DNA from: Herpetosiphon giganteus
Lineage (GTDB): Bacteria > Chloroflexota > Chloroflexia > Chloroflexales > Herpetosiphonaceae
Assembly (NCBI RefSeq): GCF_016907925.1
Contig: NZ_JAFBCZ010000017.1
Coordinates: 62,001 to 126,000, forward strand
DNA: 64,000 nucleotides
Direction of reading: 5' to 3'
Made by a program: the position numbers and the translations under genes. Positions 1 through 64,000 of the stretch are shown one piece after another. The notes beneath the pieces were generated by a model. The model was not told where the DNA came from. It did no database searches and was given only the letters and a program-made list of their open reading frames with translations. Each line of letters starts with the position of its first letter. Positions within the stretch are counted from its first letter, which is position 1.

Positions 1-743
1 ATGCTGGTGACGATTGCCGCCATTGCGCCGCTGACTGTGCCACCATGGAAGGCGGTATATTCGCCAGTGGCGGCCATGGCTAGGCGATAGGTGCGCAAGG
101 TTTCGCCGATTGAATAGCGTTCTGGCACGGTTAATGGGGCGTTATCCAACAGATTTGGCTCGAAATCGATGCCGGTGCGTTCGGCCAACTTAGTGGGATC
201 AGCCATAAAGTTACGGCTATCGTACACAATATAGTTGCTGGTATCGTTGCGGCTGTAGGGGTCGATAAAAATCCGACCTGATTCGCTCAAAATCATGCCG
301 TGAAAGCCGCGTGGCGTAAGATCAAGCCGCGCGCTGGTGGTTGGTTGATCGATTGATTGCGCCAAGAAGGTGCGAATTTCAGGGAACTTGGCGGCCAAAG
401 CTGGAGCCATAATTGGCGATTCGACGACGCGGAATTTGCCAAATTGGCCATTGGGCAAGGGCAAATCCAAAATCAGCCCCGATTTTTGAACTTTGGTTTG
501 GGCTTCTTGGGGCACGCGGCTCAAGTGTTGTTCGAGCAAAGCCAAATCGAGGCTAACCGTGCGATAGACCGTTGGAATGATTTCGCGCGAGCCTTTTTGT
601 TGAATGCTCTGTTCAGCAACATTCGCCCATAGCCCATCAGATGAGCTGACGCTGGGTGTGAACATTGCAGTTGCCGTGATCACACTAATTAGGGCAATGC
701 TCACCACTGCAAAAATGATCACCCATGAACGACCAAAACGCAT
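1..743 (-). CDS. Secreted reprolysin-like zinc metallopeptidase, N-terminal part (runs off the window)
   Basis: Reading right to left from an ATG at 743, 247 codons stay open to the window edge. The first 28 or so residues are a signal peptide (basic MRFGRSW, then a long hydrophobic stretch). Near residues 225-247 the sequence TYRLAMAATGEYTAFHGG is the conserved start of the reprolysin-like (M12B-type) catalytic domain of bacterial secreted metalloproteases; what precedes it would be the propeptide. The HExxH zinc motif would lie beyond the edge and is not visible. A GGAAAGG stretch sits upstream of the ATG. Inferred role: exported protease, fitting a predatory or saprophytic lifestyle. Family call is by recognition of the segment only. 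Confidence 0.72.
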   Translation of the reverse strand, partial: MRFGRSWVIIFAVVSIALISVITATAMFTPSVSSSDGLWANVAEQSIQQKGSREIIPTVYRTVSLDLALLEQHLSRVPQEAQTKVQKSGLILDLPLPNGQFGKFRVVESPIMAPALAAKFPEIRTFLAQSIDQPTTSARLDLTPRGFHGMILSESGRIFIDPYSRNDTSNYIVYDSRNFMADPTKLAERTGIDFEPNLLDNAPLTVPERYSIGETLRTYRLAMAATGEYTAFHGGTVSGAMAAIVTS

Positions 744-889
744 AGATATTCCTTTCCACAAAACAGCAAGGCCTATTATACAACTAATTAAGCGATGATT
801 AAGCGGCTGCTAGTGTGGATTGGCTGGGTGCTAAACCCTCGCAAGATGCTACCAAAAGCAAGGTAGCATCCTGCATTGTGATAAGCGAA

Positions 890-1399
890 TTACTGGGCTT
901 TAGGTTGGGCTAAACGAGGCATAAATTCCATCAACGTTGTATGAATATAGCTCAATTCTGGCGATTCAGTATCCCAGCTATCACCCTCGGATGAGCTTGA
1001 TTCCCACGTCGGTTCAGCTTCGAGCACCTGATACACCCACCACAGATTGTGCCATGGGTCGAGGATGCGCGAGAATAGCTCGCCAAAGATTGGGGTTGGC
1101 TCGGTCACAATCGTGGCTCCATTGGCAACTGCGGTTTGCAACGTTTGGGCCACATCGGCAACATAAATTTGCAAAAAGCTTGGTGTCCATGGCCAATCTG
1201 GCTTACGATCAACCACCATCACGGTCGAATCGCCAAGTTTAAATTCAGAGTGCAGCCAGAGGCCGTCAGTATCAAGCGTATGGGCCGCTTCAACTGCTTG
1301 CGCCCCAAAAACCGCTTGCAGAAATTGGCTCAAGTGCTGAGCGTCATTAGTAATAATAAATGGATTGACGGTGGCATAGCCTGCTGGTACATAACCCAT
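890..1399 (-). CDS. VOC (glyoxalase/bleomycin-resistance) fold protein
   Basis: A 169-residue protein with the beta-alpha-beta-beta-beta pattern of PhnB-like VOC proteins: an N-terminal FIITNDAQHLSQFLQAVFGA segment and a later ILDPWHNLWWV, the usual end of a VOC domain. About 40 residues of acidic, Ser-rich tail follow. Such proteins bind a metal or small ligand, but substrate cannot be read here. AAGGAG lies upstream of the chosen ATG. It is divergent from the WYL regulator at 1485, so joint control is plausible. Confidence 0.75.
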   Translation of the reverse strand: MGYVPAGYATVNPFIITNDAQHLSQFLQAVFGAQAVEAAHTLDTDGLWLHSEFKLGDSTVMVVDRKPDWPWTPSFLQIYVADVAQTLQTAVANGATIVTEPTPIFGELFSRILDPWHNLWWVYQVLEAEPTWESSSSEGDSWDTESPELSYIHTTLMEFMPRLAQPKAQ

Positions 1400-1446
1400 T
1401 GCATGTGCTCCTTGCTGATTGATTTGATAGGTTGAGCATAAGCTAG

Positions 1447-1471
1447 AATTAGGACAGAATTGGCCCTAATT
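1447..1471. promoter_or_regulatory. Candidate operator between VOC gene and WYL regulator
   Basis: Perfect 7-base inverted repeat AATTAGG / CCTAATT with an 11-base spacer, lying in the short divergent region just before the WYL regulator start. YafY/WYL regulators commonly control their own promoter through such sites; assignment is inference. Confidence 0.4.
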
Positions 1472-1484
1472 TGGAGCAAGTACG

Positions 1485-2453
1485 ATGTATTCACCAACGA
1501 TGCGGCTTTTGGCTGTGCTCGAACTTTTGCAAGCGCGGCAGCAAATCAGCGGGGCCGAGCTGGCCCAACGGCTTGAAGTTGACCAGCGCACCGTGCGCCG
1601 CTATATTCAACAACTGCAAGATATGGGCATTCCGGTTGAGGCCGAACGTGGAATTTATGGCGCATATCAGCTTAAGCCTGCTCAGCGCGTGCCACCACTC
1701 TTATTTACTGAATCGGAAACGCTGGCGCTGACATTGGGCTTATTAACCATTCGCGAGTTACAGTTTCCGGTTGATCGGGCGATTGTTGAAACAACCTTAG
1801 CCAAAATTGAACGGGTATTGCCAGCACATCTTATTCAGCATGCTCGGGCAATTCAGTCGGCAATTAGCATTCAGCATGACTTTCATCGCCAGCGGATCGA
1901 GCCTGCTTGGCTGATGCAATTGAGTTTGGCGGCGCTGCATCAGCAACAAGTGCAGCTTGAATATAGCTCATATAGCGAGCAGTTAAGTACCCGCAGCATC
2001 GACCCATATGGGATTGTGTTTAATGAGGGCGCTTGGTATATGGTTGGCTATTGCCATTTGCGCAGCGCCATGCGGATTTTTCGCCTTGATCGGATTCGCG
2101 GCCTAACTCCGTTAACCACCAATTTCATGCGCCCAGCCTCAATCAATATTGTTGATACGCTGCTTGCTGGCTTGAATGCTGCGCATGATCAGCAACAGGT
2201 TGAAGTATTGCTCAAAACGAGTCTTGATCATGCGCAGCAATTGATTGCGCCGCAAATCGCGACGCTGGAAGCAACGGCGCAATGCGTACTGTTGCGGCGG
2301 GCCGCAGTTCATTTGGAGTGGGTGGCATTTTTGCTGCTGGAGCTTGATGTGCCGTTGGTTGTGCTGCAACCACCAGCATTACGCAGCCTGATTCAGCGCA
2401 TGGCAACCAAAGCCTTGGCCATGCTGGAGCCGCTTGAGCCAATAGATTTATGA
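1485..2453 (+). CDS. WYL-domain transcriptional regulator (DeoR-like HTH)
   Basis: 322 residues. Residues about 1-60 form a winged HTH of the DeoR/YafY kind (LLQARQQISGAELAQRLEV, then RTVRRYIQQLQDMGIPVEAE). The middle region carries the WYL ligand-sensing domain, seen in YGIVFNEGAWYMVGYCH and the RIFRLDRIRGL strand; a WCX-type C-terminal region follows. WYL domains are thought to sense nucleotides or other small ligands. It sits 32 bases before the ABC exporter pair in the same direction, so it probably governs that operon as well as itself. Start chosen at the first ATG, with GGAGC upstream. Confidence 0.88.
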   Translation: MYSPTMRLLAVLELLQARQQISGAELAQRLEVDQRTVRRYIQQLQDMGIPVEAERGIYGAYQLKPAQRVPPLLFTESETLALTLGLLTIRELQFPVDRAIVETTLAKIERVLPAHLIQHARAIQSAISIQHDFHRQRIEPAWLMQLSLAALHQQQVQLEYSSYSEQLSTRSIDPYGIVFNEGAWYMVGYCHLRSAMRIFRLDRIRGLTPLTTNFMRPASINIVDTLLAGLNAAHDQQQVEVLLKTSLDHAQQLIAPQIATLEATAQCVLLRRAAVHLEWVAFLLLELDVPLVVLQPPALRSLIQRMATKALAMLEPLEPIDL

Positions 2454-2485
2454 GTGAATTGGTCAATTGATGAAAGGAAGAATTG

Positions 2486-4225
2486 ATGCAGTTTCCTTTG
2501 CTGCGCTATCGCCACCTGCTGAGCACCTATTTGCGGCCCCAACGTGCGCGGGTGTTGGGCTTGGCAGGGTTAGTTTTTGGCGGAATCGGCGTGCAATTGC
2601 TCAACCCACAGCTGATGCGCCAATTTTTGGATGCAGCTTTAGCAGCCCAGCCGTTAGCACAGCTCACCACGCTTGCCTTGCTTTTTATGGGCCTCGCCTT
2701 TGGCCAACAACTGCTCGCCTTGGCGGCAGTGTATCTGAGCGAAAACATTGGCTGGACGGCAACCAACGCCTTGCGAGTTGACTTAACTGCCCATTGTTTG
2801 CGCTTGGATAGTCACTTTCATGCCGAAAAAACGCCTGGCGAGTTGATCGAGCGCATCGATGGCGATATTACCAGTTTAGCCAACTTTTTTACTCAATTTA
2901 TTATTCAATTGGTTGGCAATGGCTTATTGTTATTGGGAATTATCGTTCTTTTGGCCTTGGAAGATTGGCGGGTAGCCCTCGGCCTAATCGTGTGTGTTGG
3001 GGCAGGAATTGGCCTTTTGCGAAAAATGCAGCGGGTTGGCGTGCCACGCTGGGGCGAATCGCGGCAAGCCAGTGCTGAACTCTTTGGCTTTTTAGAAGAA
3101 CGCTTGGCGGCAACTGAAGATATTCGTTCAAGTGGCGCACGCAATTATGTGCTGCACCAGCTGTATCGGCATATGCACACGCTCTATCACAAAACTCGCA
3201 GCGCCGAATTGGCGACCGCTTGGCTCTACAATGCTGGCCAATCGATGTTTATTCTTGCCAGTGGCTTGGGCTTGGGCATTGGCATCTACCTTTATCAACA
3301 ACAGCAGACGACGCTTGGCGGCGTGTATCTGATTACTACGTATATTGGCTTACTTACTACGCCGCTTGATCAAATTTTGCGCCAAATTCAGGAGTTCCAA
3401 AAAGCCAGCGCCAGTATTATTCGCATTGATGCATTGCGCCAAGAACAGCCAGCAATCGTCGATGGCCCAATCGCAATGCTGCCACAGCAGGCGCTTGCTG
3501 TTCAGTTTGAGCAGGTGACGTTTGGCTACAGCGCAGCTGAGCCGATTTTGCATGCACTCTCGTTTGAATTGCCAGCAGGCCAGATTTTGGGCGTATTAGG
3601 CAGAACGGGCAGCGGCAAGAGCAGCCTCATTCGGCTGTTGCTGCGCTTGTATGATCCCCAACAAGGCAGCATTCGCTTAGGCGGCACGGATATTCGGAAC
3701 ACCAGTTTAAGCGCTTTACGCCGCTCAATCGGCTTTGTTACCCAAGATGTCCAACTTTTTCAAGCTAGTGTGCGCGAGAATCTGCGTCTATTTGATCAAA
3801 CGATTGCTGATGAACCATTGCTTGATAGCGTAGCAACCTTGGGTTTAACGCCGTGGTTGCAGAGCCTTGAGCACGGCTTGGATACAATCATCCAGCCCAA
3901 TGGGCTTTCTGCTGGCCAAGCGCAACTTTTGGCCTTTGGGCGAATTCTGCTCAAAAATCCACGCTTAATTATTCTTGATGAAGCCTCGTCGCGGCTTGAC
4001 CCTGCGAGCGAAGCAATTGTCGAACGGGCCTTGGATCGGCTGGTTGCAGGCCGTACAGCGATTATCATTGCCCATCGTTTGGCAAGTTTGCAGCGTGCCG
4101 ACAAGATTTTAGTGCTTGATTCTGGCCGCATTCAAGAATTTGGCCCACGCCAAACCTTGCTGCAAAATCCCCAATCGCAGTATCGCCAACTGGTGCAGCA
4201 TGGCTTAACGGAGGTGTGGGAATGA
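2486..4225 (+). CDS. ABC exporter half-transporter, catalytically competent subunit
   Basis: 579 residues from the ATG at 2486 (GAAAGGAAG ribosome site 5 bases before; a TTG at 2483 is less likely). The N-terminal ~320 residues are a six-helix exporter membrane domain. The ATPase domain has Walker A GRTGSGKSS (residues 372-380), a signature LSAGQ (474-478) in place of LSGGQ, and Walker B with the catalytic glutamate intact (LDE, Asp498-Glu499), then the H-loop IAHR. The downstream gene overlaps it by 4 bases (ATGA). Together they look like a heterodimeric type IV exporter for lipids, peptides or drugs; substrate cannot be inferred. Confidence 0.9.
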   Translation: MQFPLLRYRHLLSTYLRPQRARVLGLAGLVFGGIGVQLLNPQLMRQFLDAALAAQPLAQLTTLALLFMGLAFGQQLLALAAVYLSENIGWTATNALRVDLTAHCLRLDSHFHAEKTPGELIERIDGDITSLANFFTQFIIQLVGNGLLLLGIIVLLALEDWRVALGLIVCVGAGIGLLRKMQRVGVPRWGESRQASAELFGFLEERLAATEDIRSSGARNYVLHQLYRHMHTLYHKTRSAELATAWLYNAGQSMFILASGLGLGIGIYLYQQQQTTLGGVYLITTYIGLLTTPLDQILRQIQEFQKASASIIRIDALRQEQPAIVDGPIAMLPQQALAVQFEQVTFGYSAAEPILHALSFELPAGQILGVLGRTGSGKSSLIRLLLRLYDPQQGSIRLGGTDIRNTSLSALRRSIGFVTQDVQLFQASVRENLRLFDQTIADEPLLDSVATLGLTPWLQSLEHGLDTIIQPNGLSAGQAQLLAFGRILLKNPRLIILDEASSRLDPASEAIVERALDRLVAGRTAIIIAHRLASLQRADKILVLDSGRIQEFGPRQTLLQNPQSQYRQLVQHGLTEVWE

Positions 4226-5976
4226 AAGCTTGGCAATTAATGCTGCATTTGATGCGCTATCGGCCTGCGTTGTATGGCTTTGGCGTGTTCGTTTGGAGCA
4301 TCTTTTTTATGTGGCCCTTAGTGCCTGGCTTGATCAATCGGGCAATCTTCGATCAATTAAGTGGTGCTGCTCCGGCAGTCTTTGGCATCTGGACGCTGGT
4401 AGCGCTGTTGGTCACCAGCGAATTGAGCCGCCGTTTGTTGACCCAACTTGGCACGGCCATGGATATTGCGGTGCAATACAACATCGCTGGCTTATTGCGC
4501 AAAAATATGCTCAAGCGAATTTTGGCTCAGCCAGGTGCCCAAGCCTTGTATGAATCGTCGAGTTCAGCGATCAACAGCTTCCGTGATGATGTTGAAGAAA
4601 TTTTGACTTTCAGCGTTTGGCTGCTCGATGTGCTTGGCCATGTGCTGTTTAGTGTGATTGCCGTGGGCATTTTGTTGAACATTGATCTGCGCATAACCTT
4701 GGTTATTTTGATTCCTTTGTTGATTGTGGTTTCGGCTTTTACGATTGCCAACCAACGAATTCAGCGCTTTCGCAAGGCTAGCCGTGCCGCTACCAGCAAC
4801 GTCTCGAATTTTCTTGGCGAGCTGTTTGGTTCAATTCAAACGATTAAAGTTACCAATGCCGAATCGGCGGTGGTGGCGCATTTTCAGCAACTCAACGATC
4901 AACGCCGGCAGGTGATGGTTAAGGATCGGGTTTTTACTGCGCTGCTCAATTCGGTCTACGCCACTACAATTAGCCTTGGCACGGGCATGATTTTGCTCTT
5001 GGCGGGCGAGGCAATGCGCACTGGCAATTTTAGCGTTGGCGATTTCTCGCTGTTTGTCTATTATTTTGCCATGGTTACCCGCTTGCCCTCGTTGATTGGC
5101 TTGTTGCTGACCCACTCCAAACAGGCTGGGGTTTCGTTTCAACGCATGCAAAGCTTATTAAACGACGCTCCTGCTGCGGCTTTGGTTGAACATGGGCCAA
5201 TTGCCCCCGATTCACCCGCCGATTTTAGCCCACCCAGCGTTTTGCCCAGCTTGCAGCGCCTTACTTTACAAGATTTAAATTATTGCTATCCACAAAGCCA
5301 AGCAGGCGTTCAGGCGATTAATTTCAGCATCAAGCGTGGTCAATTTGTGGTTATCACTGGCAAAATTGGGGCTGGCAAAACCACCTTGTTACGGGCCTTG
5401 CTCGGGCTTGTGCCTGCCAGCGGAACCATTATCTGGAATGATCAGGCTATCGCGCACCCCGCTGAACAGCTGATTCCCCCAAATTGTGCCTACACGCCGC
5501 AAGTGCCACGCTTATTCAGCGGATCGTTGCATGAAAACATAAGCTTAGGCTTGAACCTCGATGAGATGCAGCGAGCACAGGCAATTAAGACAAGTATGCT
5601 CGAAGCTGATTTAGCCAGCATGCCCGCTGGATTTGCGACCGAACTAGGTGCGCGTGGGGTGCGCTTATCGGGCGGTCAACTCCAACGCACGGCACTGGCG
5701 CGGATGCTGGTTCGTCAAAGCCAATTAATGGTCGTTGATGATTGTTCGAGCGCCTTGGATGCAACCACAGAACGCCAACTTTGGCAAGCGTTGCGCCAAC
5801 TGCCGAGCACATGGCTGGTCGTTTCGCATCGGCGTTCGCTGCTCCAACTTGCCGATTGGGTGATTGTGCTGGATGCTGGCCGCATTACCGCTCAAGGCCG
5901 CTTGGATGAGCTGTTGCAAACCTCGCCAGTTATGCAGGAATTGTGGCGGACTGAAGCTCCTAACGAAGCAGCATAA
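4222..5976 (+). CDS. ABC exporter half-transporter, subunit with degenerate Walker B
   Basis: 584 residues from the ATG at 4222, preceded by GGAGG at 4210-4214; this start makes a 4-base overlap with the partner gene. Six-helix membrane domain, then an ATPase domain with Walker A GKIGAGKTT (residues 380-388), a canonical signature LSGGQ (482-486), Walker B LMVVDD in which Asp507 replaces the usual catalytic Glu, and the H-loop His536. The pair matches heterodimeric exporters such as TM287/TM288, where one ATP site is degenerate. Predicted to act with the gene before it in the inner membrane. Confidence 0.9.
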   Translation: MKAWQLMLHLMRYRPALYGFGVFVWSIFFMWPLVPGLINRAIFDQLSGAAPAVFGIWTLVALLVTSELSRRLLTQLGTAMDIAVQYNIAGLLRKNMLKRILAQPGAQALYESSSSAINSFRDDVEEILTFSVWLLDVLGHVLFSVIAVGILLNIDLRITLVILIPLLIVVSAFTIANQRIQRFRKASRAATSNVSNFLGELFGSIQTIKVTNAESAVVAHFQQLNDQRRQVMVKDRVFTALLNSVYATTISLGTGMILLLAGEAMRTGNFSVGDFSLFVYYFAMVTRLPSLIGLLLTHSKQAGVSFQRMQSLLNDAPAAALVEHGPIAPDSPADFSPPSVLPSLQRLTLQDLNYCYPQSQAGVQAINFSIKRGQFVVITGKIGAGKTTLLRALLGLVPASGTIIWNDQAIAHPAEQLIPPNCAYTPQVPRLFSGSLHENISLGLNLDEMQRAQAIKTSMLEADLASMPAGFATELGARGVRLSGGQLQRTALARMLVRQSQLMVVDDCSSALDATTERQLWQALRQLPSTWLVVSHRRSLLQLADWVIVLDAGRITAQGRLDELLQTSPVMQELWRTEAPNEAA

Positions 5977-6073
5977 GCTATTTTTCTGTTTAACGTTTAT
6001 TGAATTTTAATAAAGATAAGTCTGCTGAACAAACAAATTAATCAACAATTTGGTTATTCATGTGAGCCAAAAG

Positions 6074-6259
6074 CTAAGCGTGGATCGACTCGGCGAGGGC
6101 TACATTTTGTTCCAAATAGCGGTGCAGTAAATCATAGGTTGCTTGTTGAGCTGGCTCGTCATGCGGTCTAATGTTCTGCAAGAGTAGCAACGCCGCATGC
6201 GAACGATGGCGTAATTCATGGTCAATCTCAGCGATCAAGGCAATTGGATTCGATTCCAT
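6074..6259 (-). CDS. Small acidic/helical protein, unknown
   Basis: 61 residues from an ATG at 6259 preceded by GAAGGAG at correct spacing; longer upstream starts lack a ribosome site. Sequence reads as a two-helix protein (IALIAEIDHELRHRSHAAL then ATYDLLHRYLEQNVALAESI) and includes His-rich helical turns. No known family recognised. The 250 bases to the next gene, divergent at 6507, hold its promoter region. Confidence 0.55.
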   Translation of the reverse strand: MESNPIALIAEIDHELRHRSHAALLLLQNIRPHDEPAQQATYDLLHRYLEQNVALAESIHA

Positions 6260-6506
6260 TGAAGCTCCTTCTTCAGCGAGAAACCAGCGGTTTTGGGCTA
6301 CACGGTTGTGAAAATGAACGATTAAACAGCGCTTGATTATAGGTAAGTGACGCGTTCTCCTGTGGTTGTCGACTCTTAACGTAGCAATGCTACTTTCAAC
6401 TATATACTGCATACATCGATAACAAACAACGTTCGAACAGCGAAATCGATAACACAATTCAAACAGCGGCTCGATACACAACAACATTCAAATATAGGGG
6501 GATGTT

Positions 6507-7073
6507 ATGAAAGCCTTACGTGTATTTCCTAAACTGGTCATTGTCGTCGGGATCATCTTTGCCTTAGGTGGCGCAGTGACGATGGGGGCCGGCATCTATA
6601 TCAATAATTTTGTTGGCGATAAACTTGAAGCGCAACAAATCACGACACCTGAAGATGCATCGATTCCAAATGCACCAGTCAACGATATTGCAACCGCCTT
6701 GAGCATGGCCGACATCATTCAACACCACGCTGCTGATAGCTCACAAGGTCTATCGTACGCACAAATGGGTCGTTTCTCGACTCCCGATGGCGCACCAGCT
6801 GGTACCAACAATGCTGAAGAAGCGTTGAAAGACGCGAATGGCAAACCAGTTGCCAACCAAGCTCGCAACACTCAATTGACGGCTGCTGGGCTTGTGACTT
6901 CACTGAGCCTTTCAGCAATGGCGCTTGGCGCTTCGTATGGCGCAATCGCTCTTGGCCTTGGCTTCTTGGTTCTCGGCATCATTATTACTGGCCTTGGTTA
7001 TGCCTTACTAGGCTTGATTACGCCAGAAGTTGCCAAACGCTTCGGCCTGCAACCAGTCGCAGCAACCAAATAA
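6507..7073 (+). CDS. Two-helix membrane protein with extracytoplasmic loop
   Basis: 188 residues. One hydrophobic helix near residues 8-30 (VIVVGIIFALGGAVTMGAG), a polar loop of about 100 residues rich in Ala, Asn and Asp, and a second hydrophobic stretch near residues 125-170. The topology places the loop outside the cell. GGGGGA precedes the ATG. It resembles small membrane proteins that are sometimes misnamed as ring-opening dioxygenase LigA in databases, but no enzymatic motif is visible. Ends 20 bases before a strong shared terminator. Confidence 0.7.
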   Translation: MKALRVFPKLVIVVGIIFALGGAVTMGAGIYINNFVGDKLEAQQITTPEDASIPNAPVNDIATALSMADIIQHHAADSSQGLSYAQMGRFSTPDGAPAGTNNAEEALKDANGKPVANQARNTQLTAAGLVTSLSLSAMALGASYGAIALGLGFLVLGIIITGLGYALLGLITPEVAKRFGLQPVAATK

Positions 7074-7093
7074 CCTTTCATGTTGCAAGCGCA

Positions 7094-7127
7094 AGCCCGC
7101 CAGTCACAACGACTGGCGGGCTTTTTG
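7094..7127. terminator. Bidirectional intrinsic terminator
   Basis: AGCCCGCCAGTC / GACTGGCGGGCT stem of 12 pairs, loop ACAA-type, followed by TTTTT on the plus strand. It separates the convergent membrane protein and flavoprotein genes. Confidence 0.85.
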
Positions 7128-7128
7128 T

Positions 7129-8217
7129 CTAATAGCCTTCGTTCGTAAGCGATTGTTGGTAGGCTTGGCGCACGCTTGGGCTGATGCTGGTTTCACTGGC
7201 TGCAAAGGTTAATTCTTGATCAACCTCCTGATTAAGCGCCGCTTGAGCCGCATATTGTTTGTTTTTGGTGATGTGGCGGGCGACAATTGCCAACAAATTG
7301 GGGGTTGGTAATTCAGCTTGGGCCGCTTGGCTGGCTGCGTCCCAAAGCTTGGCTTGTTGCAAGGCTGGGTTTGCTTGGAGGCTGATGTGTTGCACTTCAA
7401 TCACAAAGGCTGCATGCGGTGGCTTTTCGCCCAAGGCCATGCTTGCACATAGCGCCAGATCATCAGTCAGATAGCCAGTCCCATTGATGTGCAATACTTC
7501 CTCACGGCCTGGAACCAAAAATGCTAGCCCAATCTGGGCCGATTGCAACAGATTGCGCACGGTGTCTGCCCGCTGGTTGCCTTTGCGATCAGCAATCGCC
7601 AGCGTTTGGTCATCAAGCACCCGCACAAATCCTATTCGATCGCCTTTGGGGCTGGTATCGCTGCCGCTGTTGGCATCCCACGATGAAAGCAGCACAAACG
7701 GCGATTGCGCCAAAAATTGGCTAATCAGCGGATCGTTGAGGCTGGTTGCGCTGGGCTGCGTGCTGAAATTACTTGACGTAATCGTTGTGCTTGCATCAAA
7801 AAGTTTTGAGCGCAAAATACACTTGGCACAATGCACAAACGCCTCTTCTACCGCAATTGTTACTTGGCTTGGCGTAATTTCAGCTAGCTGGCCATTGACC
7901 CGCAGCGTTTCGCCGTGGGTTCCGGGCAAAAAGAAGAGCAACGAAACACTGGGATACTGCTCGGAGAGCGCGAGCGTGCTTGGGCGATCAAAGGTTATTT
8001 GGGTTGCTGATTCGGCCCGCACAAAGCCAGCAGTTCCGCCAATAATTGTTGTTTGCGGCTGGCCTGCTGGATCGCGAAAGCCCAAGCCAGCGATGGGCGC
8101 AATCGCCAGAATCGCTTGACAATCATCGTCGAGGCTCGTAACCGTTTTCATCAAAACCAATTCGTTGGGTGAACCAATCAGCGCTTCAACCTCGCTGACA
8201 GTCGTTATCCGGCGCAT
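7129..8217 (-). CDS. Pyridoxamine 5'-phosphate oxidase-like (split barrel) flavoprotein, duplicated
   Basis: 362 residues from the ATG at 8217 (AAGGAA upstream; the longer reading from 8421 has no support). Two split-barrel halves are visible. The first carries FVHCAKCILRSKLF, the Cys/His pattern of FMN-dependent PPOX proteins of the MSMEG_1061 kind; the second contains SPKGDRIGFVRVLDDQTLAI and a RADTVRNLL helix that usually binds FMN phosphate. Likely a flavin- or F420-dependent reductase. Its promoter region is shared with the divergent SRPBCC gene at 8425. Confidence 0.8.
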   Translation of the reverse strand: MRRITTVSEVEALIGSPNELVLMKTVTSLDDDCQAILAIAPIAGLGFRDPAGQPQTTIIGGTAGFVRAESATQITFDRPSTLALSEQYPSVSLLFFLPGTHGETLRVNGQLAEITPSQVTIAVEEAFVHCAKCILRSKLFDASTTITSSNFSTQPSATSLNDPLISQFLAQSPFVLLSSWDANSGSDTSPKGDRIGFVRVLDDQTLAIADRKGNQRADTVRNLLQSAQIGLAFLVPGREEVLHINGTGYLTDDLALCASMALGEKPPHAAFVIEVQHISLQANPALQQAKLWDAASQAAQAELPTPNLLAIVARHITKNKQYAAQAALNQEVDQELTFAASETSISPSVRQAYQQSLTNEGY

Positions 8218-8366
8218 ATGTATTCCTTTATTGATGCAGGTATGGAGGGCAATAGTACACATCATAATCATCGATACTGAGTACGATAAGCGATGTGCAG
8301 CGATTTGGCGAGGACAATAGTCGCCAAATCTAGCGCTCAACACTTGTATTTTACGAACATATGATC

Positions 8367-8413
8367 TCATAATGAACCATCGCGGCATAGAAGTATCGAT
8401 TGGATCATTATGA
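8367..8413. promoter_or_regulatory. Inverted repeat between flavoprotein and SRPBCC gene
   Basis: TCATAATGA at 8367-8375 and its exact reverse complement TCATTATGA at 8405-8413, each nearly palindromic itself, with 29 bases between. The right copy overlaps the ribosome-binding site of the SRPBCC gene. Possible operator; weak evidence. Confidence 0.3.
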
Positions 8414-8424
8414 AGGAGCAACCC

Positions 8425-8922
8425 ATGGGTGAGCTACAGATCAGCCAAAACCCAGATTCAAAAACTGGCATGGTGATTCGTAAACCGATTGAAGTGGTTT
8501 TTGAGGCGCTCATCAACCCTGCAATAACTACTCAATTTTGGTTTACTGCCAGCAGTGGTTGGCTTGAGCAGGGCAAAACGGTTACATGGGAATGGGCTAT
8601 GTATGCGGTTGTGGTTGAAGTAACGCCGCTTGTCGTTGAGCCACCAACCAAACTTGTAATTGAATGGCCCGGCTATGCTGGCTTAACTCAGGTTACTTGG
8701 TCATTGCAACCGCAGGCCAACCAAACAACCTATGTTGAGGTTGCTGAAACCGGCTTTAGCGGAACAGCTGAATCTATTCAGCAACAAGTGGTTGATTCCA
8801 CTGAAGGCTTTTGTTTGGTTCTGGCAGGGCTTAAGGCATGGCTTGAACATGGCATTGCCCTCAACTTGGTTGTTGATCGCTTTCCTGCTGGCTACCATAA
8901 TGCCCATGAGCACAGCAATTAA
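8425..8922 (+). CDS. SRPBCC (AHSA1-like) protein
   Basis: 165 residues from ATG 8425; AAGGAG at 8413-8418 decides this start over an ATG 15 bases upstream. IRKPIEVVFEALINPAITTQFWF is the typical first strand-helix of Aha1/START-like SRPBCC domains, with the conserved W-P-G (VIEWPGY) and a closing helix (GFCLVLAGLKAWLEHG). These hydrophobic-cavity proteins bind small lipophilic ligands or act as co-chaperone-like proteins. Divergent from the split-barrel flavoprotein. Confidence 0.85.
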   Translation: MGELQISQNPDSKTGMVIRKPIEVVFEALINPAITTQFWFTASSGWLEQGKTVTWEWAMYAVVVEVTPLVVEPPTKLVIEWPGYAGLTQVTWSLQPQANQTTYVEVAETGFSGTAESIQQQVVDSTEGFCLVLAGLKAWLEHGIALNLVVDRFPAGYHNAHEHSN

Positions 8923-8939
8923 TCGTCACCTTGCAAAAA

Positions 8940-8976
8940 TTTGCCCCTTGCTTGGAGCGAAAAAGCAAGGGGCAAA
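8940..8976 (-). terminator. Intrinsic terminator of the double-GNAT gene
   Basis: 14-pair stem TTTGCCCCTTGCTT / AAGCAAGGGGCAAA; read on the minus strand it ends in a TTTTT run. It lies just past the stop of the gene at 8986. Confidence 0.75.
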
Positions 8977-8985
8977 GCTGCTGTT

Positions 8986-9867
8986 TTATTGATTGAGCTG
9001 CAAAATGGCAAATGGCTCGCCAAACGGCTGCTCGTCGGTTTCGACAAAGCCTAGTGATTGATACAAGCGGCGGGCGACATCGTTCGCATCTTCATAACTA
9101 ACCGCAACCGAGCTGCCACCTGCGGCGCGAATTGTGGCCAGCATGTGTTGAACTGCCGTGCGTCCGTAGCCCCGACCCTGAAATTTTGCATCAACTAAGA
9201 GCCGCAGCAACCCCCAACCATAGTCTGGATCATTGCCATACATCATGAAGCCAACCAGCGTTTCATCGGCGTAAATGCCATGGGTTTCCCAATGTGGCTC
9301 GAAGCGCGATTGGACCAACGAGGCTGCGGTGCTGGCGACAAACTGCTGCTGATGCGGCGCAACGCTTAATGCCAAACAAGCCCGTGCATTGGCGAGGGTA
9401 ATTGATTGTAACGTAATTGTTGCGCTCGGCATGGGCCGTGGTGGTAGTGCCAACGCCACAGTTACTACTCCCGTTGCATCGCTTTGGGCAATCTGTGCTC
9501 CAAGCGCCGCCCAAAATTGTTGAGCCAGCTGATTGCTGTTTGGATAGGCTGCATGCAACTGCTGAATGCTATAGTTAGCAGCGCGCTCTGCAAGCAAGGC
9601 GGCGATTGTCGCGCGGCCATAGCCCTGTCGTCTCAAACGCGGATCGATGATGAGATCGTATAGCCACCAGCGGCCATCAGCGATCGCTGTGCCTTCGACT
9701 ACCACTCCAACCAGCTGCTGCGTTTCCTGCTCGACGATCGCGCGAATTTGGGCATTTGGAATGATAGCGGCGTTTGCATAGGCTCGGGTGATGGCTGACT
9801 GTTCAGCATCAACGGTAGCTAGCGTATCAACCATGGCTTGGGTGAGTGCTTGGAACTGAATCTGCAT
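8986..9867 (-). CDS. Tandem GNAT acetyltransferase (two domains)
   Basis: 293 residues with two GNAT folds. The first has the acetyl-CoA loop RRQGYGRATIAAL near residue 80; the second has QGRGYGRTAVQHM near residue 232, followed by the helix DVARRLYQSLGFVETDE that ends canonical GNAT domains. Two-domain GNATs include mycothiol synthase and antibiotic or polyamine acetyltransferases; substrate is unknown. AAGGAG precedes the ATG. A hairpin-plus-U-tract lies between the promoter and this ribosome site, so transcription is probably attenuated (see the leader feature). Confidence 0.85.
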   Translation of the reverse strand: MQIQFQALTQAMVDTLATVDAEQSAITRAYANAAIIPNAQIRAIVEQETQQLVGVVVEGTAIADGRWWLYDLIIDPRLRRQGYGRATIAALLAERAANYSIQQLHAAYPNSNQLAQQFWAALGAQIAQSDATGVVTVALALPPRPMPSATITLQSITLANARACLALSVAPHQQQFVASTAASLVQSRFEPHWETHGIYADETLVGFMMYGNDPDYGWGLLRLLVDAKFQGRGYGRTAVQHMLATIRAAGGSSVAVSYEDANDVARRLYQSLGFVETDEQPFGEPFAILQLNQ

Positions 9868-9894
9868 TGCAACTACTCCTTTGCCCGATCCAAC

Positions 9895-9945
9895 AAAAAG
9901 GGGACGGCATCAACAGACCTGTCGGTCTATGTGATGGCCGTCCCC
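9895..9945 (-). promoter_or_regulatory. Leader terminator (attenuator) upstream of double-GNAT gene
   Basis: On the minus strand, GGGGACGGC (9945-9937) pairs with GCCGTCCCC (9908-9900); inside are an ATCAC/GTTGAT arm with one bulge and an AGACC-GACA-GGTCT hairpin. A TTTTTG run follows directly at 9899-9895, then the ribosome site and start 28 bases later. A terminator placed between promoter and gene is the hallmark of attenuation. It is not a recognisable T-box and I cannot name a riboswitch class. Confidence 0.65.
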
Positions 9946-9979
9946 AAAATTTGGTGGTCGGAATTCAATTAGTGAGCAC

Positions 9980-10009
9980 ATGTTACACCGAGCAAAACTT
10001 TTGTGTCAA
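9980..10009 (-). promoter_or_regulatory. Sigma-70-type promoter of the double-GNAT leader
   Basis: On the minus strand: TTGACA (10009-10004), 18-base spacer, TAACAT (9985-9980). Transcription would begin near 9973 and read through the leader hairpin. Confidence 0.65.
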
Positions 10010-10130
10010 GCACAGTAAGATGCGTTAGAATGCAGACGCTTACAGTTAGCACTCCACGCAGCATAGGCAAATTGTGCAGCGTGGGCTTTAGATTGTATCC
10101 CGTAATGGTATGCGATACAGGAAGGCTTTT

Positions 10131-10790
10131 ATGCTTCGTCGTTTTGTTGTCGTCGGCTTGAGTTTGCTTGCTGGATTATTGCTGATTCAGCAGGTGCTTG
10201 CTGATCAATCCAGTCCAAATCTAGCCCCAGCAATGGTTAGCCTTGCTGGTGGAAGCCTAACACCTACGCTTGCACTGACTCCCACTGCAACGCTCACGCC
10301 CACCACAATTCCAACTGCCGCGCCGATCAGCCTTGATAACTATCTGCCAATCGTGGTCAAAGCGCCGCCAACGCCAACCGCTACGCCAACGCCCATCCCA
10401 ACCGCTACACGAATTCCAACTGCAACGCCGATTCCCCCAACCGCAATTCCGCCAACGCCGACGTTGGGCACGGTCAACCCAAGTTGTGATGGCGCGGCCA
10501 GTTCTTCCCCTCCGAACTATCCCGTTGCGATTACGAATGTTAATAAGGCTGGCAATCCAGAAACCGTGACGATTCGCAATATCTCGAACCAACCTGTCGA
10601 CATAAACAACTGGTGGATTTGTTCAATGACTGGCAATCAGCGTCATGCAATTCTGAGTGGCACGTTGGCTCCAGGCCAAACTTTGGTCGTTGTTTCGCAG
10701 GCCAACGGGCCGATTTGGAATAACACTGCGACCGATCCAGCGGCTCTTTATCGCCGCGATGGCTTTCAAGTGGGCTATCGTAGCCAATAG
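10131..10790 (+). CDS. Secreted lamin-tail-domain (LTD) surface protein
   Basis: 219 residues from ATG 10131, chosen because AGGAAGG lies 5 bases before it. Signal peptide at residues 1-26 (MLRRFVVVGLSLLAGLLLIQ, then a VLA-type cleavage site). Residues ~45-110 are a Thr-Pro-Ala linker interrupted by DNYLPIVVK. The C-terminal ~100 residues form a lamin-tail domain: PVAITNVNKAGNPETVTIRN and the NNWWI...L.PGQTLVV strands typical of bacterial LTDs. Such proteins are exported and probably cell-surface bound; ligand unknown. Confidence 0.82.
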   Translation: MLRRFVVVGLSLLAGLLLIQQVLADQSSPNLAPAMVSLAGGSLTPTLALTPTATLTPTTIPTAAPISLDNYLPIVVKAPPTPTATPTPIPTATRIPTATPIPPTAIPPTPTLGTVNPSCDGAASSSPPNYPVAITNVNKAGNPETVTIRNISNQPVDINNWWICSMTGNQRHAILSGTLAPGQTLVVVSQANGPIWNNTATDPAALYRRDGFQVGYRSQ

Positions 10791-10881
10791 CCATATACAA
10801 ACCTGTGGTTGGTATGCTTTATGCTGGAAAATGTGAAACGTTGATTGTGCTCGTTGTTGATTCAACGAAAGGAGTAACCTG

Positions 10882-11370
10882 ATGGCAACTATTGCCCACA
10901 AAATCGTTCCGCATCTTTGGTTTGATACCCAAGCGGTCGAGGCAGCAAACTTCTATTGTTCAATCTTCCCCGATTCGCAGATTACCAGCAATACCACTTT
11001 GCCCGATGCGCCATCAGGTGATGCAACCACGGTTGCGTTTACCCTTATGGGCCAGCCGTTTATGGCAATTAGCGCTGGCCCGTTATTCAAATTCAACGAG
11101 TCGATCTCATTCATGGTGTATTGCGATGACCAAGCTGAAGTCGATTATTACTGGGAGAAACTTTCAGCAGTGCCCGAAGCTGAGCAATGTGGCTGGCTGA
11201 AAGATCGCTATGGGCTTTCATGGCAAATTGTTCCCAAAGCGATGAATACGATGCTCGAAACTGCTGATCCAGCTCAAATTGCGCGGGTTACTCAAGCCAT
11301 GCTCGCCATGAAGAAATTGGATCTGGCGGCACTGCAACAGGCTTATGCTGGCGAACAAGGCCACGCTTAA
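10882..11370 (+). CDS. PhnB-like VOC protein
   Basis: 162 residues. IVPHLWFDTQAVEAANFYCS, the later ISFMVYCDDQAEVDYYWEKL and the CGWLKDRYGLSWQIVP closing segment are diagnostic of the PhnB / '3-demethylubiquinone-9 3-methyltransferase' subgroup of VOC proteins. Substrate unknown; the methyltransferase name is historic and should not be taken literally. GAAAGGAG precedes the ATG. Its TAA and the stop of the convergent LysR gene share the same TTAA. Confidence 0.88.
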   Translation: MATIAHKIVPHLWFDTQAVEAANFYCSIFPDSQITSNTTLPDAPSGDATTVAFTLMGQPFMAISAGPLFKFNESISFMVYCDDQAEVDYYWEKLSAVPEAEQCGWLKDRYGLSWQIVPKAMNTMLETADPAQIARVTQAMLAMKKLDLAALQQAYAGEQGHA

Positions 11371-12263
11371 GCCTCACGCAGGTGCGCAGTCGCAGTTTGC
11401 ACAAGCTCGCTAAAGGCTTGGGTTGCATGACAGCGGTAGACATCGCGCTGCCAGAGTAAGCCAACTTTGCGGGCTGGGATTGGGTTGATTAAGCGAATGC
11501 GCGCTAAATTCGCTGTTGGCCGATCATTCAAGCTCAAGGCTGGCAAAACGGTTGGCAATCCTGTGCGTTCAACCACCGCCAAAATACTGCTCACCGTGTT
11601 GAGTTCCATCACGATCTGGGGCTGGGCTGGAGCCAAGCGCGCGCTTTCTTCCCACAGGCGGCGGGTACAAAAGCTCTTGGCTAGCAGCACCAATTCCATC
11701 GCATCAAGTGTGCTAACTGTCACTTCCTGCTGGCTGGCAAGCGGATGATCGTTGCGCACAATCAGCGCTAAGCGTTCCTCGAATAACGCTTGGCTGGCCA
11801 AAAGTTCGTGCGAACTTGGCACAAAACTTAAACCAAGCTGCAACTCACCTGCGACCAAACGTTGTTCAATTGTGTCTGCTGGTGCTTCCTCGATCAACAA
11901 TTTAATTCGAGGGTGGCGGTTTGCAAAGCTAGCGGCAAGCGCTGGAATCAAATAATCGTTGACTGTTTGCACAACGCCAATCGTTAATTCGCCCCGTTGC
12001 AAGCCTGCCAGCTCGCGAATTGCCGTTTCTGCTTGCTGCAACTCGCCAAAAATTCGCTCTGCATGCTGATATAAAATGCTGCCTGCTGCGGTCAGGCTCA
12101 CGCCACGTTTCGAGCGATTGATCAGCACAGTGCCAACAGTTTGCTCTAAAACCTGAATTTGCTGCGATAACGCTGATTGCGAAATGAACAGCGTTTCGGC
12201 GGCCCGCGTAAAGTTGGCAGCCTGCACAACCGCTACCAAATAGCGCAGTTGACGTAATTCCAT
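11367..12263 (-). CDS. LysR-family transcriptional regulator
   Basis: 298 residues. N-terminal winged HTH MELRQLRYLVAVVQAANFTR ... SQSALSQQIQVLE is a textbook LysR reading; the rest is the two-lobed periplasmic-binding-like effector domain. Start set at the third of three consecutive possible starts, giving GAGGTGA a workable spacing. Divergent from the protoglobin gene at 12382 with a GATA-type inverted repeat between, so the protoglobin is the likely target. Overlaps the convergent VOC gene by 4 bases at the stop codons. Confidence 0.9.
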   Translation of the reverse strand: MELRQLRYLVAVVQAANFTRAAETLFISQSALSQQIQVLEQTVGTVLINRSKRGVSLTAAGSILYQHAERIFGELQQAETAIRELAGLQRGELTIGVVQTVNDYLIPALAASFANRHPRIKLLIEEAPADTIEQRLVAGELQLGLSFVPSSHELLASQALFEERLALIVRNDHPLASQQEVTVSTLDAMELVLLAKSFCTRRLWEESARLAPAQPQIVMELNTVSSILAVVERTGLPTVLPALSLNDRPTANLARIRLINPIPARKVGLLWQRDVYRCHATQAFSELVQTATAHLREA

Positions 12264-12274
12264 CATCACCTCAG

Positions 12275-12299
12275 CTTATCAAAAAGATAAGATCTATCT
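12275..12299. promoter_or_regulatory. Candidate LysR operator before protoglobin gene
   Basis: Two overlapping inverted repeats: CTTATC-N5-GATAAG (12275-12291) and AGATA-N5-TATCT (12285-12299). The position, immediately upstream of the LysR start and facing the divergent gene, fits a LysR site. Confidence 0.5.
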
Positions 12300-12381
12300 G
12301 TTAGACTAATTATAGCAGGCGGGCTAGAATCGTGGTGTTGAATGTTCGCGCCATTGAATGGCGTTGTTTCTGGAGAACCAT

Positions 12382-12978
12382 ATGTCTTCGACAGCATCGA
12401 TTCCTGGCTATACTTATGGCAGTGCAGAGGTGGCCGAATCGCCATTTCGCCTAGACGATCTTGCCATCCTCAAACAGACACTGCTTTTTACTGAAGCTGA
12501 TGTGGCGTATTTGCGCATGGCTGGCACTGTGCTCGAACCGCAAGTTGAGGCGATTTTGGATGTTTGGTATGGGTTTGTGGGCGCGCATCCGCATTTGGTC
12601 GCCTATTTTTCAACCACTCAGGGCGCGGTTCTCCCCGATTATTTGGCGCGGGTTCGTGCCCGCTTTGCCCAATGGATTCGCGATACAACCCAGCGCGAGT
12701 ATGATCAGACCTGGCTTAACTATCAAATGGAAATTGGCTTGCGCCACCATACTGAGAAGAAAAATCATACCGATGCTGCTGCTGGAGCGCCAACGATTAT
12801 CCCGTTGCGCTATATGGTTGGCTTTATCGTGCCAATTACGATCACGATCAAAGAATTTCTCAAAGCTGGCGGCCATAGCCCAGCAGAAGTTGAACAGATG
12901 TATGCTGCTTGGTTTAAGGCGGTAGTTTTGCACGTTACGCTGTGGCTCCAACCCTATGCCCTGCCAGGCGAATTTTAA
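12382..12978 (+). CDS. Protoglobin-domain haem protein
   Basis: 198 residues from ATG 12382 (TGGAGA upstream). The segment EIGLRHHTEKKNHTD holds the proximal His region of the protoglobin family, preceded by the conserved WLNYQM, and the protein has the right length and N-terminal extension (IPGYTYGSAEVAESPF) for a stand-alone protoglobin. Protoglobins bind O2, CO and NO at haem and are related to the sensor domain of globin-coupled sensors. No output domain is attached here. Role in gas sensing or NO detoxification is inference, as is control by the divergent LysR. Confidence 0.88.
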   Translation: MSSTASIPGYTYGSAEVAESPFRLDDLAILKQTLLFTEADVAYLRMAGTVLEPQVEAILDVWYGFVGAHPHLVAYFSTTQGAVLPDYLARVRARFAQWIRDTTQREYDQTWLNYQMEIGLRHHTEKKNHTDAAAGAPTIIPLRYMVGFIVPITITIKEFLKAGGHSPAEVEQMYAAWFKAVVLHVTLWLQPYALPGEF

Positions 12979-13094
12979 TTCTCTCATGCGCAGATCTCTC
13001 GCACTTCAAGGGTAGATTTTAGTATCGTTGTGCGTGCCGAACCAGCAATCTCGTAGTTCAGCAGTGCATGGCTACCACATCCCAATTATCCTTG

Positions 13095-13160
13095 AGGGGG
13101 TGCAGGGGGATTAAAGCCCCCTGCGTCTCCCGCTTGGAGGCGGGACGGAAGGGTGGTGAT
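13095..13160. repeat. Dispersed repeat family A, copy 1
   Basis: 66 bases containing AGGGGGT, a GGGGATTAAAGCCCCC palindrome and a CCCGC(t/c)TGAGGCGGG-type palindrome, ending in AAGGGTGGTGAT. The reverse complement occurs at 36018-36083 with the same length and few differences. Intergenic in both places. Confidence 0.8.
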
Positions 13161-13198
13161 TACGGATAATGGTTAATAAACTACTCTTGTAAAAGTCC

Positions 13199-13230
13199 TC
13201 TTTCCCACTGAAACGCGGGCGAGGAGGATC
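13199..13230. repeat. Dispersed repeat family B, partial copy
   Basis: Contains CCCACTGAAACGCGGGCG, which matches (with one base inserted) the reverse complement of part of the element at 53700-53820. Lies 40 bases after the family A copy. Confidence 0.65.
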
Positions 13231-13237
13231 GTAAATC

Positions 13238-13684
13238 CTACCCTTGTGCGCTTTGGGTCAGAGAATCGCCTTTCAAGGCTTGCCGCAACCACCAGTGTAA
13301 TCCCAGCATCAGCCCAATTTCAGCAATTAATGCCCTTAGCAATTCGCTGCTGAACAATATGGTGAAATTATTGGCGCTGAAGCGCAATAACCCACCGACA
13401 ATAAAGGCGCTGAATATCGCTTGCAGCAGTAAGCGATATTTGGCTAAATCGCGTACTGCTAGCAGAATGCACACCCCTAAAGTGCCAAAAACCCCAGCCA
13501 AAAATCGAAAATGGCTATCTTGCACGCCATAGCGCAGATTATTTGCGTCGGCAACTTGCGGTGGCGCACCCTGCCAACCAAGCGTTTCAAACCCGCCTAG
13601 CCCAAAATCGAGGCTGATATACAAACTATACAAACCCACCAAAACCAACACGATCTTGAGGCCCATCAAACTTGCTCGTTGCAT
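13238..13684 (-). CDS. DUF4345 family membrane protein
   Basis: 148 residues with four hydrophobic helices. NNLRYGVQDSHFRFLAGVFG after the first helix is the conserved signature of DUF4345 proteins, whose function is unknown. No partner gene is obvious. The 3' end abuts the repeat-rich intergenic region at 13095-13230. Confidence 0.8.
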   Translation of the reverse strand: MQRASLMGLKIVLVLVGLYSLYISLDFGLGGFETLGWQGAPPQVADANNLRYGVQDSHFRFLAGVFGTLGVCILLAVRDLAKYRLLLQAIFSAFIVGGLLRFSANNFTILFSSELLRALIAEIGLMLGLHWWLRQALKGDSLTQSAQG

Positions 13685-13793
13685 ACATTTACTCCCATTT
13701 CAAGTAATAGATGCATAATACAAGTTGCCGTAGGGTTAACTGCAAGCCTTGGTAACAATTATTCATTTTTGTTCAGGTTTGCGCTATTGAATA

Positions 13794-14546
13794 TTAGTTG
13801 CTGAGACTGCTAAGCGACAGGCGTTTTTTGCTCAGTTGATAGCTCTGCTTGCCAACGATCAGCTGTTGATCGCCAAATGTAAAGCGCCAGCGTTGGCTGA
13901 ATTGGTTTGGTTGGGCAAACCAAACAGTGTGTTGCTGTGGTTCAAAGACTAGGCTCAGTTGGGTTGGAAAATCGCCTGCGGTTTGTTGGGTTGCAGCCAA
14001 AATAGCAAAGGCTTGATCAACGTCTGGCTGCTGTTGATTCAATAATTGCTGACAGCTCAAGTAGCGATCGGCGCTTGGTTGTTGGCTCAAGCTGGCTACT
14101 GGCGTGCTATGCAACGAAAAATTGGTCTGAATTAGACTCTGCTCGTGTTGAACCAGCCCAATCTGGCCTGGCTCTAAAATGCCAAGCTGGCCATGCTCAT
14201 CGCGCAGTAAGCTATGCACACTATGATTCGGCACATTGACAATCTGTTGGTTTTGTAGCGCAGCAAAATCAATGGCTCCGGCCAGAAATTGCTTAAAAAC
14301 CTTCATCATGTGCATGACATTGTTGTTGCGCCGATAGGCTCCGGCAGCTGTGGCAGGCAGCATTTGCAGGTTCATAAAGCGGCCATTGTTGGTGAGGCCA
14401 ATTGCTGGCAACCATTGGCCCTGCTCCGATTGTAAAATCAATAATTGGGCTGGATTGGGCATACTCAAGGCGATTGGGCGTGGCCCAATATCAAAATTCA
14501 TCGCCACCAAGTCTTGGGCTTGGTTAATTGCAAAACTGGTACACAT
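13794..14546 (-). CDS. Choloylglycine-hydrolase-like Ntn amidohydrolase
   Basis: 250 residues starting MCTSFAI. Cys2 would be the N-terminal nucleophile exposed after Met removal, as in penicillin V acylase and bile salt hydrolase family proteins; a following MNFDIGP resembles the conserved D-x-G region, and LLRDEHGQLGILE with the later QTNFSLHS corresponds to the Asn-containing strands. Likely hydrolyses a linear amide, perhaps an acyl-homoserine lactone or peptide; substrate unknown. No signal peptide, so cytoplasmic. Confidence 0.75.
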   Translation of the reverse strand: MCTSFAINQAQDLVAMNFDIGPRPIALSMPNPAQLLILQSEQGQWLPAIGLTNNGRFMNLQMLPATAAGAYRRNNNVMHMMKVFKQFLAGAIDFAALQNQQIVNVPNHSVHSLLRDEHGQLGILEPGQIGLVQHEQSLIQTNFSLHSTPVASLSQQPSADRYLSCQQLLNQQQPDVDQAFAILAATQQTAGDFPTQLSLVFEPQQHTVWFAQPNQFSQRWRFTFGDQQLIVGKQSYQLSKKRLSLSSLSN

Positions 14547-14678
14547 ACATCCTCTGCGGGTAAATAATTAAGCATGGTATATCCCATAAGAATTGCAATG
14601 CCAATCCTGCTTTGGCCCGATCCATAGTCTTGCTACTCCTTCTATAGTCGAATTCTAGTAATTAAGTGAGGTTTTTCC

Positions 14679-15158
14679 ATGGATGGAGAATGGTTCCCAC
14701 AAGAGTACTATGCAGCACTTGACAGCGATGCTGCGATAATTCAACCGACCCTGCGCGAGCTTTTAGCGCCAGCTACGCCTGCAAGCAAAGGGTTGCACGA
14801 GCTGATCGTGGCGCGCGATCTGGCTGCAAGCCTAATTCAAGGCTGTGCTGAATTGGGCATTGCAACCTATGCCCTTTCGTGGTGGTGTCATGTTACGCCA
14901 ACCAATCGGGCGCTTTATGGCTGCCCTCATGGTTTTGGTGGCCCGCCAACCAATGAGGGCCGCTTCAGCGAATGTGGCCAGTACCCCGATTACGAGATTA
15001 TTGCGCCACTAGCTGGGTGGCCAGCTTCTCCGCAAGCGATCGCCCAGCTTTGTGCTGCGCAATTGCAACGCTCTCTTACCCAAAAACTGCCACTCGAACC
15101 GTTTTTTCGGCCTTGTTTAGCGATTGGGCTATGCTTAGCTATACCAGAAACATGGTAA
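14679..15158 (+). CDS. Hypothetical protein
   Basis: 159 residues, not recognised. Mostly helical N-terminal half, then a Cys/Gly/Pro-rich middle (CHVTPTNRALYGCPHGFGG) with paired cysteines that could bind metal. GTGAGG lies before the ATG. Convergent with the hypothetical gene at 15168, nine bases apart. Confidence 0.55.
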   Translation: MDGEWFPQEYYAALDSDAAIIQPTLRELLAPATPASKGLHELIVARDLAASLIQGCAELGIATYALSWWCHVTPTNRALYGCPHGFGGPPTNEGRFSECGQYPDYEIIAPLAGWPASPQAIAQLCAAQLQRSLTQKLPLEPFFRPCLAIGLCLAIPETW

Positions 15159-15167
15159 CGATCAAGC

Positions 15168-15641
15168 TTAATCCCATAAGCCTTTTTGACCAAAATCCAC
15201 TAAAATTGCTTTAAGTTGAGCATGCTGAAGCTGGAGATAAACCTGTTCAGAGGTCTTGATTGCCTGAGTTTGTGCGCTAACATCAAGGATTGGGCCAAAC
15301 GTTATGCGAACAATGCGGCGGTTTCGGTTGGTTTCAAATAGAATCGGCGTTGCCACAAAGCGCTCTGCTGCTGGCGGAATCACCCATTGCACTGCTCCAG
15401 GCGTAGCTGAATCGGGTATTGTAAGCTGATCGTTTAAGCGCGGCTTGGCTAGCAGATCAATATTGATGATCCAGCCCTGAGCGTCCAAATCGATGATGAC
15501 ATAGTTATCGAAATTGATGCTAGAGGCCCACGCGCGGGCTAGCGGGTTTGAAATTGACATAATTTTTACTGAACGATCATAGCTGGCAAATAGTTCGCCA
15601 TTGCTGTTTGCTGTGCTGATTTTTGCCACATTAAGCCCCAT
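15168..15641 (-). CDS. Hypothetical protein, mixed alpha/beta
   Basis: 157 residues, AAGGAG upstream. Alternating hydrophobic strands (DNYVIIDLDAQGWIINIDLL, then RRIVRITFGPIL) suggest a beta-rich fold; the C-terminal segment is helical. DUF2283-like features were considered but not convincing. No function proposed. Confidence 0.55.
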   Translation of the reverse strand: MGLNVAKISTANSNGELFASYDRSVKIMSISNPLARAWASSINFDNYVIIDLDAQGWIINIDLLAKPRLNDQLTIPDSATPGAVQWVIPPAAERFVATPILFETNRNRRIVRITFGPILDVSAQTQAIKTSEQVYLQLQHAQLKAILVDFGQKGLWD

Positions 15642-15706
15642 CGTCGCTGCTCCTTGTGCTCACACCTAATCTTCATTCGCACATTATAGCGCTTGAGAAT
15701 GTATGC

Positions 15707-15758
15707 TTGACATTACATTGAGTATGCTATAAATTACATTGTGTAACGTATACATTAC
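15707..15758 (+). promoter_or_regulatory. Promoter with multi-site operator for membrane protein/Xre operon
   Basis: TTGACA at 15707-15712 and TATAAA at 15728-15733 (15-base spacer). ATTACATTG occurs twice, at 15712-15720 and 15733-15741, exactly 21 bases (two helical turns) apart; both touch the promoter boxes. A 16-base near-palindrome GTAACGTATACATTAC follows at 15743-15758. This arrangement fits repression by the operon's own Xre protein. Confidence 0.6.
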
Positions 15759-15788
15759 AAAACGATTATTTAATTTAAGGATGTAGTG

Positions 15789-16271
15789 ATGAGCTTTCAC
15801 GAAAAAAGTGCTTGGGCAAGTTTGCTGGCAATTGGCGTGGTTTTTACCCCATACCTGGTGATTGTCTTGCGTCAGCCGTTGGCGTTTGGCATCTTGGTGG
15901 TGGCGGTCATCGCCTTAGTGGTGATTTTGACAGCCTTTCACGTGATCAACGCTATCAGCAGCAAATTGATTCGTGAGCGTGGCGTTACGCCACCAATCGA
16001 TGAACTTGATCGCATGATTGAGTTGCGCGCAGCAAAATATGCAGGCTTTGTGCTGGCATGCGCGGTGCTGACGTGGTGTTTATTCGCGATGGTTTCTATG
16101 ATGGCGTGGGGTGTGAGCGCTGGTGGCGAGCCAAGCAATTTGGCTGAATTTCGCGTACCTATAACTCAGGCTTTAACCGCTATCCATTGGCTATTTGCTA
16201 GTTTTGTGCTGGCCAATTGCGTCTATTATGCCAGCATTGTGGTGGGGTATCGGAAACTCGCTCATGGATAA
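15789..16271 (+). CDS. Four-helix membrane protein of the DUF2178 type
   Basis: 160 residues from ATG 15789 (a GTG 3 bases before is possible; AAGGA upstream). Four hydrophobic segments with a charged loop ([20 protein letters not shown]) between the second and third. Small four-helix proteins of this sort are often encoded next to an Xre repressor, and here the next gene overlaps by 8 bases. Role unknown; possibly the sensor or target of the regulator. Confidence 0.65.
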
Positions 16272-16476
16272 ACTCTTGATTCACAATCGGATTCGCCAAC
16301 TGCGCTTTGAAGCAGACGAAATGACTCAGCAGGCGCTGGCCGATCATGTTGGCATCACCCGCCAAACCGTGATTGCGCTCGAACAAGGCAAATATTATCC
16401 TTCGCTTGAATTGGCTTTTCGGATTGCGCTGCTTTTTGCTAAGCCACTTGAGCAAGTGTTTCAGGTCGACGTTTAA
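16264..16476 (+). CDS. Xre-family HTH regulator, YozG-like
   Basis: 70 residues from ATG 16264, overlapping the membrane gene. [20 protein letters not shown] followed by [20 protein letters not shown] is a clear short Xre HTH, ending in [11 protein letters not shown], exactly the pattern of the small regulators paired with membrane proteins. Presumed autorepressor acting at 15707-15758. Confidence 0.88.
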
Positions 16477-16479
16477 TGA

Positions 16480-16515
16480 TTGACGGCGGCAACTCTTGTT
16501 GGTTGCCGCCGTCAA
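16480..16515. terminator. Hairpin after the Xre gene
   Basis: Perfect 14-pair stem TTGACGGCGGCAAC / GTTGCCGCCGTCAA, 8-base loop, no strong U-tract on either strand. Probably ends the operon or protects its 3' end; convergent with the gene at 16569. Confidence 0.6.
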
Positions 16516-16568
16516 CTTGCGAAGCCAGCGAAAATCGTTTGATTCAAAACGACTATGAGCAGCAGGTG

Positions 16569-17453
16569 CTAATGCGCGCTGGCTTGCAATGCTTCTGCGA
16601 AGATGCTTGAGAGGCATGCTTTGAGTCCGGTGGGTTTTCGGCCAAGCAGCGTTTCTAAGCTCGCTGAAACTTGATCTTCTTGACCAAACTTAATATCAGT
16701 CATAAACCCAATGATCCGTTGAATGACTTGATCATCCAGACCGCGCTGCTTCAAGTTTGCGGCAAATGCCGACCCTTCAATTGGCGTATAGGCAATTGCT
16801 TGCCCCATCAGTTCGGAGAGATACTCCGCGACATCAGCAAATGACCACGTTTCGGCTCCAGTAAGTGCATAGATCTGGCTCTCATTACTTATCTGAACCA
16901 GTGCATTGGCCATCGCCTCTCCTTGTTCACTGCGCAGCGCAAACGCAACCCTACCAGCGCCCGCAGGGAGCATAATACCGCGCTCAAAGCCGCGTGCTCC
17001 GCCAATAAATTGCGGAATTGCATCCATATACAAGCTATTGCGAAAGATCGTATAGCTCAGGCCGCTGGATTTAATCGCTTCTTCGGTCTGAAAATGCTCG
17101 TGCATCAGCGTATTGGCGAGGGTCGCAGGATTGCGTAAGTTTCTGCTGGTATAGGCAATTCGTTTGACTCCAGCTTTTTTTGCTGCATCGATGACATTTT
17201 GGTGTTGTTGAACCCGTTTGCCTTCTTCCGTTCCCGAAATTAGCAGCACGGTATCAATAGCTTGCATCGCTCGATCAAGCGAATCGCGATCATCATAGCT
17301 GCCAATGCGAAGATCGACCCCTTGGGCTTGAAGCTGGCTCGCTTTAGCGGGATTTCGCACCAAAGCGGCTATTTGGCTGCTGGGTAGTTGGCGTAAAAGG
17401 GTCGTGATGACTGTTGTCGCGATCTGTCCGCTTGCACCTGTTACCAAAATCAT
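16569..17453 (-). CDS. NmrA-type NAD(P)-binding oxidoreductase (QorB-like)
   Basis: 294 residues. ILVTGASGQIATTVITTLL is an NmrA/atypical SDR Rossmann start; VKRIAYTSRNLRNP and the segment FRNSLYMDAIP match quinone-reductase QorB and related proteins that bind NADPH. Divergent from a TetR gene with shared operators, so induction by a quinone or other electrophile is a reasonable inference. Confidence 0.87.
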   Translation of the reverse strand: MILVTGASGQIATTVITTLLRQLPSSQIAALVRNPAKASQLQAQGVDLRIGSYDDRDSLDRAMQAIDTVLLISGTEEGKRVQQHQNVIDAAKKAGVKRIAYTSRNLRNPATLANTLMHEHFQTEEAIKSSGLSYTIFRNSLYMDAIPQFIGGARGFERGIMLPAGAGRVAFALRSEQGEAMANALVQISNESQIYALTGAETWSFADVAEYLSELMGQAIAYTPIEGSAFAANLKQRGLDDQVIQRIIGFMTDIKFGQEDQVSASLETLLGRKPTGLKACLSSIFAEALQASAH

Positions 17454-17474
17454 AGCTTCTCCGATTCAAATAAT

Positions 17475-17510
17475 GTTATCGATGATAACTATATCATGGT
17501 ATCAATGATA
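17475..17510. promoter_or_regulatory. Paired TATC-N3-GATA operators between NmrA and TetR genes
   Basis: GTTATCGATGATAAC (17475-17489, perfect arms) and TATCAATGATA (17500-17510), centres 23 bases apart; further TATC half-sites continue toward the TetR start. Tandem palindromes in a divergent TetR promoter are the classic arrangement for a TetR repressor. Confidence 0.65.
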
Positions 17511-17550
17511 ATTCAATCGCTGTTATCACTTTTATGCTATCATTGCTATC

Positions 17551-18276
17551 ATGGAAAATGCTGAAATTACCCATAATTTAAATTCACATGATCGCATTGT
17601 CCGCGTTACGGCTCATTTGCTGGCCAATGGCGGCCTTGAAAGCGTATCAACCCGGGCTGTCGCCGAAGCCGCCGGAGTTCAAGTGCCAATCATCTATCGG
17701 CTTTTTGGTGATATGCGTGGGTTGCTGAACGCCGTTGTCAGTCATGGTTTTGAGGTCTATCTTGAGAGCAAACGCGAACGGCTAGCGCAGCATGATCCGG
17801 TTGAGGAAATTCGTCATGGCTGGGATATGCATGTAGAGTTTGGGTTGCTCAACCCTGCCTTGTATCGCCTGATGTATGGCGAGCCACAGCCAAGCAAAGA
17901 GGTTCCGGCGGCAATCAAGGCTTTCGCTATCTTGCGCGAACGAGTAACCCAGATTGCTGCCACAGGGCGTTTGCTGGTTGATGTTGAGTCAGCGGCTCAG
18001 ATGCTGCACGCTGCCTGTCGGGGAGTGACATTTAGTTTGCTTGAAAGCGATTCGGCCAAACGCGACCTCGCGCTTTCGAATCGGGTTCGCGAAGCCATCT
18101 TAACCGCGATCACGCGAACTGTGGAACCCACCCTCGCTGAACAGCCGAATCAGCTAAGCCATATGATTAGCATGGCGGTGGCGCTCAAGGCTCTGCTGCC
18201 AAATGCCCACATGTTGACTTCAGGCGAGCGTGCGTTACTAACCGAGTGGCTTGATCGGCTTAGCATGAGCCGTTGA
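17551..18276 (+). CDS. TetR-family repressor
   Basis: 241 residues. HDRIVRVTAHLLANGGLESV then STRAVAEAAGVQVPIIYRLF is a standard TetR HTH (residues ~12-55). The helical C-terminal part is the ligand-binding/dimer domain (WHG-type). Divergent from the NmrA oxidoreductase, 97 bases of operator-rich DNA between them. No good ribosome site is visible before the ATG; the leader is probably very short. Confidence 0.9.
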   Translation: MENAEITHNLNSHDRIVRVTAHLLANGGLESVSTRAVAEAAGVQVPIIYRLFGDMRGLLNAVVSHGFEVYLESKRERLAQHDPVEEIRHGWDMHVEFGLLNPALYRLMYGEPQPSKEVPAAIKAFAILRERVTQIAATGRLLVDVESAAQMLHAACRGVTFSLLESDSAKRDLALSNRVREAILTAITRTVEPTLAEQPNQLSHMISMAVALKALLPNAHMLTSGERALLTEWLDRLSMSR

Positions 18277-18317
18277 TGCCTCTAAACTTTGGGTTGCGCA
18301 TCAGTTAATTAAATGGA

Positions 18318-18370
18318 CATTCCCCGAACAATGTCAATCCAGAGAGCTGGCTTACTAGGTTCGGGGAATG
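18318..18370. other. Nested hairpin between convergent genes
   Basis: Perfect 12-base inverted repeat CATTCCCCGAAC / GTTCGGGGAATG, 29-base loop that itself contains CCAG-AGAG-CTGG. No U-tract follows on either strand, so this is an atypical terminator or an RNA-processing/protection element. Confidence 0.5.
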
Positions 18371-18392
18371 CATCATATTTAACCACAAATTG

Positions 18393-20048
18393 TTAGGCCA
18401 ACGCTTCGGCTGCTGCGCGGCCAGCGGTGCGGCCAGAAAAAATACAGCCACCAAGGAAGGTGCCTTCGAGCGAACGATAGCCGTGCATGCCGCCGCCGCC
18501 AAAGCCCGCCACCTCGCCAGCAGCATACAAACCGCTGATCGGCTGGCCATCTTGGCCAATCACCCGCGCCGAAAGATCGGTTTGCAGCCCACCCAAGCTT
18601 TTGCGGGTGAGAATATTCAAGCGCACTGCAATCAATGGCCCTGCGCTGCGATCGAGAATTTGGTGCGGTTTCGCAACCCGAATCAATTTATCACCAAGAT
18701 AGTTGCGTGCTCCACGCAAGGCGGTAATTTGCATATCTTTGGTAAATGGATTGCTCATTTCGCGGTCGCGGGCCTGAATTTCGCGCTCAATTGCTGCGGG
18801 ATCAAGCAAGGGTTCTGGGGTGAGCGCATTCATGCCCTTGATCAAATCGGCCAAATTATCGCGTACAACAAAATCGGCTCCATGACGCTTGAAGGCCTCA
18901 ACTGGCGGGGTTGCCCCGGGCAGAACCCGCCCTAACACTTGGCGCACGCTTTTGTTGGTCAAATCGGGGTTTTGCTCCGAGCCAGAGAGTGCAAATTCTT
19001 TTTCGATAATTTTCTGGGTCAGAATAAACCAACTATAATCGTAGCCGGTATGCATCAGATGTTTGAGCGTGCCAAGGCTATCGAAGCCAGGAAAGAGCGG
19101 CACTGGCAATCGCTGGCCAAGCGCATCGAACCACAACGACGATGGCCCAGGCAAAATTCGGATGCCATGGTTGGTCCAAATTGGCTTCCAATTTTGCAAG
19201 CCTTCGGTGTAGTGCCACATGCGGTCGGGGTTGATAATTGTGCCGCCAGCAGCCTCAGTAATTGCCAACATCCGACCATCAACATAATCGGGAACCCCTG
19301 CAACCATGGTTTTTGGGGCTTGGCCAAGCCGTTCGGGCCAATTTTTGCGCACTAAATCGTGGTTTGCGCCGATGCCGCCAGAGGTCACAATCACCGCTTG
19401 CGCCTGCAATGTGAAGCTGCCAACGACCTTGCGCGAGCTTGGCACGCCGCGCGCTAGGCTGCTTGGCTCCAAAATATCGCCATCGATGCCAGCAACAGCC
19501 CCGCCATTCAGTAACAATTGATTAACGCGATGGCGAAATTTGAGCGTAATCAGCCCTTTTTGGGCTGCTGCGCGCACACGGCGCTCAAATGGCGCAACTA
19601 CGCCCGGGCCAGTGCCCCAAGTAATATGAAAGCGCGGCACAGAATTGCCATGGCCAATTGCGCCATAGCCGCCCCGCTCAGCCCAGCCAACCACCGGAAA
19701 AAAGCGCATGCCCTGATCATAGAGCCATTGGCGTTTTTCGCCAGCAGCAAAAGCCAAATAGGCTTCGGCCCATTTGCGCGGCCAATAATCCTCAGTCCGA
19801 TCAAATGCGGCAGTTCCAAGCCAATCTTGCAAGGCTAATTCATAGGAATCTTTGATTTTGAGGCGACGTTGTTCTGGGGAATCGACTAAAAATAAACCAC
19901 CAAACGACCAAAATGCTTGACCACCAAGATTCTGCTCCGACTCTTGGTCGACCAAGATGACCTTTTTGCCGGCATCGGCCAACTCGGCGGCGGCGACTAG
20001 TCCGGCCAAACCTGCTCCAACAATGACCACATCGGCATCATAGTGCAT
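18393..20048 (-). CDS. FAD-binding dehydrogenase (KsdD/fumarate-reductase type)
   Basis: 551 residues from ATG 20048 (GGAGC 6 bases before). N-terminal VVIVGAGLAGLVAAAELA is the FAD dinucleotide-binding motif, followed by ILVDQESEQNLGGQAFWS. The C-terminal GLYAAGEVAGFGGGGMHGYR and the following GTFLGGCIFSGRTAGRAA are the conserved end of the 'predicted oxidoreductase' COG3573 subgroup of the succinate dehydrogenase/ketosteroid dehydrogenase family. Substrate unknown; steroid specificity cannot be assumed. No signal peptide. Confidence 0.9.
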   Translation of the reverse strand: MHYDADVVIVGAGLAGLVAAAELADAGKKVILVDQESEQNLGGQAFWSFGGLFLVDSPEQRRLKIKDSYELALQDWLGTAAFDRTEDYWPRKWAEAYLAFAAGEKRQWLYDQGMRFFPVVGWAERGGYGAIGHGNSVPRFHITWGTGPGVVAPFERRVRAAAQKGLITLKFRHRVNQLLLNGGAVAGIDGDILEPSSLARGVPSSRKVVGSFTLQAQAVIVTSGGIGANHDLVRKNWPERLGQAPKTMVAGVPDYVDGRMLAITEAAGGTIINPDRMWHYTEGLQNWKPIWTNHGIRILPGPSSLWFDALGQRLPVPLFPGFDSLGTLKHLMHTGYDYSWFILTQKIIEKEFALSGSEQNPDLTNKSVRQVLGRVLPGATPPVEAFKRHGADFVVRDNLADLIKGMNALTPEPLLDPAAIEREIQARDREMSNPFTKDMQITALRGARNYLGDKLIRVAKPHQILDRSAGPLIAVRLNILTRKSLGGLQTDLSARVIGQDGQPISGLYAAGEVAGFGGGGMHGYRSLEGTFLGGCIFSGRTAGRAAAEALA

Positions 20049-20259
20049 GGGTGCTCCATTCTGCTGCATTAGGTATTTGTTGATTATACGCCATTTTAGC
20101 TGCTTGCAACCACTTAAACGCGCTGTTGCTGCTCCAATCTTCGAGGCCGAAATTGGGCTGATTTTTGCTGAAAATAAAATTAGCGAGCAAAAATTGATTG
20201 AAATACATCAATTAAATTGTTATAGCGCTAGAATAAAAAATAGATCTAGATTTAATTAT

Positions 20260-20288
20260 TTGACATGGCCGATTGCTCAGGCTATACT
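20260..20288 (+). promoter_or_regulatory. Sigma-70 promoter of the iron-uptake operon
   Basis: TTGACA (20260-20265), 17-base spacer, TATACT (20283-20288): a near-consensus promoter upstream of the solute-binding protein. Confidence 0.8.
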
Positions 20289-20298
20289 TCCGGCTGAT

Positions 20299-20329
20299 AA
20301 AAACTGTTTTTTCAGATAAAATAGTTTTT
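20299..20329. promoter_or_regulatory. Inverted repeat at the iron operon transcription start
   Basis: AAAAACT / AGTTTTT arms (7 bases each, 17-base spacer) covering the predicted transcript start. It may be a repressor site or a short leader hairpin. It does not match a canonical Fur box, so iron control is only suspected. Confidence 0.4.
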
Positions 20330-20394
20330 AGCATGTGATTAATACTTGCCAAAACTTGCTCAATTGTCGAGCAAATAGGCTTAAGGAGTAACTC

Positions 20395-21537
20395 GTGAAA
20401 CTTGTGCGTTCTTTGATGCTGTTGCTCTGTCTGAGCATGGTTATTGCAGCCTGTGGTGGTGCAGCCACTCCAACCGCTGTACCAGCAGCACCAACAACCG
20501 CTGCAGCAACCTCAACCACCGCTAGCGCAGCTGAAGCTACCGCTACCGTCGAAGTAACCGCCGTTGCTGAGGTTTCGCCAACCGTCCCAACCACGACCAC
20601 GACTGAGCCAGCAGGCGGCAGCTTGGTGGTGTACTCAGGTCGTTCAGAAAGCTTAGTCGCTCCGTTGTTGGAGCTGTTTACGAAAGAAACCGGCATTGCG
20701 GTTGAAGTGCGCTACGGCGACACCGCCGAAATGGCCGCCCAAATTCTTGAAGAAGGCGAAAACAGCCCAGCCGATGTGTTCTTTGGCCAAGATGCTGGCG
20801 CATTGGGCGCATTGAGCGATCGCTTTGTGCAACTCGATAGCAGCTTGCTGAGCTTGGTTGATCCACGCTTTGCCTCAAGCGAAGGCAAATGGGTTGGCGC
20901 TTCGGGTCGCGCTCGGGTTTTGGTCTATAACACCGATGTCTTAACCAGCACCGATTTGCCAGCTTCGATTCTCGATTTGACCAAACCAGAGTGGAAAGGC
21001 CGCTTGGCTTGGGCTCCAACCAACGGTTCATTGCAAGCATTCGTCACCGCGTTGCGCGTCAGCCAAGGCGAAGATGTGGCTAAACAATGGCTCGAAGGCT
21101 TGATTGCCAACGAAATCAAAGTGTACGAATCAAATTCAGCAATCGTCAAAGCTGTTGCCAATGGCGAAGTTGATGCAGGCTTGGTCAATCACTACTATCT
21201 GTTTGCCTTGAAAAAAGACCAACCAGATGCTAAGGCAGCCAACCACTACTTCAGCAACGGCGATATTGGCTCGTTGGTCAATGTTGCTGGCGTGGGCATT
21301 TTGCAAACCGCCAAAAACCCAGAAGCAGCTCAAGCCTTTGCTAGCTTCTTGCTGAGCGAAACCGCCCAAAATTATTTCACCGAAAAAACCAATGAATATC
21401 CCTTGGTTGCTGGCATCACCACCAACCCAGCGATCAAGCCATTGAGCGAAATCACCACCCCTGAGATCGATCTGAGCAACTTGAAAGATCTCCAAGGCAC
21501 TTTGGAATTGTTGCAAGATGTTGGCGCAATTCAATAA
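20395..21537 (+). CDS. Iron(III)-type ABC transporter solute-binding lipoprotein
   Basis: 380 residues. Lipoprotein signal with VIAAC lipobox (Cys20), then a 50-residue Ala/Thr/Pro linker. The binding domain begins GSLVVYSGRSESLVAPLLEL, which is diagnostic of the FbpA/FutA iron-binding group; GKWVGASGRARVLVYNTD, WKGRLAWAPTN and the HYYLFAL Tyr-Tyr pair (metal ligands in FbpA) follow. It delivers Fe(III) or a related cargo to the permease encoded next. AGGAGT lies before the ATG. Confidence 0.92.
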   Translation: MKLVRSLMLLLCLSMVIAACGGAATPTAVPAAPTTAAATSTTASAAEATATVEVTAVAEVSPTVPTTTTTEPAGGSLVVYSGRSESLVAPLLELFTKETGIAVEVRYGDTAEMAAQILEEGENSPADVFFGQDAGALGALSDRFVQLDSSLLSLVDPRFASSEGKWVGASGRARVLVYNTDVLTSTDLPASILDLTKPEWKGRLAWAPTNGSLQAFVTALRVSQGEDVAKQWLEGLIANEIKVYESNSAIVKAVANGEVDAGLVNHYYLFALKKDQPDAKAANHYFSNGDIGSLVNVAGVGILQTAKNPEAAQAFASFLLSETAQNYFTEKTNEYPLVAGITTNPAIKPLSEITTPEIDLSNLKDLQGTLELLQDVGAIQ

Positions 21538-21579
21538 TGCGCTGATGTTCGGTGTGCGCTTGGGAAGATTGTTGGCACT

Positions 21580-23175
21580 ATGCTTTTTAAACGGCTTCAA
21601 TTAACTCGGCCACGCCGCTGGCCAGCACTGATTTTGACGATCAGTGCTGGCCTAATTGCGTTAATGATGGTGTTGCCGCTTGGCTATTTGCTTTTGCGCA
21701 CCAGCGAGGCGGGCGATGCTGCATGGGCGCAATTACAACGCCCCACCACCTTGCGCGTTTTCACTGGCTCGGCGTTGCTAGCGATTACGGTGACTGCTGG
21801 CTCGTTGCTGATCGGCTTGCCCTTGGCTTGGCTGACCACCCGCACCAATTTACCTGGCGCACGCATTTGGCTCGGCTTAATTATGCTGCCAATGGCGATT
21901 CCTTCGTATATTGGAGCTTGGGCGATTATTGCCGTGCTTGGGCCACGCGGCTTGTTGCAGCAATGGCTCGCACCGTTGGGCGTTGAGCGCTTGCCCGAAG
22001 TTTATGGATTTTGGGGCGCAGCCGGAGCATTAATTCTGTTTGGCTATCCCTATATTGTGTTGAATGTGCGGGTTGCTTTGCGCAAGCTCGACCCAGCGCT
22101 GGAAGAAGCGGCGCGATCGCTTGGTCAACGCTCGGGCCAGATTTTTTGGCGAATTACCCTGCCTCAGTTGCGGCCAGCGCTGGCTGCTGGCAGTTTGTTG
22201 GTCGTGCTGTATGCCTTGAGCGATTTTGGCGCGGTTTCGTTGTTGCGCTATAGCTCATTTACCCGCGCAATTTATCTGCAATATCGAGCCTCGTTTGATC
22301 GAACTGGCGCGGCGGTGTTGTCGTTGTTGCTGGTTGGCTTAGCCTGTGGCTTATTGGCTGCCGAGGCATTAAGTCGCGGTCGAGCGCGCTACTATCGTTC
22401 ATCTGCTGGCGTTAGTCGCCAAGCAAAAGTTGTTGCGCTTGGGCGTTGGCGTTGGCCAGCCTTAATTTTTTGCGCGGTTGTGGTGCTGTTTGCGGTAGTT
22501 TTGCCAATTGTGGCGATTGTGGCTTGGCTGATTATCGGCATTCGCTCTGGTCAAGCCTGGAATCTGCAATTGGCTGATTTTGGCAATTCGTTGCTAGCCG
22601 CAAGTTTGGCAGCCCTCGTAACGATTGTTTTAGCGTTTCCGGTGGTCTTTTTGGCCGTGCGCTATCCGAGCCGCTTAACCAGCCTGATCGAACGCGCAAC
22701 CTATGTTGGCTATGCGCTGCCTGGGATTGTTGTCGCCTTGGCTTTGGTTTTTTGGGGCGCTAATTATCTGCCATGGGCCTACCAAACCTTGGGCTTGTTA
22801 ATTTTGGCCTATGCTGTGCGCTTTTTGCCCCAAGCAATTGGCAGTTTGCGTACCAGTTTGTTGCAAATCAACCCGCGTTTGGAGGAGGCTGGCCGTTCGT
22901 TGGGCCAACCACCATGGCGGGTAGTGCTCAGCATTACCTTGCCGCTGCTGCGGCCTGGCATTGTTTCGGGAGCCGCCTTGGTGTTTCTTTCGACTTTGAA
23001 AGAATTGCCAGCGACTCTGCTTTTGGGGCCGACTGGGTTTCATACCTTGGCAACCGATATTTGGAACAACACCACCGAACTGCGCTTTTCGCAAACCGCG
23101 CTGCCTGCTTTATTATTGATGTTGGCCGCCTGTGGCTCCTTGGCCCTGTTGCTGGCGAACGAACGCAAAACCTGA
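21580..23175 (+). CDS. Iron(III)-type ABC transporter permease, fused two-domain
   Basis: 531 residues, about 12 hydrophobic helices in two homologous halves. Each half ends with the EAA loop that contacts the ATPase: EEAARSLGQRSGQIFWRI in the first and EEAGRSLGQPPWRVVLSI in the second. This is the FbpB-type fused permease. Follows the binding protein by 43 bases; no clear ribosome site. Confidence 0.92.
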   Translation: MLFKRLQLTRPRRWPALILTISAGLIALMMVLPLGYLLLRTSEAGDAAWAQLQRPTTLRVFTGSALLAITVTAGSLLIGLPLAWLTTRTNLPGARIWLGLIMLPMAIPSYIGAWAIIAVLGPRGLLQQWLAPLGVERLPEVYGFWGAAGALILFGYPYIVLNVRVALRKLDPALEEAARSLGQRSGQIFWRITLPQLRPALAAGSLLVVLYALSDFGAVSLLRYSSFTRAIYLQYRASFDRTGAAVLSLLLVGLACGLLAAEALSRGRARYYRSSAGVSRQAKVVALGRWRWPALIFCAVVVLFAVVLPIVAIVAWLIIGIRSGQAWNLQLADFGNSLLAASLAALVTIVLAFPVVFLAVRYPSRLTSLIERATYVGYALPGIVVALALVFWGANYLPWAYQTLGLLILAYAVRFLPQAIGSLRTSLLQINPRLEEAGRSLGQPPWRVVLSITLPLLRPGIVSGAALVFLSTLKELPATLLLGPTGFHTLATDIWNNTTELRFSQTALPALLLMLAACGSLALLLANERKT

Positions 23176-23185
23176 GATACCAACC

Positions 23186-24214
23186 ATGCATGAACCAACC
23201 AAATTTGCAATTAATTGCCGTGGCGTGAGCAAAACATTCAATGCAACCAAGGTGCTTGATCAGATTGATTTTCAATTGCCAAGCGGCAGTTTGGGGGCAT
23301 TGCTTGGCCCTTCTGGCTGTGGCAAAACCACCTTGTTGCGTTTAATTGCTGGCTTCGAAACGCTCGATCAAGGCCAGATTTGGCTTGGCGAGCGCGAAAT
23401 TGCCAGCGCCAAAACCCATGTGCCAACCGAACAGCGCCAGATTGGCATGGTTTTTCAGGAATATGCCTTGTTTCCACATTTGACGGTTGGCCAAAATGTT
23501 GGTTATGGCTTAGGTCGGCAGGCCCGCCAGCAGCGCATCGATGAATTGCTCGAATTGGTTGGCTTGGCAGGCTTGGCCAAACGTATGCCGCATGAGCTTT
23601 CTGGTGGCCAGCAACAACGGGTTGCGTTGGCCCGCGCGCTTGCTCCCAATCCGCAACTTTTGCTGCTCGACGAGCCGTTTTCCAATCTTGATGCTGGCTT
23701 GCGCGACCAAGTGCGGAGTGCGACCAAGCAGATTTTGCGCCAGGTTGGGGCCACTGCCCTGTTTGTAACCCACGATCAAGAAGAAGCCCTGAGTTTGGCC
23801 GATCAAGTGACGGTGATGCTTGGGGGCAAGGTTATGCAAAGCGCCAGCCCGCACGAACTGTATTTGCGGCCAACCAGCCAAGCAGTAGCCCAATTTGTGG
23901 GTGAAGCCAACTTTTTGGCTGGCAGTGCTCGTGATAATAGTGTCGAGTGTGGATTGGGCCAATTGCTGCTGACCAAGCCAATGCATGGCCCTGTAACCCT
24001 GATGATTCGACCTGAAGCGCTCCAGCTTGTGCCCGATCCAACCGGCAATGGTCAGATTCTTGGCCAACGCTTTTATGGTCATCACCAACTGCTTGATGTG
24101 CAAATTGGCGCGTTGCAACTGGCGGCGCGAACTGGGCCACGGCTTGATCTTGCGCCAAATTTACGGGTTGCGGTGAGCGTGCAAGGGCCTGTTGTGGCGT
24201 TTGAGGCTGCTTAG
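23186..24214 (+). CDS. Iron(III)-type ABC transporter ATPase
   Basis: 342 residues from ATG 23186 (10 bases after the permease stop). Walker A GPSGCGKTTLL, Q-loop MVFQEYALFPHL, signature ELSGGQQQRVALARAL, Walker B LLLLDEPFSNLD, and H-loop LFVTHDQEEAL are all intact. The C-terminal ~110 residues are a TOBE-type regulatory region (TLMIRPEALQLVPD). FbpC-type; completes the uptake operon 20395-24214. Confidence 0.93.
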   Translation: MHEPTKFAINCRGVSKTFNATKVLDQIDFQLPSGSLGALLGPSGCGKTTLLRLIAGFETLDQGQIWLGEREIASAKTHVPTEQRQIGMVFQEYALFPHLTVGQNVGYGLGRQARQQRIDELLELVGLAGLAKRMPHELSGGQQQRVALARALAPNPQLLLLDEPFSNLDAGLRDQVRSATKQILRQVGATALFVTHDQEEALSLADQVTVMLGGKVMQSASPHELYLRPTSQAVAQFVGEANFLAGSARDNSVECGLGQLLLTKPMHGPVTLMIRPEALQLVPDPTGNGQILGQRFYGHHQLLDVQIGALQLAARTGPRLDLAPNLRVAVSVQGPVVAFEAA

Positions 24215-24221
24215 CAAAATG

Positions 24222-24736
24222 TTACAACTGGTTGCGTAAGGCGGCTAATTGTTGTTCAGCTAGGCTAATCCAATTAGCAAAATATTTTGTTCGTAGGATT
24301 TTGATATTAGCCTTAGCTTGCTCAAGAACGACTCCAGCTGCGTCAACCTGCTTGTTTACTTGGAAAATATCATACAAATACATTAAATTTAATGTCATTG
24401 CGTGTAGATCATTATTGGCTCGTGTATAGGCTAAAGCTTCGTTTATTATCTCGATTGCTTCATCAGTTCGATTAATTGCGCGTAATGAAGCTGCATAATT
24501 GCCTAAAGTGATTGATAGTTTTTGATAATCGTTGACTAAACGAAAAGCATTAATTGCCTTTTGATAAATCGGTAACGATTTCGCTGGTCGGTCACCTAGA
24601 CGGAAAATGTTACCGATAAGCCACCAACGTGTTGAATTACTGTTTGCCACTGGCCATGCTGAAGCAGCCGCTGCGGGTTTTGCAGCAATGTTTGAATGTT
24701 GGTTGGTGTCCATTGCAGGCTCAGGTCGATTTTCAT
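24222..24736 (-). pseudogene. Decayed TPR protein gene (internal deletion/frameshift)
   Basis: Two pieces in different frames. The upstream piece reads from ATG 24736 as MKIDLSLQWTPTNIQTLLQN and onward to a stop 47 codons later. The downstream piece, in another frame, has typical tetratricopeptide helices: SLPIYQKAINAFRLVNDYQK, then DEAIEIINEALAYTRANNDL, ending at 24222. The switch lies near 24625-24645. The likeliest history is a large internal deletion in a TPR regulator, leaving head and tail. A -10 box TATAAT sits just upstream. The tail alone could be read as a 163-residue protein, but its first 30 residues look like an accidental frame. Confidence 0.6.
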
Positions 24737-24784
24737 CAAGCGCAACCCATGGCTTTGAGGCTCGGATGCTGCATTATACCCCGA

Positions 24785-24825
24785 AACAACGCTCCTGGGC
24801 TGTGAATTGAAGCAGGAGCGTTGTT
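24785..24825 (-). terminator. Terminator hairpin after the HAF-repeat gene
   Basis: Perfect 13-pair stem AACAACGCTCCTG / CAGGAGCGTTGTT with a 15-base loop, followed on the minus strand by TTTC. Placed right after the stop of the gene at 24846. Confidence 0.65.
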
Positions 24826-24845
24826 AGGTAGCCTCAAGCGAAGCG

Positions 24846-25907
24846 TTATTCAGTCAGTTGCCAGAGCTTCGCATCGGTGCCATAATAGCCCCAAGTACTG
24901 GTCTCAAGATAGCCAATAATTTGATTGGCTTCATTGATCGCACCAGCCCCCGTATGATATTCGCCCCATTCGTCGTGACTTGGCCAGATATACATAACTG
25001 TTCCACTTCGCCAAACAGTTGCCTTTCTGGCTTCCGAATCATAGGTAGAACCCACGATAATTCCCGCATCGTTAATATCATATGCATAGGTATAGGTATC
25101 AGTGCTAGTGCTTAAATCGGTGGTTATGCCATCTTCCCATAGAAAAGCCCGTGGAATTCCATCAGTCAAGACCATGGTGCCAACGATTTGCTCATGGTTA
25201 TTAATGCCATAGCCATAACTATTGGGTGCTGCCACATTCAGGTCGATAATTTGGCCATTTTTCCAAATCATGGCGCGGCTTTGGCCATTGGCATTGGTGC
25301 TCGTGCCGACAATGACTTTATGATCATTAATTTCGTTGGCAGCGCTGCTTGGGCCTCCCAGTGTGCCCAGATCCGTCATGGTGCCGCGATACCACATAAA
25401 GGCGTGGCTTTCGCCATTGGCCGTATCGCTCGTGCCAATAATCCGTTCGCCATTGCTTACATCGACGGCCCTACTTTTATTACCGCCTAGGGTACCGAGG
25501 TTGATCAAGTTGCCTCCGCCACGCCAATAGAAGGCCCTCGTTTGATTATCTCCAAAGGTGCTTTCGCCCACAACATAGCCAGTATCATTGATGCCATAGG
25601 CATAGCTCCGATCACTTTCATCATTACTTAGAGGATTAATCTGGGTCATGGTGCCGCGCCGCCACATAAAACCACGATAATCTGACGATTCGGTCTCGGC
25701 GTAGCCACTGACTCGCCCAAAATCGTTAATATCGGAGGCGTAGCCATCGTGGCCACCAAGCGTGCCAATCGTCGTCGTGGTGTAGCCGGGGTCGGTTGGA
25801 GTTGGCGTGGGCGTTTGGGCATGAACAGCGGGCGCTTGCAGTTGGCCAAGGCCGACGAGGCTAGCAACGAACAAGCCACCAGCAACGATTTTTCTTCCTA
25901 CATACAT
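24846..25907 (-). CDS. Secreted HAF-repeat protein
   Basis: 353 residues from ATG 25907 (GGAGGAG upstream; a longer reading to 25958 is unnecessary). Signal peptide with VHA-Q cleavage near residue 31 and a short Thr-Pro linker. The rest is about seven copies of a 40-residue unit with the pattern INDxGxVVGxS...AFxWRxGxxTDLGTLGG, the 'HAF' extracellular repeat, predicted to fold as a beta-propeller. Exported; function unknown. Confidence 0.87.
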   Translation of the reverse strand: MYVGRKIVAGGLFVASLVGLGQLQAPAVHAQTPTPTPTDPGYTTTTIGTLGGHDGYASDINDFGRVSGYAETESSDYRGFMWRRGTMTQINPLSNDESDRSYAYGINDTGYVVGESTFGDNQTRAFYWRGGGNLINLGTLGGNKSRAVDVSNGERIIGTSDTANGESHAFMWYRGTMTDLGTLGGPSSAANEINDHKVIVGTSTNANGQSRAMIWKNGQIIDLNVAAPNSYGYGINNHEQIVGTMVLTDGIPRAFLWEDGITTDLSTSTDTYTYAYDINDAGIIVGSTYDSEARKATVWRSGTVMYIWPSHDEWGEYHTGAGAINEANQIIGYLETSTWGYYGTDAKLWQLTE

Positions 25908-26157
25908 TGATCGCTCCTCCAAAAAACTCTGCAGGAATGGAAGCAATGCTGAAGGCAAGAGTTTATGTGATTCGTATGGTTTGGCTGTTAGGCCTAGTAT
26001 ACCCCATGAACAAGCACTCGGCTAGGCCAAAGCGTATTGTTCATTCTTCATCCTTCATCCTTTATTCAACTTCTCACCCACAATTAAGCTGATTCGGCTA
26101 CAATAGCCAGCGAATTCGACGCTACACGACGCTCTTGCCGTGTAAAAAGGAGTTTGT

Positions 26158-27144
26158 ATGCGTATTTTGGTCTCCGGTGGCGCTGGCTATATTGGCAGCG
26201 TAACCAGTGCCGCATTGCTTGATGCTGGCTACGATGTTGTGATCTTTGATAATTTGCGCCAAGGCCATCGCCAAGCGGTTCCTGCTGCTGCGACCTTTGT
26301 CTTAGGCGATCTCAATAATATTGCTGAAATTCGCGCTACCTTTGAAGCCCATGGCCCCTTTGATGGCATTTTAAACTTTGCTTCGCATACCTTGGTCGGC
26401 GAGTCGATGCAGCACCCTGAGTATTATCTACGCGATAGCGTTGTAGCTGGGATTAACTTGTTGACCGTTGCCGCAGAGCATGGCGTAAAAGCGTTTATTC
26501 TTTCTTCAACTGCCAATTTATTCGACGACCCAGCCAAAATGCCAATCGACGAAAACGAGCGCATCGTGCCTGGCTCGCCGTATGGTGAGATGAAAGCTTG
26601 GATGGAACGGGCGCTCTATTGGTATGAACGCGTCCATGGCATTCGTTATGGAGCCTTGCGCTACTTCAACGCCTGTGGCTGCACGCCCACGATTGGCGAG
26701 CATCACGATCCAGAAACTCACTTGATTCCTTTGATTTTGCAAGTTGCCTTGGGCCAACGCGAATCAATCGCAATCTTCGGCGACGATTATCCCACGCCTG
26801 ATGGCTCGTGTGTACGCGACTATGTGCATGTAAGCGATTTGGCTTCGGCGCATATTCTGACCTTGCAAGCGTTGCTCAATGGTGGTGCTAGCCGCCGCTA
26901 CAATTTGGGTAATGGCGGTGGTTTCAGCGTCAAAGAAGTTATCCAAGCGGTGCGCACCGTCACTGGGCACGAGATTCCGGCCGTTGTTGCGCCGCGCCGC
27001 GCTGGCGACCCAGCGACCTTGGTTGCTTCATCAGATACGATTCGCAATGAGTTGGGCTGGGAACCTCGCTATGCCACCATCGAGAGCATTATCGAAAGTG
27101 CCTGGGCTTGGCATCAACAACATCCTCACGGCTATAGCGAATAA
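26158..27144 (+). CDS. galE: UDP-glucose 4-epimerase
   Basis: 328 residues. Rossmann motif GGAGYIGS (residues 7-14), catalytic Ser/Thr stretch [11 protein letters not shown], and the YxxxK motif in [17 protein letters not shown] and the [13 protein letters not shown] end segment are typical of GalE. Interconverts UDP-glucose and UDP-galactose for surface polysaccharide and galactose use. The Tyr-x-x-x-Lys pair is intact, so activity is expected. A 24-base gap and AAGGAG separate it from the thioesterase, making an operon likely. Confidence 0.93.
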
Positions 27145-27167
27145 TTGCATTTCAAGGAGCAGCACTG

Positions 27168-27644
27168 ATGGTTTCAACGACGCAACCAGCCTTTCAAGAT
27201 CAATTGCAGGGCAATCATTGTTGGGGCTGTGGCAAGGATAATCCGCATGGCTTGCAGATCAAAAGCTATTGGGATGGGGCTGAGGCTATTTGTCATTGGC
27301 AACCGCAGGCTTGGCATTGTGCCTCGCCAACCCATGTGCTCAATGGCGGAATAATCGGCGCATTGATCGATTGCCATTCAATTATCAGCGCCATGGCCTT
27401 GGCTGCTCAACAGGCAGGGGTTGCGCTCAGCAGCCCCACGCCAATTTGGTATGTGACTGGCAAGCTCGAAATTGCTTACCATAAACCAACCCCGCTTGGG
27501 CCAAGCGTTGGCTTACGCGCCCGCTTCGATGTGCAAAATGAACGGAAAACTCTAGTAACTTGTACATTGAGCGCAGGCGATCAGTTGTGTGCAACTGGCA
27601 CGGTGTTGGCTGTGCGCGTGCCCAGCGAATGGATGCAGGCCTAA
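27168..27644 (+). CDS. Hotdog-fold thioesterase (PaaI-like)
   Basis: 158 residues. CWGCGKDNPHGLQI at the start and HVLNGGIIGALIDCHSI in the middle match the 'PaaI/THEM4' hotdog family, in which the Asn-Gly-Gly region binds CoA and an Asp acts in catalysis. The N-terminal CxxC could bind zinc. Acyl-CoA substrate unknown. Terminator follows at once. Confidence 0.85.
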   Translation: MVSTTQPAFQDQLQGNHCWGCGKDNPHGLQIKSYWDGAEAICHWQPQAWHCASPTHVLNGGIIGALIDCHSIISAMALAAQQAGVALSSPTPIWYVTGKLEIAYHKPTPLGPSVGLRARFDVQNERKTLVTCTLSAGDQLCATGTVLAVRVPSEWMQA

Positions 27645-27666
27645 ATTTAAGCTACGCTCACCCCAA

Positions 27667-27698
27667 ACCCTCGTCCGTCCAACGGGCGAGGGTCTTTT
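27667..27698 (+). terminator. Intrinsic terminator of the galE-thioesterase operon
   Basis: ACCCTCG / CGAGGGT outer stem with CCGT-CCA-ACGG inside, then CTTTTCGTTTT. Confidence 0.75.
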
Positions 27699-27812
27699 CG
27701 TTTTAGGCGGAAGCGATGTGATTATGTAACATTCTGGTTTGGTATACCGTACAGCTTGGCAAGCATCGTATTTGATTGCTGATTAAACGATTAACGCATA
27801 AAGGGGTTTTGT

Positions 27813-28769
27813 ATGGACGAGGAATGGGATATTCATAGTAGTCGCCGACCAACGATTGGCCAATATATTGGTCTTGCCAAACGCGAGTATGAAGCTGCTA
27901 TGCAAGCCCTCGAACCTGATCCTAACGCCGATGCCTTGACATACCTCGATCAGCAATGGGCTAAAGAAAGTGTCAAATATACGGGGATGCAAACATCACA
28001 CACTGGCATGCCAGTGCAGCAAAGTCCAATGGTCTTGATTGTATTGTGTAGCGTGTTTGCAAGTGTTTTGGTCGCGACGATTGTGATTGGCTTTCGATCG
28101 CATATGCCACAACTCTATTGTTTTAGCCTGTTTTCGTTGTTGTTTGTGGTAATGTCTGGGTTTGGTATTCGTAACCAATTGCGTTTTGCAACGGCTAAAA
28201 AACGCTATTTAGCCCAACGAGCTGCATTAATCGCCCAATTAGGCATCAAACCACAAGATGTTCCGCGCGCGCCAGTGATTGAAAAACCACTGATCCATAA
28301 ATCAGTAACAACCTCTGCGGCAAATCAAATTCGCCAATTGCAATATCATTATCATAGTATCAATGATCAAGAACAATATCGGCGATCAGTCTTGAGCATT
28401 ATTGCACAAGCACCCGAACATGAACGCCAGTATCTCAAGGCGCTTGCTGCCATTGAATCGGAATGGGTTCAAGAACGGCTTAAATATGTGAGCTTTAAAA
28501 ATGGTCGGCGTGAGCAACGAGCTAATCGTCCAACGAATGTATGGTTTGTTGGTGGCATCTGTGTCTTTTTTGCTACTGCTGGGATTATGCAGGGGTTGTC
28601 GACGGGCAATTGGGTCAATGTGCTTGGAGCGCTTGTAATTCCGACAATCCTTGCCAGCATAACCGTGTATTCAAATCAACGGGTCAAAGCCTATCGTGCT
28701 TTAGAAGAAAAGTATGCTGAACGGCGCAACCAACTCCATGGCCGCTTTCGCGATCAAGCTCCATTTTAA
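27813..28769 (+). CDS. Internally duplicated four-helix membrane protein, paralogue 1
   Basis: 318 residues; not a family I can name. Two similar halves. Each half has a charged stretch ending in LDQQWAKESVKYTGM (first half) or LAAIESEWVQERLKYVSF (second half), then two hydrophobic helices (about residues 73-118 and 243-285), then a charged helix with RYLAQRAALIAQL or EEKYAERRNQLHGRF. The signature 'LEPDPNAD' near residue 33 is repeated word for word in the next gene. AAAGGGG precedes the ATG. First of three tandem paralogues. Confidence 0.8.
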   Translation: MDEEWDIHSSRRPTIGQYIGLAKREYEAAMQALEPDPNADALTYLDQQWAKESVKYTGMQTSHTGMPVQQSPMVLIVLCSVFASVLVATIVIGFRSHMPQLYCFSLFSLLFVVMSGFGIRNQLRFATAKKRYLAQRAALIAQLGIKPQDVPRAPVIEKPLIHKSVTTSAANQIRQLQYHYHSINDQEQYRRSVLSIIAQAPEHERQYLKALAAIESEWVQERLKYVSFKNGRREQRANRPTNVWFVGGICVFFATAGIMQGLSTGNWVNVLGALVIPTILASITVYSNQRVKAYRALEEKYAERRNQLHGRFRDQAPF

Positions 28770-28804
28770 ATATTGATAAATTTACATAATTAACATCTAA
28801 ACCG

Positions 28805-28945
28805 AAACCTGCCTGTTAGCAATGCGTAGAGCCTAACTGTACTGGTTCATTGGGTTGGCAACCTGCATGCCCTCACCCCCAGCCCCTCTCCTGTCGAAGG
28901 GGCGAGGGGGGAAACCGTCGTTTATTACACCTAACAGGAAGGTTT
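28805..28945. mobile_element. MITE-like element with terminal inverted repeats
   Basis: AAACCTGCCTGTTAG (28805-28819) and its reverse complement with one mismatch (28931-28945) bound 141 bases with no gene. Inside is a family B palindromic repeat (28866-28910: CATGCCCTCACCCCCAGCCC onward). It sits between paralogues 1 and 2. Terminal repeats plus internal dispersed repeat suggest a small non-autonomous insertion; no target-site duplication was clear. Confidence 0.5.
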
Positions 28946-28998
28946 TTCGTGGTTAAATAGCTAAAAATGAAATTTGTTTGAACATTAAGGAAGCTGTA

Positions 28999-29925
28999 AT
29001 GGCAACATTAAATGAATTTTCCGCCATGCTTGTCGAAGCTTACAAAGAACAGCTTGCAATTGAAAAATCGCTAGAACCAGATCCCAATGCCGACCCTGTG
29101 ACTCAGCTTGACCAAGCATGGCGCAAAGAACGCACAAAATATGTTGGCATGATGCAGAGTAATAGTCCAATTTCCGTCGCAGGGTCATTAATTATTATAA
29201 CCTTCTCCTTATCATTTTTAGGGGTTGGGGTTATGTTGTGGCGCGAAGCCAACGCGCTGCCTGATTGGTTTACCTATTTTCCTGCAATCTTTTGTATTGG
29301 CTGTAGCCTCTTGTTTCTTTTGGCGCTGCCAAATGCGATTAAAGCAGTGCTTGGCGAACGCCGCTATCGGCAAAAACGCGCTCTGTTGGTCAAGCACTAT
29401 GGCGACACCAATCCAGGCGCAGAATTGCTGCTTTCAGGCAAGCGCTTACGCTATACTTGGCCAAAAAAGAGCCGTTCGGAAGCTGAAAGCCGTTTTCACG
29501 AGCTGCAAGCAGAATACTACGATTCAGGCCGTCGCGACGAAGCCTATTATGCGACGCTGCAACGCTTTATTGACCATGCTCCAGCAGCCGATCAGCGCTA
29601 TCTCAGCGAATTAGCTCAATTAGAAGAGCGCTGGCTTAAAGAGCGTTTTGGCTCGTTGCGCTATGTTAATCAGCTGGAAACCCAGCAAGCCCCGAGTGTC
29701 TTTGGCGCTTGGTTTATCTTTGGGCTAGGGCTGGGATTGATTGGCTTTGGGGTTATGCTGCTCAATCGCAGTGCTTCATTATTGTATCCGCTGCTCTGCG
29801 CTGCTTTTGGGCTGTTTATGCTGCTTGGCTCGTTTTCAATCCGCAAACGGGCAATTGCGCTCATTGCCTCAGAGCAACGCTATTTTGCCCAACGCCAACA
29901 GCTGAGCCACGATTATGGCCGCTAA
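28999..29925 (+). CDS. Internally duplicated four-helix membrane protein, paralogue 2
   Basis: 308 residues from ATG 28999 (AAGGAAG upstream). Same plan as paralogue 1: SLEPDPNADPVTQLDQAWRK, two hydrophobic helices, GERRYRQKRALLVKHYG, a 90-residue polar middle, then a second half with LAQLEERWLKERFGSLRYVN, two helices and SEQRYFAQRQQLSHDYG. The repeat 'AExRYxxxRxxL' closes both halves. Predicted membrane protein with charged cytoplasmic helices; function unknown. Confidence 0.8.
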   Translation: MATLNEFSAMLVEAYKEQLAIEKSLEPDPNADPVTQLDQAWRKERTKYVGMMQSNSPISVAGSLIIITFSLSFLGVGVMLWREANALPDWFTYFPAIFCIGCSLLFLLALPNAIKAVLGERRYRQKRALLVKHYGDTNPGAELLLSGKRLRYTWPKKSRSEAESRFHELQAEYYDSGRRDEAYYATLQRFIDHAPAADQRYLSELAQLEERWLKERFGSLRYVNQLETQQAPSVFGAWFIFGLGLGLIGFGVMLLNRSASLLYPLLCAAFGLFMLLGSFSIRKRAIALIASEQRYFAQRQQLSHDYGR

Positions 29926-29967
29926 ATAATTGGATATTGTGCGATTGCTTGAAATGAGGATTAATCT

Positions 29968-30912
29968 ATGGCGCAATCAACTCCAATAACCGACCATGCT
30001 GCTCGTTTCGAGCACAATCTAGGAGCGCTTGATGCCTTAGATGCGCTTGATCAGCAATGGGAGCAAGAACGGGTTACGTATGTTGGCGAATATAATGCTG
30101 ATCCGCGGATTAAGCTTGCCAGCATTCCAATGATTGGCGCATTACTCTGGATGTTGCTGATGTTTGGGGCAATGGCCTTGCGCGAGGCAATTAACCAAGT
30201 TGATCTGCGCTTTTTGGGGGCAACGCTTGTCGCAAGTTGTTTTTGTGTTGTGCTGCTATTCGGATTGCGGGCGGGTATTCGTTTGCGCTTGGCTGAACGC
30301 CGCTATCTTAAACAGCGAGCTGCATTAGCCAAAGCACTGAATCGGCCAAGCAAACCGCAGCCATTAACACCCAAACAACGCATCTCTTCGCCAACCAACC
30401 AGCAATCCAGCCAATGGACTGCTGCCGAACAACAAATCTATGCGCTGCAAGAACTGCATTATGCTGAGCCAAAACGTGATAAACACTATCACGCACGCAT
30501 CCAAAGGATTATTGTTGATGCGCCAAAAGCTGAGCAAGCCTACCTGACTGAATTGGTGCAATTAGAGCAGCGTTGGCTCAATGAGCGGTTGCGCTATCAG
30601 AATAGCAAACCATATTATAGCGCTCATCCGCAGCATCCCGACGAAGATGGCGTGTATCCAATCCGCTTTGAGCTGAACAATTGGGTTGCTTTATTATCTG
30701 GGCTTGGGGTAGTGGGCTTGGGCATTTGGCTTGCTTGGAACGATGCAAACGCGTTGTTAAACGGAATGGCCTTCGTTTCGCTGGGAGTTGTTTTTATGCT
30801 GGTAGCATGGGAACTGCAGCGCACAAAGCCAAATCTCTACCAAGCAGAACAGCACTATTTTCAGCAACAAGCTGCCTTGGCCCAAAAATATGGAAAATAT
30901 CGAGAGCTATAA
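29968..30912 (+). CDS. Internally duplicated four-helix membrane protein, paralogue 3
   Basis: 314 residues, GAGGA upstream, 42 bases after paralogue 2. LDALDQQWEQERVTYVGEYN, two helices, AERRYLKQRAALAKAL, polar middle, LVQLEQRWLNERLRYQ, two helices, AEQHYFQQQAALAQKYG. It lacks the LEPDPNAD motif of the first two but keeps the duplicated LDxxW...ER..Y and A-E-x-Y-x-x-x-R/Q signatures. Function unknown. Confidence 0.8.
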   Translation: MAQSTPITDHAARFEHNLGALDALDALDQQWEQERVTYVGEYNADPRIKLASIPMIGALLWMLLMFGAMALREAINQVDLRFLGATLVASCFCVVLLFGLRAGIRLRLAERRYLKQRAALAKALNRPSKPQPLTPKQRISSPTNQQSSQWTAAEQQIYALQELHYAEPKRDKHYHARIQRIIVDAPKAEQAYLTELVQLEQRWLNERLRYQNSKPYYSAHPQHPDEDGVYPIRFELNNWVALLSGLGVVGLGIWLAWNDANALLNGMAFVSLGVVFMLVAWELQRTKPNLYQAEQHYFQQQAALAQKYGKYREL

Positions 30913-30969
30913 CACTACTAACGCTATTATTCGGTGAGATTAATTTCCTAACGCGCATTGGAATGGTTT

Positions 30970-31003
30970 ATTGGGGGAAGTATTGAATTGGGAGAAGTAT
31001 TGA
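30970..31003 (+). repeat. 17-base tandem duplication carrying the ribosome site
   Basis: ATTGGGGGAAGTATTGA and ATTGGGAGAAGTATTGA in direct succession, the second ending at the ATG of the next gene. The duplication copies the GGGxGAAG Shine-Dalgarno region. Confidence 0.85.
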
Positions 31004-32185
31004 ATGGATGATAGATTACCTGGCTTAATTGATCAGCATGATTCGATGCATAAGCGTCCCAAGCCGTTGAGCACGTGGTATCGCGATTTGATGTTGGCTG
31101 CTCAATTGGGAGCTGAAGAGCATTGGGCTGGGCCTGATGGGCAATCGATCAAGCAAACGATCGTGCAAGGCATAGCCCAGTTGCTTGATGATCGTGATCA
31201 TGCGCAAACAGCCCTTGCCTATCGCCAAGGCCACACGATCGAACCAACGCCCTTGTTGGTTGAGCAGCGCCAAACTGCTACCGAATTATTGGCTGCTTTG
31301 GGTGATGCCCGCTATCCGGTTAGCATTGAGCAATGGCAGCAAGCGACGAGCGACTTAACCAAGCAATTTGGCCGTGAGGGTGGGCATTATTGGCGCTATG
31401 TGCCTGCTGCGCGCTATCAGGTTGGGGGCTGGGAGGTTGGCCAAACGCCAACAAGCGTGGAGCTTCAGCCCTATTGGGTCGGGCGCTTGATGATTACGGT
31501 TGAGCAATATCGTCGCTTTATGCAGGCTGGTGGCTATGCTAAAGCTGAATGCTGGAGCAGCGCTGGTTGGGCTTGGAAAGAAACATATCAACGAGCTGAG
31601 CCAGAATGGTGGGAAAGCCAAACCCACCCAGAAGCGGCGAATCAGCCAGTTTATGGGGTGAGTTGGTACGAGGTGTTGGCCTATTGCAACTGGCTAACTC
31701 AGCAACTCGCGCCCGTATTGCCGCAGGGCTATGAGGTTTGTTTAGCGAGTGAGGCCGAATGGGAAGTTGCCGCCGCTTATCCGGCGCAAGGCCAGCGCCA
31801 GCGCTCCCCTTGGGGTGATCAACCAGCTACGCCAGAGCACGCAGTCTATGCTTGGAGCGAGGCGCAGCGGCCATTGGCAGTTGGTTTAGGGTTGCTTGGC
31901 CAAGCAGGGTGTGGAGCGCTCGATTATGTTGGCAACCTCTGGGAATATACGTCAACAATCTATCAGGCAGCAATTGAGCACGACCAATCAGCTCCTGGGT
32001 TTGTGGTGTGTGGTGGTTCGTACTATGGAACCAGCGCCGATATGCTGTGCGCAGCGCGCTACTGGACAACTCCGGTCGTCAGCAGTGATAGTCGGGGATT
32101 TCGCTGTACGCTCGCTCGTCGTGGCTCAAACGAAGGACACTCGAGGCGAAACGATAAACGAGCGGGGAATGAATTTCAGAATTGA
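31004..32185 (+). CDS. FGE/sulfatase-modifying-factor-like domain protein
   Basis: 393 residues. From about residue 130 to 385 the sequence follows the formylglycine-generating-enzyme fold: ELQPYWVGRLMITVEQYRRF, PVYGVSWYEVLAYCNWLT, LASEAEWEVAAAY, GNLWEYTS, and a GGSYYGTSADMLCAARY end. The two catalytic cysteines of true FGE are not both present, so sulfatase maturation is unlikely. The first ~110 residues (TWYRDLMLAAQLGAEEHW, then AALGDARYP) resemble the segment that links NACHT-type ATPases to FGE domains in Chloroflexota signalling proteins, suggesting a stand-alone remnant. Role unknown. Confidence 0.75.
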   Translation: MDDRLPGLIDQHDSMHKRPKPLSTWYRDLMLAAQLGAEEHWAGPDGQSIKQTIVQGIAQLLDDRDHAQTALAYRQGHTIEPTPLLVEQRQTATELLAALGDARYPVSIEQWQQATSDLTKQFGREGGHYWRYVPAARYQVGGWEVGQTPTSVELQPYWVGRLMITVEQYRRFMQAGGYAKAECWSSAGWAWKETYQRAEPEWWESQTHPEAANQPVYGVSWYEVLAYCNWLTQQLAPVLPQGYEVCLASEAEWEVAAAYPAQGQRQRSPWGDQPATPEHAVYAWSEAQRPLAVGLGLLGQAGCGALDYVGNLWEYTSTIYQAAIEHDQSAPGFVVCGGSYYGTSADMLCAARYWTTPVVSSDSRGFRCTLARRGSNEGHSRRNDKRAGNEFQN

Positions 32186-32186
32186 T

Positions 32187-32236
32187 CCAAGCGATCTGAT
32201 GTGCTAGGTTTATGGACTTCACATCAGATCGCTTGG
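32187..32236. terminator. Long hairpin between convergent genes
   Basis: Perfect 17-base inverted repeat: CCAAGCGATCTGATGTG (32187-32203) and its complement (32220-32236), 16-base loop, starting two bases past the FGE-like stop. No U-tract, but position fits termination for both flanking genes. Confidence 0.6.
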
Positions 32237-32244
32237 TGGTTGGT

Positions 32245-32412
32245 TTAGCGTTTTTGTTCGCCCTCGGCGGCCTGTCGGCGGAGCAATTCGAGGATTTTGG
32301 TTTGCGGTAGGCCAGTTTGGGCTGCCAAGCGAGCTATCTCTAGTGAAAGCTCACGCGGATTTAGGGCCAAGATCCGTTTGGCTTCGGTGGCTTGGGTCTT
32401 TTTATCAATCAT
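32245..32412 (-). CDS. Small helical protein, unknown
   Basis: 55 residues from ATG 32412 (AGGAG 7 bases before; an upstream ATG at 32463 has no ribosome site). Mostly charged helix with a short HTH-like reading (ELSLEIARLAAQTGLPQTKI). Could be a small DNA-binding or anti-sigma-like protein, but too short to decide. Confidence 0.55.
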   Translation of the reverse strand: MIDKKTQATEAKRILALNPRELSLEIARLAAQTGLPQTKILELLRRQAAEGEQKR

Positions 32413-32480
32413 CGCGGAACTCCTATGCTGGCTCACAACTGAGTTAGACTCATTGTAGCGCAAATGGCTTAAGCTTCAAG

Positions 32481-33494
32481 TTATGAACGCTTAAGTTTAT
32501 TGAGCATGCGCATCGCTCGGCCATTATTAACCGCGTTGAGGCGTTGCTCAAGGTGTTCGAGGTATTGATTTTTAACTTCAAGTGTGGCTTCAAGGCGGCG
32601 AATATAATGATTCATGCTTTGAAGTTGTTTGGCAATCTCGGCATGATCGGCCTCGAACCAAGCAAGTTTTTGGCTGGTTTGTTCAAGCTGGGCTTGCAGT
32701 TCGGCGTTATGACGGCTTTGGGCATTGCGCGAGGGTTTGGCTGCATAGATCGTCAGAAACAAATACTCTGTTGATTCATCGCTATACAACACTTCAAAGC
32801 CCGCTTTTTCCAAGACCATCGTTAAGGTTTCAGCAGTATAGTGGACGGGATGCGAGGCACAAAAAATATGCAAGCTATGGCCGCGGCGCAGATATTCATC
32901 GGCAAAGCTGTAGGCGGGAACTTGAATTGCCAAAACGCCATCGGGCGTGAGCAAATCGTAGAGTTGTTGCAGCATCTGGACTGGCTGATGCAGATGTTCG
33001 ACCACATGCCAACAGGTAATCAGATCATACAATTGCCCTTCTGGCAAGGCTTCGAGATTGGGATAAATTGGAAAGCCAAAGCGTTCGCGGGCCGCTGCCG
33101 CCGAAACCAGCGATAATTCCACCCCGCTTGGCCGCCAGCCGCGGCGAGCTGCTGCCGCCAACAAATAGCCGCGATTACAGCCAACATCGAGAATCGAACG
33201 CGGTTTGAGGTTGGTCATTGTTTCAAGCCAGGCAATGATCTCATCGCGGTCGTCCACGGCTTGGGCCTGTTGCTCAGCATCGTAATCATAGACATCGCTT
33301 TGATCTTCGAGCATATGAATGCCTGCTAAGCTTAGGCGTGGATTCTGGTAGACAACCGAGCAGCCAAGGCATTGATTGAGCGTTACGCCTATTTCAAGAT
33401 GTGGTTCTGGGTAATGGGCCACAAAGCGCGCCTCTGGGTGCTGACAGATAGGGCAGGCATTGATCGATTCGATTGGGAACGCTTGAGTCGTCAC
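32481..33494 (-). CDS. SAM-dependent methyltransferase with zinc-ribbon head and coiled-coil tail
   Basis: 337 residues. N-terminal CPIC ... CLGC (residues ~15-44) resembles the zinc knuckle of sugar C-methyltransferase-like proteins. SAM motif I is ILDVGCNRGYLLAAAARRG, followed by ITCWHVVEHLHQP (motif IV region). The last ~80 residues are a heptad-rich coiled coil. Divergent from a glycosyltransferase and a sugar-phosphate transferase, so methylation of a surface glycan or its lipid-linked precursor is a fair inference. Confidence 0.82.
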   Translation of the reverse strand: MTTQAFPIESINACPICQHPEARFVAHYPEPHLEIGVTLNQCLGCSVVYQNPRLSLAGIHMLEDQSDVYDYDAEQQAQAVDDRDEIIAWLETMTNLKPRSILDVGCNRGYLLAAAARRGWRPSGVELSLVSAAAARERFGFPIYPNLEALPEGQLYDLITCWHVVEHLHQPVQMLQQLYDLLTPDGVLAIQVPAYSFADEYLRRGHSLHIFCASHPVHYTAETLTMVLEKAGFEVLYSDESTEYLFLTIYAAKPSRNAQSRHNAELQAQLEQTSQKLAWFEADHAEIAKQLQSMNHYIRRLEATLEVKNQYLEHLEQRLNAVNNGRAMRMLNKLKRS

Positions 33495-33611
33495 AGCACA
33501 ATCCTTTCGCTAGAACATTGCATGGCGCATCGCCTGGGATGCTGAGTGCTTGCCCATTATACCAACGCTGATTGTTACGCAAGCGATACAATTGCGCTTG
33601 ATATTATGCAG

Positions 33612-33617
33612 TATAAT
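33612..33617 (+). promoter_or_regulatory. -10 box just upstream of the GT2 start
   Basis: TATAAT, consensus, ending 9 bases before the ATG at 33627. Transcription would start within about 3 bases of the codon, so the mRNA would be leaderless. No convincing -35 at the standard spacing. Confidence 0.5.
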
Positions 33618-33626
33618 TGGCACGCT

Positions 33627-34547
33627 ATGAAACATATTGCTGTTGTGATTCTTAATTTCAATTCGGGCGATGTATTGAAACCTTGTTTAGCTTCATTGGC
33701 TGAGCAAGATTGGGATGGTCGGCTTGATGTCTGGGTGGTTGATAATGCATCAGCCGATTCCAGTGTGGCGATGGTGCGCGAGCAGTTTGCTTGGGTGCGC
33801 CTCATTGCATCGCCAGAAAATATTGGTTTTTCTGCGGGCAACAATCTCGCCTTGCGCCAGATTTTGGCCGAAACGCCAACGCCTGAGGCGGTTTTGGTGC
33901 TCAACCCCGATACAGTTGTGCCAAGCAATGGTATTTCTGGCTTGGTTGCGGCCTTGGTTGAACGACCAAAAGCGGGGATTGTCGGGCCAAAATTGGTGCT
34001 AGCCGATGGCTCGCTCGACCTTGCGTGTCGGCGTTCGTTTCCCTCTGCCGAGGTTGCGCTTTACCGCATGATTGGCTTAGCGGCGCTGTTTCCGCGCTCG
34101 CCGCGCTTTGGCCGCTACAATATGACCTATCTTGATCCTGATGTGACGACCGAAGTCGATTCGATTGTTGGCGCAGCAATGTTGTTGCGCACTGAAGTCT
34201 TGCGCGATGTGGGCTTGCTCGATGAAGCCTTTTTTATGTATGGCGAAGATCTCGATTGGTGTTATCGCACCAAGAGCTATGGCTGGCAAGTTTGGTACGA
34301 TCCACGGGTAACCATTTTGCACTATAAACGGGTTTCGAGCACGCGCCGCGCAGTGCCCTCGATTCGGGCATTTTATGATGCAATGCGAATTTTTCATCGC
34401 AAGCATTATGAGGCGACGACACTTGCACCGCTCAATTGGTTGATTTACCTCGGCATTCGATTAAAAGAATGGCAAGCGTTAGTGCGCAATCGATTGCGTC
34501 CGTTAGCCTCTCGGCGAGCAATGCATGGCAACAACAAGAATGCTTAA
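33627..34547 (+). CDS. Family 2 glycosyltransferase (rhamnosyltransferase-like)
   Basis: 306 residues from ATG 33627. IAVVILNFNSGDVLKPCLAS and VWVVDNASADSSVAMVREQ are the start of GT-A family 2 enzymes, VLVLNPDTVVP holds the DxD-like donor site, and FFMYGEDLDWCYR is the catalytic ED region. Earlier in-frame starts exist, but this is where family members begin. Adds a sugar to a polysaccharide repeat; donor unknown. Overlaps the next gene by 23 bases. Confidence 0.88.
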   Translation: MKHIAVVILNFNSGDVLKPCLASLAEQDWDGRLDVWVVDNASADSSVAMVREQFAWVRLIASPENIGFSAGNNLALRQILAETPTPEAVLVLNPDTVVPSNGISGLVAALVERPKAGIVGPKLVLADGSLDLACRRSFPSAEVALYRMIGLAALFPRSPRFGRYNMTYLDPDVTTEVDSIVGAAMLLRTEVLRDVGLLDEAFFMYGEDLDWCYRTKSYGWQVWYDPRVTILHYKRVSSTRRAVPSIRAFYDAMRIFHRKHYEATTLAPLNWLIYLGIRLKEWQALVRNRLRPLASRRAMHGNNKNA

Positions 34548-35961
34548 TCAAACAACCGTCGTTACGCGCCGCTATCGTTACGTTGTGCTATTGCTGCTGA
34601 TTAGCTGCGATATTATTGGCGTGAACGGTGGTTTTTTCTTAGCCTACTACCTTAATCTCGATGCAATTGTGCGCGAATTTCAGCCGCCAAGTGCTGGCCA
34701 AGTGCTGCTGACCTTGGCGGTGCTGAATGCCTTGTTTGGCACGCTGTTTACGGCCAACGGGCTGTATCGCATGCAGCGTGGTGGCTCGCGCATCGACGAA
34801 GGCTACCATATTTTTCGGGCAATTGCGATTGGCACGGTGATGTTTATCGCGCTTAATACCGTGTTCCCGTTGCTCAACATCACCACCCAAACCTTGGTCT
34901 ATGGCTGGATTTTGGCGATTATTCTGACCACAATCTTGCGTTTGCTTTATCATCAAGGCATTGGCCAGCTGCGGTTGCGCGGCTATGATACGCGGCGGGT
35001 GTTGATTGTTGGCGCTGGCGAAATTGGCCAATTGGTCTATCGCCAGATGAGCAAAGTGCCAACCTTGGGCTACCAAATTATTGGCTTCCTCTCCAACGAC
35101 ACGCCGACTGGTCAGCAAGTGCTTGATGATGTGCCAGTTTTGGGCAAACGCGCTAAACTTGGCTTAGCAGTGCGCACTTGTGCGATCGATGAAGTGATTA
35201 TTGCCGTTAGTGGGGCATCGTATAACGATATTTTTGCCTTGGTTTCACAAATCGATGATGAAAGTGTGGCGATTAAAATTTATCCCGATGCCTTTCAATT
35301 AATTACCAATAATGAAGTGTCGGTTGGTGAATTGAGTGGTTTGCCGCTGATTACCTTGCGGGCTGTGCCGCTTGATCGCCAATTGAACCGCACGATTAAG
35401 CGCTTGCTTGATGTGGCAGTTTCGGCGACGGCCTTGATTATGCTTTCGCCGTTGTTGCTGTTAATTGGCATTTTGATCAAAATTGATTCGCCAGGCCCAG
35501 CGTTTTTTATTCAAGAGCGGGTTGGCCGTGATGGTCGGCCATTTAAGATGATCAAATATCGTTCGATGCGAACTGATGCTGAAAAAATGGGCAGCTGGAC
35601 AACGCCGAATGATGATCGGCGTACCCGTTTGGGCACCTTCTTGCGCCGCTTCTCAATCGATGAATTGCCGCAATTTATCAATGTGTTGTTGGGTGATATG
35701 AGTGTGGTTGGGCCACGGCCTGAGCAACCGCGCTATGTGGCCCAATTTAGCGAGCAAATTCCACGTTATATGCATCGCCATCGCGAGAAGGCTGGTATTA
35801 CTGGTTGGGCACAAGTTAATGGTTTACGTGGCGACACCTCAATCGAGGAGCGGACGCGCTACGATTTGTATTATATCGAAAACTGGTCGCCCATGTTTGA
35901 TATTAAAATTATTATTCGCACTGCCTACGATGCGATTCGCGGCAATGAGAATGCCTACTAA
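34525..35961 (+). CDS. Polyprenyl-phosphate sugar-1-phosphate transferase (WcaJ/EpsE-like)
   Basis: 478 residues. Four or five N-terminal helices, a central Rossmann-like domain (VLIVGAGEIGQLVYRQM), then the catalytic domain beginning KRLLDVAVSATALIMLSPLL and containing GPAFFIQERVGRDGRPFKMI, SIDELPQFINVLLGDMS and VGPRPEQPRYV, the hallmarks of initiating glycosyltransferases. It would load the first sugar onto undecaprenyl phosphate for exopolysaccharide. A second possible start is 34540. Confidence 0.92.
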   Translation: MATTRMLNQTTVVTRRYRYVVLLLLISCDIIGVNGGFFLAYYLNLDAIVREFQPPSAGQVLLTLAVLNALFGTLFTANGLYRMQRGGSRIDEGYHIFRAIAIGTVMFIALNTVFPLLNITTQTLVYGWILAIILTTILRLLYHQGIGQLRLRGYDTRRVLIVGAGEIGQLVYRQMSKVPTLGYQIIGFLSNDTPTGQQVLDDVPVLGKRAKLGLAVRTCAIDEVIIAVSGASYNDIFALVSQIDDESVAIKIYPDAFQLITNNEVSVGELSGLPLITLRAVPLDRQLNRTIKRLLDVAVSATALIMLSPLLLLIGILIKIDSPGPAFFIQERVGRDGRPFKMIKYRSMRTDAEKMGSWTTPNDDRRTRLGTFLRRFSIDELPQFINVLLGDMSVVGPRPEQPRYVAQFSEQIPRYMHRHREKAGITGWAQVNGLRGDTSIEERTRYDLYYIENWSPMFDIKIIIRTAYDAIRGNENAY

Positions 35962-36017
35962 ACGTTTACTTGTAGAGTGGTAGGTTTTTAAGACATGGTA
36001 ATCGACCTTTATTGGCG

Positions 36018-36083
36018 ATCACCACCCTTCCGTCCCGCCTCAAGGCGGGAAACACAGGGGGCTTTAATCCCCCTGTACCCCCT
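36018..36083. repeat. Dispersed repeat family A, copy 2
   Basis: Reverse-complement copy of 13095-13160, again 66 bases with the two nested palindromes. Lies between the sugar transferase and an MFS gene. Confidence 0.8.
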
Positions 36084-36137
36084 AAATGGCAATCATTCGC
36101 ATAGGCTTTTCATTCCCTGCACCTCAATTAACATCGG

Positions 36138-37661
36138 TTAAGCAAACAGCGGTGTATCGCCTTCGCTGCGTTCGCGAGGCAGCCACCAAATTGGAATCAA
36201 GGCCAACAAGCAAATGACGGCAGCAGCAAAAAAAGTGCTGTGATAGACCGTCATCTCATTTTGGGTGAATGCTGCTAGCGCCTTGCCATTTTCTAAATCT
36301 TCGAGGGTTAATACCAAGCGACTGTTGAGACTGTTTCGATAGGATAAACTCCACGAAGCCAAGGCTGAAACGCCCAAGGTAATGCCGACCATGCGCAATG
36401 CATTGAGCAAGCCAGCTGCCGTGCCCATTGATTCACGGGCAACGTTGCCAATCGCAGCGGCGCTTAACGCTGGCAACACCAAACCAAAGCCAGTTCCGGT
36501 AAGCAGCAGATAGAGCGTTAACATCCATTGGTTGGTTTCAAGGTTCCAAAAACCAAGCAAGCAAAAGCCGACTGCCGTGATGATCATCCCAAGGCTAGCA
36601 ACCAAGCGCGCGCTGATCCGGCGCATCAACATCCCACCCAAAACAGCGCCAATTGGAATCATAACCGTCAAGCGCATAAGGGTTAATCCGCCGCTGAGGG
36701 CATCGCCTGAGAGCACAGTGCCAACAAAAAACGGCACATTGACCATGCCAACAATCAAGGCCATGCCAACCAACAAATTGGTAATATTGGCGGCGCTAAA
36801 CGCTGGAGTGCGAAAGGCGCTTAGTTCAATTAATGGCGTTTTGGTGCGCCGTTCCCACCAAATAAAGCCAATAAAACTAACCACCGTTAATAGCAACAGC
36901 CCAATTGTGAGCGGCGATGTCCACTCGACTGCATATTGGTCGAGATTGCCGCTTTCGGCGCTTGGTTCGACGGCGAGGCTGCCAAGCGAGCGTGAAAGTG
37001 CGACTGTTAATGCAGTTAAACTGATTGCGATCAAGCCGCCACCGACATAATCGACAGCTCCGCGGTTGCCTGGCCGATCTGGCAACGTCCGAATAATTGC
37101 CCATGCCAATACGGCACCTAAGGGTACATTCAGCCAGAAAACCCAGCGCCACCCATCAACATCCAAGAGTTGAATTTGCGAGATTAGGCCGCCATAGGCT
37201 GGGCCAAGCACCCCGCCAGCCTCACCAGCAGCGCCCATAATTCCCAAGGCAGTAGCATGATGGATTGGCTTAACCTCGTCCATGGCGATTGCAAGGCCAA
37301 TCGGCAAGACAGCGCCGCCGCCAATGGCCTGAACGATGCGCCAAGCAACCAACGACCAAACGCTATTGGCCAAGGCGCAGCCAATCGAGCCAACCACAAA
37401 AACCCCTAAAGCTGCCAAAAATAAGCGGCGATGGCCGTAGGCATCGGCGATGCGGCCAAGCAAGGGCATGGCAACCGTGTAGCCAAGCAGATAGCCAGTA
37501 ATAACCCAAATGCCCTGCTCAAGCGCTTGATCAACGCTCAAACCCAAGGTGCTGACCACATTTGGTAAGACGGTGATCACCACCGTTTGGTCGAGGGCGG
37601 CCAGAAAAATAATCAGGGCTGTCCAAACAAGGCCCCATGGCCAGCGACGTGTTTCTGCCAT
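36138..37661 (-). CDS. MFS drug exporter, 14-helix (DHA2) type
   Basis: 507 residues with about 14 hydrophobic helices. Motif A appears as GRIADAYGHRRLFLAALG between helices 2 and 3; helix 4-5 has the antiporter motif GPAYGGLISQ. The early LDQTVVITVLPNVV is the DHA2-type motif D1. Drug/proton antiporter by family; substrate unknown. Monocistronic. Confidence 0.9.
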   Translation of the reverse strand: MAETRRWPWGLVWTALIIFLAALDQTVVITVLPNVVSTLGLSVDQALEQGIWVITGYLLGYTVAMPLLGRIADAYGHRRLFLAALGVFVVGSIGCALANSVWSLVAWRIVQAIGGGAVLPIGLAIAMDEVKPIHHATALGIMGAAGEAGGVLGPAYGGLISQIQLLDVDGWRWVFWLNVPLGAVLAWAIIRTLPDRPGNRGAVDYVGGGLIAISLTALTVALSRSLGSLAVEPSAESGNLDQYAVEWTSPLTIGLLLLTVVSFIGFIWWERRTKTPLIELSAFRTPAFSAANITNLLVGMALIVGMVNVPFFVGTVLSGDALSGGLTLMRLTVMIPIGAVLGGMLMRRISARLVASLGMIITAVGFCLLGFWNLETNQWMLTLYLLLTGTGFGLVLPALSAAAIGNVARESMGTAAGLLNALRMVGITLGVSALASWSLSYRNSLNSRLVLTLEDLENGKALAAFTQNEMTVYHSTFFAAAVICLLALIPIWWLPRERSEGDTPLFA

Positions 37662-37861
37662 ATTGTTGGATTCCTACCGCTAGTTTCTCTTCGTGCTGCA
37701 TCATAGCATGTAGCTTTAGCCCACGACAAGGATTGTCACGAGCGTTAACAGATTGGGCCTTGGGGATGTGGTGCTTCGCAGATTAATTAAAAGACCAGCC
37801 TATAAACCTTGGTATCTACAGTGTATAGTGAATGCGATTGATTGCGCTATGGAGGCCTACG

Positions 37862-38278
37862 ATGCACTTGCCACGCGGAAGCACTGGTTTTTGGATGGCT
37901 CACGACGATCCATTACCAGCATTTGATCCGAAGGATTTTACCCGGCTTGGCTATGCTATTGTGCAAGCACTCGGAGCGCGAATCGTAAAGCAGGATATTC
38001 ATTCGCAGCTAGCTCGCAGTTATCATGTGCTGATCGTCCAAACGGAGCAGACATCTTGGAGTTTGCTCGGGCATACAGTTCACCCAATTATCGCCAGCGT
38101 TACAGGAATTGTCGATCCCTATGTTGATCAACGGCCTTTTTGTGATCTCCCAAACTTGACAGCTATTGCCGCAAGTTTTGGGGTGACTAGCTATCCGGCA
38201 GCAATGCTCAATCATTGTGTTGAGGAAACATGGCTCAGCAATCTAGCACCAGTCGAGTTACGTGAAATTCGCGCTTAG
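37862..38278 (+). CDS. Hypothetical protein
   Basis: 138 residues from ATG 37862 (GGAGG at 37851-37855). Not recognised. It reads as a small alpha/beta protein with the segments DFTRLGYAIVQALGARIVKQ and SYHVLIVQTEQTSWSLLGH. It could be an immunity-type or SMI1-like small protein, but no motif supports that. Confidence 0.6.
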   Translation: MHLPRGSTGFWMAHDDPLPAFDPKDFTRLGYAIVQALGARIVKQDIHSQLARSYHVLIVQTEQTSWSLLGHTVHPIIASVTGIVDPYVDQRPFCDLPNLTAIAASFGVTSYPAAMLNHCVEETWLSNLAPVELREIRA

Positions 38279-38319
38279 AAACCCCAACGCATGGGCGATA
38301 TTCTGTTTAATTATTGGGA

Positions 38320-38760
38320 TTAAGAGCATGCTTGTGGCTTGGCTTCGGCCTGCATCTCGCGCACAACCTCGGCGAGGCTTTTATTGGCCAGCACTTGTTG
38401 CATTGCAGCTTCGGCATTGCTAAAAATCGTGCTAAGCACTGGCTGAATCGTGCGCCCACAGCGACAATCTTGGTTGGGCGAGCTGGCATGCAACGGTAAA
38501 ATGCGGCAATTTTCGGTGGCACGATAAATATCGTTGAGGGTAATTTCGTGAGCAGAGCGTGCCAAACGCGTGCCACCGTCTGCGCCGTATTCGGTGTGAA
38601 CTAAGCCCGCTTTGTTCAGCCGGCCCAAAATTCGCCGAATAACCACCGGATTGGTGTTGACGCTGGCTGCAATTGAGCTTGAGGAAAGAGCTTGATTGGC
38701 ATTGGTTTCAAGCAGTGCCAAAATATGCACCGCTACAGCGAATCGACTGCTTGCACTCAT
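38320..38760 (-). CDS. Rrf2-family transcriptional regulator
   Basis: 146 residues from ATG 38760 (TGAGG precedes; an ATG 15 bases earlier has none). SSRFAVAVHILALLETNANQ, then the recognition helix TNPVVIRRILGRLNKAGLV, then YGADGGTRLARSAHEITLND define Rrf2. Three cysteines follow (C..., then CRC near residue 105); their spacing differs from IscR/NsrR, so an Fe-S cluster is possible but not sure. Confidence 0.87.
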   Translation of the reverse strand: MSASSRFAVAVHILALLETNANQALSSSSIAASVNTNPVVIRRILGRLNKAGLVHTEYGADGGTRLARSAHEITLNDIYRATENCRILPLHASSPNQDCRCGRTIQPVLSTIFSNAEAAMQQVLANKSLAEVVREMQAEAKPQACS

Positions 38761-38880
38761 GGTTTTTTGCCTCATTGTGAATATGAAACAAGTATAGTTA
38801 CATTTTAACCAGCTGTCAATGAAGCTTAAATAGCGATTTGGTGTTGCTTTGATAACCAGCGTATCAATACCATTTTTTAG

Positions 38881-39519
38881 CTAGGCCCAATCGTTGGCTG
38901 CAAACAGGCTTTCAATCGCGCTGCGTGGGCTGCTCAAAACCGGAATTTTTTGTTGACATAATTTTATTGCAGCGGCCATTGATGCTTGGGCTAAAACAAT
39001 CACATCGGCGGCCTGAATCTGCGCAAGCTGCATGGCAATTTGCTGCAAATAACTGGCTTGATCGTTGGCTAAAAACGCCTGCCACGCGTCACCACAAAGG
39101 TAGGTTTCGATCTGAATTGGCTTGGCTTGTTGCTTGGCAATGCTATGCAAGAGTTGCGTGGTTGGTTCAAGCGTGCTTTGTAATGCCGCAACCACGGCTA
39201 TGCGTGAGCCAAGCCCAATTGCCTGCTGGGCCATCGCGCGATCAACGCGCACAACCTTAGGGCTAAGCGTCTCGGCGAGGCCGCCAAGGGTCGAGCAGGT
39301 GCACAGAATTTGCTGCATGCCTTGGGCCTGCAACTGGTCGATGATTTGCCGAAGCTGGTGCTCAATGTCTGGAGTTAAGCCTTCGTGGCGTGCTTGTTCA
39401 AGCAAAGCTGGCACAACCACGTGCTCAACCGCACAGCTTGGCGCAATTTCAACAATTAATTGATCAAAGGTTGCCACGTGCACGGCGGCAGTATGAATGA
39501 AGCCTAATGTGCTGATCAT
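38881..39519 (-). CDS. Asp/Glu racemase-superfamily protein lacking the second catalytic Cys
   Basis: 212 residues. The first catalytic Cys region is present (ILCTCSTLGG), as is the typical FIHTAAVHVATFDQL beginning. The second Cys, normally in a x-x-G-C-T/S motif, is replaced by VIVLAQASMAAA. A two-base racemase reaction is thus unlikely; a decarboxylase, hydantoin racemase-like or isomerase role is open. Its ATG overlaps the TGA of the DUF1990 gene upstream (4 bases), so the three genes 40872-38881 form one coupled operon. Confidence 0.78.
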   Translation of the reverse strand: MISTLGFIHTAAVHVATFDQLIVEIAPSCAVEHVVVPALLEQARHEGLTPDIEHQLRQIIDQLQAQGMQQILCTCSTLGGLAETLSPKVVRVDRAMAQQAIGLGSRIAVVAALQSTLEPTTQLLHSIAKQQAKPIQIETYLCGDAWQAFLANDQASYLQQIAMQLAQIQAADVIVLAQASMAAAIKLCQQKIPVLSSPRSAIESLFAANDWA

Positions 39520-40238
39520 TGTTTTTCGACGACCTCGGCCAATTGTTCAGCAGCCTCGGGATTATTGGCGGTGCTTTGGATGGGCGTTTGCTCGCTGGCT
39601 TGGCTTGGCACACCAGCTAAGGCTTCTTGCACCAAGGTTTGCATACGCTTCATCGCATCACGCGCAAACCGCAACTGCAAATGCCGCCCAAAAAGTTTAA
39701 AGCCAATCCAATAGATCGGGTTGCTAATGCGCCCAGTTTGGGAGAAGGCATGGATTCGGAAGAGCACTTGGCCAGTTTCGACTATTTTAACAATGCTGAA
39801 ATCAATTTGGCCGCGCTCGAAATGGCCTTGCAAGGTTTGGTAGTTGTAGCCCCAAATGCGCTCGCTGCCATGGTCGGCCTGGCGGGTTTCGTCGATCACG
39901 CCACCAATTTTAACCCCAAAATAGAAGGTAAAGCCCAAAAATGTGCCGCGCAACAACATAATCCGCTGCTCTAACGGCTGATCGGGAATAAAAATGCCGG
40001 TGATCAGATCTGGTGGCGGAAAGCGATATTCGCGTAGCACCGTGCAGGCTGCCTGCCACGAGCCATACGCTTGCGGCTCACCTGGCTGTTCTGGCGGCAA
40101 TTCAGCCTCGTAATCATCAACATTCCAGCCATTTTCCTTAGTATATTCGTGGACGCGCTGCAAATCGAAATTCAGTTGGGCATCGCGATAGGATTCGATT
40201 TGTTGGCGATATTGTTGCCATAAAGGTGTTTCAGTCAT
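39516..40238 (-). CDS. DUF1990 family protein
   Basis: 240 residues. Middle part (RIWGYNYQTLQGHFERGQID then FRIHAFSQTGRISNPIYWIG) matches DUF1990, a START-like fold of unknown function. Contains an N-terminal charged helix. Overlaps both neighbouring genes, 8 bases with the one upstream, 4 with the one downstream. Confidence 0.82.
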   Translation of the reverse strand: MTETPLWQQYRQQIESYRDAQLNFDLQRVHEYTKENGWNVDDYEAELPPEQPGEPQAYGSWQAACTVLREYRFPPPDLITGIFIPDQPLEQRIMLLRGTFLGFTFYFGVKIGGVIDETRQADHGSERIWGYNYQTLQGHFERGQIDFSIVKIVETGQVLFRIHAFSQTGRISNPIYWIGFKLFGRHLQLRFARDAMKRMQTLVQEALAGVPSQASEQTPIQSTANNPEAAEQLAEVVEKQ

Positions 40239-40872
40239 GGATCACTACCTCGCCCTCGATTGTTTGTTCGATTGTGCTGGTCTGGATTTCGCCAAGCTGC
40301 TCTGCTTGGGCGTATTCAACCACGCGTTCGCAAAAGGTGCGCCAAACTTGGGTTTGCACTGCTTTGCCAATCGTATAGGCCATTTCGACCAAGCCATCGC
40401 GCGAGCGAGCCTCGGAGCCAATTTCAAAGCGCCAAGTTTGGGCTTGCTCAGGATGTAGTTTAAGCTCAAAGTGAATCTGGCCCGCTTCTGGGTGGCCTTC
40501 GAGTGTGCTGAAACTGAAGCTCAACGGTTGACTTTCACGCACGCGCACTGAGCCATTCCACGGCCCCAAAATGGCAATATCATATTCATCGCCAACCTGC
40601 ATCACACGCTCATCGCCAGTGGCTTTGCGAAAATCGGCAAATAAGCCAGGGCTGAAATCGGGCAGATTGGCCTTGATATGTTTGACCAAGCTTTCTGGTG
40701 TTTGTTTGGGCGCTGCAAAATCGACCCAATACCGGCGGCGATAGAGCGAGCCGCTGCCTGCTTGTGGGCGTTGGGTTGTTTTGCCGCGTTTGAAACGGCG
40801 CTGCCAGAGTTGGCTTAAACCGACAAATCCTAGACCCAGCCCGAACATCCAAACGATATGCCGTCGTTGCAT
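40231..40872 (-). CDS. Membrane-anchored DUF1990-like protein
   Basis: 213 residues from ATG 40872 (GAGGTC upstream). A single N-terminal helix (HIVWMFGLGLGFVGLSQLW) and a basic stretch anchor it; the remainder has a START-like beta pattern with VGDEYDIAILGPWNGSVRV and a closing helix, related to the downstream DUF1990 protein. First gene of the three-gene operon. Function unknown. Confidence 0.65.
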   Translation of the reverse strand: MQRRHIVWMFGLGLGFVGLSQLWQRRFKRGKTTQRPQAGSGSLYRRRYWVDFAAPKQTPESLVKHIKANLPDFSPGLFADFRKATGDERVMQVGDEYDIAILGPWNGSVRVRESQPLSFSFSTLEGHPEAGQIHFELKLHPEQAQTWRFEIGSEARSRDGLVEMAYTIGKAVQTQVWRTFCERVVEYAQAEQLGEIQTSTIEQTIEGEVVIHD

Positions 40873-40977
40873 GGTTGACCTCATTGTAAACCGCGATTGA
40901 TCGTGATTGATCTTAACTGAGGTGTTGTGTATGCAAAAAGAGCACCACGAATTGAGCTTCGGCGATGATATGCTTAA

Positions 40978-41016
40978 ACAAAAACCCGAGCTATGGAAAA
41001 ATCCATAGCTCGGGTT
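40978..41016 (-). terminator. Terminator of the amt transcription unit
   Basis: 15-pair stem AACCCGAGCTATGGA / TCCATAGCTCGGGTT, 4-base loop, followed on the minus strand by TTTTTGTTT. Confidence 0.88.
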
Positions 41017-41028
41017 GAACGAACTGAC

Positions 41029-41109
41029 TTAGGCTTGAGCGCTCTTTGGCATGCGCAACCAAACAGCAACCATCGCGACGAATAAGACCAAAGCAATGAT
41101 GAATTCCAT
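41029..41109 (-). CDS. 26-residue hydrophobic peptide downstream of amt
   Basis: From ATG 41109 with AAGGAG at proper spacing; reads MEFIIALVLFVAMVAVWLRM plus six residues. One transmembrane helix with a basic end. It lies 43 bases after the ammonium transporter and before the shared terminator, so is co-transcribed. Possible small regulatory subunit of the transporter; too short for homology. Confidence 0.65.
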   Translation of the reverse strand: MEFIIALVLFVAMVAVWLRMPKSAQA

Positions 41110-41152
41110 GGTGTAACTCCTTATAAACGAATGCGATAGAGATTCAAACCGA

Positions 41153-42388
41153 TTAGGCACCCATCCGATAGGCGATTTCGCCGTGTTGGCTGCTATCCAA
41201 CCCTTGTTCTTCTTCGGCTTCAGTAACCCGAATGCCAAACAAGAGATCAACAACTTTGAGAATGCCCCAGGTCATTGCGCCAGCATAGACTGCCACAATC
41301 CCGACCGTGAGCGCTTGTACGCCGAGTTGGCTCCAGTTGCCTGCAAGGAGGCCATCAGCGCCAGCTGGATTGATGCTCTTGGTAGCGAAAACACCGACCA
41401 AAAGTGCCCCCAGCAATCCGCCAACCCCGTGCACGCCGAACACATCAAGCGCATCGTCGACCCGACCACGCACCAAGTTTTCGACCACGAAGTAGCAGAT
41501 ACCACCAGCCAAGAAGCCAATCAGCAACGAGGCCATTGGAGTCACAAAACCAGCAGCAGGCGTGATTGCGACCAAACCAGCGACGGCCCCTGCCGAAGCA
41601 CCAAGCACGCTTGGGCGTTTGTGTTGAATCCAGCCGGCGGTCATCCAAGCCAGCATTGCCATTGCTGCTGCTGAGTTGGTGTTGACAAAGGCTGAAACTG
41701 CCAAGCCGCCAGCACCCAACGAGCTGCCTGCATTGAAACCAAACCAGCCAAACCACAGCAAAGCGGTGCCAATCACGGTCATTGTAGTATCGTGTGGCTC
41801 CATTGCTTCTTTGCCATAGCCCGAACGGCGGCCCAACACCAAGGCACAAACTAAGGCCGAAACCCCTGACGTGATGTGGACAACCGTGCCACCAGCAAAG
41901 TCCAACGCGCCTAATGAGCGTAACCAGCCGCCATCAGCCCAAACCCAGTGCGCTACTGGCGCGTAAATCAGGGTTGACCAGGCCAATGAGAACACAACAA
42001 ACGATTTGAAGCGCTTGCGTTCGGCAAAGGCACCTGAAATCAGGGCAGGCGTGATGACCGCAAACATCATTTGGTAGATCATAAAGGCTTGATGCGGGAT
42101 TGTTGCTGCATAGGTTGGGTTTGGCGCGATGCCCACGTTGCGCAGGCCAACCCAATCGAGGCTGCCAATGACACCACCAACATCAGGCCCAAACGCTAAA
42201 CTATAGCCAAAGAGTACCCATTGCACACTGATTAAGGCCAACATAAAAAAGCTGTGCATCAAGGTTGAAAGCACGTTCTTCTTGCGAACCATCCCGCCAT
42301 AAAACAGCCCTAAGGCGGGGGTCATCAACATAACCAGGGCGGCTGAGAGAAGCACCCAAACCGTATCGGCTCCGTTAATCATTTCCAT
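41153..42388 (-). CDS. amt: Ammonium transporter
   Basis: 411 residues, 11 hydrophobic helices. GLFYGGMVRKKNVLSTLMHS, the twin-His region VVHITSGVSALVCALVLG, and DDALDVFGVHGVGG are all conserved Amt features; the pore His pair is intact. GGGAG precedes the ATG. No GlnK/GlnB gene is adjacent, which is unusual for bacteria that keep amtB and glnK together. Confidence 0.95.
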   Translation of the reverse strand: MEMINGADTVWVLLSAALVMLMTPALGLFYGGMVRKKNVLSTLMHSFFMLALISVQWVLFGYSLAFGPDVGGVIGSLDWVGLRNVGIAPNPTYAATIPHQAFMIYQMMFAVITPALISGAFAERKRFKSFVVFSLAWSTLIYAPVAHWVWADGGWLRSLGALDFAGGTVVHITSGVSALVCALVLGRRSGYGKEAMEPHDTTMTVIGTALLWFGWFGFNAGSSLGAGGLAVSAFVNTNSAAAMAMLAWMTAGWIQHKRPSVLGASAGAVAGLVAITPAAGFVTPMASLLIGFLAGGICYFVVENLVRGRVDDALDVFGVHGVGGLLGALLVGVFATKSINPAGADGLLAGNWSQLGVQALTVGIVAVYAGAMTWGILKVVDLLFGIRVTEAEEEQGLDSSQHGEIAYRMGA

Positions 42389-42516
42389 GCTGCGGGTCTC
42401 CCTAACTTGTGCTGAATGTCGGACGCTAACTGCTTGAACATTCGTGATCCGCAGCGCTGGGGATCATCGGATTGTGGATGAGTGTTGAATGGTTGAAGCT
42501 GGTTTTTGTTGGACAC

Positions 42517-42533
42517 TTGTACAAAACGTACAA
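42517..42533. promoter_or_regulatory. TTGTAC inverted repeat upstream of amt
   Basis: Perfect TTGTAC / GTACAA arms, 5-base spacer. Position suits nitrogen-responsive control of amt. It resembles, but does not match exactly, a Crp/NtcA site (GTA-N7-TAC instead of N8). Confidence 0.4.
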
Positions 42534-42875
42534 ACAAAAACCGATTTTCGCTTGCTTGGCAGCAATATGATGCTTGAAACTTGGTTAGCACTAAGCATAG
42601 CCGATCCAAATATGGGCTTGAATTAGCAAATTGCACGATCTTAATTGATTGTTAATTGTGCATGTTGTACAAAGAGATCAGTCAATCTAGGGTTGGCTAA
42701 ATTGCCTAAGTTTGTTACGCTCGATGACTGAATAGTAATAATTAATTAAGCTTTTCGCTAGTAGCTCTGTGCAAATCTGCCTAACCTCGTTTGGTTGGAG
42801 TGCTTAACAGGATAGTGTTTTTATTTGACATACTATAAGCTTTTCGCTCATTACAGAGCTGATGAATATTGCTGC

Positions 42876-42904
42876 TTGACAAGTATATGCTCCATATGTA
42901 TGCT
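42876..42904 (+). promoter_or_regulatory. Promoter with internal palindrome, RHH/GNAT operon
   Basis: TTGACA (42876-42881), 17-base spacer, TATGCT (42899-42904). ATATG-CTC-CATAT (42885-42897) sits in the spacer, where binding would block RNA polymerase. Suggests repression by the ribbon-helix-helix protein encoded first. Confidence 0.65.
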
Positions 42905-42939
42905 CTTTGTATTCCATTGGGAATATATAAGGAGGATAT

Positions 42940-43326
42940 ATGGCGGATATAGAAAAAGTATCGATTAATTTGAGCGTGGTCGATTTAGGCCAGATCGACC
43001 TTTTGGTTGATCAAGGCTTTTATTCCAGCAGAACTGATTTTTTTCGGGCGGCGGTGCGCACGCAACTTGGCGGCCACGACGAAGCAATTAAGCAAGCAGT
43101 TGTACGCACCTCATCGGTATTAGGGGTGATTCTATTTGACCGCGAGCGCTTGGAGCGCATGCAACAAAACAACGAGCAAGCACGAATTGTGGTGGTTGGT
43201 TTGCTGATTCTCAGCAACGATATTTCGGTTGAGCTAGCCCAAGCGACGATTAAATCGATCAAGGTGTATGGCGCATTGCGGTCTAGCCCTGAGGTTAAGG
43301 CAGCGCTGGCTGATCGCATTAAATAA
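42940..43326 (+). CDS. Ribbon-helix-helix (CopG-type) regulator
   Basis: 128 residues. KVSINLSVVDLGQIDLLVDQ followed by GFYSSRTDFFRAAVRTQL is a clear ribbon-helix-helix. A C-terminal domain of about 75 residues (VLGVILFDRERLERMQQ; IVVVGLLILSNDISVELAQA) may sense a ligand, as in NikR-like proteins, though no metal motif is visible. Strong GGAGG ribosome site. Probable autorepressor; the GNAT gene follows after 14 bases. Confidence 0.85.
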   Translation: MADIEKVSINLSVVDLGQIDLLVDQGFYSSRTDFFRAAVRTQLGGHDEAIKQAVVRTSSVLGVILFDRERLERMQQNNEQARIVVVGLLILSNDISVELAQATIKSIKVYGALRSSPEVKAALADRIK

Positions 43327-43340
43327 GCTGAGGAACCTTT

Positions 43341-44372
43341 ATGCACTTAACAAGCTTCAGATTTGGCCATGCAAGCGAGGCCGACTATCACGCGTTGGCG
43401 CTTTTTGAGCAGCAAATTCGCCACGAGCGCACGCCCGATGATCCGCCAATGACGACTGCCTTTTTGGTCAATGTGTGGCAAAGCATTCCCGATTTTGTCG
43501 ATTATCGGGTGTGGGCCTTGTGTGATGCAGGGCAGATTGTGGCGACTGGAATGCTGCATATGTTGTTGCTCGATACCAATCGCAATCTTGCAGACCTGAA
43601 TCTCGCCGTGTTGGCTGGCTATCGTGGGCGTGGCTTAGCACGACGTTTATTGCGCGAAATGCTGCCCGTTGTGATTGAATCGGAGCGCACGGTCATTGTT
43701 GGTACCACAACCCAAGCGGTTGCCGCTGGTGAGCATTTTGCCCAAAAGCTCGGCGCTGAAGCGCGGCTAAAAACCCAAATTAATCAATTAGTGCTGGCTG
43801 AAATCGACGAACAATTATTGCAGCAATGGCTGCAACCAAATCAGCAATTAAGCGAGCGCTTTGAGTTGGGTATGTGGCAAGGGCGGTATCCTGAGGCTGA
43901 ATTGGCGGCGATTGTGGCCTTGTATGAGGTGATGAATCAACAGCCCTACGATGATTTGGATTATGAGCCGTTGCATTTTACCGCTGAGCAACTACGTGAG
44001 CTTGAGCAAACCCAATTGGCTAATGGCATGCAACGCTGGACGTGTTATGTGCGCGAGCGGGCAACCAACGCTTTGGCGGGCTATACTGAAATTTTTTGGC
44101 ATCGCGAACGACCACATGTTGTTCAGCAAGGAGATACTGGTGTTTTTGAGCACTATCGTAATTACGGGCTAGGCCGTTGGCTTAAGGCTGCAATGCTCGA
44201 TTATATGCGGCGTGAATTGCCAATGGTGCAGTTTGTCCGCACAACCAACGCCAATTCGAACGCGCCAATGTTGAAAATCAACCAAGCCTTGGGCTTCAAG
44301 CCCTACCTATCTCAAACGATGTGGCAAGGCTCGTTGGCCCAAATTCAGCACTATCTTGATCAGGCTGAATAA
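43341..44372 (+). CDS. Two-domain GNAT acetyltransferase
   Basis: 343 residues. First GNAT has NLAVLAGYRGRGLARRLLRE (acetyl-CoA loop near residue 97). The second has GVFEHYRNYGLGRWLKAAML near residue 275 and FVRTTNANSNAPMLKINQAL, typical of mycothiol-synthase-like tandem GNATs. Substrate unknown; probably a toxic amine or antibiotic, given control by a small repressor. Confidence 0.85.
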   Translation: MHLTSFRFGHASEADYHALALFEQQIRHERTPDDPPMTTAFLVNVWQSIPDFVDYRVWALCDAGQIVATGMLHMLLLDTNRNLADLNLAVLAGYRGRGLARRLLREMLPVVIESERTVIVGTTTQAVAAGEHFAQKLGAEARLKTQINQLVLAEIDEQLLQQWLQPNQQLSERFELGMWQGRYPEAELAAIVALYEVMNQQPYDDLDYEPLHFTAEQLRELEQTQLANGMQRWTCYVRERATNALAGYTEIFWHRERPHVVQQGDTGVFEHYRNYGLGRWLKAAMLDYMRRELPMVQFVRTTNANSNAPMLKINQALGFKPYLSQTMWQGSLAQIQHYLDQAE

Positions 44373-44551
44373 TTTTTGATTGACATAAATATTTAGGCTC
44401 TGGCAATAAAATGGTGTTAATTTTTTGATAGCAAATATTCTGCTATACAAAATAAAACATATAACTAGCAATGCTGTTTGGCGTAAAAATGTGTTACCCT
44501 AAAGCTGAGCCGAGGCCTACCCCAAGGCTTTGGATAGTGTGAGATGCTCGT

Positions 44552-45526
44552 ATGAAAAACCCGTACACGATTTCACGAACCGATCTCCAGATGGCACCAA
44601 TTGGCTATGGTTGTATGACGATTGGGGGTAATTGGAGCAACGAGCCATGGACGAGCAGCGAATATGAAACTGGGCGCAAAGCCCTTGCTGCGGCACTGGA
44701 GCAGGATATTACGCTGTTTGATCATGCTGATATTTACACGCGCGGCAAATCGGAGCGAATTTTTGGCGAACTTTTGGCTGAGCGACCAAGCCTGCGCGAT
44801 CAGATTGTTTTGCAATCGAAGTGTGGTATTCGCTTTGCCGATGAGCCTGCTGGCTCGCCACAGCGCTACGATTTCAGCTACGAACATATTATTGCCTCGG
44901 TTGAAGGCAGCCTCAAACGGCTCAACACCGATCACCTTGATCTGTTGTTGTTACACCGCCCGGATATGCTGGTCGAGCCAGAGGAAATTGCGCGGGCTTT
45001 TGACCAATTGCAACAAAGCGGCAAGGTACGCTATTTTGGGGTCAGCAACCATTCGCCAGCCCAAATTGAGCTAACTCAAGCGGCGCTTGACCAGCCGTTG
45101 GTGGTTAATCAGGTGCAATTGAGCTTATTACACCATCAATTAATTAGCGAAGGCATTGATACCAATCGCAGCAATTTGGCTTTTAATGCAGCCTTTGGCT
45201 TGCTCGATTATTGTCGTTTGCACAAGATTCAAATTCAAGCGTGGGGGCCATTGTCTGGTGGCCAATTGGTTAATTTCAAGGATGATGCGCCAGCCAATGT
45301 TAAGGCAACTGCGGCCTTGGTCAATCAATTGGCTGAACAGTATGGCGTAAGTTCTGAAGCGATTCAATTGGCATGGTTGTTGCGTCACCCAGCCCAGATT
45401 TTACCAATTATTGGCACCACCAACCCAGGCCGCATTGCTGCCACCAAAGAAGCGTTGCAGATCGAACTCAATCGCGAAGAATGGTATCATCTGCTGGCAG
45501 CAGCTCGCACCGCAAACGTGCCTTAG
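44552..45526 (+). CDS. Aldo/keto reductase
   Basis: 324 residues. DLQMAPIGYGCMTIGGNWSN opening, catalytic Asp-Tyr-Lys-His set seen in LFDHADIYTRGKSE (Asp, Tyr), VLQSKCGI (Lys) and LLLLHRPD (His), then the NADPH site IPIIGTTNPGRI-type end. YdhF-like group. Reduces a carbonyl with NADPH; substrate unknown. Confidence 0.92.
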   Translation: MKNPYTISRTDLQMAPIGYGCMTIGGNWSNEPWTSSEYETGRKALAAALEQDITLFDHADIYTRGKSERIFGELLAERPSLRDQIVLQSKCGIRFADEPAGSPQRYDFSYEHIIASVEGSLKRLNTDHLDLLLLHRPDMLVEPEEIARAFDQLQQSGKVRYFGVSNHSPAQIELTQAALDQPLVVNQVQLSLLHHQLISEGIDTNRSNLAFNAAFGLLDYCRLHKIQIQAWGPLSGGQLVNFKDDAPANVKATAALVNQLAEQYGVSSEAIQLAWLLRHPAQILPIIGTTNPGRIAATKEALQIELNREEWYHLLAAARTANVP

Positions 45527-45924
45527 GAGATTAAACGAGCGCTGTGGTAACCACAGCGCTCATTCCAAGGCATAAAATCGATCAAGCGTTGATCAAAGAC
45601 CATCTCATAAGTAATGAGCATCGGAACGCCCGAACTTTGGGTGCAGACAATCATTGGGCCACACCATGCGGCGATTTGATGCACAATCTATAAGACGAAC
45701 TCATAATTCCCTTTGTGAAAATGAAATTGGCCACAAAGTTGGTGGGCACAACGCCAACTACGTTTGGCAAACTAAGTTCTTCTTCACCCAAACAGTCACT
45801 CGAATGTTGCTCCTTGCCCACATCCAAGCAGGAAACAAGCGGAAAGATACTTGTTTCCTGCTTGGATTTTTTAGATAATGGCTGTAACTCAGCCGAGAAT
45901 ACTGAATGATTATGGAGAGGATAG
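45527..45924. other. 398-base intergenic region with two hairpins
   Basis: Holds a perfect 11-pair stem GAGCGCTGTGG / CCACAGCGCTC (45537-45561) after the reductase and a strong plus-strand terminator at 45823-45872. A 53-codon minus-strand reading from GTG 45684 to 45523 looks protein-like but has no ribosome site and ends inside the first hairpin; not called as a gene. Confidence 0.6.
45823..45872 (+). terminator. Strong intrinsic terminator without an upstream gene
   Basis: 17-pair perfect stem starting TCCAAGCAGGAAACAAG (45823-45839), complement at 45850-45866, followed by TTTTTT. The nearest plus-strand gene ends 300 bases earlier and has its own hairpin, so it may end a small RNA. Confidence 0.85.
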
Positions 45925-46647
45925 ATGCAACGTTGGCTTGCGCAAGTTTTGATCTTAATTGTGGTTGTGGCGATCGGTGTTGGAGCCTTGATTTGGATTA
46001 ATAACGAGCAGAATTGCCAAAAAGTCAGCCTGCTTTTTATTGGCAATAGCCATACCTATGGCCATGACATGCCCAATTTGTTGGCGGAATTGGCTGCTGC
46101 TGGCGAGCCGCGCTATTGCCTTGAAATTAAAACCGTGGTTGAAGGCGGGGCAAGTTTGGCTAAGCATTGGAATGATGGAGCAGCCTTGCAAGCCTTGCAA
46201 AGCCAACCATGGCAGTATGTGGTGTTGCAAGAGCGCAGCCTGGGGCCAATTGAAGATCCGCAGGGGTTTCAACAGGCAACAAGCCGTTGGCTGCAAGCGA
46301 TTCGCCAGCAAAGGGCAACCCCAGTGCTCTTTGTGACGTGGGCGCGCGAGTATGCGCCAGAGCAGCAACCACAGCTTAATGCGGCCTATGCCCAAGCTGC
46401 TGGGCAACAGGCAATCCTAGTTAAGGTTGGCGCTGCTTGGCAACACGTGCGCCAACACGATCGCTCAATCGCCCTCTACGAGCCAGATCAAAACCACGCA
46501 ACATTGAACGGTGCCTATTTAACCGCCTGTATTTTTTATACAACCCTCTTTCGCTCGCCAAGCCAAAATTTGCCGAATTTAACCGATTTGCCCGATGCCC
46601 AAGCCCAATACTTGCAGCAGGTCGCGTGGCAACTAGCTCAAAACTAA
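45925..46647 (+). CDS. SGNH/GDSL-type hydrolase, membrane-anchored
   Basis: 240 residues. One N-terminal helix (VLILIVVVAIGVGALIW) with no clear cleavage site. Block I FIGNSHTYGHDMPNLL carries the nucleophile Ser; the late DQNHATLNGAYLTACI carries the Asp-x-x-His pair. DUF4886-like SGNH proteins deacylate polysaccharide or lipid substrates; specificity unknown. GGAGAGG precedes the ATG. Confidence 0.82.
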   Translation: MQRWLAQVLILIVVVAIGVGALIWINNEQNCQKVSLLFIGNSHTYGHDMPNLLAELAAAGEPRYCLEIKTVVEGGASLAKHWNDGAALQALQSQPWQYVVLQERSLGPIEDPQGFQQATSRWLQAIRQQRATPVLFVTWAREYAPEQQPQLNAAYAQAAGQQAILVKVGAAWQHVRQHDRSIALYEPDQNHATLNGAYLTACIFYTTLFRSPSQNLPNLTDLPDAQAQYLQQVAWQLAQN

Positions 46648-46741
46648 GGACTCTGTTGCGCAAGCCTTTCTGCTATACTGTGTTAGAACTTCACTGGAGA
46701 GAACAACCAAGCTTCATATTCGATTGATGGGAGATTTTCGC

Positions 46742-48463
46742 ATGACAACCAGCTTTTTTCGGCGTGGCCTGCTCGCAAGTGTCGGCACTCTTTTGGTGAG
46801 CAGTGTATTGATTGTTAATGCCAATAGTCAAGGTTTAACGGTTCCCAACCTGCCCAATCCAATTGATTTTCAGCCAGTGGTAACCTATGCTGCGCCAAGT
46901 CGGCCTTGTGAATTGGGGCGTGGCGATTTCAACGGCGATGGTTTTGTTGATTTGGCAACGACTAATCAATTGGTAGGCGAAGTTCAGATCTTTATCAATG
47001 ATGGTGCTGGTGGTTTTCCTACCCGCGCGAGTTATGAGATTGCCGCTCCTTGTGGAATTGATGTTGGCAGGCTGAATAACGATCAACACCTCGATATTGT
47101 GGTGACAAATCAAAACTCAAATCGATTGGTTGTGATGCTGGGCAATGGCGATGGCACGTTCGTTTTGGACCAATCGTTTGCTACTGGTTCACGCCCAACC
47201 GACGTGATTTTGGCCGATTTCAACCAAGATACCCGCCTCGATGCGGTTGTAACCAACATTAATAGCCAAAGTTTGAGTGTTTTATTGGGCAACGGGAATG
47301 GCACATTTGCTAATCAGGTTGTTTATAGCGTGCAAGCATCGCCAACGCTCGAAGCAGTGGGCGATCTGACTGGCGATGGCTATCCTGAGGTGGTGGTGGC
47401 CAATGCTGGCAGCGATAGCATCAGCGTGTTGCGCAATAACGCCAATGGAAACTTTGCTGCCGCAGTGCATTATCCAGTTGGACAGATTCCGCATAGCGCT
47501 GGAATTGGTGATATTGATGCTGATGGCGATAACGATATTATTGCTGTGAACCGCTGGGAACAAAGCATGACCCGCTTGATCAATAACGGCACTGGCAGCT
47601 TTAGCCCACTTGCGCCAACAATTTTCTTGCAAGGCCCAGGTGATATTGAAATCAGCGACCTTGATGGCGATGGCATGCTGGATATTTTGGCAACCAACAC
47701 GATTACCGATGTTGATCCAGGCACGGTCAGCATTTACTTTGGCTTAGGCAACGCCAATTTTAGCGCGCCGCAAATCGTGAACGTCGGCGTGCACCCAACC
47801 TCATTAATTTATGCCGATTTGAATAATGATGGTTTAGTTGATCTTGCAACCTCGAATTATTATGGCGATAGTATTAGTATTTTGTTGCGCCGCGTTCCGC
47901 TTGCAACCGAAACGCCAACCGAAACGCCAACGAACACACCAACCGATACTGCAACGCCAACGAACACGCCAACCGATACTGCAACGCCGACGAACACACC
48001 AACCGATACTGCAACGCCAACGAACACTGCAACGCCAACGGTTCAGCCAAGCGTTACGCCAGGCGTTGGCAACTCGCTGACCTTCTTGCCGTTGGTCACG
48101 AATCAGCGCCAGATCTTTCCACTGGTGATCAATCCGATTGCCCAAGCTTTGCTACCAGTAACCCAGCAAGGCCAAATTTACTACACCACGACCGTGACGA
48201 TTCATGGCCCGCTGCCAGCGACTGGGCGTTTTTACCTCTCGTCGCGCCGCGATGCGGTGGCCGAAGTACGGGTTGATGATCGCATGACGGTTTGGGCGAA
48301 CAATCAAATTTTGTATGAAAACACGTTGACTACGCCGCAAATTGTTGCAGTTTCACGTAGCGAGTTGCAAACATGGCTTGATCAACCATTGACGATTACC
48401 TTTCGCGATGTGGCTGGCTCGGTCTATGGCAATAGCGAAGTCTGGTTAATTTGGCTTCCCTAG
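46742..48463 (+). CDS. Secreted FG-GAP/VCBS-repeat surface protein, paralogue 1
   Basis: 573 residues from ATG 46742 (GGGAGA upstream). Signal peptide, then about seven ~45-residue FG-GAP/VCBS blades with calcium-binding DFNGDGFVDL or DLDGDGMLDIL loops, predicted seven-bladed propeller (residues ~45-385). A Thr-Pro linker follows, then a ~140-residue C-terminal domain starting [14 protein letters not shown] and ending EVWLIWLP. The last ~150 residues match paralogue 2 almost exactly whereas the propeller is much more diverged. Exported, surface-exposed; ligand unknown. Confidence 0.88.
   Translation: MTTSFFRRGLLASVGTLLVSSVLIVNANSQGLTVPNLPNPIDFQPVVTYAAPSRPCELGRGDFNGDGFVDLATTNQLVGEVQIFINDGAGGFPTRASYEIAAPCGIDVGRLNNDQHLDIVVTNQNSNRLVVMLGNGDGTFVLDQSFATGSRPTDVILADFNQDTRLDAVVTNINSQSLSVLLGNGNGTFANQVVYSVQASPTLEAVGDLTGDGYPEVVVANAGSDSISVLRNNANGNFAAAVHYPVGQIPHSAGIGDIDADGDNDIIAVNRWEQSMTRLINNGTGSFSPLAPTIFLQGPGDIEISDLDGDGMLDILATNTITDVDPGTVSIYFGLGNANFSAPQIVNVGVHPTSLIYADLNNDGLVDLATSNYYGDSISILLRRVPLATETPTETPTNTPTDTATPTNTPTDTATPTNTPTDTATPTNTATPTVQPSVTPGVGNSLTFLPLVTNQRQIFPLVINPIAQALLPVTQQGQIYYTTTVTIHGPLPATGRFYLSSRRDAVAEVRVDDRMTVWANNQILYENTLTTPQIVAVSRSELQTWLDQPLTITFRDVAGSVYGNSEVWLIWLP
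47905..48042. repeat. Tandem 30-base repeats encoding the Thr-Pro linker
   Basis: Unit CCAACGAACACxCCAACCGA plus TACTGCAACG, coding [10 protein letters not shown], about four copies with slippage-prone near identity. Opposite-strand long readings here are artefacts. Confidence 0.85.
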
Positions 48464-48488
48464 CCCATTCAGCGAGCTGAAATAAAAC

Positions 48489-48516
48489 AAGGCGCTGGTT
48501 CTACAACCAGCGCCTT
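48489..48516. terminator. Terminator of VCBS paralogue 1
   Basis: AAGGCGCTGGTT / AACCAGCGCCTT with CTAC loop. The same hairpin ends paralogue 2 at 51044-51071. Confidence 0.75.
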
Positions 48517-48540
48517 ATGTGTTTAAGCAGTTATTCGACA

Positions 48541-49197
48541 ATTGGTGGAAATCGTAAAGGAATGTGGAGAAGATTTCTGCCATTAATTTAGCACAATAGG
48601 CATCATGATTCGGCTAAAGTGCGATCGCCAAAACGTTTGCCCTAGCAATACTTTCTTGATTACATGAGATTTTAGCAATTGTATAGCCAAAAAATGTTTA
48701 AAAAGATACATAATGATATTAGCAAGCTTGGCCAAAAAGACAGCTGTTCCCAAAACCTTAAAAATTTCGGGAAAAACAAGATATAGCCAATAGGCCAATA
48801 AGTAGTTAATTTTCTATCGATGACAACACCATTTTCTTTAATAATACTTAATGCGCGGTAGTAGTAGCATGTACTAGTAACAACATTGGAAAATTTCGTG
48901 ATAAACCGAACATAGATTATTCGGATAATAAAGGCTACTATAAAGCATTTGGTGCGGAATAAACGATATTGAATAGGCTGGATGGGGATTTTTGGTGAGG
49001 ATGTACAAAAACCATCCTGATAAACGTCTGCTTATTCTATTGTACAATTAGAGCGTCTTATGCTAGCATAGAATGGGTTTTATCAAGGCTCGTATCGTTA
49101 TCGCATATCCAGTTTGTTTTTTAGGTTTGAAACAAACGAGGATTTTCAATGAGGGCTTTGTTTAACCCAATTCCTCAATTTTTTAGGGAGATTAGTG
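48541..49197. other. 657-base AT-rich region before VCBS paralogue 2
   Basis: Much lower GC than its surroundings. A 71-residue hydrophobic minus-strand reading (48583-48798) exists but lacks a ribosome site and recognisable sequence, so not called. A short hairpin AGGATG...CATCCT lies near 49000. Probably promoter plus decayed DNA. Confidence 0.5.
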
Positions 49198-51018
49198 ATG
49201 GAAAAACCATTCCAGCGTATGATCACGTCCTCAATTTTCGGTTTGGTGGCTTTAGGGCTTGTTGGTGGCATGATTGTTAGTCAAAGTACCTCTGCCGCTC
49301 AATTACCACCACCAGCGGTTGATTTTGCTCCCTCAGTTCATTACCCGACCTCGTTTACTAACCGTGAAATTGTTATGGGCGATTTTAATGGTGATGGCTT
49401 GCAAGATTTGGCAAGCATTAGTTGGGCTGGTAAAACTATTAGTATCAACCTCAGCAATGGCGATGGAACGTTCGAGCAAGCTGTCAATTATATGACAGGT
49501 TTAGGTCAATCATGGGGCATTGACACTGGTGATATTAACAATGACAACAAACTTGATTTGGTCGTGGCAAGTCGCCTTAGCAACGCTTTTGTAACCTATC
49601 TTGGCGTTGGTGATGGAACGTTTCAATATCATAGCGCCGTAACTGCTGGCGGAAAACCAATGAAAATCCGCTTGGGTGACTTCAATAAAGACGATAACCT
49701 TGATCTTGCGCTAAGTTTTGAGTCAAGCAATAGTATTGGAATTCGTTTTGGACTTGGAAATGGGAATTTTCAAGCTAATCAATATTATACGGTTGGCTTT
49801 GGGCCACTAGGCATTACTACTGCTGATCTTGATCGTGACAGTAACTTAGATTTGATTGTGAGTAATGCTAGCGATACAACAATTTCAGTGCTGAAAGGTT
49901 CGAATAACGGAATATTTGCCGCAGCTGTTAATTATACTGTTGGCACAACCCCACAAGAAAGTACTGTTGCCGACTTCAATGGCGATACCTTCCCTGATGT
50001 TGCAGTTGCTAATTGGGGTTCAAGTAGTATTACTATTTTCCGTGGGACTGGAACTGGCGCATTAGTGGCGCATTCGACCATTCCGAATGTCTCTACAGGC
50101 AATGATATTGAGTCAGGTGATATTAATGGTGATGGCCTGATCGATTTAGCGATTACCAATAGCCAACCAAACTCTGGTCTTACAACCGTGAGCGTATTGC
50201 TGGGGCAAGGGAACTTGAATTTTGATGCACCAGTAAGCTTTGCAGTAGGTGCCAATCCTGTATCGCTGGTGCTTGGGCATTTCAATAACGATAGCTTGCT
50301 TGATTTGGCAACATCCAACTATCATAGCCATGATATGTCGATTCTTTTGAGTCGCTCGATGGCAACCGCAACGCCAACCGCAACGCCAACGAACACGCCA
50401 ACCGATACTGCAACGCCAACGAACACGCCAACCGCAACGCCAACCGCAACGCCAACGAACACGCCAACCAATACTGCAACGCCAACGAACACGCCAACCA
50501 ATACTGCAACGCCAACGAACACGCCAACCGAAACGCCAACGAACACGCCAACGAGCACTGCAACGCCAACCGAAATTCCAACCAACACGCCAACGATACA
50601 ACCAAGCGTGACCCCAGGCGTTGGCAACTCGCTGACCTTCCTGCCGTTGGTGACGAATCAGCGCCAGATCTTTCCGGTTGTGATCAATCCGATTGCTCAA
50701 GCCTTGATTCCGATTACTCAGCAAGGCCAAATTTATTACACCACGACCGTGACGATCAATGGCCCATTGCCAGCGACTGGGCGTTTCTATCTCTCGTCGC
50801 GCCGCGATGCGGTGGCCGAAGTACGGGTTGATGATCGCATGACGGTTTGGGCCAATAATCAAATTTTGTATGAAAACACGTTAACTACGCCGCAAATTGT
50901 TGCAGTTTCACGTAGCGAGTTGCAAACATGGCTCGATCAACCGCTGACGATTACTTTCCGCGATGTGGCTGGCTCGGTCTATGGCAATAGCGAAGTCTGG
51001 TTAATTTGGCTTCCCTAG
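49198..51018 (+). CDS. Secreted FG-GAP/VCBS-repeat surface protein, paralogue 2
   Basis: 606 residues from ATG 49198 (AGGGAG upstream). Signal peptide, seven VCBS blades ([32 protein letters not shown], and so on), a longer Thr-Pro-Asn linker (about 80 residues, coded by 50365-50595), and the same C-terminal domain as paralogue 1 with only a handful of changes. Propeller similarity with paralogue 1 is modest. Exported; function unknown. Confidence 0.88.
50365..50595. repeat. Tandem repeats encoding the Thr-Pro linker of paralogue 2
   Basis: Degenerate 12-, 18- and 30-base units built from CCAACGAACACGCCAACC. Coding on the plus strand; prone to expansion, which explains the longer linker. Confidence 0.85.
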
Positions 51019-51043
51019 CCCATTCAGCGAGCTAAAATAAAAC

Positions 51044-51071
51044 AAGGCGCTGGTTCCACAACCAGCGCCTT
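51044..51071. terminator. Terminator shared by VCBS paralogue 2 and the clostripain gene
   Basis: Same hairpin as 48489-48516, loop CCAC. Lies between convergent stops. Confidence 0.75.
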
Positions 51072-51085
51072 ATGTGTTTAAGCAG

Positions 51086-53326
51086 TTATTCGACGATCAA
51101 GGTTTCGTAGGCCGAGTAGACATTGCCATCAAAATCTTCGGCAAAGAAGCCAACCAAGTAGTTGCCTGCTGGCGCTGGCTCAAGCTTCCATGTAAAGTTA
51201 TCCGAGCCAAAGACGAAATCTTCGCCTTCGTAATTGACGAATTCGCTCTCGCCAGTTTGCTGCGATTCTTCGAGCCAAGTATCGAGCAGCACAAATTTAT
51301 CGCCGGGCTTGGGGTTGATTTCGCGTAACGAGCCGGTATCTTCCTTGCCCGTGTAGCCCAGCACTTGCACCAACTCGCCATTGCTGAACAACAACAAGGC
51401 GCGGCGGCTCTTTTTGCCTTTGGCAGTCGTATACATGCCTTCAACCGTGTAGGTTGCCTCTTCTGGCGATGCGCCATAATCTTCGGGACTGAACAAGGCT
51501 AAGCTGGATTGAGTTTCGTTCTGCATGGCAAACACTTGGGTGTCCCACTCGAACTCAATATCAATCGTCGAGGCCGCACCCCAATCGGGATAAAATACCC
51601 CGCCAATTTCACGGGTTTGCTCAGCATCAAGATAATCCATATCCAACACGCGAATTGCATCGGATTCTTGATCGTAGTAGCCGATGAAGATATAGACAAA
51701 GGCAATATTATCGCCAGTGATGCTGCTGTTGAGCACAACTGGCCGATCGAGGCTGGCGGTGGTGGATGAAAGCTGAATTGGCGCAACCGTAATTGGCTCA
51801 GCGCCAGGAGCTTCGACCTCGCCAACATCGACTGGCTCAGGCGTTGGCCGGCGTTCGATGGTGGCGGTTGGTTGTTCAACGGTGGTTGGCAAGGGCTTTT
51901 TGGCGTATTGGAAGGCCAAAAATTCATCCCACAGCGAATCATTAACGAAGCTTACTGCAACCGTGTTATACGATTTATAGCCAGCATCGGCGCTCGTGTA
52001 GAGCTTCGAATTGGGAAAGTGAATCGAAATGCCAGTTGCGCCAGCTTTTTCATCGCCATGTTTTTCTTCGATCAAGCTCTTGTCGATGGCCTTAATCAAG
52101 TCGTCGGCGGCTTTATTGACGCTTGGCACATTGACTTTTTGCTTGAGCAATTGGGCAAAGTGGCCAAGATCAATATAGGGCTTGGGCTGATCGCTATCAA
52201 AAACGCTCTCGAAGGCTTGGGTATAACGGCGGGCAGCAGCAATATCTTTGCGTTCGGCCTCGGCCAAGGTTATCACCAAGCGATCAAGGGCATCGATAAC
52301 CGCTGGCAATTTGCCCAAATCAACCGCCGTCAGCGTAATGGCCTTACGCTCTTGCACTAACACTTCTTCGGCAGAGACCTCGCCATCGAAGTCGTAGGTA
52401 CGCGAAACATACTTCGCCCGCGCATCGTCATCGAGAATTTGTTGATCTTGCTCGATGTAACTATCGACGATCGCCCGCGAAAGCTCAGCGCCATCAATCT
52501 CGGGGCTATCGGTTAGGCGACCAAGAATCGCGGCATAGGCCCAACCAAGCGATGGCTCGACCTCTTGCGAGGCCACTGCATAGCGGGCATAGGGCGCAAT
52601 CGCGCTATACACTTCAACATGGCTCATCAAACAGGCATCAAAGCCAATCAGTTCGAATTCGCCAATTCCGGTTTCGGCGATGATATGTTCAAAAGCTTCG
52701 CTCATTTCCATTAGAAACAGCATATCGCCAAAGCTCTCGGCCAAGGGAATATCGTGGCGACCCAAAGTTGAAGGTTCGGGGTCAGTCCAGCCACCAGGCC
52801 AGCCCGAGCCATGATCCGACATAATCAGCACATATTTATCCGAGGGATAGGCTTTGGCGGCCCATGTGACAAAATCGATCAAGGTATCGGCATCGGCCAT
52901 GTTTTGCTCGCCAAGGTCGGCAAGTTCCTTGGAGTTCATTTGCTCAAGGTTGTCGTCTTGTTCGATGTAAAAGCGTTTGGTGCTTGTCCAATCGCCATCG
53001 CCATCGTAGCCACCATCGTAGCGATCCATTTGGGCGACCACGCGCACCCGATCGGTCGAGCCAACCAATTCGGCCTCGTTGAGATCGTTGAGCATATCTT
53101 CCTCAAGAATCTCATCGTCGGCATCGGAGTAGAGCATAATCAGCCAGGTCTGATCATCGCGGCCAGCGGCGGTGCGGGTTGGGGCGGCAGGTGTGGCTTG
53201 GCCAGCAATCGGAGTGCGTTTTGCCACCGGAGTTGGTTCGGAGAGATCGGCACAAGCGGCTAAGAGCAAGAGTAAAACGAAGCTAAAACGCGTCAAACGC
53301 CAGCGTCGCGGCGCAATCTGCTGCAT
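51086..53326 (-). CDS. Clostripain-family (C11) cysteine peptidase, lipoprotein
   Basis: 746 residues, AGGAGT upstream. Lipoprotein signal with LLAAC lipobox (Cys25), then a Thr-Pro linker. The caspase-like domain contains TWLIMLYSDADDEILEEDML, the catalytic His in VLIMSDHGSGWPGGW, and catalytic Cys in LIGFDACLMSHVEV, the C11 dyad. After residue ~470 comes another linker and a ~220-residue beta-rich C-terminal domain. Likely a surface-anchored Arg/Lys-specific protease, activated by autocleavage in known members. Convergent with VCBS paralogue 2. Confidence 0.92.
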   Translation of the reverse strand: MQQIAPRRWRLTRFSFVLLLLLAACADLSEPTPVAKRTPIAGQATPAAPTRTAAGRDDQTWLIMLYSDADDEILEEDMLNDLNEAELVGSTDRVRVVAQMDRYDGGYDGDGDWTSTKRFYIEQDDNLEQMNSKELADLGEQNMADADTLIDFVTWAAKAYPSDKYVLIMSDHGSGWPGGWTDPEPSTLGRHDIPLAESFGDMLFLMEMSEAFEHIIAETGIGEFELIGFDACLMSHVEVYSAIAPYARYAVASQEVEPSLGWAYAAILGRLTDSPEIDGAELSRAIVDSYIEQDQQILDDDARAKYVSRTYDFDGEVSAEEVLVQERKAITLTAVDLGKLPAVIDALDRLVITLAEAERKDIAAARRYTQAFESVFDSDQPKPYIDLGHFAQLLKQKVNVPSVNKAADDLIKAIDKSLIEEKHGDEKAGATGISIHFPNSKLYTSADAGYKSYNTVAVSFVNDSLWDEFLAFQYAKKPLPTTVEQPTATIERRPTPEPVDVGEVEAPGAEPITVAPIQLSSTTASLDRPVVLNSSITGDNIAFVYIFIGYYDQESDAIRVLDMDYLDAEQTREIGGVFYPDWGAASTIDIEFEWDTQVFAMQNETQSSLALFSPEDYGASPEEATYTVEGMYTTAKGKKSRRALLLFSNGELVQVLGYTGKEDTGSLREINPKPGDKFVLLDTWLEESQQTGESEFVNYEGEDFVFGSDNFTWKLEPAPAGNYLVGFFAEDFDGNVYSAYETLIVE

Positions 53327-53382
53327 ACAACACTCCTACAAAGTGCAAAAATCGGCGAGTATATCCAATAGTGAACTGATAC

Positions 53383-53574
53383 TTATTCGTTGTCGTTGCC
53401 ACTTGGGCGGCGGCGTTTGCGCAAGGTAATATGTTCGTCTGCTTCCTTGGCTGGGCGGCGATCGCGCGGCTCGCTTGCATGATCAAGTTGATCGTCGGCA
53501 TTACTGGTTTGAGCTTTTTTCAGCCCATCTTCGGTTGCTTCGCGAACTTTTTTCGCAATGTCTTCAGGCTTCAT
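53383..53574 (-). CDS. Small highly charged protein
   Basis: 63 residues from ATG 53574 (AAAAGGAG at good spacing). MKPEDIAKKVREATEDGLKK followed by a disordered Asp/Arg/Lys tail. Function unknown; perhaps a small nucleoid or ribosome-associated protein. 56 bases upstream of the clostripain gene in the same direction, so possibly co-transcribed. Confidence 0.6.
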   Translation of the reverse strand: MKPEDIAKKVREATEDGLKKAQTSNADDQLDHASEPRDRRPAKEADEHITLRKRRRPSGNDNE

Positions 53575-53675
53575 CAAAGAACTCCTTTTAACGATTAAAG
53601 TGCCTAGTAGATAGAGCATCGTGACGCAGATTTATTGCAGTTGGGGCATGCTTGGATTATACCATCGCTTGCTGC

Positions 53676-53865
53676 TAGAATCTGGTTATTGGGTTAAAGA
53701 TTGTCTAATCCCCTCACTTCCTAGAACCCGCTCCCGTCGAACGAGCGCGGAGGGAACCACGCGATGTATGCTCCCCTCGCCCGCGTTCAGTGGGAGCGGG
53801 GCTGGGGGTGAGGACATGCCCGTAGTTGCCAATCTAATCCCATTACAGTTAGAATCTGGTTATTG
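53676..53865. mobile_element. Dispersed palindromic element (family B) between 16-base direct repeats
   Basis: TAGAATCTGGTTATTG at 53676-53691 recurs perfectly at 53850-53865. Between them are inverted CCTCAC/GTGAGG ends and GC-rich palindromes that match the 28.8-kb and 13.2-kb copies. The direct repeats look like a target-site duplication or short tandem duplication around the insert. Confidence 0.6.
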
Positions 53866-53892
53866 AGCAAACAGAAAAGGAGAGATGCTGCT

Positions 53893-55374
53893 ATGGAGAA
53901 CTCACAATCCATCAGTTCGATCGCGCGCTTGATTTTTGAGCGTTGGGATACAACCGACCTTCAGTTGAGCGAACAGGAGCGCCAACAGCTGTTGCACTGT
54001 ATTCAGATTGATTATTCCTTCAATCCAGCAATCATCGCCAAGCTTAATCGGCATATTTTGGCCTACCCACCGCCAGCGATCGACCGCCAATGGTTGCGCA
54101 TGATTGATACTCGGTTGGTTGCTTTGATGCAGGCTGCTGATTCGTTCGAGGCCAAACGTCAGCTTGCAGGCTCTTTAAGCAACATCGTTACGCTGCTCAT
54201 TCCACTGGTTTATTTTGATGAAATTCTCAAGCTTCAGGTGTATGATGATTTCCTTGTGGCGCAGATAGAAGTAACATTTCTGTATCGCTTAGCAATTCCC
54301 CGCAGTGTTCGTGAGGCCGAACGCATGTATACGGCCATTTTAGCCATGCCAATGGTCTATCAGTACACTACCTTGGCTGGGAGTCAGCTGATTCCCCAAC
54401 CATTTAAAGCCCAATTCTGCTTTGTGATCCTTTTTCTGCGGCCAGCTGTTCCCGAATCAGACCTTTGGCGCTTTCAAAAGGCGTGTTTGGAAAACTGCCC
54501 ACGCTATTTGCTCGATTATCCAACAACTTTCCAAGCGGGCTATTCTTCACGCCCAGCCTTTTGGATGGGATATAACGTCGACGAACCAAATTTTCAGGCG
54601 CTTATTGCTGAACGGGGAAGTGCCGAGGTACGCCGTAATCTTATCCATGCTCAGGCGTATACGGCTTCGCGGGTAGCGGCGGCAGTGGCGCTAGCTGAAC
54701 CAGTTGCGTTGCCACGCCCCCAAAAACAGCCGATTCTGCCAGCCCAAGCATCACTAATCGAGTTGCTTGCTGAATTCGAACACTTCCTTGCCCAGTATGC
54801 ACCTGATCGCTATGCCCAACTTGAGCCTGGAATCAGCGAGGCCCAACTTGAACAACTCAACGCTTTGCTTGCGCCCTTGCACCTGCCCGACGATGTAGCG
54901 ACGCTCTATCGCTGGCATAATGGCACAACGCATGGTGCTACTTTGTTTGGGCATCTCGATTTTCTGCCACTGCAAGAGGCGCTGGCTCGTTATCGCGAGT
55001 ATAACGAGCTTGGCCTTGAATTTCCATGGTGTACAGTGTGGTTTCCAATTTGTGAAAGCTATGACAGGCGCTTAATTGCCCTTGTTGAGCAAGCCAGTGA
55101 TCATGCGCCAGTGTTCTGGAACGATTCGCATGATCCAACCATTGCGGTTGATTATTCATCGATCACTACAATGATGGCGACCTACCTTGCAGCCTATCAA
55201 ACAGGCGTGATTGCGATCGATCCAGCAGGTTGGTGGAGCTGTGACGATGAAGGCTTAGCAGCGCTGCGTGCTATCCACGATTCACCAGCGCATGACCAGC
55301 GCATCAGCTATGACATCTATGAGCCTGAGGATTGGCCAGCAGCATGGCAACCCTATGCAATTGGCGAACGCTAA
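53893..55374 (+). CDS. SMI1/KNR4-domain protein with unknown N-terminal half
   Basis: 493 residues from ATG 53893 (AAAGGAG 10 bases before). Residues ~300-460 form an SMI1/KNR4 domain: YAQLEPGISEAQLEQLNALL, then LPDDVATLYRWHNGTTHG and the FPICESYDRRLIAL strand. SMI1 domains are common toxin-immunity modules and glucan-related proteins in bacteria. The first ~290 residues are helical and not recognised. No toxin gene is adjacent. Confidence 0.75.
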   Translation: MENSQSISSIARLIFERWDTTDLQLSEQERQQLLHCIQIDYSFNPAIIAKLNRHILAYPPPAIDRQWLRMIDTRLVALMQAADSFEAKRQLAGSLSNIVTLLIPLVYFDEILKLQVYDDFLVAQIEVTFLYRLAIPRSVREAERMYTAILAMPMVYQYTTLAGSQLIPQPFKAQFCFVILFLRPAVPESDLWRFQKACLENCPRYLLDYPTTFQAGYSSRPAFWMGYNVDEPNFQALIAERGSAEVRRNLIHAQAYTASRVAAAVALAEPVALPRPQKQPILPAQASLIELLAEFEHFLAQYAPDRYAQLEPGISEAQLEQLNALLAPLHLPDDVATLYRWHNGTTHGATLFGHLDFLPLQEALARYREYNELGLEFPWCTVWFPICESYDRRLIALVEQASDHAPVFWNDSHDPTIAVDYSSITTMMATYLAAYQTGVIAIDPAGWWSCDDEGLAALRAIHDSPAHDQRISYDIYEPEDWPAAWQPYAIGER

Positions 55375-55407
55375 TAAACATTAGGGCTAGTAACTGGGCC
55401 TAAAAGT

Positions 55408-55444
55408 AGAACGCACTATGCATTTAATCAGCATAGTGCGTTCT
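55408..55444. terminator. Bidirectional hairpin between SMI1 and MFS genes
   Basis: 14-pair stem AGAACGCACTATGC / GCATAGTGCGTTCT, 9-base loop; TTTT shortly after on the minus side. Confidence 0.65.
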
Positions 55445-55467
55445 GCTGGATTTGAGGTTGGCCTTTA

Positions 55468-56691
55468 TTACAAATGCTTTGCTTCTATATTGCTGGCCAT
55501 GCCTGTGGGCTTTTGAACCCGCACTGCTACGATATACACGCCAATCATCACAGCATAGACAACGAGCAAACAGATTGGGATGATTTCGAGCGAGATGTAG
55601 CGGGCCAGCACGCCCAAAAGGGTGGGGATGACCGCCATGCCAAAGCCAGTTGCAGTCATTTGCATGCCGATGGTATTGGCTGCATGGTGGTCACCCACCC
55701 GAGTTTTAGTGCCCGACATCAGCGCCGGAAAGATCGGCGCGATTGCGATGCCGATGATTGCCACCGCAATTACGTTCGCGAGCGGCGAGGGATTCCAGAG
55801 CAACAACGCTGCACCGAGCAAAGCGCCAGTTAAGCCACCAAGCACTAACCGATGAAATCCTAAACGAGTGGCGATTAGGCCAGCGACAATCCGCCCGATG
55901 GTAAAACTAAACCAATAGCTCCCAGCAAAAAAGCCCGCCAACGTTGGCTCCACGCCGCGCGATTCGGTTAGCAAACTGTAGGCCCATGTGCCAAGCGACG
56001 ATTCAGCGCCAACATAGAGGAAAAACAGCATAATGCTGAGCCAAACATGGGGTTGACGCAAGGTTGTGCTCATTGGCGTTTTATAGTCGGTCAAGCGAAT
56101 TTCCGGCTCGGCGCTTGCTGCCGCAGCATGGCGGCTCCACATGGGGCTGGTCAGGGCAAAACAAAGCGCCAAGCCAATTTGGAAGCAGCCGACCACCAAA
56201 TAGCCAAAGCGCCATGTATTGAGGTTTGCAAGCCCCAAGGTCATGATGATTGGGCCGAGCGTTACCCCAACGCCCCAGCTTGCATGCAGCCATTGCATCA
56301 GGCCTTCGCTAAAATGGGCTGCTACATAGGTATTGAGGCCAGCATCGATCGCGCCAGCACCCATGCCAGCGATGATCCCAAGCGCCGCCATCATCCACCA
56401 TGCAGGCACAAGGGTATAGCCAATTAATGCAACTCCAGTCAGCAAACAACTAATAGCCAGCATCCGGCCTACGCCCAGCCGTACCAACAATTTGCCGCTG
56501 AGGAAGGTCGAACCCATATAGCCAATAACCGATGCATTCAAAAATAAACCAATCGCATCGATTGGCTGAGCAAAGCTAGCTCGAATCGAGGGCCAGCCAA
56601 CTCCCAATAGCCCATCGGGCAACCCAAGCGCTACAAAGGCAATAAATGCGAGGAGAATCAGGCCAAGATTGGCCGTCCGTTGGATCTTCAC
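55468..56691 (-). CDS. MFS transporter, 12-helix (FucP/YbjJ-like)
   Basis: 407 residues, GTG start at 56691 preceded by AAAGGAT. Twelve hydrophobic helices; FVALGLPDGLLGVGWPSIRA and GAGAIDAGLNTYVAAHFSEG are typical of the sugar/unknown-substrate FHS group. Substrate not readable. Confidence 0.88.
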   Translation of the reverse strand: MKIQRTANLGLILLAFIAFVALGLPDGLLGVGWPSIRASFAQPIDAIGLFLNASVIGYMGSTFLSGKLLVRLGVGRMLAISCLLTGVALIGYTLVPAWWMMAALGIIAGMGAGAIDAGLNTYVAAHFSEGLMQWLHASWGVGVTLGPIIMTLGLANLNTWRFGYLVVGCFQIGLALCFALTSPMWSRHAAAASAEPEIRLTDYKTPMSTTLRQPHVWLSIMLFFLYVGAESSLGTWAYSLLTESRGVEPTLAGFFAGSYWFSFTIGRIVAGLIATRLGFHRLVLGGLTGALLGAALLLWNPSPLANVIAVAIIGIAIAPIFPALMSGTKTRVGDHHAANTIGMQMTATGFGMAVIPTLLGVLARYISLEIIPICLLVVYAVMIGVYIVAVRVQKPTGMASNIEAKHL

Positions 56692-57088
56692 AGCATATCC
56701 TTTCGAACTGCAATCGAATCTGCTTTATCACCAGCGTGGCGGGACTGATCACCCTGATGAGTTGCAACACCAATTCACAATTAACCCCCAGCATTGGGTG
56801 GGTAATTCGTGGCTCTTGGCGTGCGCTGGCCATCATAGCCGATAACCGCCGATTAAATGTAGCAGAAAGCAATATCGATTCAGTAATCACTAGCACTAAG
56901 GCTTGGAGCGCATAAGCAGAAATACCGTTGCTGACGTATTTCAGGGTTGCAGATCAAACGGTTTTGCGCGATGATAGCTACAAAATAGCATAGATGTTCG
57001 ATTAGTGCTATGCATGGTGGGTAATCTAGCGTAAGACTGATATGAACTTGCAGCGCAGCGGCTGCCGATTCGGAAAGGAATCTGATTT
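56692..57088. other. 397-base divergent region before alpha/beta hydrolase
   Basis: No supported gene; short plus-strand readings here have no ribosome sites. Contains GGAAAGG just before the hydrolase start. Confidence 0.6.
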
Positions 57089-57886
57089 ATGGCTGATTCA
57101 AACGTAGTTCAAGGCCAATACGCCGAGCTTAACGGACTGAAGCTCTACTATGAAGTTCATGGGAGCGGCGCGCCGCTCTTTTTGCTGCACGGCGGCGCTA
57201 ACCCCAGCGATACCTTCGGGCCGACGTTGACAGAACTTGCCAAGACGCACCAAGTGTTTGCTGTGCATTTGCAGGGCCATGGCCACACGCCCGATATTGA
57301 TCGACCGCTGCGCCGTGAGTTTATGGCCGCTGATGTGGCAGCGCTGATCGAGCTGTTGGGGCTTAACCAAGCACTGGTAATGGGCTATTCGATGGGAGCT
57401 GCGGTGGCGTTACAGTTGGCGATTCAGCATCCTGCGCTCGTGCGGCGCTTGGTACTGGTCTCAACGCCCATGCGCCGCGCCGATGCCTATCCAGAGGCGA
57501 TTGCTAGCTTTGACAATATGAGTGCTAGTGCACCACAGATCGGTGCGGCCTTGCAACAGTCGCCGTTGGCGCAGCTCTACCCTGCGGTCGATTGGACGCG
57601 GCTCTTTACCAAGCTAGGCGAGATGGTAGCCCAAGACTATGATTGGTCGGATGCGGTGGCGGCACTGCCGATGCCCGTGATGTTGGTCTTTGCTGATGCA
57701 GACTGCTGGCGGCCTGAGGGTATTGTTGCGTTCTACCGTCAGTTGGGTGGTGGCCAACGCGATGGCGGCATGGATGGTTCTGGTCGGCCAGCTGGCCAGC
57801 TAGCGATTGTGCCTGGCACAACCCATTACACGCTGATGGCAACACCGCTTGTCGCCCAGCTCGTCGCCCCATTTTTATTGGCGTAG
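57089..57886 (+). CDS. Alpha/beta hydrolase
   Basis: 265 residues. Oxyanion motif LLHGGANPSDTFG, nucleophile elbow GYSMG (Ser near residue 105), acid in VFADADCW, and His in PGTTHYT complete the triad. Esterase/lactonase-like; substrate unknown. Noticeably more GC-rich than most neighbours, as are the next two genes. Confidence 0.9.
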   Translation: MADSNVVQGQYAELNGLKLYYEVHGSGAPLFLLHGGANPSDTFGPTLTELAKTHQVFAVHLQGHGHTPDIDRPLRREFMAADVAALIELLGLNQALVMGYSMGAAVALQLAIQHPALVRRLVLVSTPMRRADAYPEAIASFDNMSASAPQIGAALQQSPLAQLYPAVDWTRLFTKLGEMVAQDYDWSDAVAALPMPVMLVFADADCWRPEGIVAFYRQLGGGQRDGGMDGSGRPAGQLAIVPGTTHYTLMATPLVAQLVAPFLLA

Positions 57887-57904
57887 CGTTAAGCTTGTAA
57901 TGCT

Positions 57905-57936
57905 TATGGCTGATCATTGCCATATGATCAGCCATA
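57905..57936. terminator. Hairpin after the hydrolase gene
   Basis: TATGGCTGATCAT / ATGATCAGCCATA stem of 13 pairs, 6-base loop; no U-tract. Confidence 0.5.
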
Positions 57937-58048
57937 GATCGATTGCTGAATTGGATGCACCTAAATCCGCTGCTCTACCATCAATGGTTTGGCGAAACTC
58001 GCACCACTTGAGCATCGGCTAGGTTCTGACCAGCGTGATTGATCGGCG

Positions 58049-58405
58049 TTAGCGTTGCAGCATGAGTATGAGCATCCACCCATAACTACCAGCCAGGACG
58101 ATGCTGGCGATTAGATAGCCGTCCCAGCGCCAAGCACGCTGGCGATAGGTGGCGATGCTATCGATCCCCAGTGCTATGAGCATGATGATGGCCCCGATAC
58201 TCCACGGCAAGATGGTATCGACACTCGGGTGGTAGACACGATAGCGGGGAATATCAACTCCCTGTTCGAGTGCCCATATTGCCCGTTGAACCTCCCGCCA
58301 GATAATCCAGCTACTGATAGCTATGCTGCTCAGCGCTATGCCTAGGCGCATGCGATATGGCAGCCAAGCACGGTGTAGCTGGCGATTGAGCTGATTGTGT
58401 TGCAT
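58049..58405 (-). CDS. Three-helix membrane protein, unknown
   Basis: 118 residues from ATG 58405 (GGAGCGAGT before; upstream ATG 58450 less likely). Hydrophobic helices near residues 20-38, 66-83, and 95-114. Follows the envelope protein gene at 58457 closely and may be co-expressed with it. Not recognised. Confidence 0.6.
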   Translation of the reverse strand: MQHNQLNRQLHRAWLPYRMRLGIALSSIAISSWIIWREVQRAIWALEQGVDIPRYRVYHPSVDTILPWSIGAIIMLIALGIDSIATYRQRAWRWDGYLIASIVLAGSYGWMLILMLQR

Positions 58406-58456
58406 ACTCGCTCCAACGAAGTGGGTGCTCGCGGAATGTCGAACACCCAAAATACC

Positions 58457-59134
58457 TTATGGCCGAGGCCATCCCCGAAAATAGAGTGGGATGGGTGAGA
58501 TTGGGTTTTTCATGATGAATTGATCTGATCCTGAAAAAGTCAGTTCAAACGGTGGAAGCGCATCGTCTGCCCTAGAGCGCCTATGGACGAAGATGCGCGA
58601 TCCCTCTTGGGTCCAGTGGTCGGTACCTTCAGTACAACGGTCGTTGGTACAGCGTGTCGCTACGCTGCCATCGACCGCAAACGTCATCACTGAGTCATCA
58701 TCATTAATCCAAGGCATGTGCCACTCGTGCTCAAGTAAGGCCTGCCGAATCTGATTTGGATCATCAAGGGGCGGGGCTGGTTGCCAGCGAACCCAGCGGA
58801 TAGTCGCTTTGTTTGGTTGGCTAATCTGCAATTCATCGCCTACGATCTGCCATGTTGCTTCCAATATGACGGGATCGATCCGTTCCTCTGACCCATTGAT
58901 CAGCAGCAGGTGATTGTTTGGTTGTGTATCCCAGAGGAGCGGAATGACAAACTCTCGCTCAACGGTGATTCGGGTCGTCCCTGTGCCATCTGGATTCAAG
59001 GTCATGGCTGTGGAACTGCGAACCCAATCGCCGACCAAGGGATGCTGGTGGGTGGCTATGGATGTGATGATAGTTAAACATACAAGGGTAAGTCCTGCTA
59101 ATCCAAGGGCAATGTTGATCAAACGCCGCAGCAT
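58457..59134 (-). CDS. Membrane-anchored beta-rich protein (lipocalin-like)
   Basis: 225 residues, AGGAGG upstream. One N-terminal helix, then two segments with the HPLVGDWVRSSTAMTLNPDG / WTQEGSRIFVHRR pattern found in 'x-G-x-W' beta-barrel domains. Extracytoplasmic; function unknown. Confidence 0.6.
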   Translation of the reverse strand: MLRRLINIALGLAGLTLVCLTIITSIATHQHPLVGDWVRSSTAMTLNPDGTGTTRITVEREFVIPLLWDTQPNNHLLLINGSEERIDPVILEATWQIVGDELQISQPNKATIRWVRWQPAPPLDDPNQIRQALLEHEWHMPWINDDDSVMTFAVDGSVATRCTNDRCTEGTDHWTQEGSRIFVHRRSRADDALPPFELTFSGSDQFIMKNPISPIPLYFRGWPRP

Positions 59135-59370
59135 AGAGCCTCCTGCATGATCACGAGTGTTGGATGAGCCTAGCGTGATCGTGTTACACCAGCGTTACAA
59201 CTAGCGAACTCTCCGTTATGCTGCCGAATAACTATCCCAAAAAATACAATTCAAAAGCTTGACATTTGTAAAAATTTACTTAAAGTAGTGTTTGTAATTT
59301 CATTGAATTTATTAACATTCTAACCAATGATGAAATCACCAGCGTGTTTTTCTACAGTTTGGAGGATGGT

Positions 59371-60399
59371 ATGGCGCGGATTCAAGCTCAACGCATGATC
59401 ATTGGCCTGTGGTTGGTGGTGGCTTTGCTGCTGGCTTCGGCTTTGCTGGTTGCCAAAAGCAATGCTCAAATCAGCAATCCATGGGCGTTGCGCACTGGTC
59501 GGGCGACCCATTATGACCCAACGGTTGGTATGGGCAATTGTAGCTTGCCGCTACCCAGCGATCTGCTTGTGGCGGCAATCAATACCAGCGATTATGGCTT
59601 GGCCGATTATTGCGGAGCCTCTGTGACCGTCAATGGGCCACGCGGCAGCGTTACCGTCAAAATTATCGATCGTTGCCCTGGTTGCGTGGTTGGCGGCATT
59701 GACCTTAGCCCGCAAGCATTCGAGCGAATTGCCGCGCTTGAGGCTGGGAATGTGCCAATTACATGGCAATTAATCAGCGCGCCTAATCTGAGTGGCCAGC
59801 TAATTTACAATTACAAAGAAGGGAGTAGCCAATGGTGGGCTGGGGTTCAAGTGCGCAATCATCGCAATGCAATTGCCAAATTTGAGTTTCGCAATCCGCA
59901 AGGGATTTTTCAAGCTGTCGAGCGGGCACATTATAACTATTTTCTGGTGCCTGGCGGCATGGGCATTGGCCCCTTCACGTTTCGGATTACTGATGTCTAT
60001 GGCAATGTTGTGACCGATAGCAATATTCCGTTGCGCGCTGAAGGCGATGTGGCTGGCAATCAGCAATTTCCCTATGTACCAAGCCCAAGCAGCACCAACA
60101 CGCCAACAAGTATGCCGACCAACTCACCAACTCCGCTGGCAACCAAGCTTCCAACGAGCACTAACACCCCAATTCCAACAGCAATTCCCGCGAGTGCTAC
60201 CCCAACCCTCGTGCCGACCATGGCCCCGCCATCGCCAACCGCAACCCAACATGGAATTAATGCTTGGCAGGCCTACACCAGCTATAGCGTTGGCAGCCTT
60301 GTCCAACATAATGGCATTCGCTATCGCTGTATTCAAGCGCACACCTCATTGCCCGGCTGGGAACCGCAGATTGTGCCAGCGCTTTGGCAACCAATTTAA
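59371..60399 (+). CDS. Secreted bacterial expansin-like protein with C-terminal chitin-binding module
   Basis: 342 residues from ATG 59371 (GGAGG before). Signal peptide, then residues ~40-150: GRATHYDPTVGMGNCSLP, DRCPGCVVGGIDLSPQAFE, the double-psi beta-barrel of expansins, with the conserved Asp in HYD and GIDLS. Residues ~150-245 resemble the expansin D2/CBM63 domain (WWAGVQVRNHRNAI). A Thr-Pro linker follows, then ~45 residues matching a CBM5/12 chitin- or cellulose-binding module (AWQAYTSYSVGSLVQHNGI). Loosens plant or fungal polysaccharide without hydrolysis. Confidence 0.85.
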   Translation: MARIQAQRMIIGLWLVVALLLASALLVAKSNAQISNPWALRTGRATHYDPTVGMGNCSLPLPSDLLVAAINTSDYGLADYCGASVTVNGPRGSVTVKIIDRCPGCVVGGIDLSPQAFERIAALEAGNVPITWQLISAPNLSGQLIYNYKEGSSQWWAGVQVRNHRNAIAKFEFRNPQGIFQAVERAHYNYFLVPGGMGIGPFTFRITDVYGNVVTDSNIPLRAEGDVAGNQQFPYVPSPSSTNTPTSMPTNSPTPLATKLPTSTNTPIPTAIPASATPTLVPTMAPPSPTATQHGINAWQAYTSYSVGSLVQHNGIRYRCIQAHTSLPGWEPQIVPALWQPI

Positions 60400-60479
60400 G
60401 CGCGTAAAAACTTCATGCTTGTTGCACCTGCTGCTAGTATAAAAGCAGCTTGGCTGACTTGAACATGGAGTTTGTTGCG

Positions 60480-61943
60480 ATGATTTTACATAACGAAAAT
60501 CGCTTACCACGGACAGCGCCTGAGCAACAGGGGATTGCATCAGCAGGCTTGCTGCGCTTTATTGAAGCGCTTGATAGCCAGATTCACGAGCTGCATAGTG
60601 TGATGCTGTTGCGCTATGGTGCGGTTGTGGCCGAGGCATGGTGGTCGCCATACGCGGCTGAACGACCGCATTTGTTGTTTTCGCTGAGCAAAAGTTTTAC
60701 TGCGACGGCGGTTGGGCTGGCGATTGACGAAGGCTATTTTACGCTTGATGATCCGGTTACCAGCTTCTTTCCTGCTGAAACGCCGCTGGTGGTGAGCGAA
60801 TTTTTGGCAGCAATGCAGGTTAAACACCTGCTCACGATGGCAACTGGCCATGCGAGCGACCCATGGACAGCGATGAATGAGCGGCTTGATGGCAATTGGA
60901 TTAAGGCCTTTTTGGCGTATCCAATTGCGACTGCGCCTGGCAGCCAGTTTGTTTACAACACCGGTGCGACCTATCTGCTCTCGGCGATTATTCAAGCAAC
61001 AACTGGGATGCGCTTGAGCGCCTATCTTGACCCACGCTTGTTTGCACCCTTGGGGATTGAGCAAATGCACTGGCAGGAATCGCCGCAAGGCATTACGCTT
61101 GGCGGCATTGGCCTGAGCCTAACTACCGAAGCGGTGGCGAAGTTTGGCCAGTTATATTTGCACAAAGGTCTGTGGAACAAACAAAGGATTCTATCCGAGG
61201 CTTGGGTCGATCAAGCTACAGCGTTACAAATAACGAATGGAGATGATCCTGATTCTGATTGGGCGCAAGGCTATGGCTATCAATTTTGGCGTTGCCGCCA
61301 TGGATCCTATCGTGGCGATGGCGTGTTTGGCCAATATTGTATTGTGCTGCCAGCGCAGGATGCAGTGTTGGCGATAACCGCCGGGATTGATGTGTTGGCG
61401 ATGCAACAGCCCTTGGATTTGGTGTGGCAGCTGTTGTTACCGATTATGGGTACTAGCAGTTTAGCCGCCGATCCTGTGGCACAGCGCGCGCTAACTGAAA
61501 AACTAGCAAGCTTGGGCTTCTCGACGGTTGCAGGCCAAGCAAGCTCACCGCTGGCAGAGCTGGTTTCTGGCCGTAGCTATCAGGTTGCCGCCAATCGGCT
61601 GGGGCTGGAACGCATCCAGTTGCACTTCAGCGCAGCTGGTTGTCGCCTGCTTGTTCATACTGCGACAAGTGTCGAAACGCTTGTTTGTGGTTATGGGGTT
61701 TGGCAGGCCGGAGCGACGGCGCTGTTTCAGCAAGCATTTTTTGGCCACACCCCATTTGTGGCCAGTGGCGCGTGGACGAACGAGGCGAGTTTTATAATGC
61801 AGGTGCGGCTCTACGAAACGCCATTTGTCTATGGCTTGACGCTGGATTTCATTGACACCGAGTTGTTGATTGAAATTCGGATTAATACCGCGCTCGATTC
61901 ATTAGCGCCAGTGGTATTGACCGCGCAGCAACTGTCAGGTTAA
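60480..61943 (+). CDS. Beta-lactamase-family (class C type) serine hydrolase
   Basis: 487 residues from ATG 60480 (TGGAG before). SxxK motif in LLFSLSKSFTATAVGLAIDE; YxN motif in FVYNTGATYLLSAI; no clear KTG. N-terminal RTAPEQQGIASAGLLRFIEA is typical of EstB-like esterases and DD-peptidase relatives. C-terminal ~130 residues form an extra beta domain. No signal peptide, so probably a cytoplasmic esterase, not an antibiotic-resistance enzyme. Confidence 0.87.
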   Translation: MILHNENRLPRTAPEQQGIASAGLLRFIEALDSQIHELHSVMLLRYGAVVAEAWWSPYAAERPHLLFSLSKSFTATAVGLAIDEGYFTLDDPVTSFFPAETPLVVSEFLAAMQVKHLLTMATGHASDPWTAMNERLDGNWIKAFLAYPIATAPGSQFVYNTGATYLLSAIIQATTGMRLSAYLDPRLFAPLGIEQMHWQESPQGITLGGIGLSLTTEAVAKFGQLYLHKGLWNKQRILSEAWVDQATALQITNGDDPDSDWAQGYGYQFWRCRHGSYRGDGVFGQYCIVLPAQDAVLAITAGIDVLAMQQPLDLVWQLLLPIMGTSSLAADPVAQRALTEKLASLGFSTVAGQASSPLAELVSGRSYQVAANRLGLERIQLHFSAAGCRLLVHTATSVETLVCGYGVWQAGATALFQQAFFGHTPFVASGAWTNEASFIMQVRLYETPFVYGLTLDFIDTELLIEIRINTALDSLAPVVLTAQQLSG

Positions 61944-62005
61944 ACAAATGCTGCCTGCTATTTTTTGGTATACTATTTCAGAACCGATTTGCTGGAGATT
62001 GTGGT

Positions 62006-64000
62006 ATGCATGCAACCATTCCTGAACAAGGCCAGGTCGTCCAGGTACGTCAGCGCCGCTATGTGGTCACGACCATTCAACAACGCCTGCTGCCGCAAAC
62101 AATGCTTACCACGCCAATCCCCCAACAGCATGTTGTAACCTTACAAGCTTTAGAAGAAGATGCGCTTGGCGAAGAATTGCAAGTCGTTTGGGAGCTTGAA
62201 GTTGGGGCAACGGTCGTTAATCAACGAGCCTTGCCTGCCCCCGATGGCTTTGATGCCCCTCAACGCTTTGATACATTTTTGGATGCTGTGCGCTGGGGAA
62301 CCGTCGCCAGTGCCAATACCCGCGCGCTCCAAGCTCCGTTTCGCAGCGGGATTGCGATCGAAGATTATCAGCTTGATCCCGTGGTGCGCGCCATTCAAAT
62401 GCCACGCGCCAATCTGTTGATCGCCGATGATGTTGGCTTGGGCAAAACAGTTGAAACTGGCTTGGTCATTCAAGAGTTGATGGTGCGCCAGCGGGTGCGA
62501 ACAGTGCTGATTGTTTGTCCATCGGCGTTGCAGATTCAATGGCGCGATCAAATGCGCGAGAAATTTGGCTTGGCCTTTCGGATTGTCGATAGCACGTTAA
62601 TGCGCAGCCTGCGCCGTGAACGTGGCTTGCACGTCAACCCATGGAGCCATTATCCGCTGCTGATTACCTCGATCGATTTTCTTAAGCGCGATCGCCCTAT
62701 GCGCTTGATGCGCGAAACCTTGCCAGCAGATGATGCGCCGCGCTATCCCCGCCGCTTTGATTTGCTGGTGATCGACGAGGTGCATAATGTCGCACCTTCT
62801 GGGCGCGGTCAATATGCAGTCGATTCGCTGCGAACGCTGGCTATTCGCCAGATTGCCCCGCATTTTGAGCATCGTTTGTTTCTCTCGGCCACGCCGCACA
62901 ATGGCTATGCAGAAAGCTTTAGTGCGCTCTTGGAGTTATTGGATAATCAACGCTTTGCTCGGGGTGTTGTGCCTGATCGCCAGCAATTACAAACAATTAT
63001 GGTGCGGCGGCTCAAATCGGATATTACCAATTGGGATGGTTCGCCGCGCTTTCCGCAACGCTTGGTTTTGCCGCTCGAAGTGCAGTATCGCGCTGATGAA
63101 CGAGCGGCGCATCGGCTGTTGGCCGCCTATAGCCGTGAACGCTTGCAAAACGCCCGCGATGCCAGCGAACGGGTTGCCAGCGAATTTGTGTTGAAGCTGC
63201 TTAAAAAACGGCTGTTTTCGTCGCCCGAAGCCTTTGCCTTGACCTTAGAACAACACGAACGCACGCTCAACCAGCCTAAAAAAGTGGCCAACCAACGCGC
63301 ACCATCGCTGAGTGTCTTGCGCCAGCATCTGGCCAATATCGACGACGAGGAGCTGGAGGATGAAACCGCAGAGAGCGATGATGGCCTCGACGTTGCCGCG
63401 ACATTTTTCGCACCCTTAACCGCAACCGAGCGCGATTACCTTCAGCAGTTGCGCCAATGGGCCGAGCAAGCCCGTTCGCGTAGCGATAGTCGGCTCGATT
63501 TGCTGATCGCATGGTTGCAAAAAGAGCTGTTGGTCGATGGCCGTTGGAACGATCAGCGGGTCGTGATTTTTACTGAATATCGAGCTACCCAACGCTGGTT
63601 GATGCAAATGCTCGCAACCCATGGCTTTGGCCAAAAGGATCGGATTGCCATGCTCTATGGCGGGATGGTTGCCGACCAACGTGAACGGATCAAAGCTGCC
63701 TTTCAGGCCGACCCTGCGCTGGCTCCAGTGCGGATTTTGCTGGCCACCGATGCCGCCTCGGAAGGCATCGATTTGCAAAAATATTGCTCGCACTTGATTC
63801 ATATGGAAATTCCATGGAATCCAAGTCGTTTGGAGCAACGCAATGGGCGGATTGATCGCCACGGCCAGCATGCCAAAGCGGTGCATATTTACCACTTTGT
63901 CAGCCAAGGCTGGCAGGGCCAAGATGCAGCAATGCTTGGCTCGCTCGAAGCCGATTTGGAATTTTTGTTTCGGGCCGCCCAAAAGGTCAATACCATTCGC
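62006..64000 (+). CDS. drmD: DISARM system SNF2-like helicase DrmD, N-terminal 665 codons (runs off the window)
   Basis: Open from ATG 62006 (GGAG 9 bases before) to the edge. GQVVQVRQRRYVVTTIQQ opens it, as in DrmD. Helicase motifs: Walker A DDVGLGKT (Lys147), DEVH (257-260), SATPHNG, the C-terminal core with FTEYRATQRW, ATDAASEGIDLQ and QRNGRIDRHGQ. The spacing and wording match the SNF2-like helicase of class 1 DISARM, an anti-phage defence system usually ordered drmD-drmMI-drmA-drmB-drmC. The partner genes would follow beyond 64000. An upstream -10 TATACT (61969-61974) marks the likely promoter. Confidence 0.88.
   Translation, partial: MHATIPEQGQVVQVRQRRYVVTTIQQRLLPQTMLTTPIPQQHVVTLQALEEDALGEELQVVWELEVGATVVNQRALPAPDGFDAPQRFDTFLDAVRWGTVASANTRALQAPFRSGIAIEDYQLDPVVRAIQMPRANLLIADDVGLGKTVETGLVIQELMVRQRVRTVLIVCPSALQIQWRDQMREKFGLAFRIVDSTLMRSLRRERGLHVNPWSHYPLLITSIDFLKRDRPMRLMRETLPADDAPRYPRRFDLLVIDEVHNVAPSGRGQYAVDSLRTLAIRQIAPHFEHRLFLSATPHNGYAESFSALLELLDNQRFARGVVPDRQQLQTIMVRRLKSDITNWDGSPRFPQRLVLPLEVQYRADERAAHRLLAAYSRERLQNARDASERVASEFVLKLLKKRLFSSPEAFALTLEQHERTLNQPKKVANQRAPSLSVLRQHLANIDDEELEDETAESDDGLDVAATFFAPLTATERDYLQQLRQWAEQARSRSDSRLDLLIAWLQKELLVDGRWNDQRVVIFTEYRATQRWLMQMLATHGFGQKDRIAMLYGGMVADQRERIKAAFQADPALAPVRILLATDAASEGIDLQKYCSHLIHMEIPWNPSRLEQRNGRIDRHGQHAKAVHIYHFVSQGWQGQDAAMLGSLEADLEFLFRAAQKVNTIR

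Follow-up and report, generated by a model that had tools for sequence, protein, structure and literature searches.

Membrane proteins of the SLATT type share a simple plan, in which a hairpin of two transmembrane (TM) helices is flanked by charged helices. Sections of PMC11237479 and PMC3581485 describe the combination of SHOCT domains with TM hairpins as an established arrangement. In those sections, PMC3581485 describes the SHOCT domain and reports that initial experiments gave no support for its oligomerisation, and PMC11237479 proposes, on the basis of prediction, a role for SHOCT-like domains in tethering proteins to the inner leaflet of the membrane. In the limited literature collection searched, no work was found on Herpetosiphon in connection with either SHOCT or contractile injection, and none of the Herpetosiphon phage-tail literature, as judged by title, dealt with the P1-P3 locus considered here. 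To our knowledge, no strain-recognition system has been described in Herpetosiphon, a predatory filamentous genus. The parts of PMC6210107 that describe H. llansteffanense do not mention the locus.

The window, which is the whole stretch of 64,000 nucleotides of a Herpetosiphon genome analysed here (G000:C17:62001-126000), contains three adjacent open genes, P1, P2 and P3 (Table 1). As the first-pass annotation had claimed, their products are mutually paralogous, with pairwise phmmer E-values of 1e-20 to 1e-32. The P2 protein used in the analysis (P0002) was read from 28996, and therefore carries one extra leading V as compared with the product starting at ATG 28999. The nearest named relative of the window genome is H. 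llansteffanensis, with 84-90% identity in P1 and P2 and ~70% in P3. The motif LEPDPNAD is identical in P1 and P2 of the window genome, also as claimed, and P3 has no exact copy of it. As the motif is intact or nearly so in most P1 and P2 orthologues, it is ancestral, and its origin by a recent exchange or gene conversion between P1 and P2 was ruled out.

Table 1. Features of the P1-P3 locus and its surroundings. Coordinates are those of the window, except for the contractile-tail cluster, which is located in other genomes.
Feature	Position	Strand	Description
Tail-cluster junction	27645..27812	.	~170 bp here; ~17-kb cluster in H. aurantiacus, G002 and G003
P1	27813..28769	+	318 aa, four-helix membrane protein, two units; orthologues in 6/6 Herpetosiphon genomes
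P1 TM1-TM2 hairpin	28032..28169	+	Residues 74-119, from hydropathy
P1 codons 223-294	28479..28694	+	Loop, TM3 and TM4; excess strain divergence in 4/4 pairs, read as a candidate exchangeable cassette
P2	28999..29925	+	308 aa from ATG 28999, two units; direct orthologue in 4/5 other Herpetosiphon genomes
P3	29968..30912	+	314 aa, two units; orthologue in 4/5 other Herpetosiphon genomes, absent from G003
FGE-sulfatase-domain gene	31004..32185	+	Between P3 and methyltransferase gene; at this site in the window genome only; outside the family
SAM methyltransferase gene	32481..33494	-	Next right-hand homologue in 6/6 genomes; Pfam match on H. aurantiacus orthologue; outside the family
Glycosyltransferase and sugar transferase genes (presumed)	33546..35961	+	Constant right-hand neighbours in 6/6 genomes
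Contractile-tail cluster	L147:2614-19345; L148:2864-19604; L149 (reverse strand)		

P1-P3 define an unnamed membrane family, and the earlier statement that no named family has this pattern was upheld, since curated families matched P1-P3 and their relatives only below the cut-off. The DUF2207_C (PF20990) scores were 16.8 bits for P1 and 12.7 bits for P2 against a cut-off of 33, with a best E-value among the 19 family members of 5e-4, and the TIGR04222 scores were 18.5 bits for P3 (E 0.0013) and 16.5 bits for P1 (E 0.0049) against a cut-off of 43, P2 giving no match to the latter model. The weak matches to both models lie over the helix-hairpin region, those to DUF2207_C occurring in 15 of the 19 members at E <= 1; the scores given here are far under the cut-offs, and the matches cover hydrophobic segments. 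No significant match was obtained among PDB sequences. Relatives were absent from viral contigs, from phages (query P0002) and from plasmids (query P0004).

The claim that each protein is an internal duplication was confirmed by profile alignment. Half profiles built from the 19 family members, N halves versus C halves, aligned with an hhalign E-value of 1.1e-14 and a score of 79.5, as compared with a best score of 27.7 (E 3.1e-5) among 14 controls (1 reversed, 10 window-shuffled and 3 fully shuffled). At Z = 5000, the C-half profile found all 19 N halves with E <= 0.0036, and the N-half profile found 18 of the 19 C halves with E <= 0.0011, the remaining one having an E-value of 0.098. Furthermore, a profile composed of the C units and a single-unit relative only, hence without any N half, retrieved 9 of the 19 N halves when whole genomes were searched (E 4e-9 to 6e-4).

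Each unit begins with a charged helix having invariant or nearly invariant L, E/D, W and Y residues, continues with two membrane helices, and ends with a return helix in which E, Y, R (in the N unit) and L are conserved. This anatomy agrees with that drawn in the first-pass annotation in that four hydrophobic segments are present in 19/19 members and that amphipathic charged helices flank the paired membrane helices. The A-E-x-R-Y pattern given there is present but looser than claimed, the C half reading LEEKYAERRNQL in P1 and AEQHYFQQQAAL in P3, and of the suggested scaffold or channel it is the scaffold-like anatomy that finds support. In all 19 members, the net charge is +3 to +7 after TM2, +1 to +5 after TM4 and ~0 in the outer loops, and from this positive-inside pattern both termini should be cytoplasmic. 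In medium-confidence AlphaFold2 models (pLDDT 74.4 and 79.6, with pTM of only 0.43 and 0.52), a helix is followed by a TM helix and then by a second TM helix that runs on into the return helix, giving a predicted stalk. Foldseek comparison of either model with the PDB gave no match at E <= 0.001, and VIA-align of the single-unit model returned generic coiled-coil hairpins, the best Z of 9.0 lying within the tool's warning range for helical bundles.

The only credible relative outside Herpetosiphon is a single-unit protein of 144 aa (P0004) encoded by G007, a genome of another genus in the same taxonomic family. It was found by both half profiles (E 3.9e-8 for the C unit and 1.5e-6 for the N unit, Z = 100000). 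The N-terminus of P0004 matches SHOCT (PF09851) with an E-value of 8.4e-5 and 22.6 bits, under the Pfam gathering cut-off of 27, and this match precedes the membrane hairpin. In contrast, the Herpetosiphon proteins are double, occur in tandem and show no SHOCT signal, SHOCT being absent among the 25 of 51 Pfam families listed for the 19 members. The C-unit helix pair aligned to SHOCT in the expected register with an hhalign score of 11.58, inside the range of 60 shuffles (maximum 11.66), and 142 of 500 shuffles scored as high as the alignment of the C-unit profile with P0004 residues 1-44. Hence, a SHOCT domain in the Herpetosiphon units is unsupported, as the scores are no better than those of shuffles. 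A helix pair is placed at the SHOCT-equivalent position of the unit in the model.

Relatives were sought in sets of 100, 158 (class), 301 and 400 (phylum) genomes, and matches were obtained in 7 of the 158 class genomes and 11 of the 400 phylum genomes. The double-unit protein is encoded at one site in all six Herpetosiphon genomes, in 3, 3, 3, 3, 5 and 2 full copies, and was not found outside this genus among up to 400 Chloroflexota genomes. Conservation across the order, which had been raised earlier, was thus not borne out, the family being restricted to the genus, apart from the single-unit protein of a sister genus (G007). The four extra phylum matches (G393, G405, G418 and G458) had similarity in membrane segments only, the aligned part including neither the W nor the AExxY motif. 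A match in G047 was rejected, as its open frame is small and for the most part covered by a longer frame on the opposite strand, and a 107-aa hairpin protein and a second weak match in G006 were inspected and dropped as relatives. Further weak matches to the C-unit profile, at E 0.4-1, were seen in G003, G004 and G008.

The N units grouped together with modest support (0.67) in a tree built from 38 units and the single-unit protein, and groups corresponding to P1, P2 and P3 recurred within both the N and the C units. This topology fits a single fusion followed by gene copying. Genome G003 has only the P2b type, without a direct P2 orthologue. In G002, an 83-aa P1-like fragment (L024:9523-9774) adjoins a P2-type gene, left over from earlier copying or loss in the array. 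A GC-rich palindromic element that resembles, by eye, a dispersed repeat is located between P1 and P2 (28860-28925). A promoter scan was uninformative, giving fewer sites than were found in shuffled sequence.

The surroundings of the family were checked for constant neighbours, and in 6/6 genomes these include genes for GalE and a thioesterase on the left and, on the right, the methyltransferase gene followed by two genes whose products we take to be a glycosyltransferase and an undecaprenyl-phosphate-type sugar transferase. No toxin, partner or defence gene was found that consistently adjoins P1-P3. Between the thioesterase gene and P1, three of the six genomes carry the contractile-tail cluster, which encodes a sheath, a tape-measure-like protein of 1216 aa, a hub, Phage_base_V, PAAR, gp25, Baseplate_J and an H-type lectin; in H. 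aurantiacus, 102 bp separate its last gene from P1. No capsid gene was seen among the Pfam matches of the cluster. The H-type lectin gene varies between strains, with an identity of 0.77 between H. aurantiacus and G002. A Baseplate_J homologue is absent from the window genome, G004 and G005 (among these H. llansteffanensis and H. geysericola), and also from G006-G008. As only half of the family-bearing genomes include the cluster, it is not constantly co-encoded with P1-P3.

The locus diverges between strains in a mosaic manner. As compared with H. llansteffanensis and H. geysericola, the flanking genes of the window genome are 94-99% identical and P1-P3 48-90% identical. Against H. geysericola, nucleotide identity falls from ~0.94 to 0.54-0.69 over P1-P2, is 0.80-0.89 in P3 and exceeds 0.9 beyond, and synonymous divergence is ~1.2 over P1-P2 versus 0.2-0.3 in the neighbours. 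Counterparts were found for 50 (H. llansteffanensis) and 46 (H. geysericola) of 60 open frames, and among the window proteins with at least 4 predicted TM segments P1-P3 have the top three dN/dS values, of 11 and of 10 proteins, respectively. The whole-gene dN/dS values of P1-P3 are below 1, so that they do not demonstrate diversifying selection on amino acids.

In P1, a divergent block was detected in each of the four strain pairs tested (0/300 permutations in each case), at codons 223-264 between the window genome and H. llansteffanensis, 229-258 between H. aurantiacus and G002, 223-282 between H. aurantiacus and G003, and 229-294 between G002 and G003, the last three pairs sharing genomes and not being independent. 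The flanking codons remain similar around the block in all four. For G002 and G003, nucleotide identity in 60-column windows is 0.30-0.42 in the block, as against 0.80-0.95 ahead of it and 0.88 beyond it, and synonymous divergence reaches 2.35 there versus 0.42 in the cytoplasmic parts. Point mutation under relaxed constraint does not account for synonymous divergence so sharply confined to one block. A frameshift as the origin of the block was considered and rejected; a blastn search (word size 7) with the G003 block gave no nucleotide match in the other loci. Between H. aurantiacus and G002, the divergent block in P2 (codons 163-228) lies outside the membrane part, and P3 has only a weak one (codons 19-60, 5/300 permutations). 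No significant block was found in P2 or P3 between the window genome and H. llansteffanensis, or in P3 between the window genome and H. geysericola. Weak blocks are also shown by neighbour genes, namely the sugar transferase gene (4 and 5 of 300) and that for GalE (3/300, the strongest control). Segments of the P1-P3 genes thus seem to have passed between strains, and this suggests a variable target for recognition by the part that lies in the membrane. Such exchange is not unique to the family, since 49195-51018 and 24222-24713, genes with no more than one predicted TM segment each, diverge as much as P1-P3.

The explanation tentatively favoured is that P1-P3 are a cytoplasm-facing membrane scaffold with hairpins for variable recognition, serving immunity, exclusion or self-recognition. 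Two copies of one unit would have fused to give an inner-membrane protein specific to Herpetosiphon, and tandem copying of the fused gene would have followed. Each unit would start with a charged cytoplasmic helix, L-x-x-L-E/D-x-x-W-x-x-E-R-x-x-Y, leading into a two-helix membrane hairpin, and the return helix, A-E-x-x-Y-x-x-x-R-x-x-L, is predicted by the medium-confidence models to pack onto the first helix as a cytoplasmic antiparallel stalk. The termini and charged stalks would then be in the cytoplasm, with only short loops outside. The stalks would represent the conserved, probably assembling part and the membrane hairpins the replaceable one, the TM3-TM4 hairpin of P1 possibly acting as a cassette swapped between strains. 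On this view, the likeliest mode of action is that of a scaffold anchored in the membrane, the variable hairpins of which would contact a partner, itself variable, within the bilayer or at its surface. A protein of immunity, exclusion or self-recognition would be expected to work in this way, and the fixed site, variable copy number and exchange-prone locus fit such a function. If the membrane hairpin were indeed the exchanged specificity part, recognition diversity would reside inside the bilayer, which would be unusual as compared with an exposed domain. In a more specific and doubtful version, the array would be a self-recognition or immunity locus in which a conserved cytoplasmic stalk bears the TM hairpin as an exchanged specificity cassette. 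The left border of the array would in that case be a presence/absence site for a contractile-tail weapon, against or with which the array would work. Regardless of any role in recognition, the locus presents a family that has had no name, the relative with a single unit, and a site of variation that it shares with a contractile-tail cluster.

The main alternative, which is possible though rather unlikely, regards P1-P3 as a scaffold, structural or regulatory, that serves the adjoining envelope-polysaccharide genes, with membrane helices so weakly constrained that their fast change means little. The constant right-hand transferase genes would suit such a scaffold, as would conserved cytoplasmic helices combined with free membrane helices and dN/dS below 1. 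However, weak constraint explains neither the synonymous saturation in one sharp-edged block nor a copy number of 2-5, and the neighbour genes are far better conserved than P1-P3. Another proposal is that of a PSP/LIA-like envelope-stress component, in which a SHOCT-type bihelix would anchor proteins at the membrane. The SHOCT match of P0004 and the inner-leaflet anchoring proposed in the cited sections of PMC11237479 point in this direction, but SHOCT is undetectable in the Herpetosiphon proteins and genes for PspA, Toastrack or a regulator were not seen beside P1-P3, and this proposal is considered improbable.

The presence of the tail cluster directly upstream of P1 in three genomes is what would be expected if P1-P3 were its accessory, active in holin-like release or in immunity to sibling tails and orphaned where the cluster is missing. 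The strain-variable lectin gene is consistent with this, and PHROG 1350 (phage holin) gave weak partial matches over TM segments of P1 (E 0.018) and P0004 (E 0.038), neither significant. These matches, however, reflect membrane-helix similarity only, and a Baseplate_J homologue is lacking both in three of the six family-bearing genomes and in G007, the bearer of the single-unit relative; a tail accessory is accordingly regarded as distinctly unlikely. It is very improbable that P1-P3 form pores or channels as SLATT-like defence effectors. The two-TM hairpins with flanking charged helices do resemble the SLATT plan, and DUF4231 matched a single one of the 19 members (E 0.0078), but no gene for a partner sensor is present, and PADLOC defence protein models gave no family for P1-P3 at E <= 10. 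Furthermore, P1-P3 stay at the same position in all six species, which typical defence genes do not.

Of the two other strongly divergent loci in the window, 49195-51018 is a gene for a protein of 588 aa and has the highest dN/dS in the window, with an identity of 0.55 and a synonymous divergence of 1.1 versus H. llansteffanensis; the gene next to it (51086-53326) is 99% identical in that species. The gene at 24222-24713, with a presumably TPR-like product of 163 aa, is 62% identical to a 785-aa counterpart in H. llansteffanensis and may be a truncated remnant.

Follow-up and report, generated by a model that had tools for sequence, protein, structure and literature searches.

Herpetosiphon giganteus carries a probably complete class 1 DISARM operon with additional, defence-like genes between drmMI and drmA

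Class 1 (type I) DISARM is said to go back to the work of Ofir et al. in 2018. The reference system for this class is that of Serratia sp. SCBI, whose DrmA protein has a trigger loop formed by residues 176-232 (PMC9142583), and an EVE-like domain has been placed in the N-terminal part of DrmA (PMC12458937). In ARMADA type II, a DUF1998 domain is fused to a helicase, and the system additionally includes ArmD, a RelE-UvrD helicase described as GajB-like with a RelE-like domain (PMC12458937). Class 1 DISARM is already known, and the locus presented here adds another example with the standard gene content. The parts of this analysis that could surprise a specialist are only the cargo slot found within the operon and a subtype of the system characterized by an ArmD-like helicase.

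What we define here as the window is the whole stretch of DNA analysed, 64,000 nucleotides long (G000:C17:62001-126000), which belongs to the H. giganteus genome (G000; 6.16 Mb in 85 contigs). A reading frame on the forward strand stays open from position 62006 of the window through its end (62006..64000; 665 aa) and corresponds, according to the open frame and the family-model scores, to codons 1-665 of the 1038 of drmD. The gene closes 1.1 kb beyond the window (L003:2007-5123, with the stop at G000:C17:127122), giving a 1038-aa protein. In profile searches, the window part already reaches 1010 bits with the PADLOC DrmD model PDLC02621 and 966 bits with NCBIfam NF038317 (DISARM_DrmD, cut-off 610), and the full-length protein reaches 1314 bits with the latter. 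The SNF2 motifs are intact, with GLGKT at 144, DEVH at 257, SATP at 294, and RNGRIDR at 612.

The contig extends only 1375 bases past the window and ends 253 bp after drmD, inside a 94-bp dispersed repeat (G000:C17:127282-127375) with further copies located at, or close to, the ends of contigs C62, C59, C44, C6, C61, and C7, as is typical of an assembly broken at a repeat. These six contigs were considered as the continuation of drmD, and gene calls on the stretches concerned gave no DISARM-like gene. On C44, a transposase-like frame lies about 0.6 kb from the repeat copy, and a similar transposase is found upstream of drmD in a congener (G004). A search for DUF1998 in the same genome gave matches on C29 and C1. 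In G004, the genes from drmD through drmC are contiguous on a single contig (C30), where drmMI begins 43 bp after drmD; in the alignment to this region, the end of C17 corresponds to 5240-8403 and the start of C29 to 8433 onward. Given that the operon is contiguous in G004, and that the sequences flanking it in H. giganteus lie on one contig in both G005 and G003, C29 very probably follows C17 in the chromosome, after a copy of the repeat that was not assembled.

The remaining core genes are located on C29 (coordinates as in L058/L049). drmMI (403-4503) scores 1776 bits with the PADLOC DrmMI model PDLC02643; drmA (12512-15958), 1375 bits with the DrmAS model NF038325 (cut-off 950); drmB (15955-17811), 667 bits with NF038324 (cut-off 240), with a match to PF09369; and drmC (17815-18618), 189 bits with NF038319 (cut-off 133), with a PLDc_2 domain. 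DrmMI presents a SAM motif and the NPPF motif, DrmA presents GGGKT, DELH, and RVGR, and DrmC presents the HKD motif. Class membership was judged by the PADLOC type I definition, which stands for DISARM class 1 (PMC9252829), and all five components that it requires are present, namely drmD, drmMI, drmA, drmB as a separate gene, and drmC. No DrmE match was found among the eight intercalated proteins scanned. The original prediction, made from the window alone, took the helicase at the edge for DrmD and for the start of a class 1 DISARM locus, and it is borne out by the full-length score and by the genes downstream: drmMI, drmA, drmB, and drmC, which it had proposed to look for, all follow in this same order on the continuing contig, and the extra genes that it suspected there appear as several frames between drmMI and drmA. 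We are therefore confident that a complete class 1 DISARM system has its left end here. It would have reached the chromosome in one piece of approximately 22 kb, together with cargo that most likely consists of independent modules.

The gene order drmD, drmMI, drmA, drmB, drmC is the one of the Serratia class 1 system, and almost the entire sequences of DrmA and DrmB can be aligned to the solved Serratia complex 7s9v (DrmA to 7s9v_A with 1041 bits, DrmB to 7s9v_B). Contrary to Serratia DrmA, the protein from H. giganteus is devoid of the first ~125 residues, the alignment starting at Serratia residue 136, and it has a shorter trigger loop; to judge from the alignment, the missing part should be the EVE-like domain. 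Since both the N-terminus and the trigger loop are affected, recognition or auto-inhibition may differ from those of the Serratia system. The H. giganteus operon also differs from the Serratia one in the seven or eight extra frames between drmMI and drmA, and in that no cytosine methylase was seen in it. With ARMADA type II, the locus shares a RapA/BrxH-like helicase, a PglX-like methylase, and a YprA-like helicase; however, its drmB is a gene of its own, it includes a drmC, it lacks ArmD, and no UvrD match was found among the intercalated proteins scanned, which places it outside ARMADA type II. By analogy with the described systems, DrmMI would methylate the host DNA at adenines, as its motifs, the family definitions, and the Serratia system suggest (PMC9142583). 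The DrmA-DrmB complex would load onto DNA that comes in unmethylated and bears a 5' overhang, and would then translocate, with DrmD, a RapA/BrxH-like SNF2 ATPase, as a possible accessory factor helping in recognition or remodelling. The PLD protein DrmC may cut, and is probably dispensable.

The left boundary of the island lies at 61955..61961 of the window, as determined by blastn of the junction: G005 aligns, with its empty site, up to 61955, and G004 aligns, with its DISARM unit, from 61961 onward. The island thus starts ~50 bp upstream of drmD and ends 17 bp past the stop of drmC, the right flank being C29 from 18636; that is, the island is the operon itself. The earlier placement of the boundary just before drmD was right to within a few bases, and the description of the upstream genes as lacking a link to defence agrees with their reading frames. 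A putative extended -10 promoter of drmD is read at the very edge of the island (TGG-TATACT at 61966..61974 on the forward strand, with TATACT at 61969), where TTTTTTGGTATACTA, followed by GAACCGATTTGCTGGAGATTGTGGTATG, is kept in the congener G004. The left flank (the window up to 61955) and the right flank are only 556 bp apart in G005, which represents the empty site, and 22.6 kb apart in G003. The edges, located to a few bases, and the empty site of this close relative together define how far the unit extends. G004 bears the same unit at a different chromosomal place, and its sequence beyond drmC is unrelated. No integrase was seen within the unit. The 22.6-kb block of G003 (G003:C3:109132-131771; L060/L061) occupies the same insertion point with other content; to judge from the reading frames, these look like ordinary genes, among them one for a sugar ABC transporter. 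To the right of the island in H. giganteus, a frame for a 4082-aa NRPS-like protein starts after 2.8 kb (G000:C29:21386-33634; L063:4387-16635).

The region between drmMI and drmA encodes, in this order on C29, a 216-aa protein (u216; 4520-5170); a barstar-like protein of 199 aa (5193-5792); a CBS-DUF7662-DUF4268 protein (CBS591; 5868-7622); on the reverse strand, a Toprim protein of the RloB/AbiLii type (7670-8269; 112 bits to AbiLii and 169 bits to Pfam RloB) and an AAA_21/AbiLi ATPase (8262-9560; 335 bits to AbiLi); a 202-aa protein (u202; 9736-10344); a PD-(D/E)XK nuclease (PDDEXK4, with the domain PDDEXK_4 and the PADLOC family PDC-S26; 10378-11580); and a zinc-type frame that is probably broken (zn248; 11732-12478). 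Neither u216 nor u202 matches any Pfam or PADLOC family, and each has just two close sequences. The ATPase and the Toprim protein are paired as in AbiL (AbiLi/AbiLii; RloA/RloB-like), with the P-loop of the former and the Toprim-type acidic motifs of the latter present, and differ from known AbiL in lying within a DISARM operon and running opposite to it; for AbiLi, no solved relative was found by sequence.

The assignment to DISARM has to be weighed against two other readings of drmD. That it serves a different defence system with a similar SNF2 helicase, such as Dpd, BREX, or ARMADA, is suggested by its matches to the DpdE, RapA, and BrxH families, but these are far weaker than those to the DrmD models (180 vs 1314 bits), and drmB is here a separate gene, which is a trait of DISARM (PMC12458937). 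In addition, the neighbouring drmA, drmB, and drmC on the continuing contig refute this possibility unless the join between C17 and C29 is wrong, and we consider it hardly credible. It is also very unlikely that drmD is a decayed remnant next to a contig break and a repeat, with the remainder of the system unlinked or broken. Such a reading takes its support from the contig stopping so shortly after the gene in a repeat shared with other contig ends, and is countered by the frames of all core genes, which are open, by the start of C29, whose counterpart in G004 comes 43 bp after drmD, and by the two flanks sharing one contig in both G005 and G003.

For a complete DISARM system, it must further be asked whether the cargo forms part of it, as effectors triggered by the sensing of DrmAB or DrmD in an extended, composite DISARM. 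Nucleases of the PD-(D/E)XK and Toprim types could plausibly act as effectors, and most cargo genes keep their order and orientation between H. giganteus and G004, with 64-91% identity, despite the different chromosomal places of the unit; this conservation across two species might reflect a common function. However, the slot is empty in some class 1 loci (9/43, with a gap of 350 bp or less), and the cargo of H. giganteus has no match in the 54 other loci of the DrmMI scan described below, save for one of 21 residues in AbiLi. There is also cargo turnover, since HNH320 is found in G004 only and zn248, probably frame-broken in H. giganteus, is cut down to its 3' end in G004; CBS591 shows 64% identity between the two, vs 74-90% for the core genes. 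Moreover, the AbiL pair is inverted relative to the operon and would therefore need its own promoter. Finally, homologues of two cargo genes stand alone elsewhere, that of PDDEXK4 (75% identity) in G005, where neither a full-length DrmD nor a DrmMI was found, and that of CBS591 (32%) in G304. A composite system is thus unlikely. Since homologues of these two genes exist without DISARM, the cargo is most likely a set of independent defence modules that landed in the operon, rather than subunits of the DISARM machine. Since the operon has to work with its two halves separated, drmABC may have a promoter of its own.

The occupation of the different junctions was compared across class 1 loci, 54 from a genome-wide DrmMI scan and 20 from a search of the phylum, four of which were dropped, mostly as near-duplicates. 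Counting a slot as occupied when neighbouring core genes are separated by more than 350 bp of extra sequence, this is the case for drmMI-drmA in 34/43 loci, for drmD-drmMI in 23/59, for drmA-drmB in 3/39, and for drmB-drmC in 0/18. The bias of drmMI-drmA with respect to the pooled drmA-drmB and drmB-drmC junctions (3/57) gives a Fisher value of 5e-15, kinship being ignored beyond the four dropped loci. The content of the slot varies from locus to locus and often consists of defence genes, including GmrSD-type type IV enzymes, OLD/PtuA/GajA-type ATPases, SoFic, TIR, PIN, and macro proteins, a HamB-like helicase, and AbiJ. A 665-aa GmrSD-like protein, 70-90% identical, is found in the slot of L072, L074, L081, and L086, which come from Pseudomonas, Acidobacteriota, and Chloroflexota.

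A UvrD helicase of ~700-830 aa with an N-terminal ParE/RelE-like region is present in 12 class 1 loci (L070, L079, L094, L097, L118-L123, L126, and L136), plus a weaker 13th (L132), and sits between drmMI and drmA wherever both genes are seen. By its description alone, this helicase fits ArmD of ARMADA type II. DrmA is long (1266-1509 aa) in all ten of the ArmD-like loci compared, vs 5/31 of the others. DrmC was found in none of the five ArmD-like loci with at least 1 kb of sequence after drmB, vs 16/22 of the others (p=0.006, with kinship ignored). The combination of an ArmD-like helicase, a long DrmA, and no DrmC points to a subtype of DISARM that would form a bridge to ARMADA. With moderate confidence, we propose that the drmMI-drmA junction is a preferred docking slot where unrelated defence modules are exchanged, that this one subtype is permanently equipped with the ArmD-like helicase and links DISARM to ARMADA, and that H. 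giganteus represents a multi-module example. A multi-gene defence operon would itself offer, at one of its junctions, a place where other defence genes land, and this pattern could guide the search for uncharacterised ones through guilt by association. We met no description of the slot or of the ArmD-like subtype in the literature searched, the founding DISARM paper lying outside that search.

The DUF1998 match on C1 belongs to a second DISARM-like locus of the same genome (G000:C1:243000-262999; L050:1548-11719), in which no drmC was called. It encodes a protein with a DrmE_C domain (528 aa), a NERD helicase, a C5 cytosine methylase on the opposite strand or otherwise divergent, DrmA (698 bits), and DrmB (263 bits). 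This locus looks like a class 2 DISARM system, in which case the genome of H. giganteus would carry both classes.
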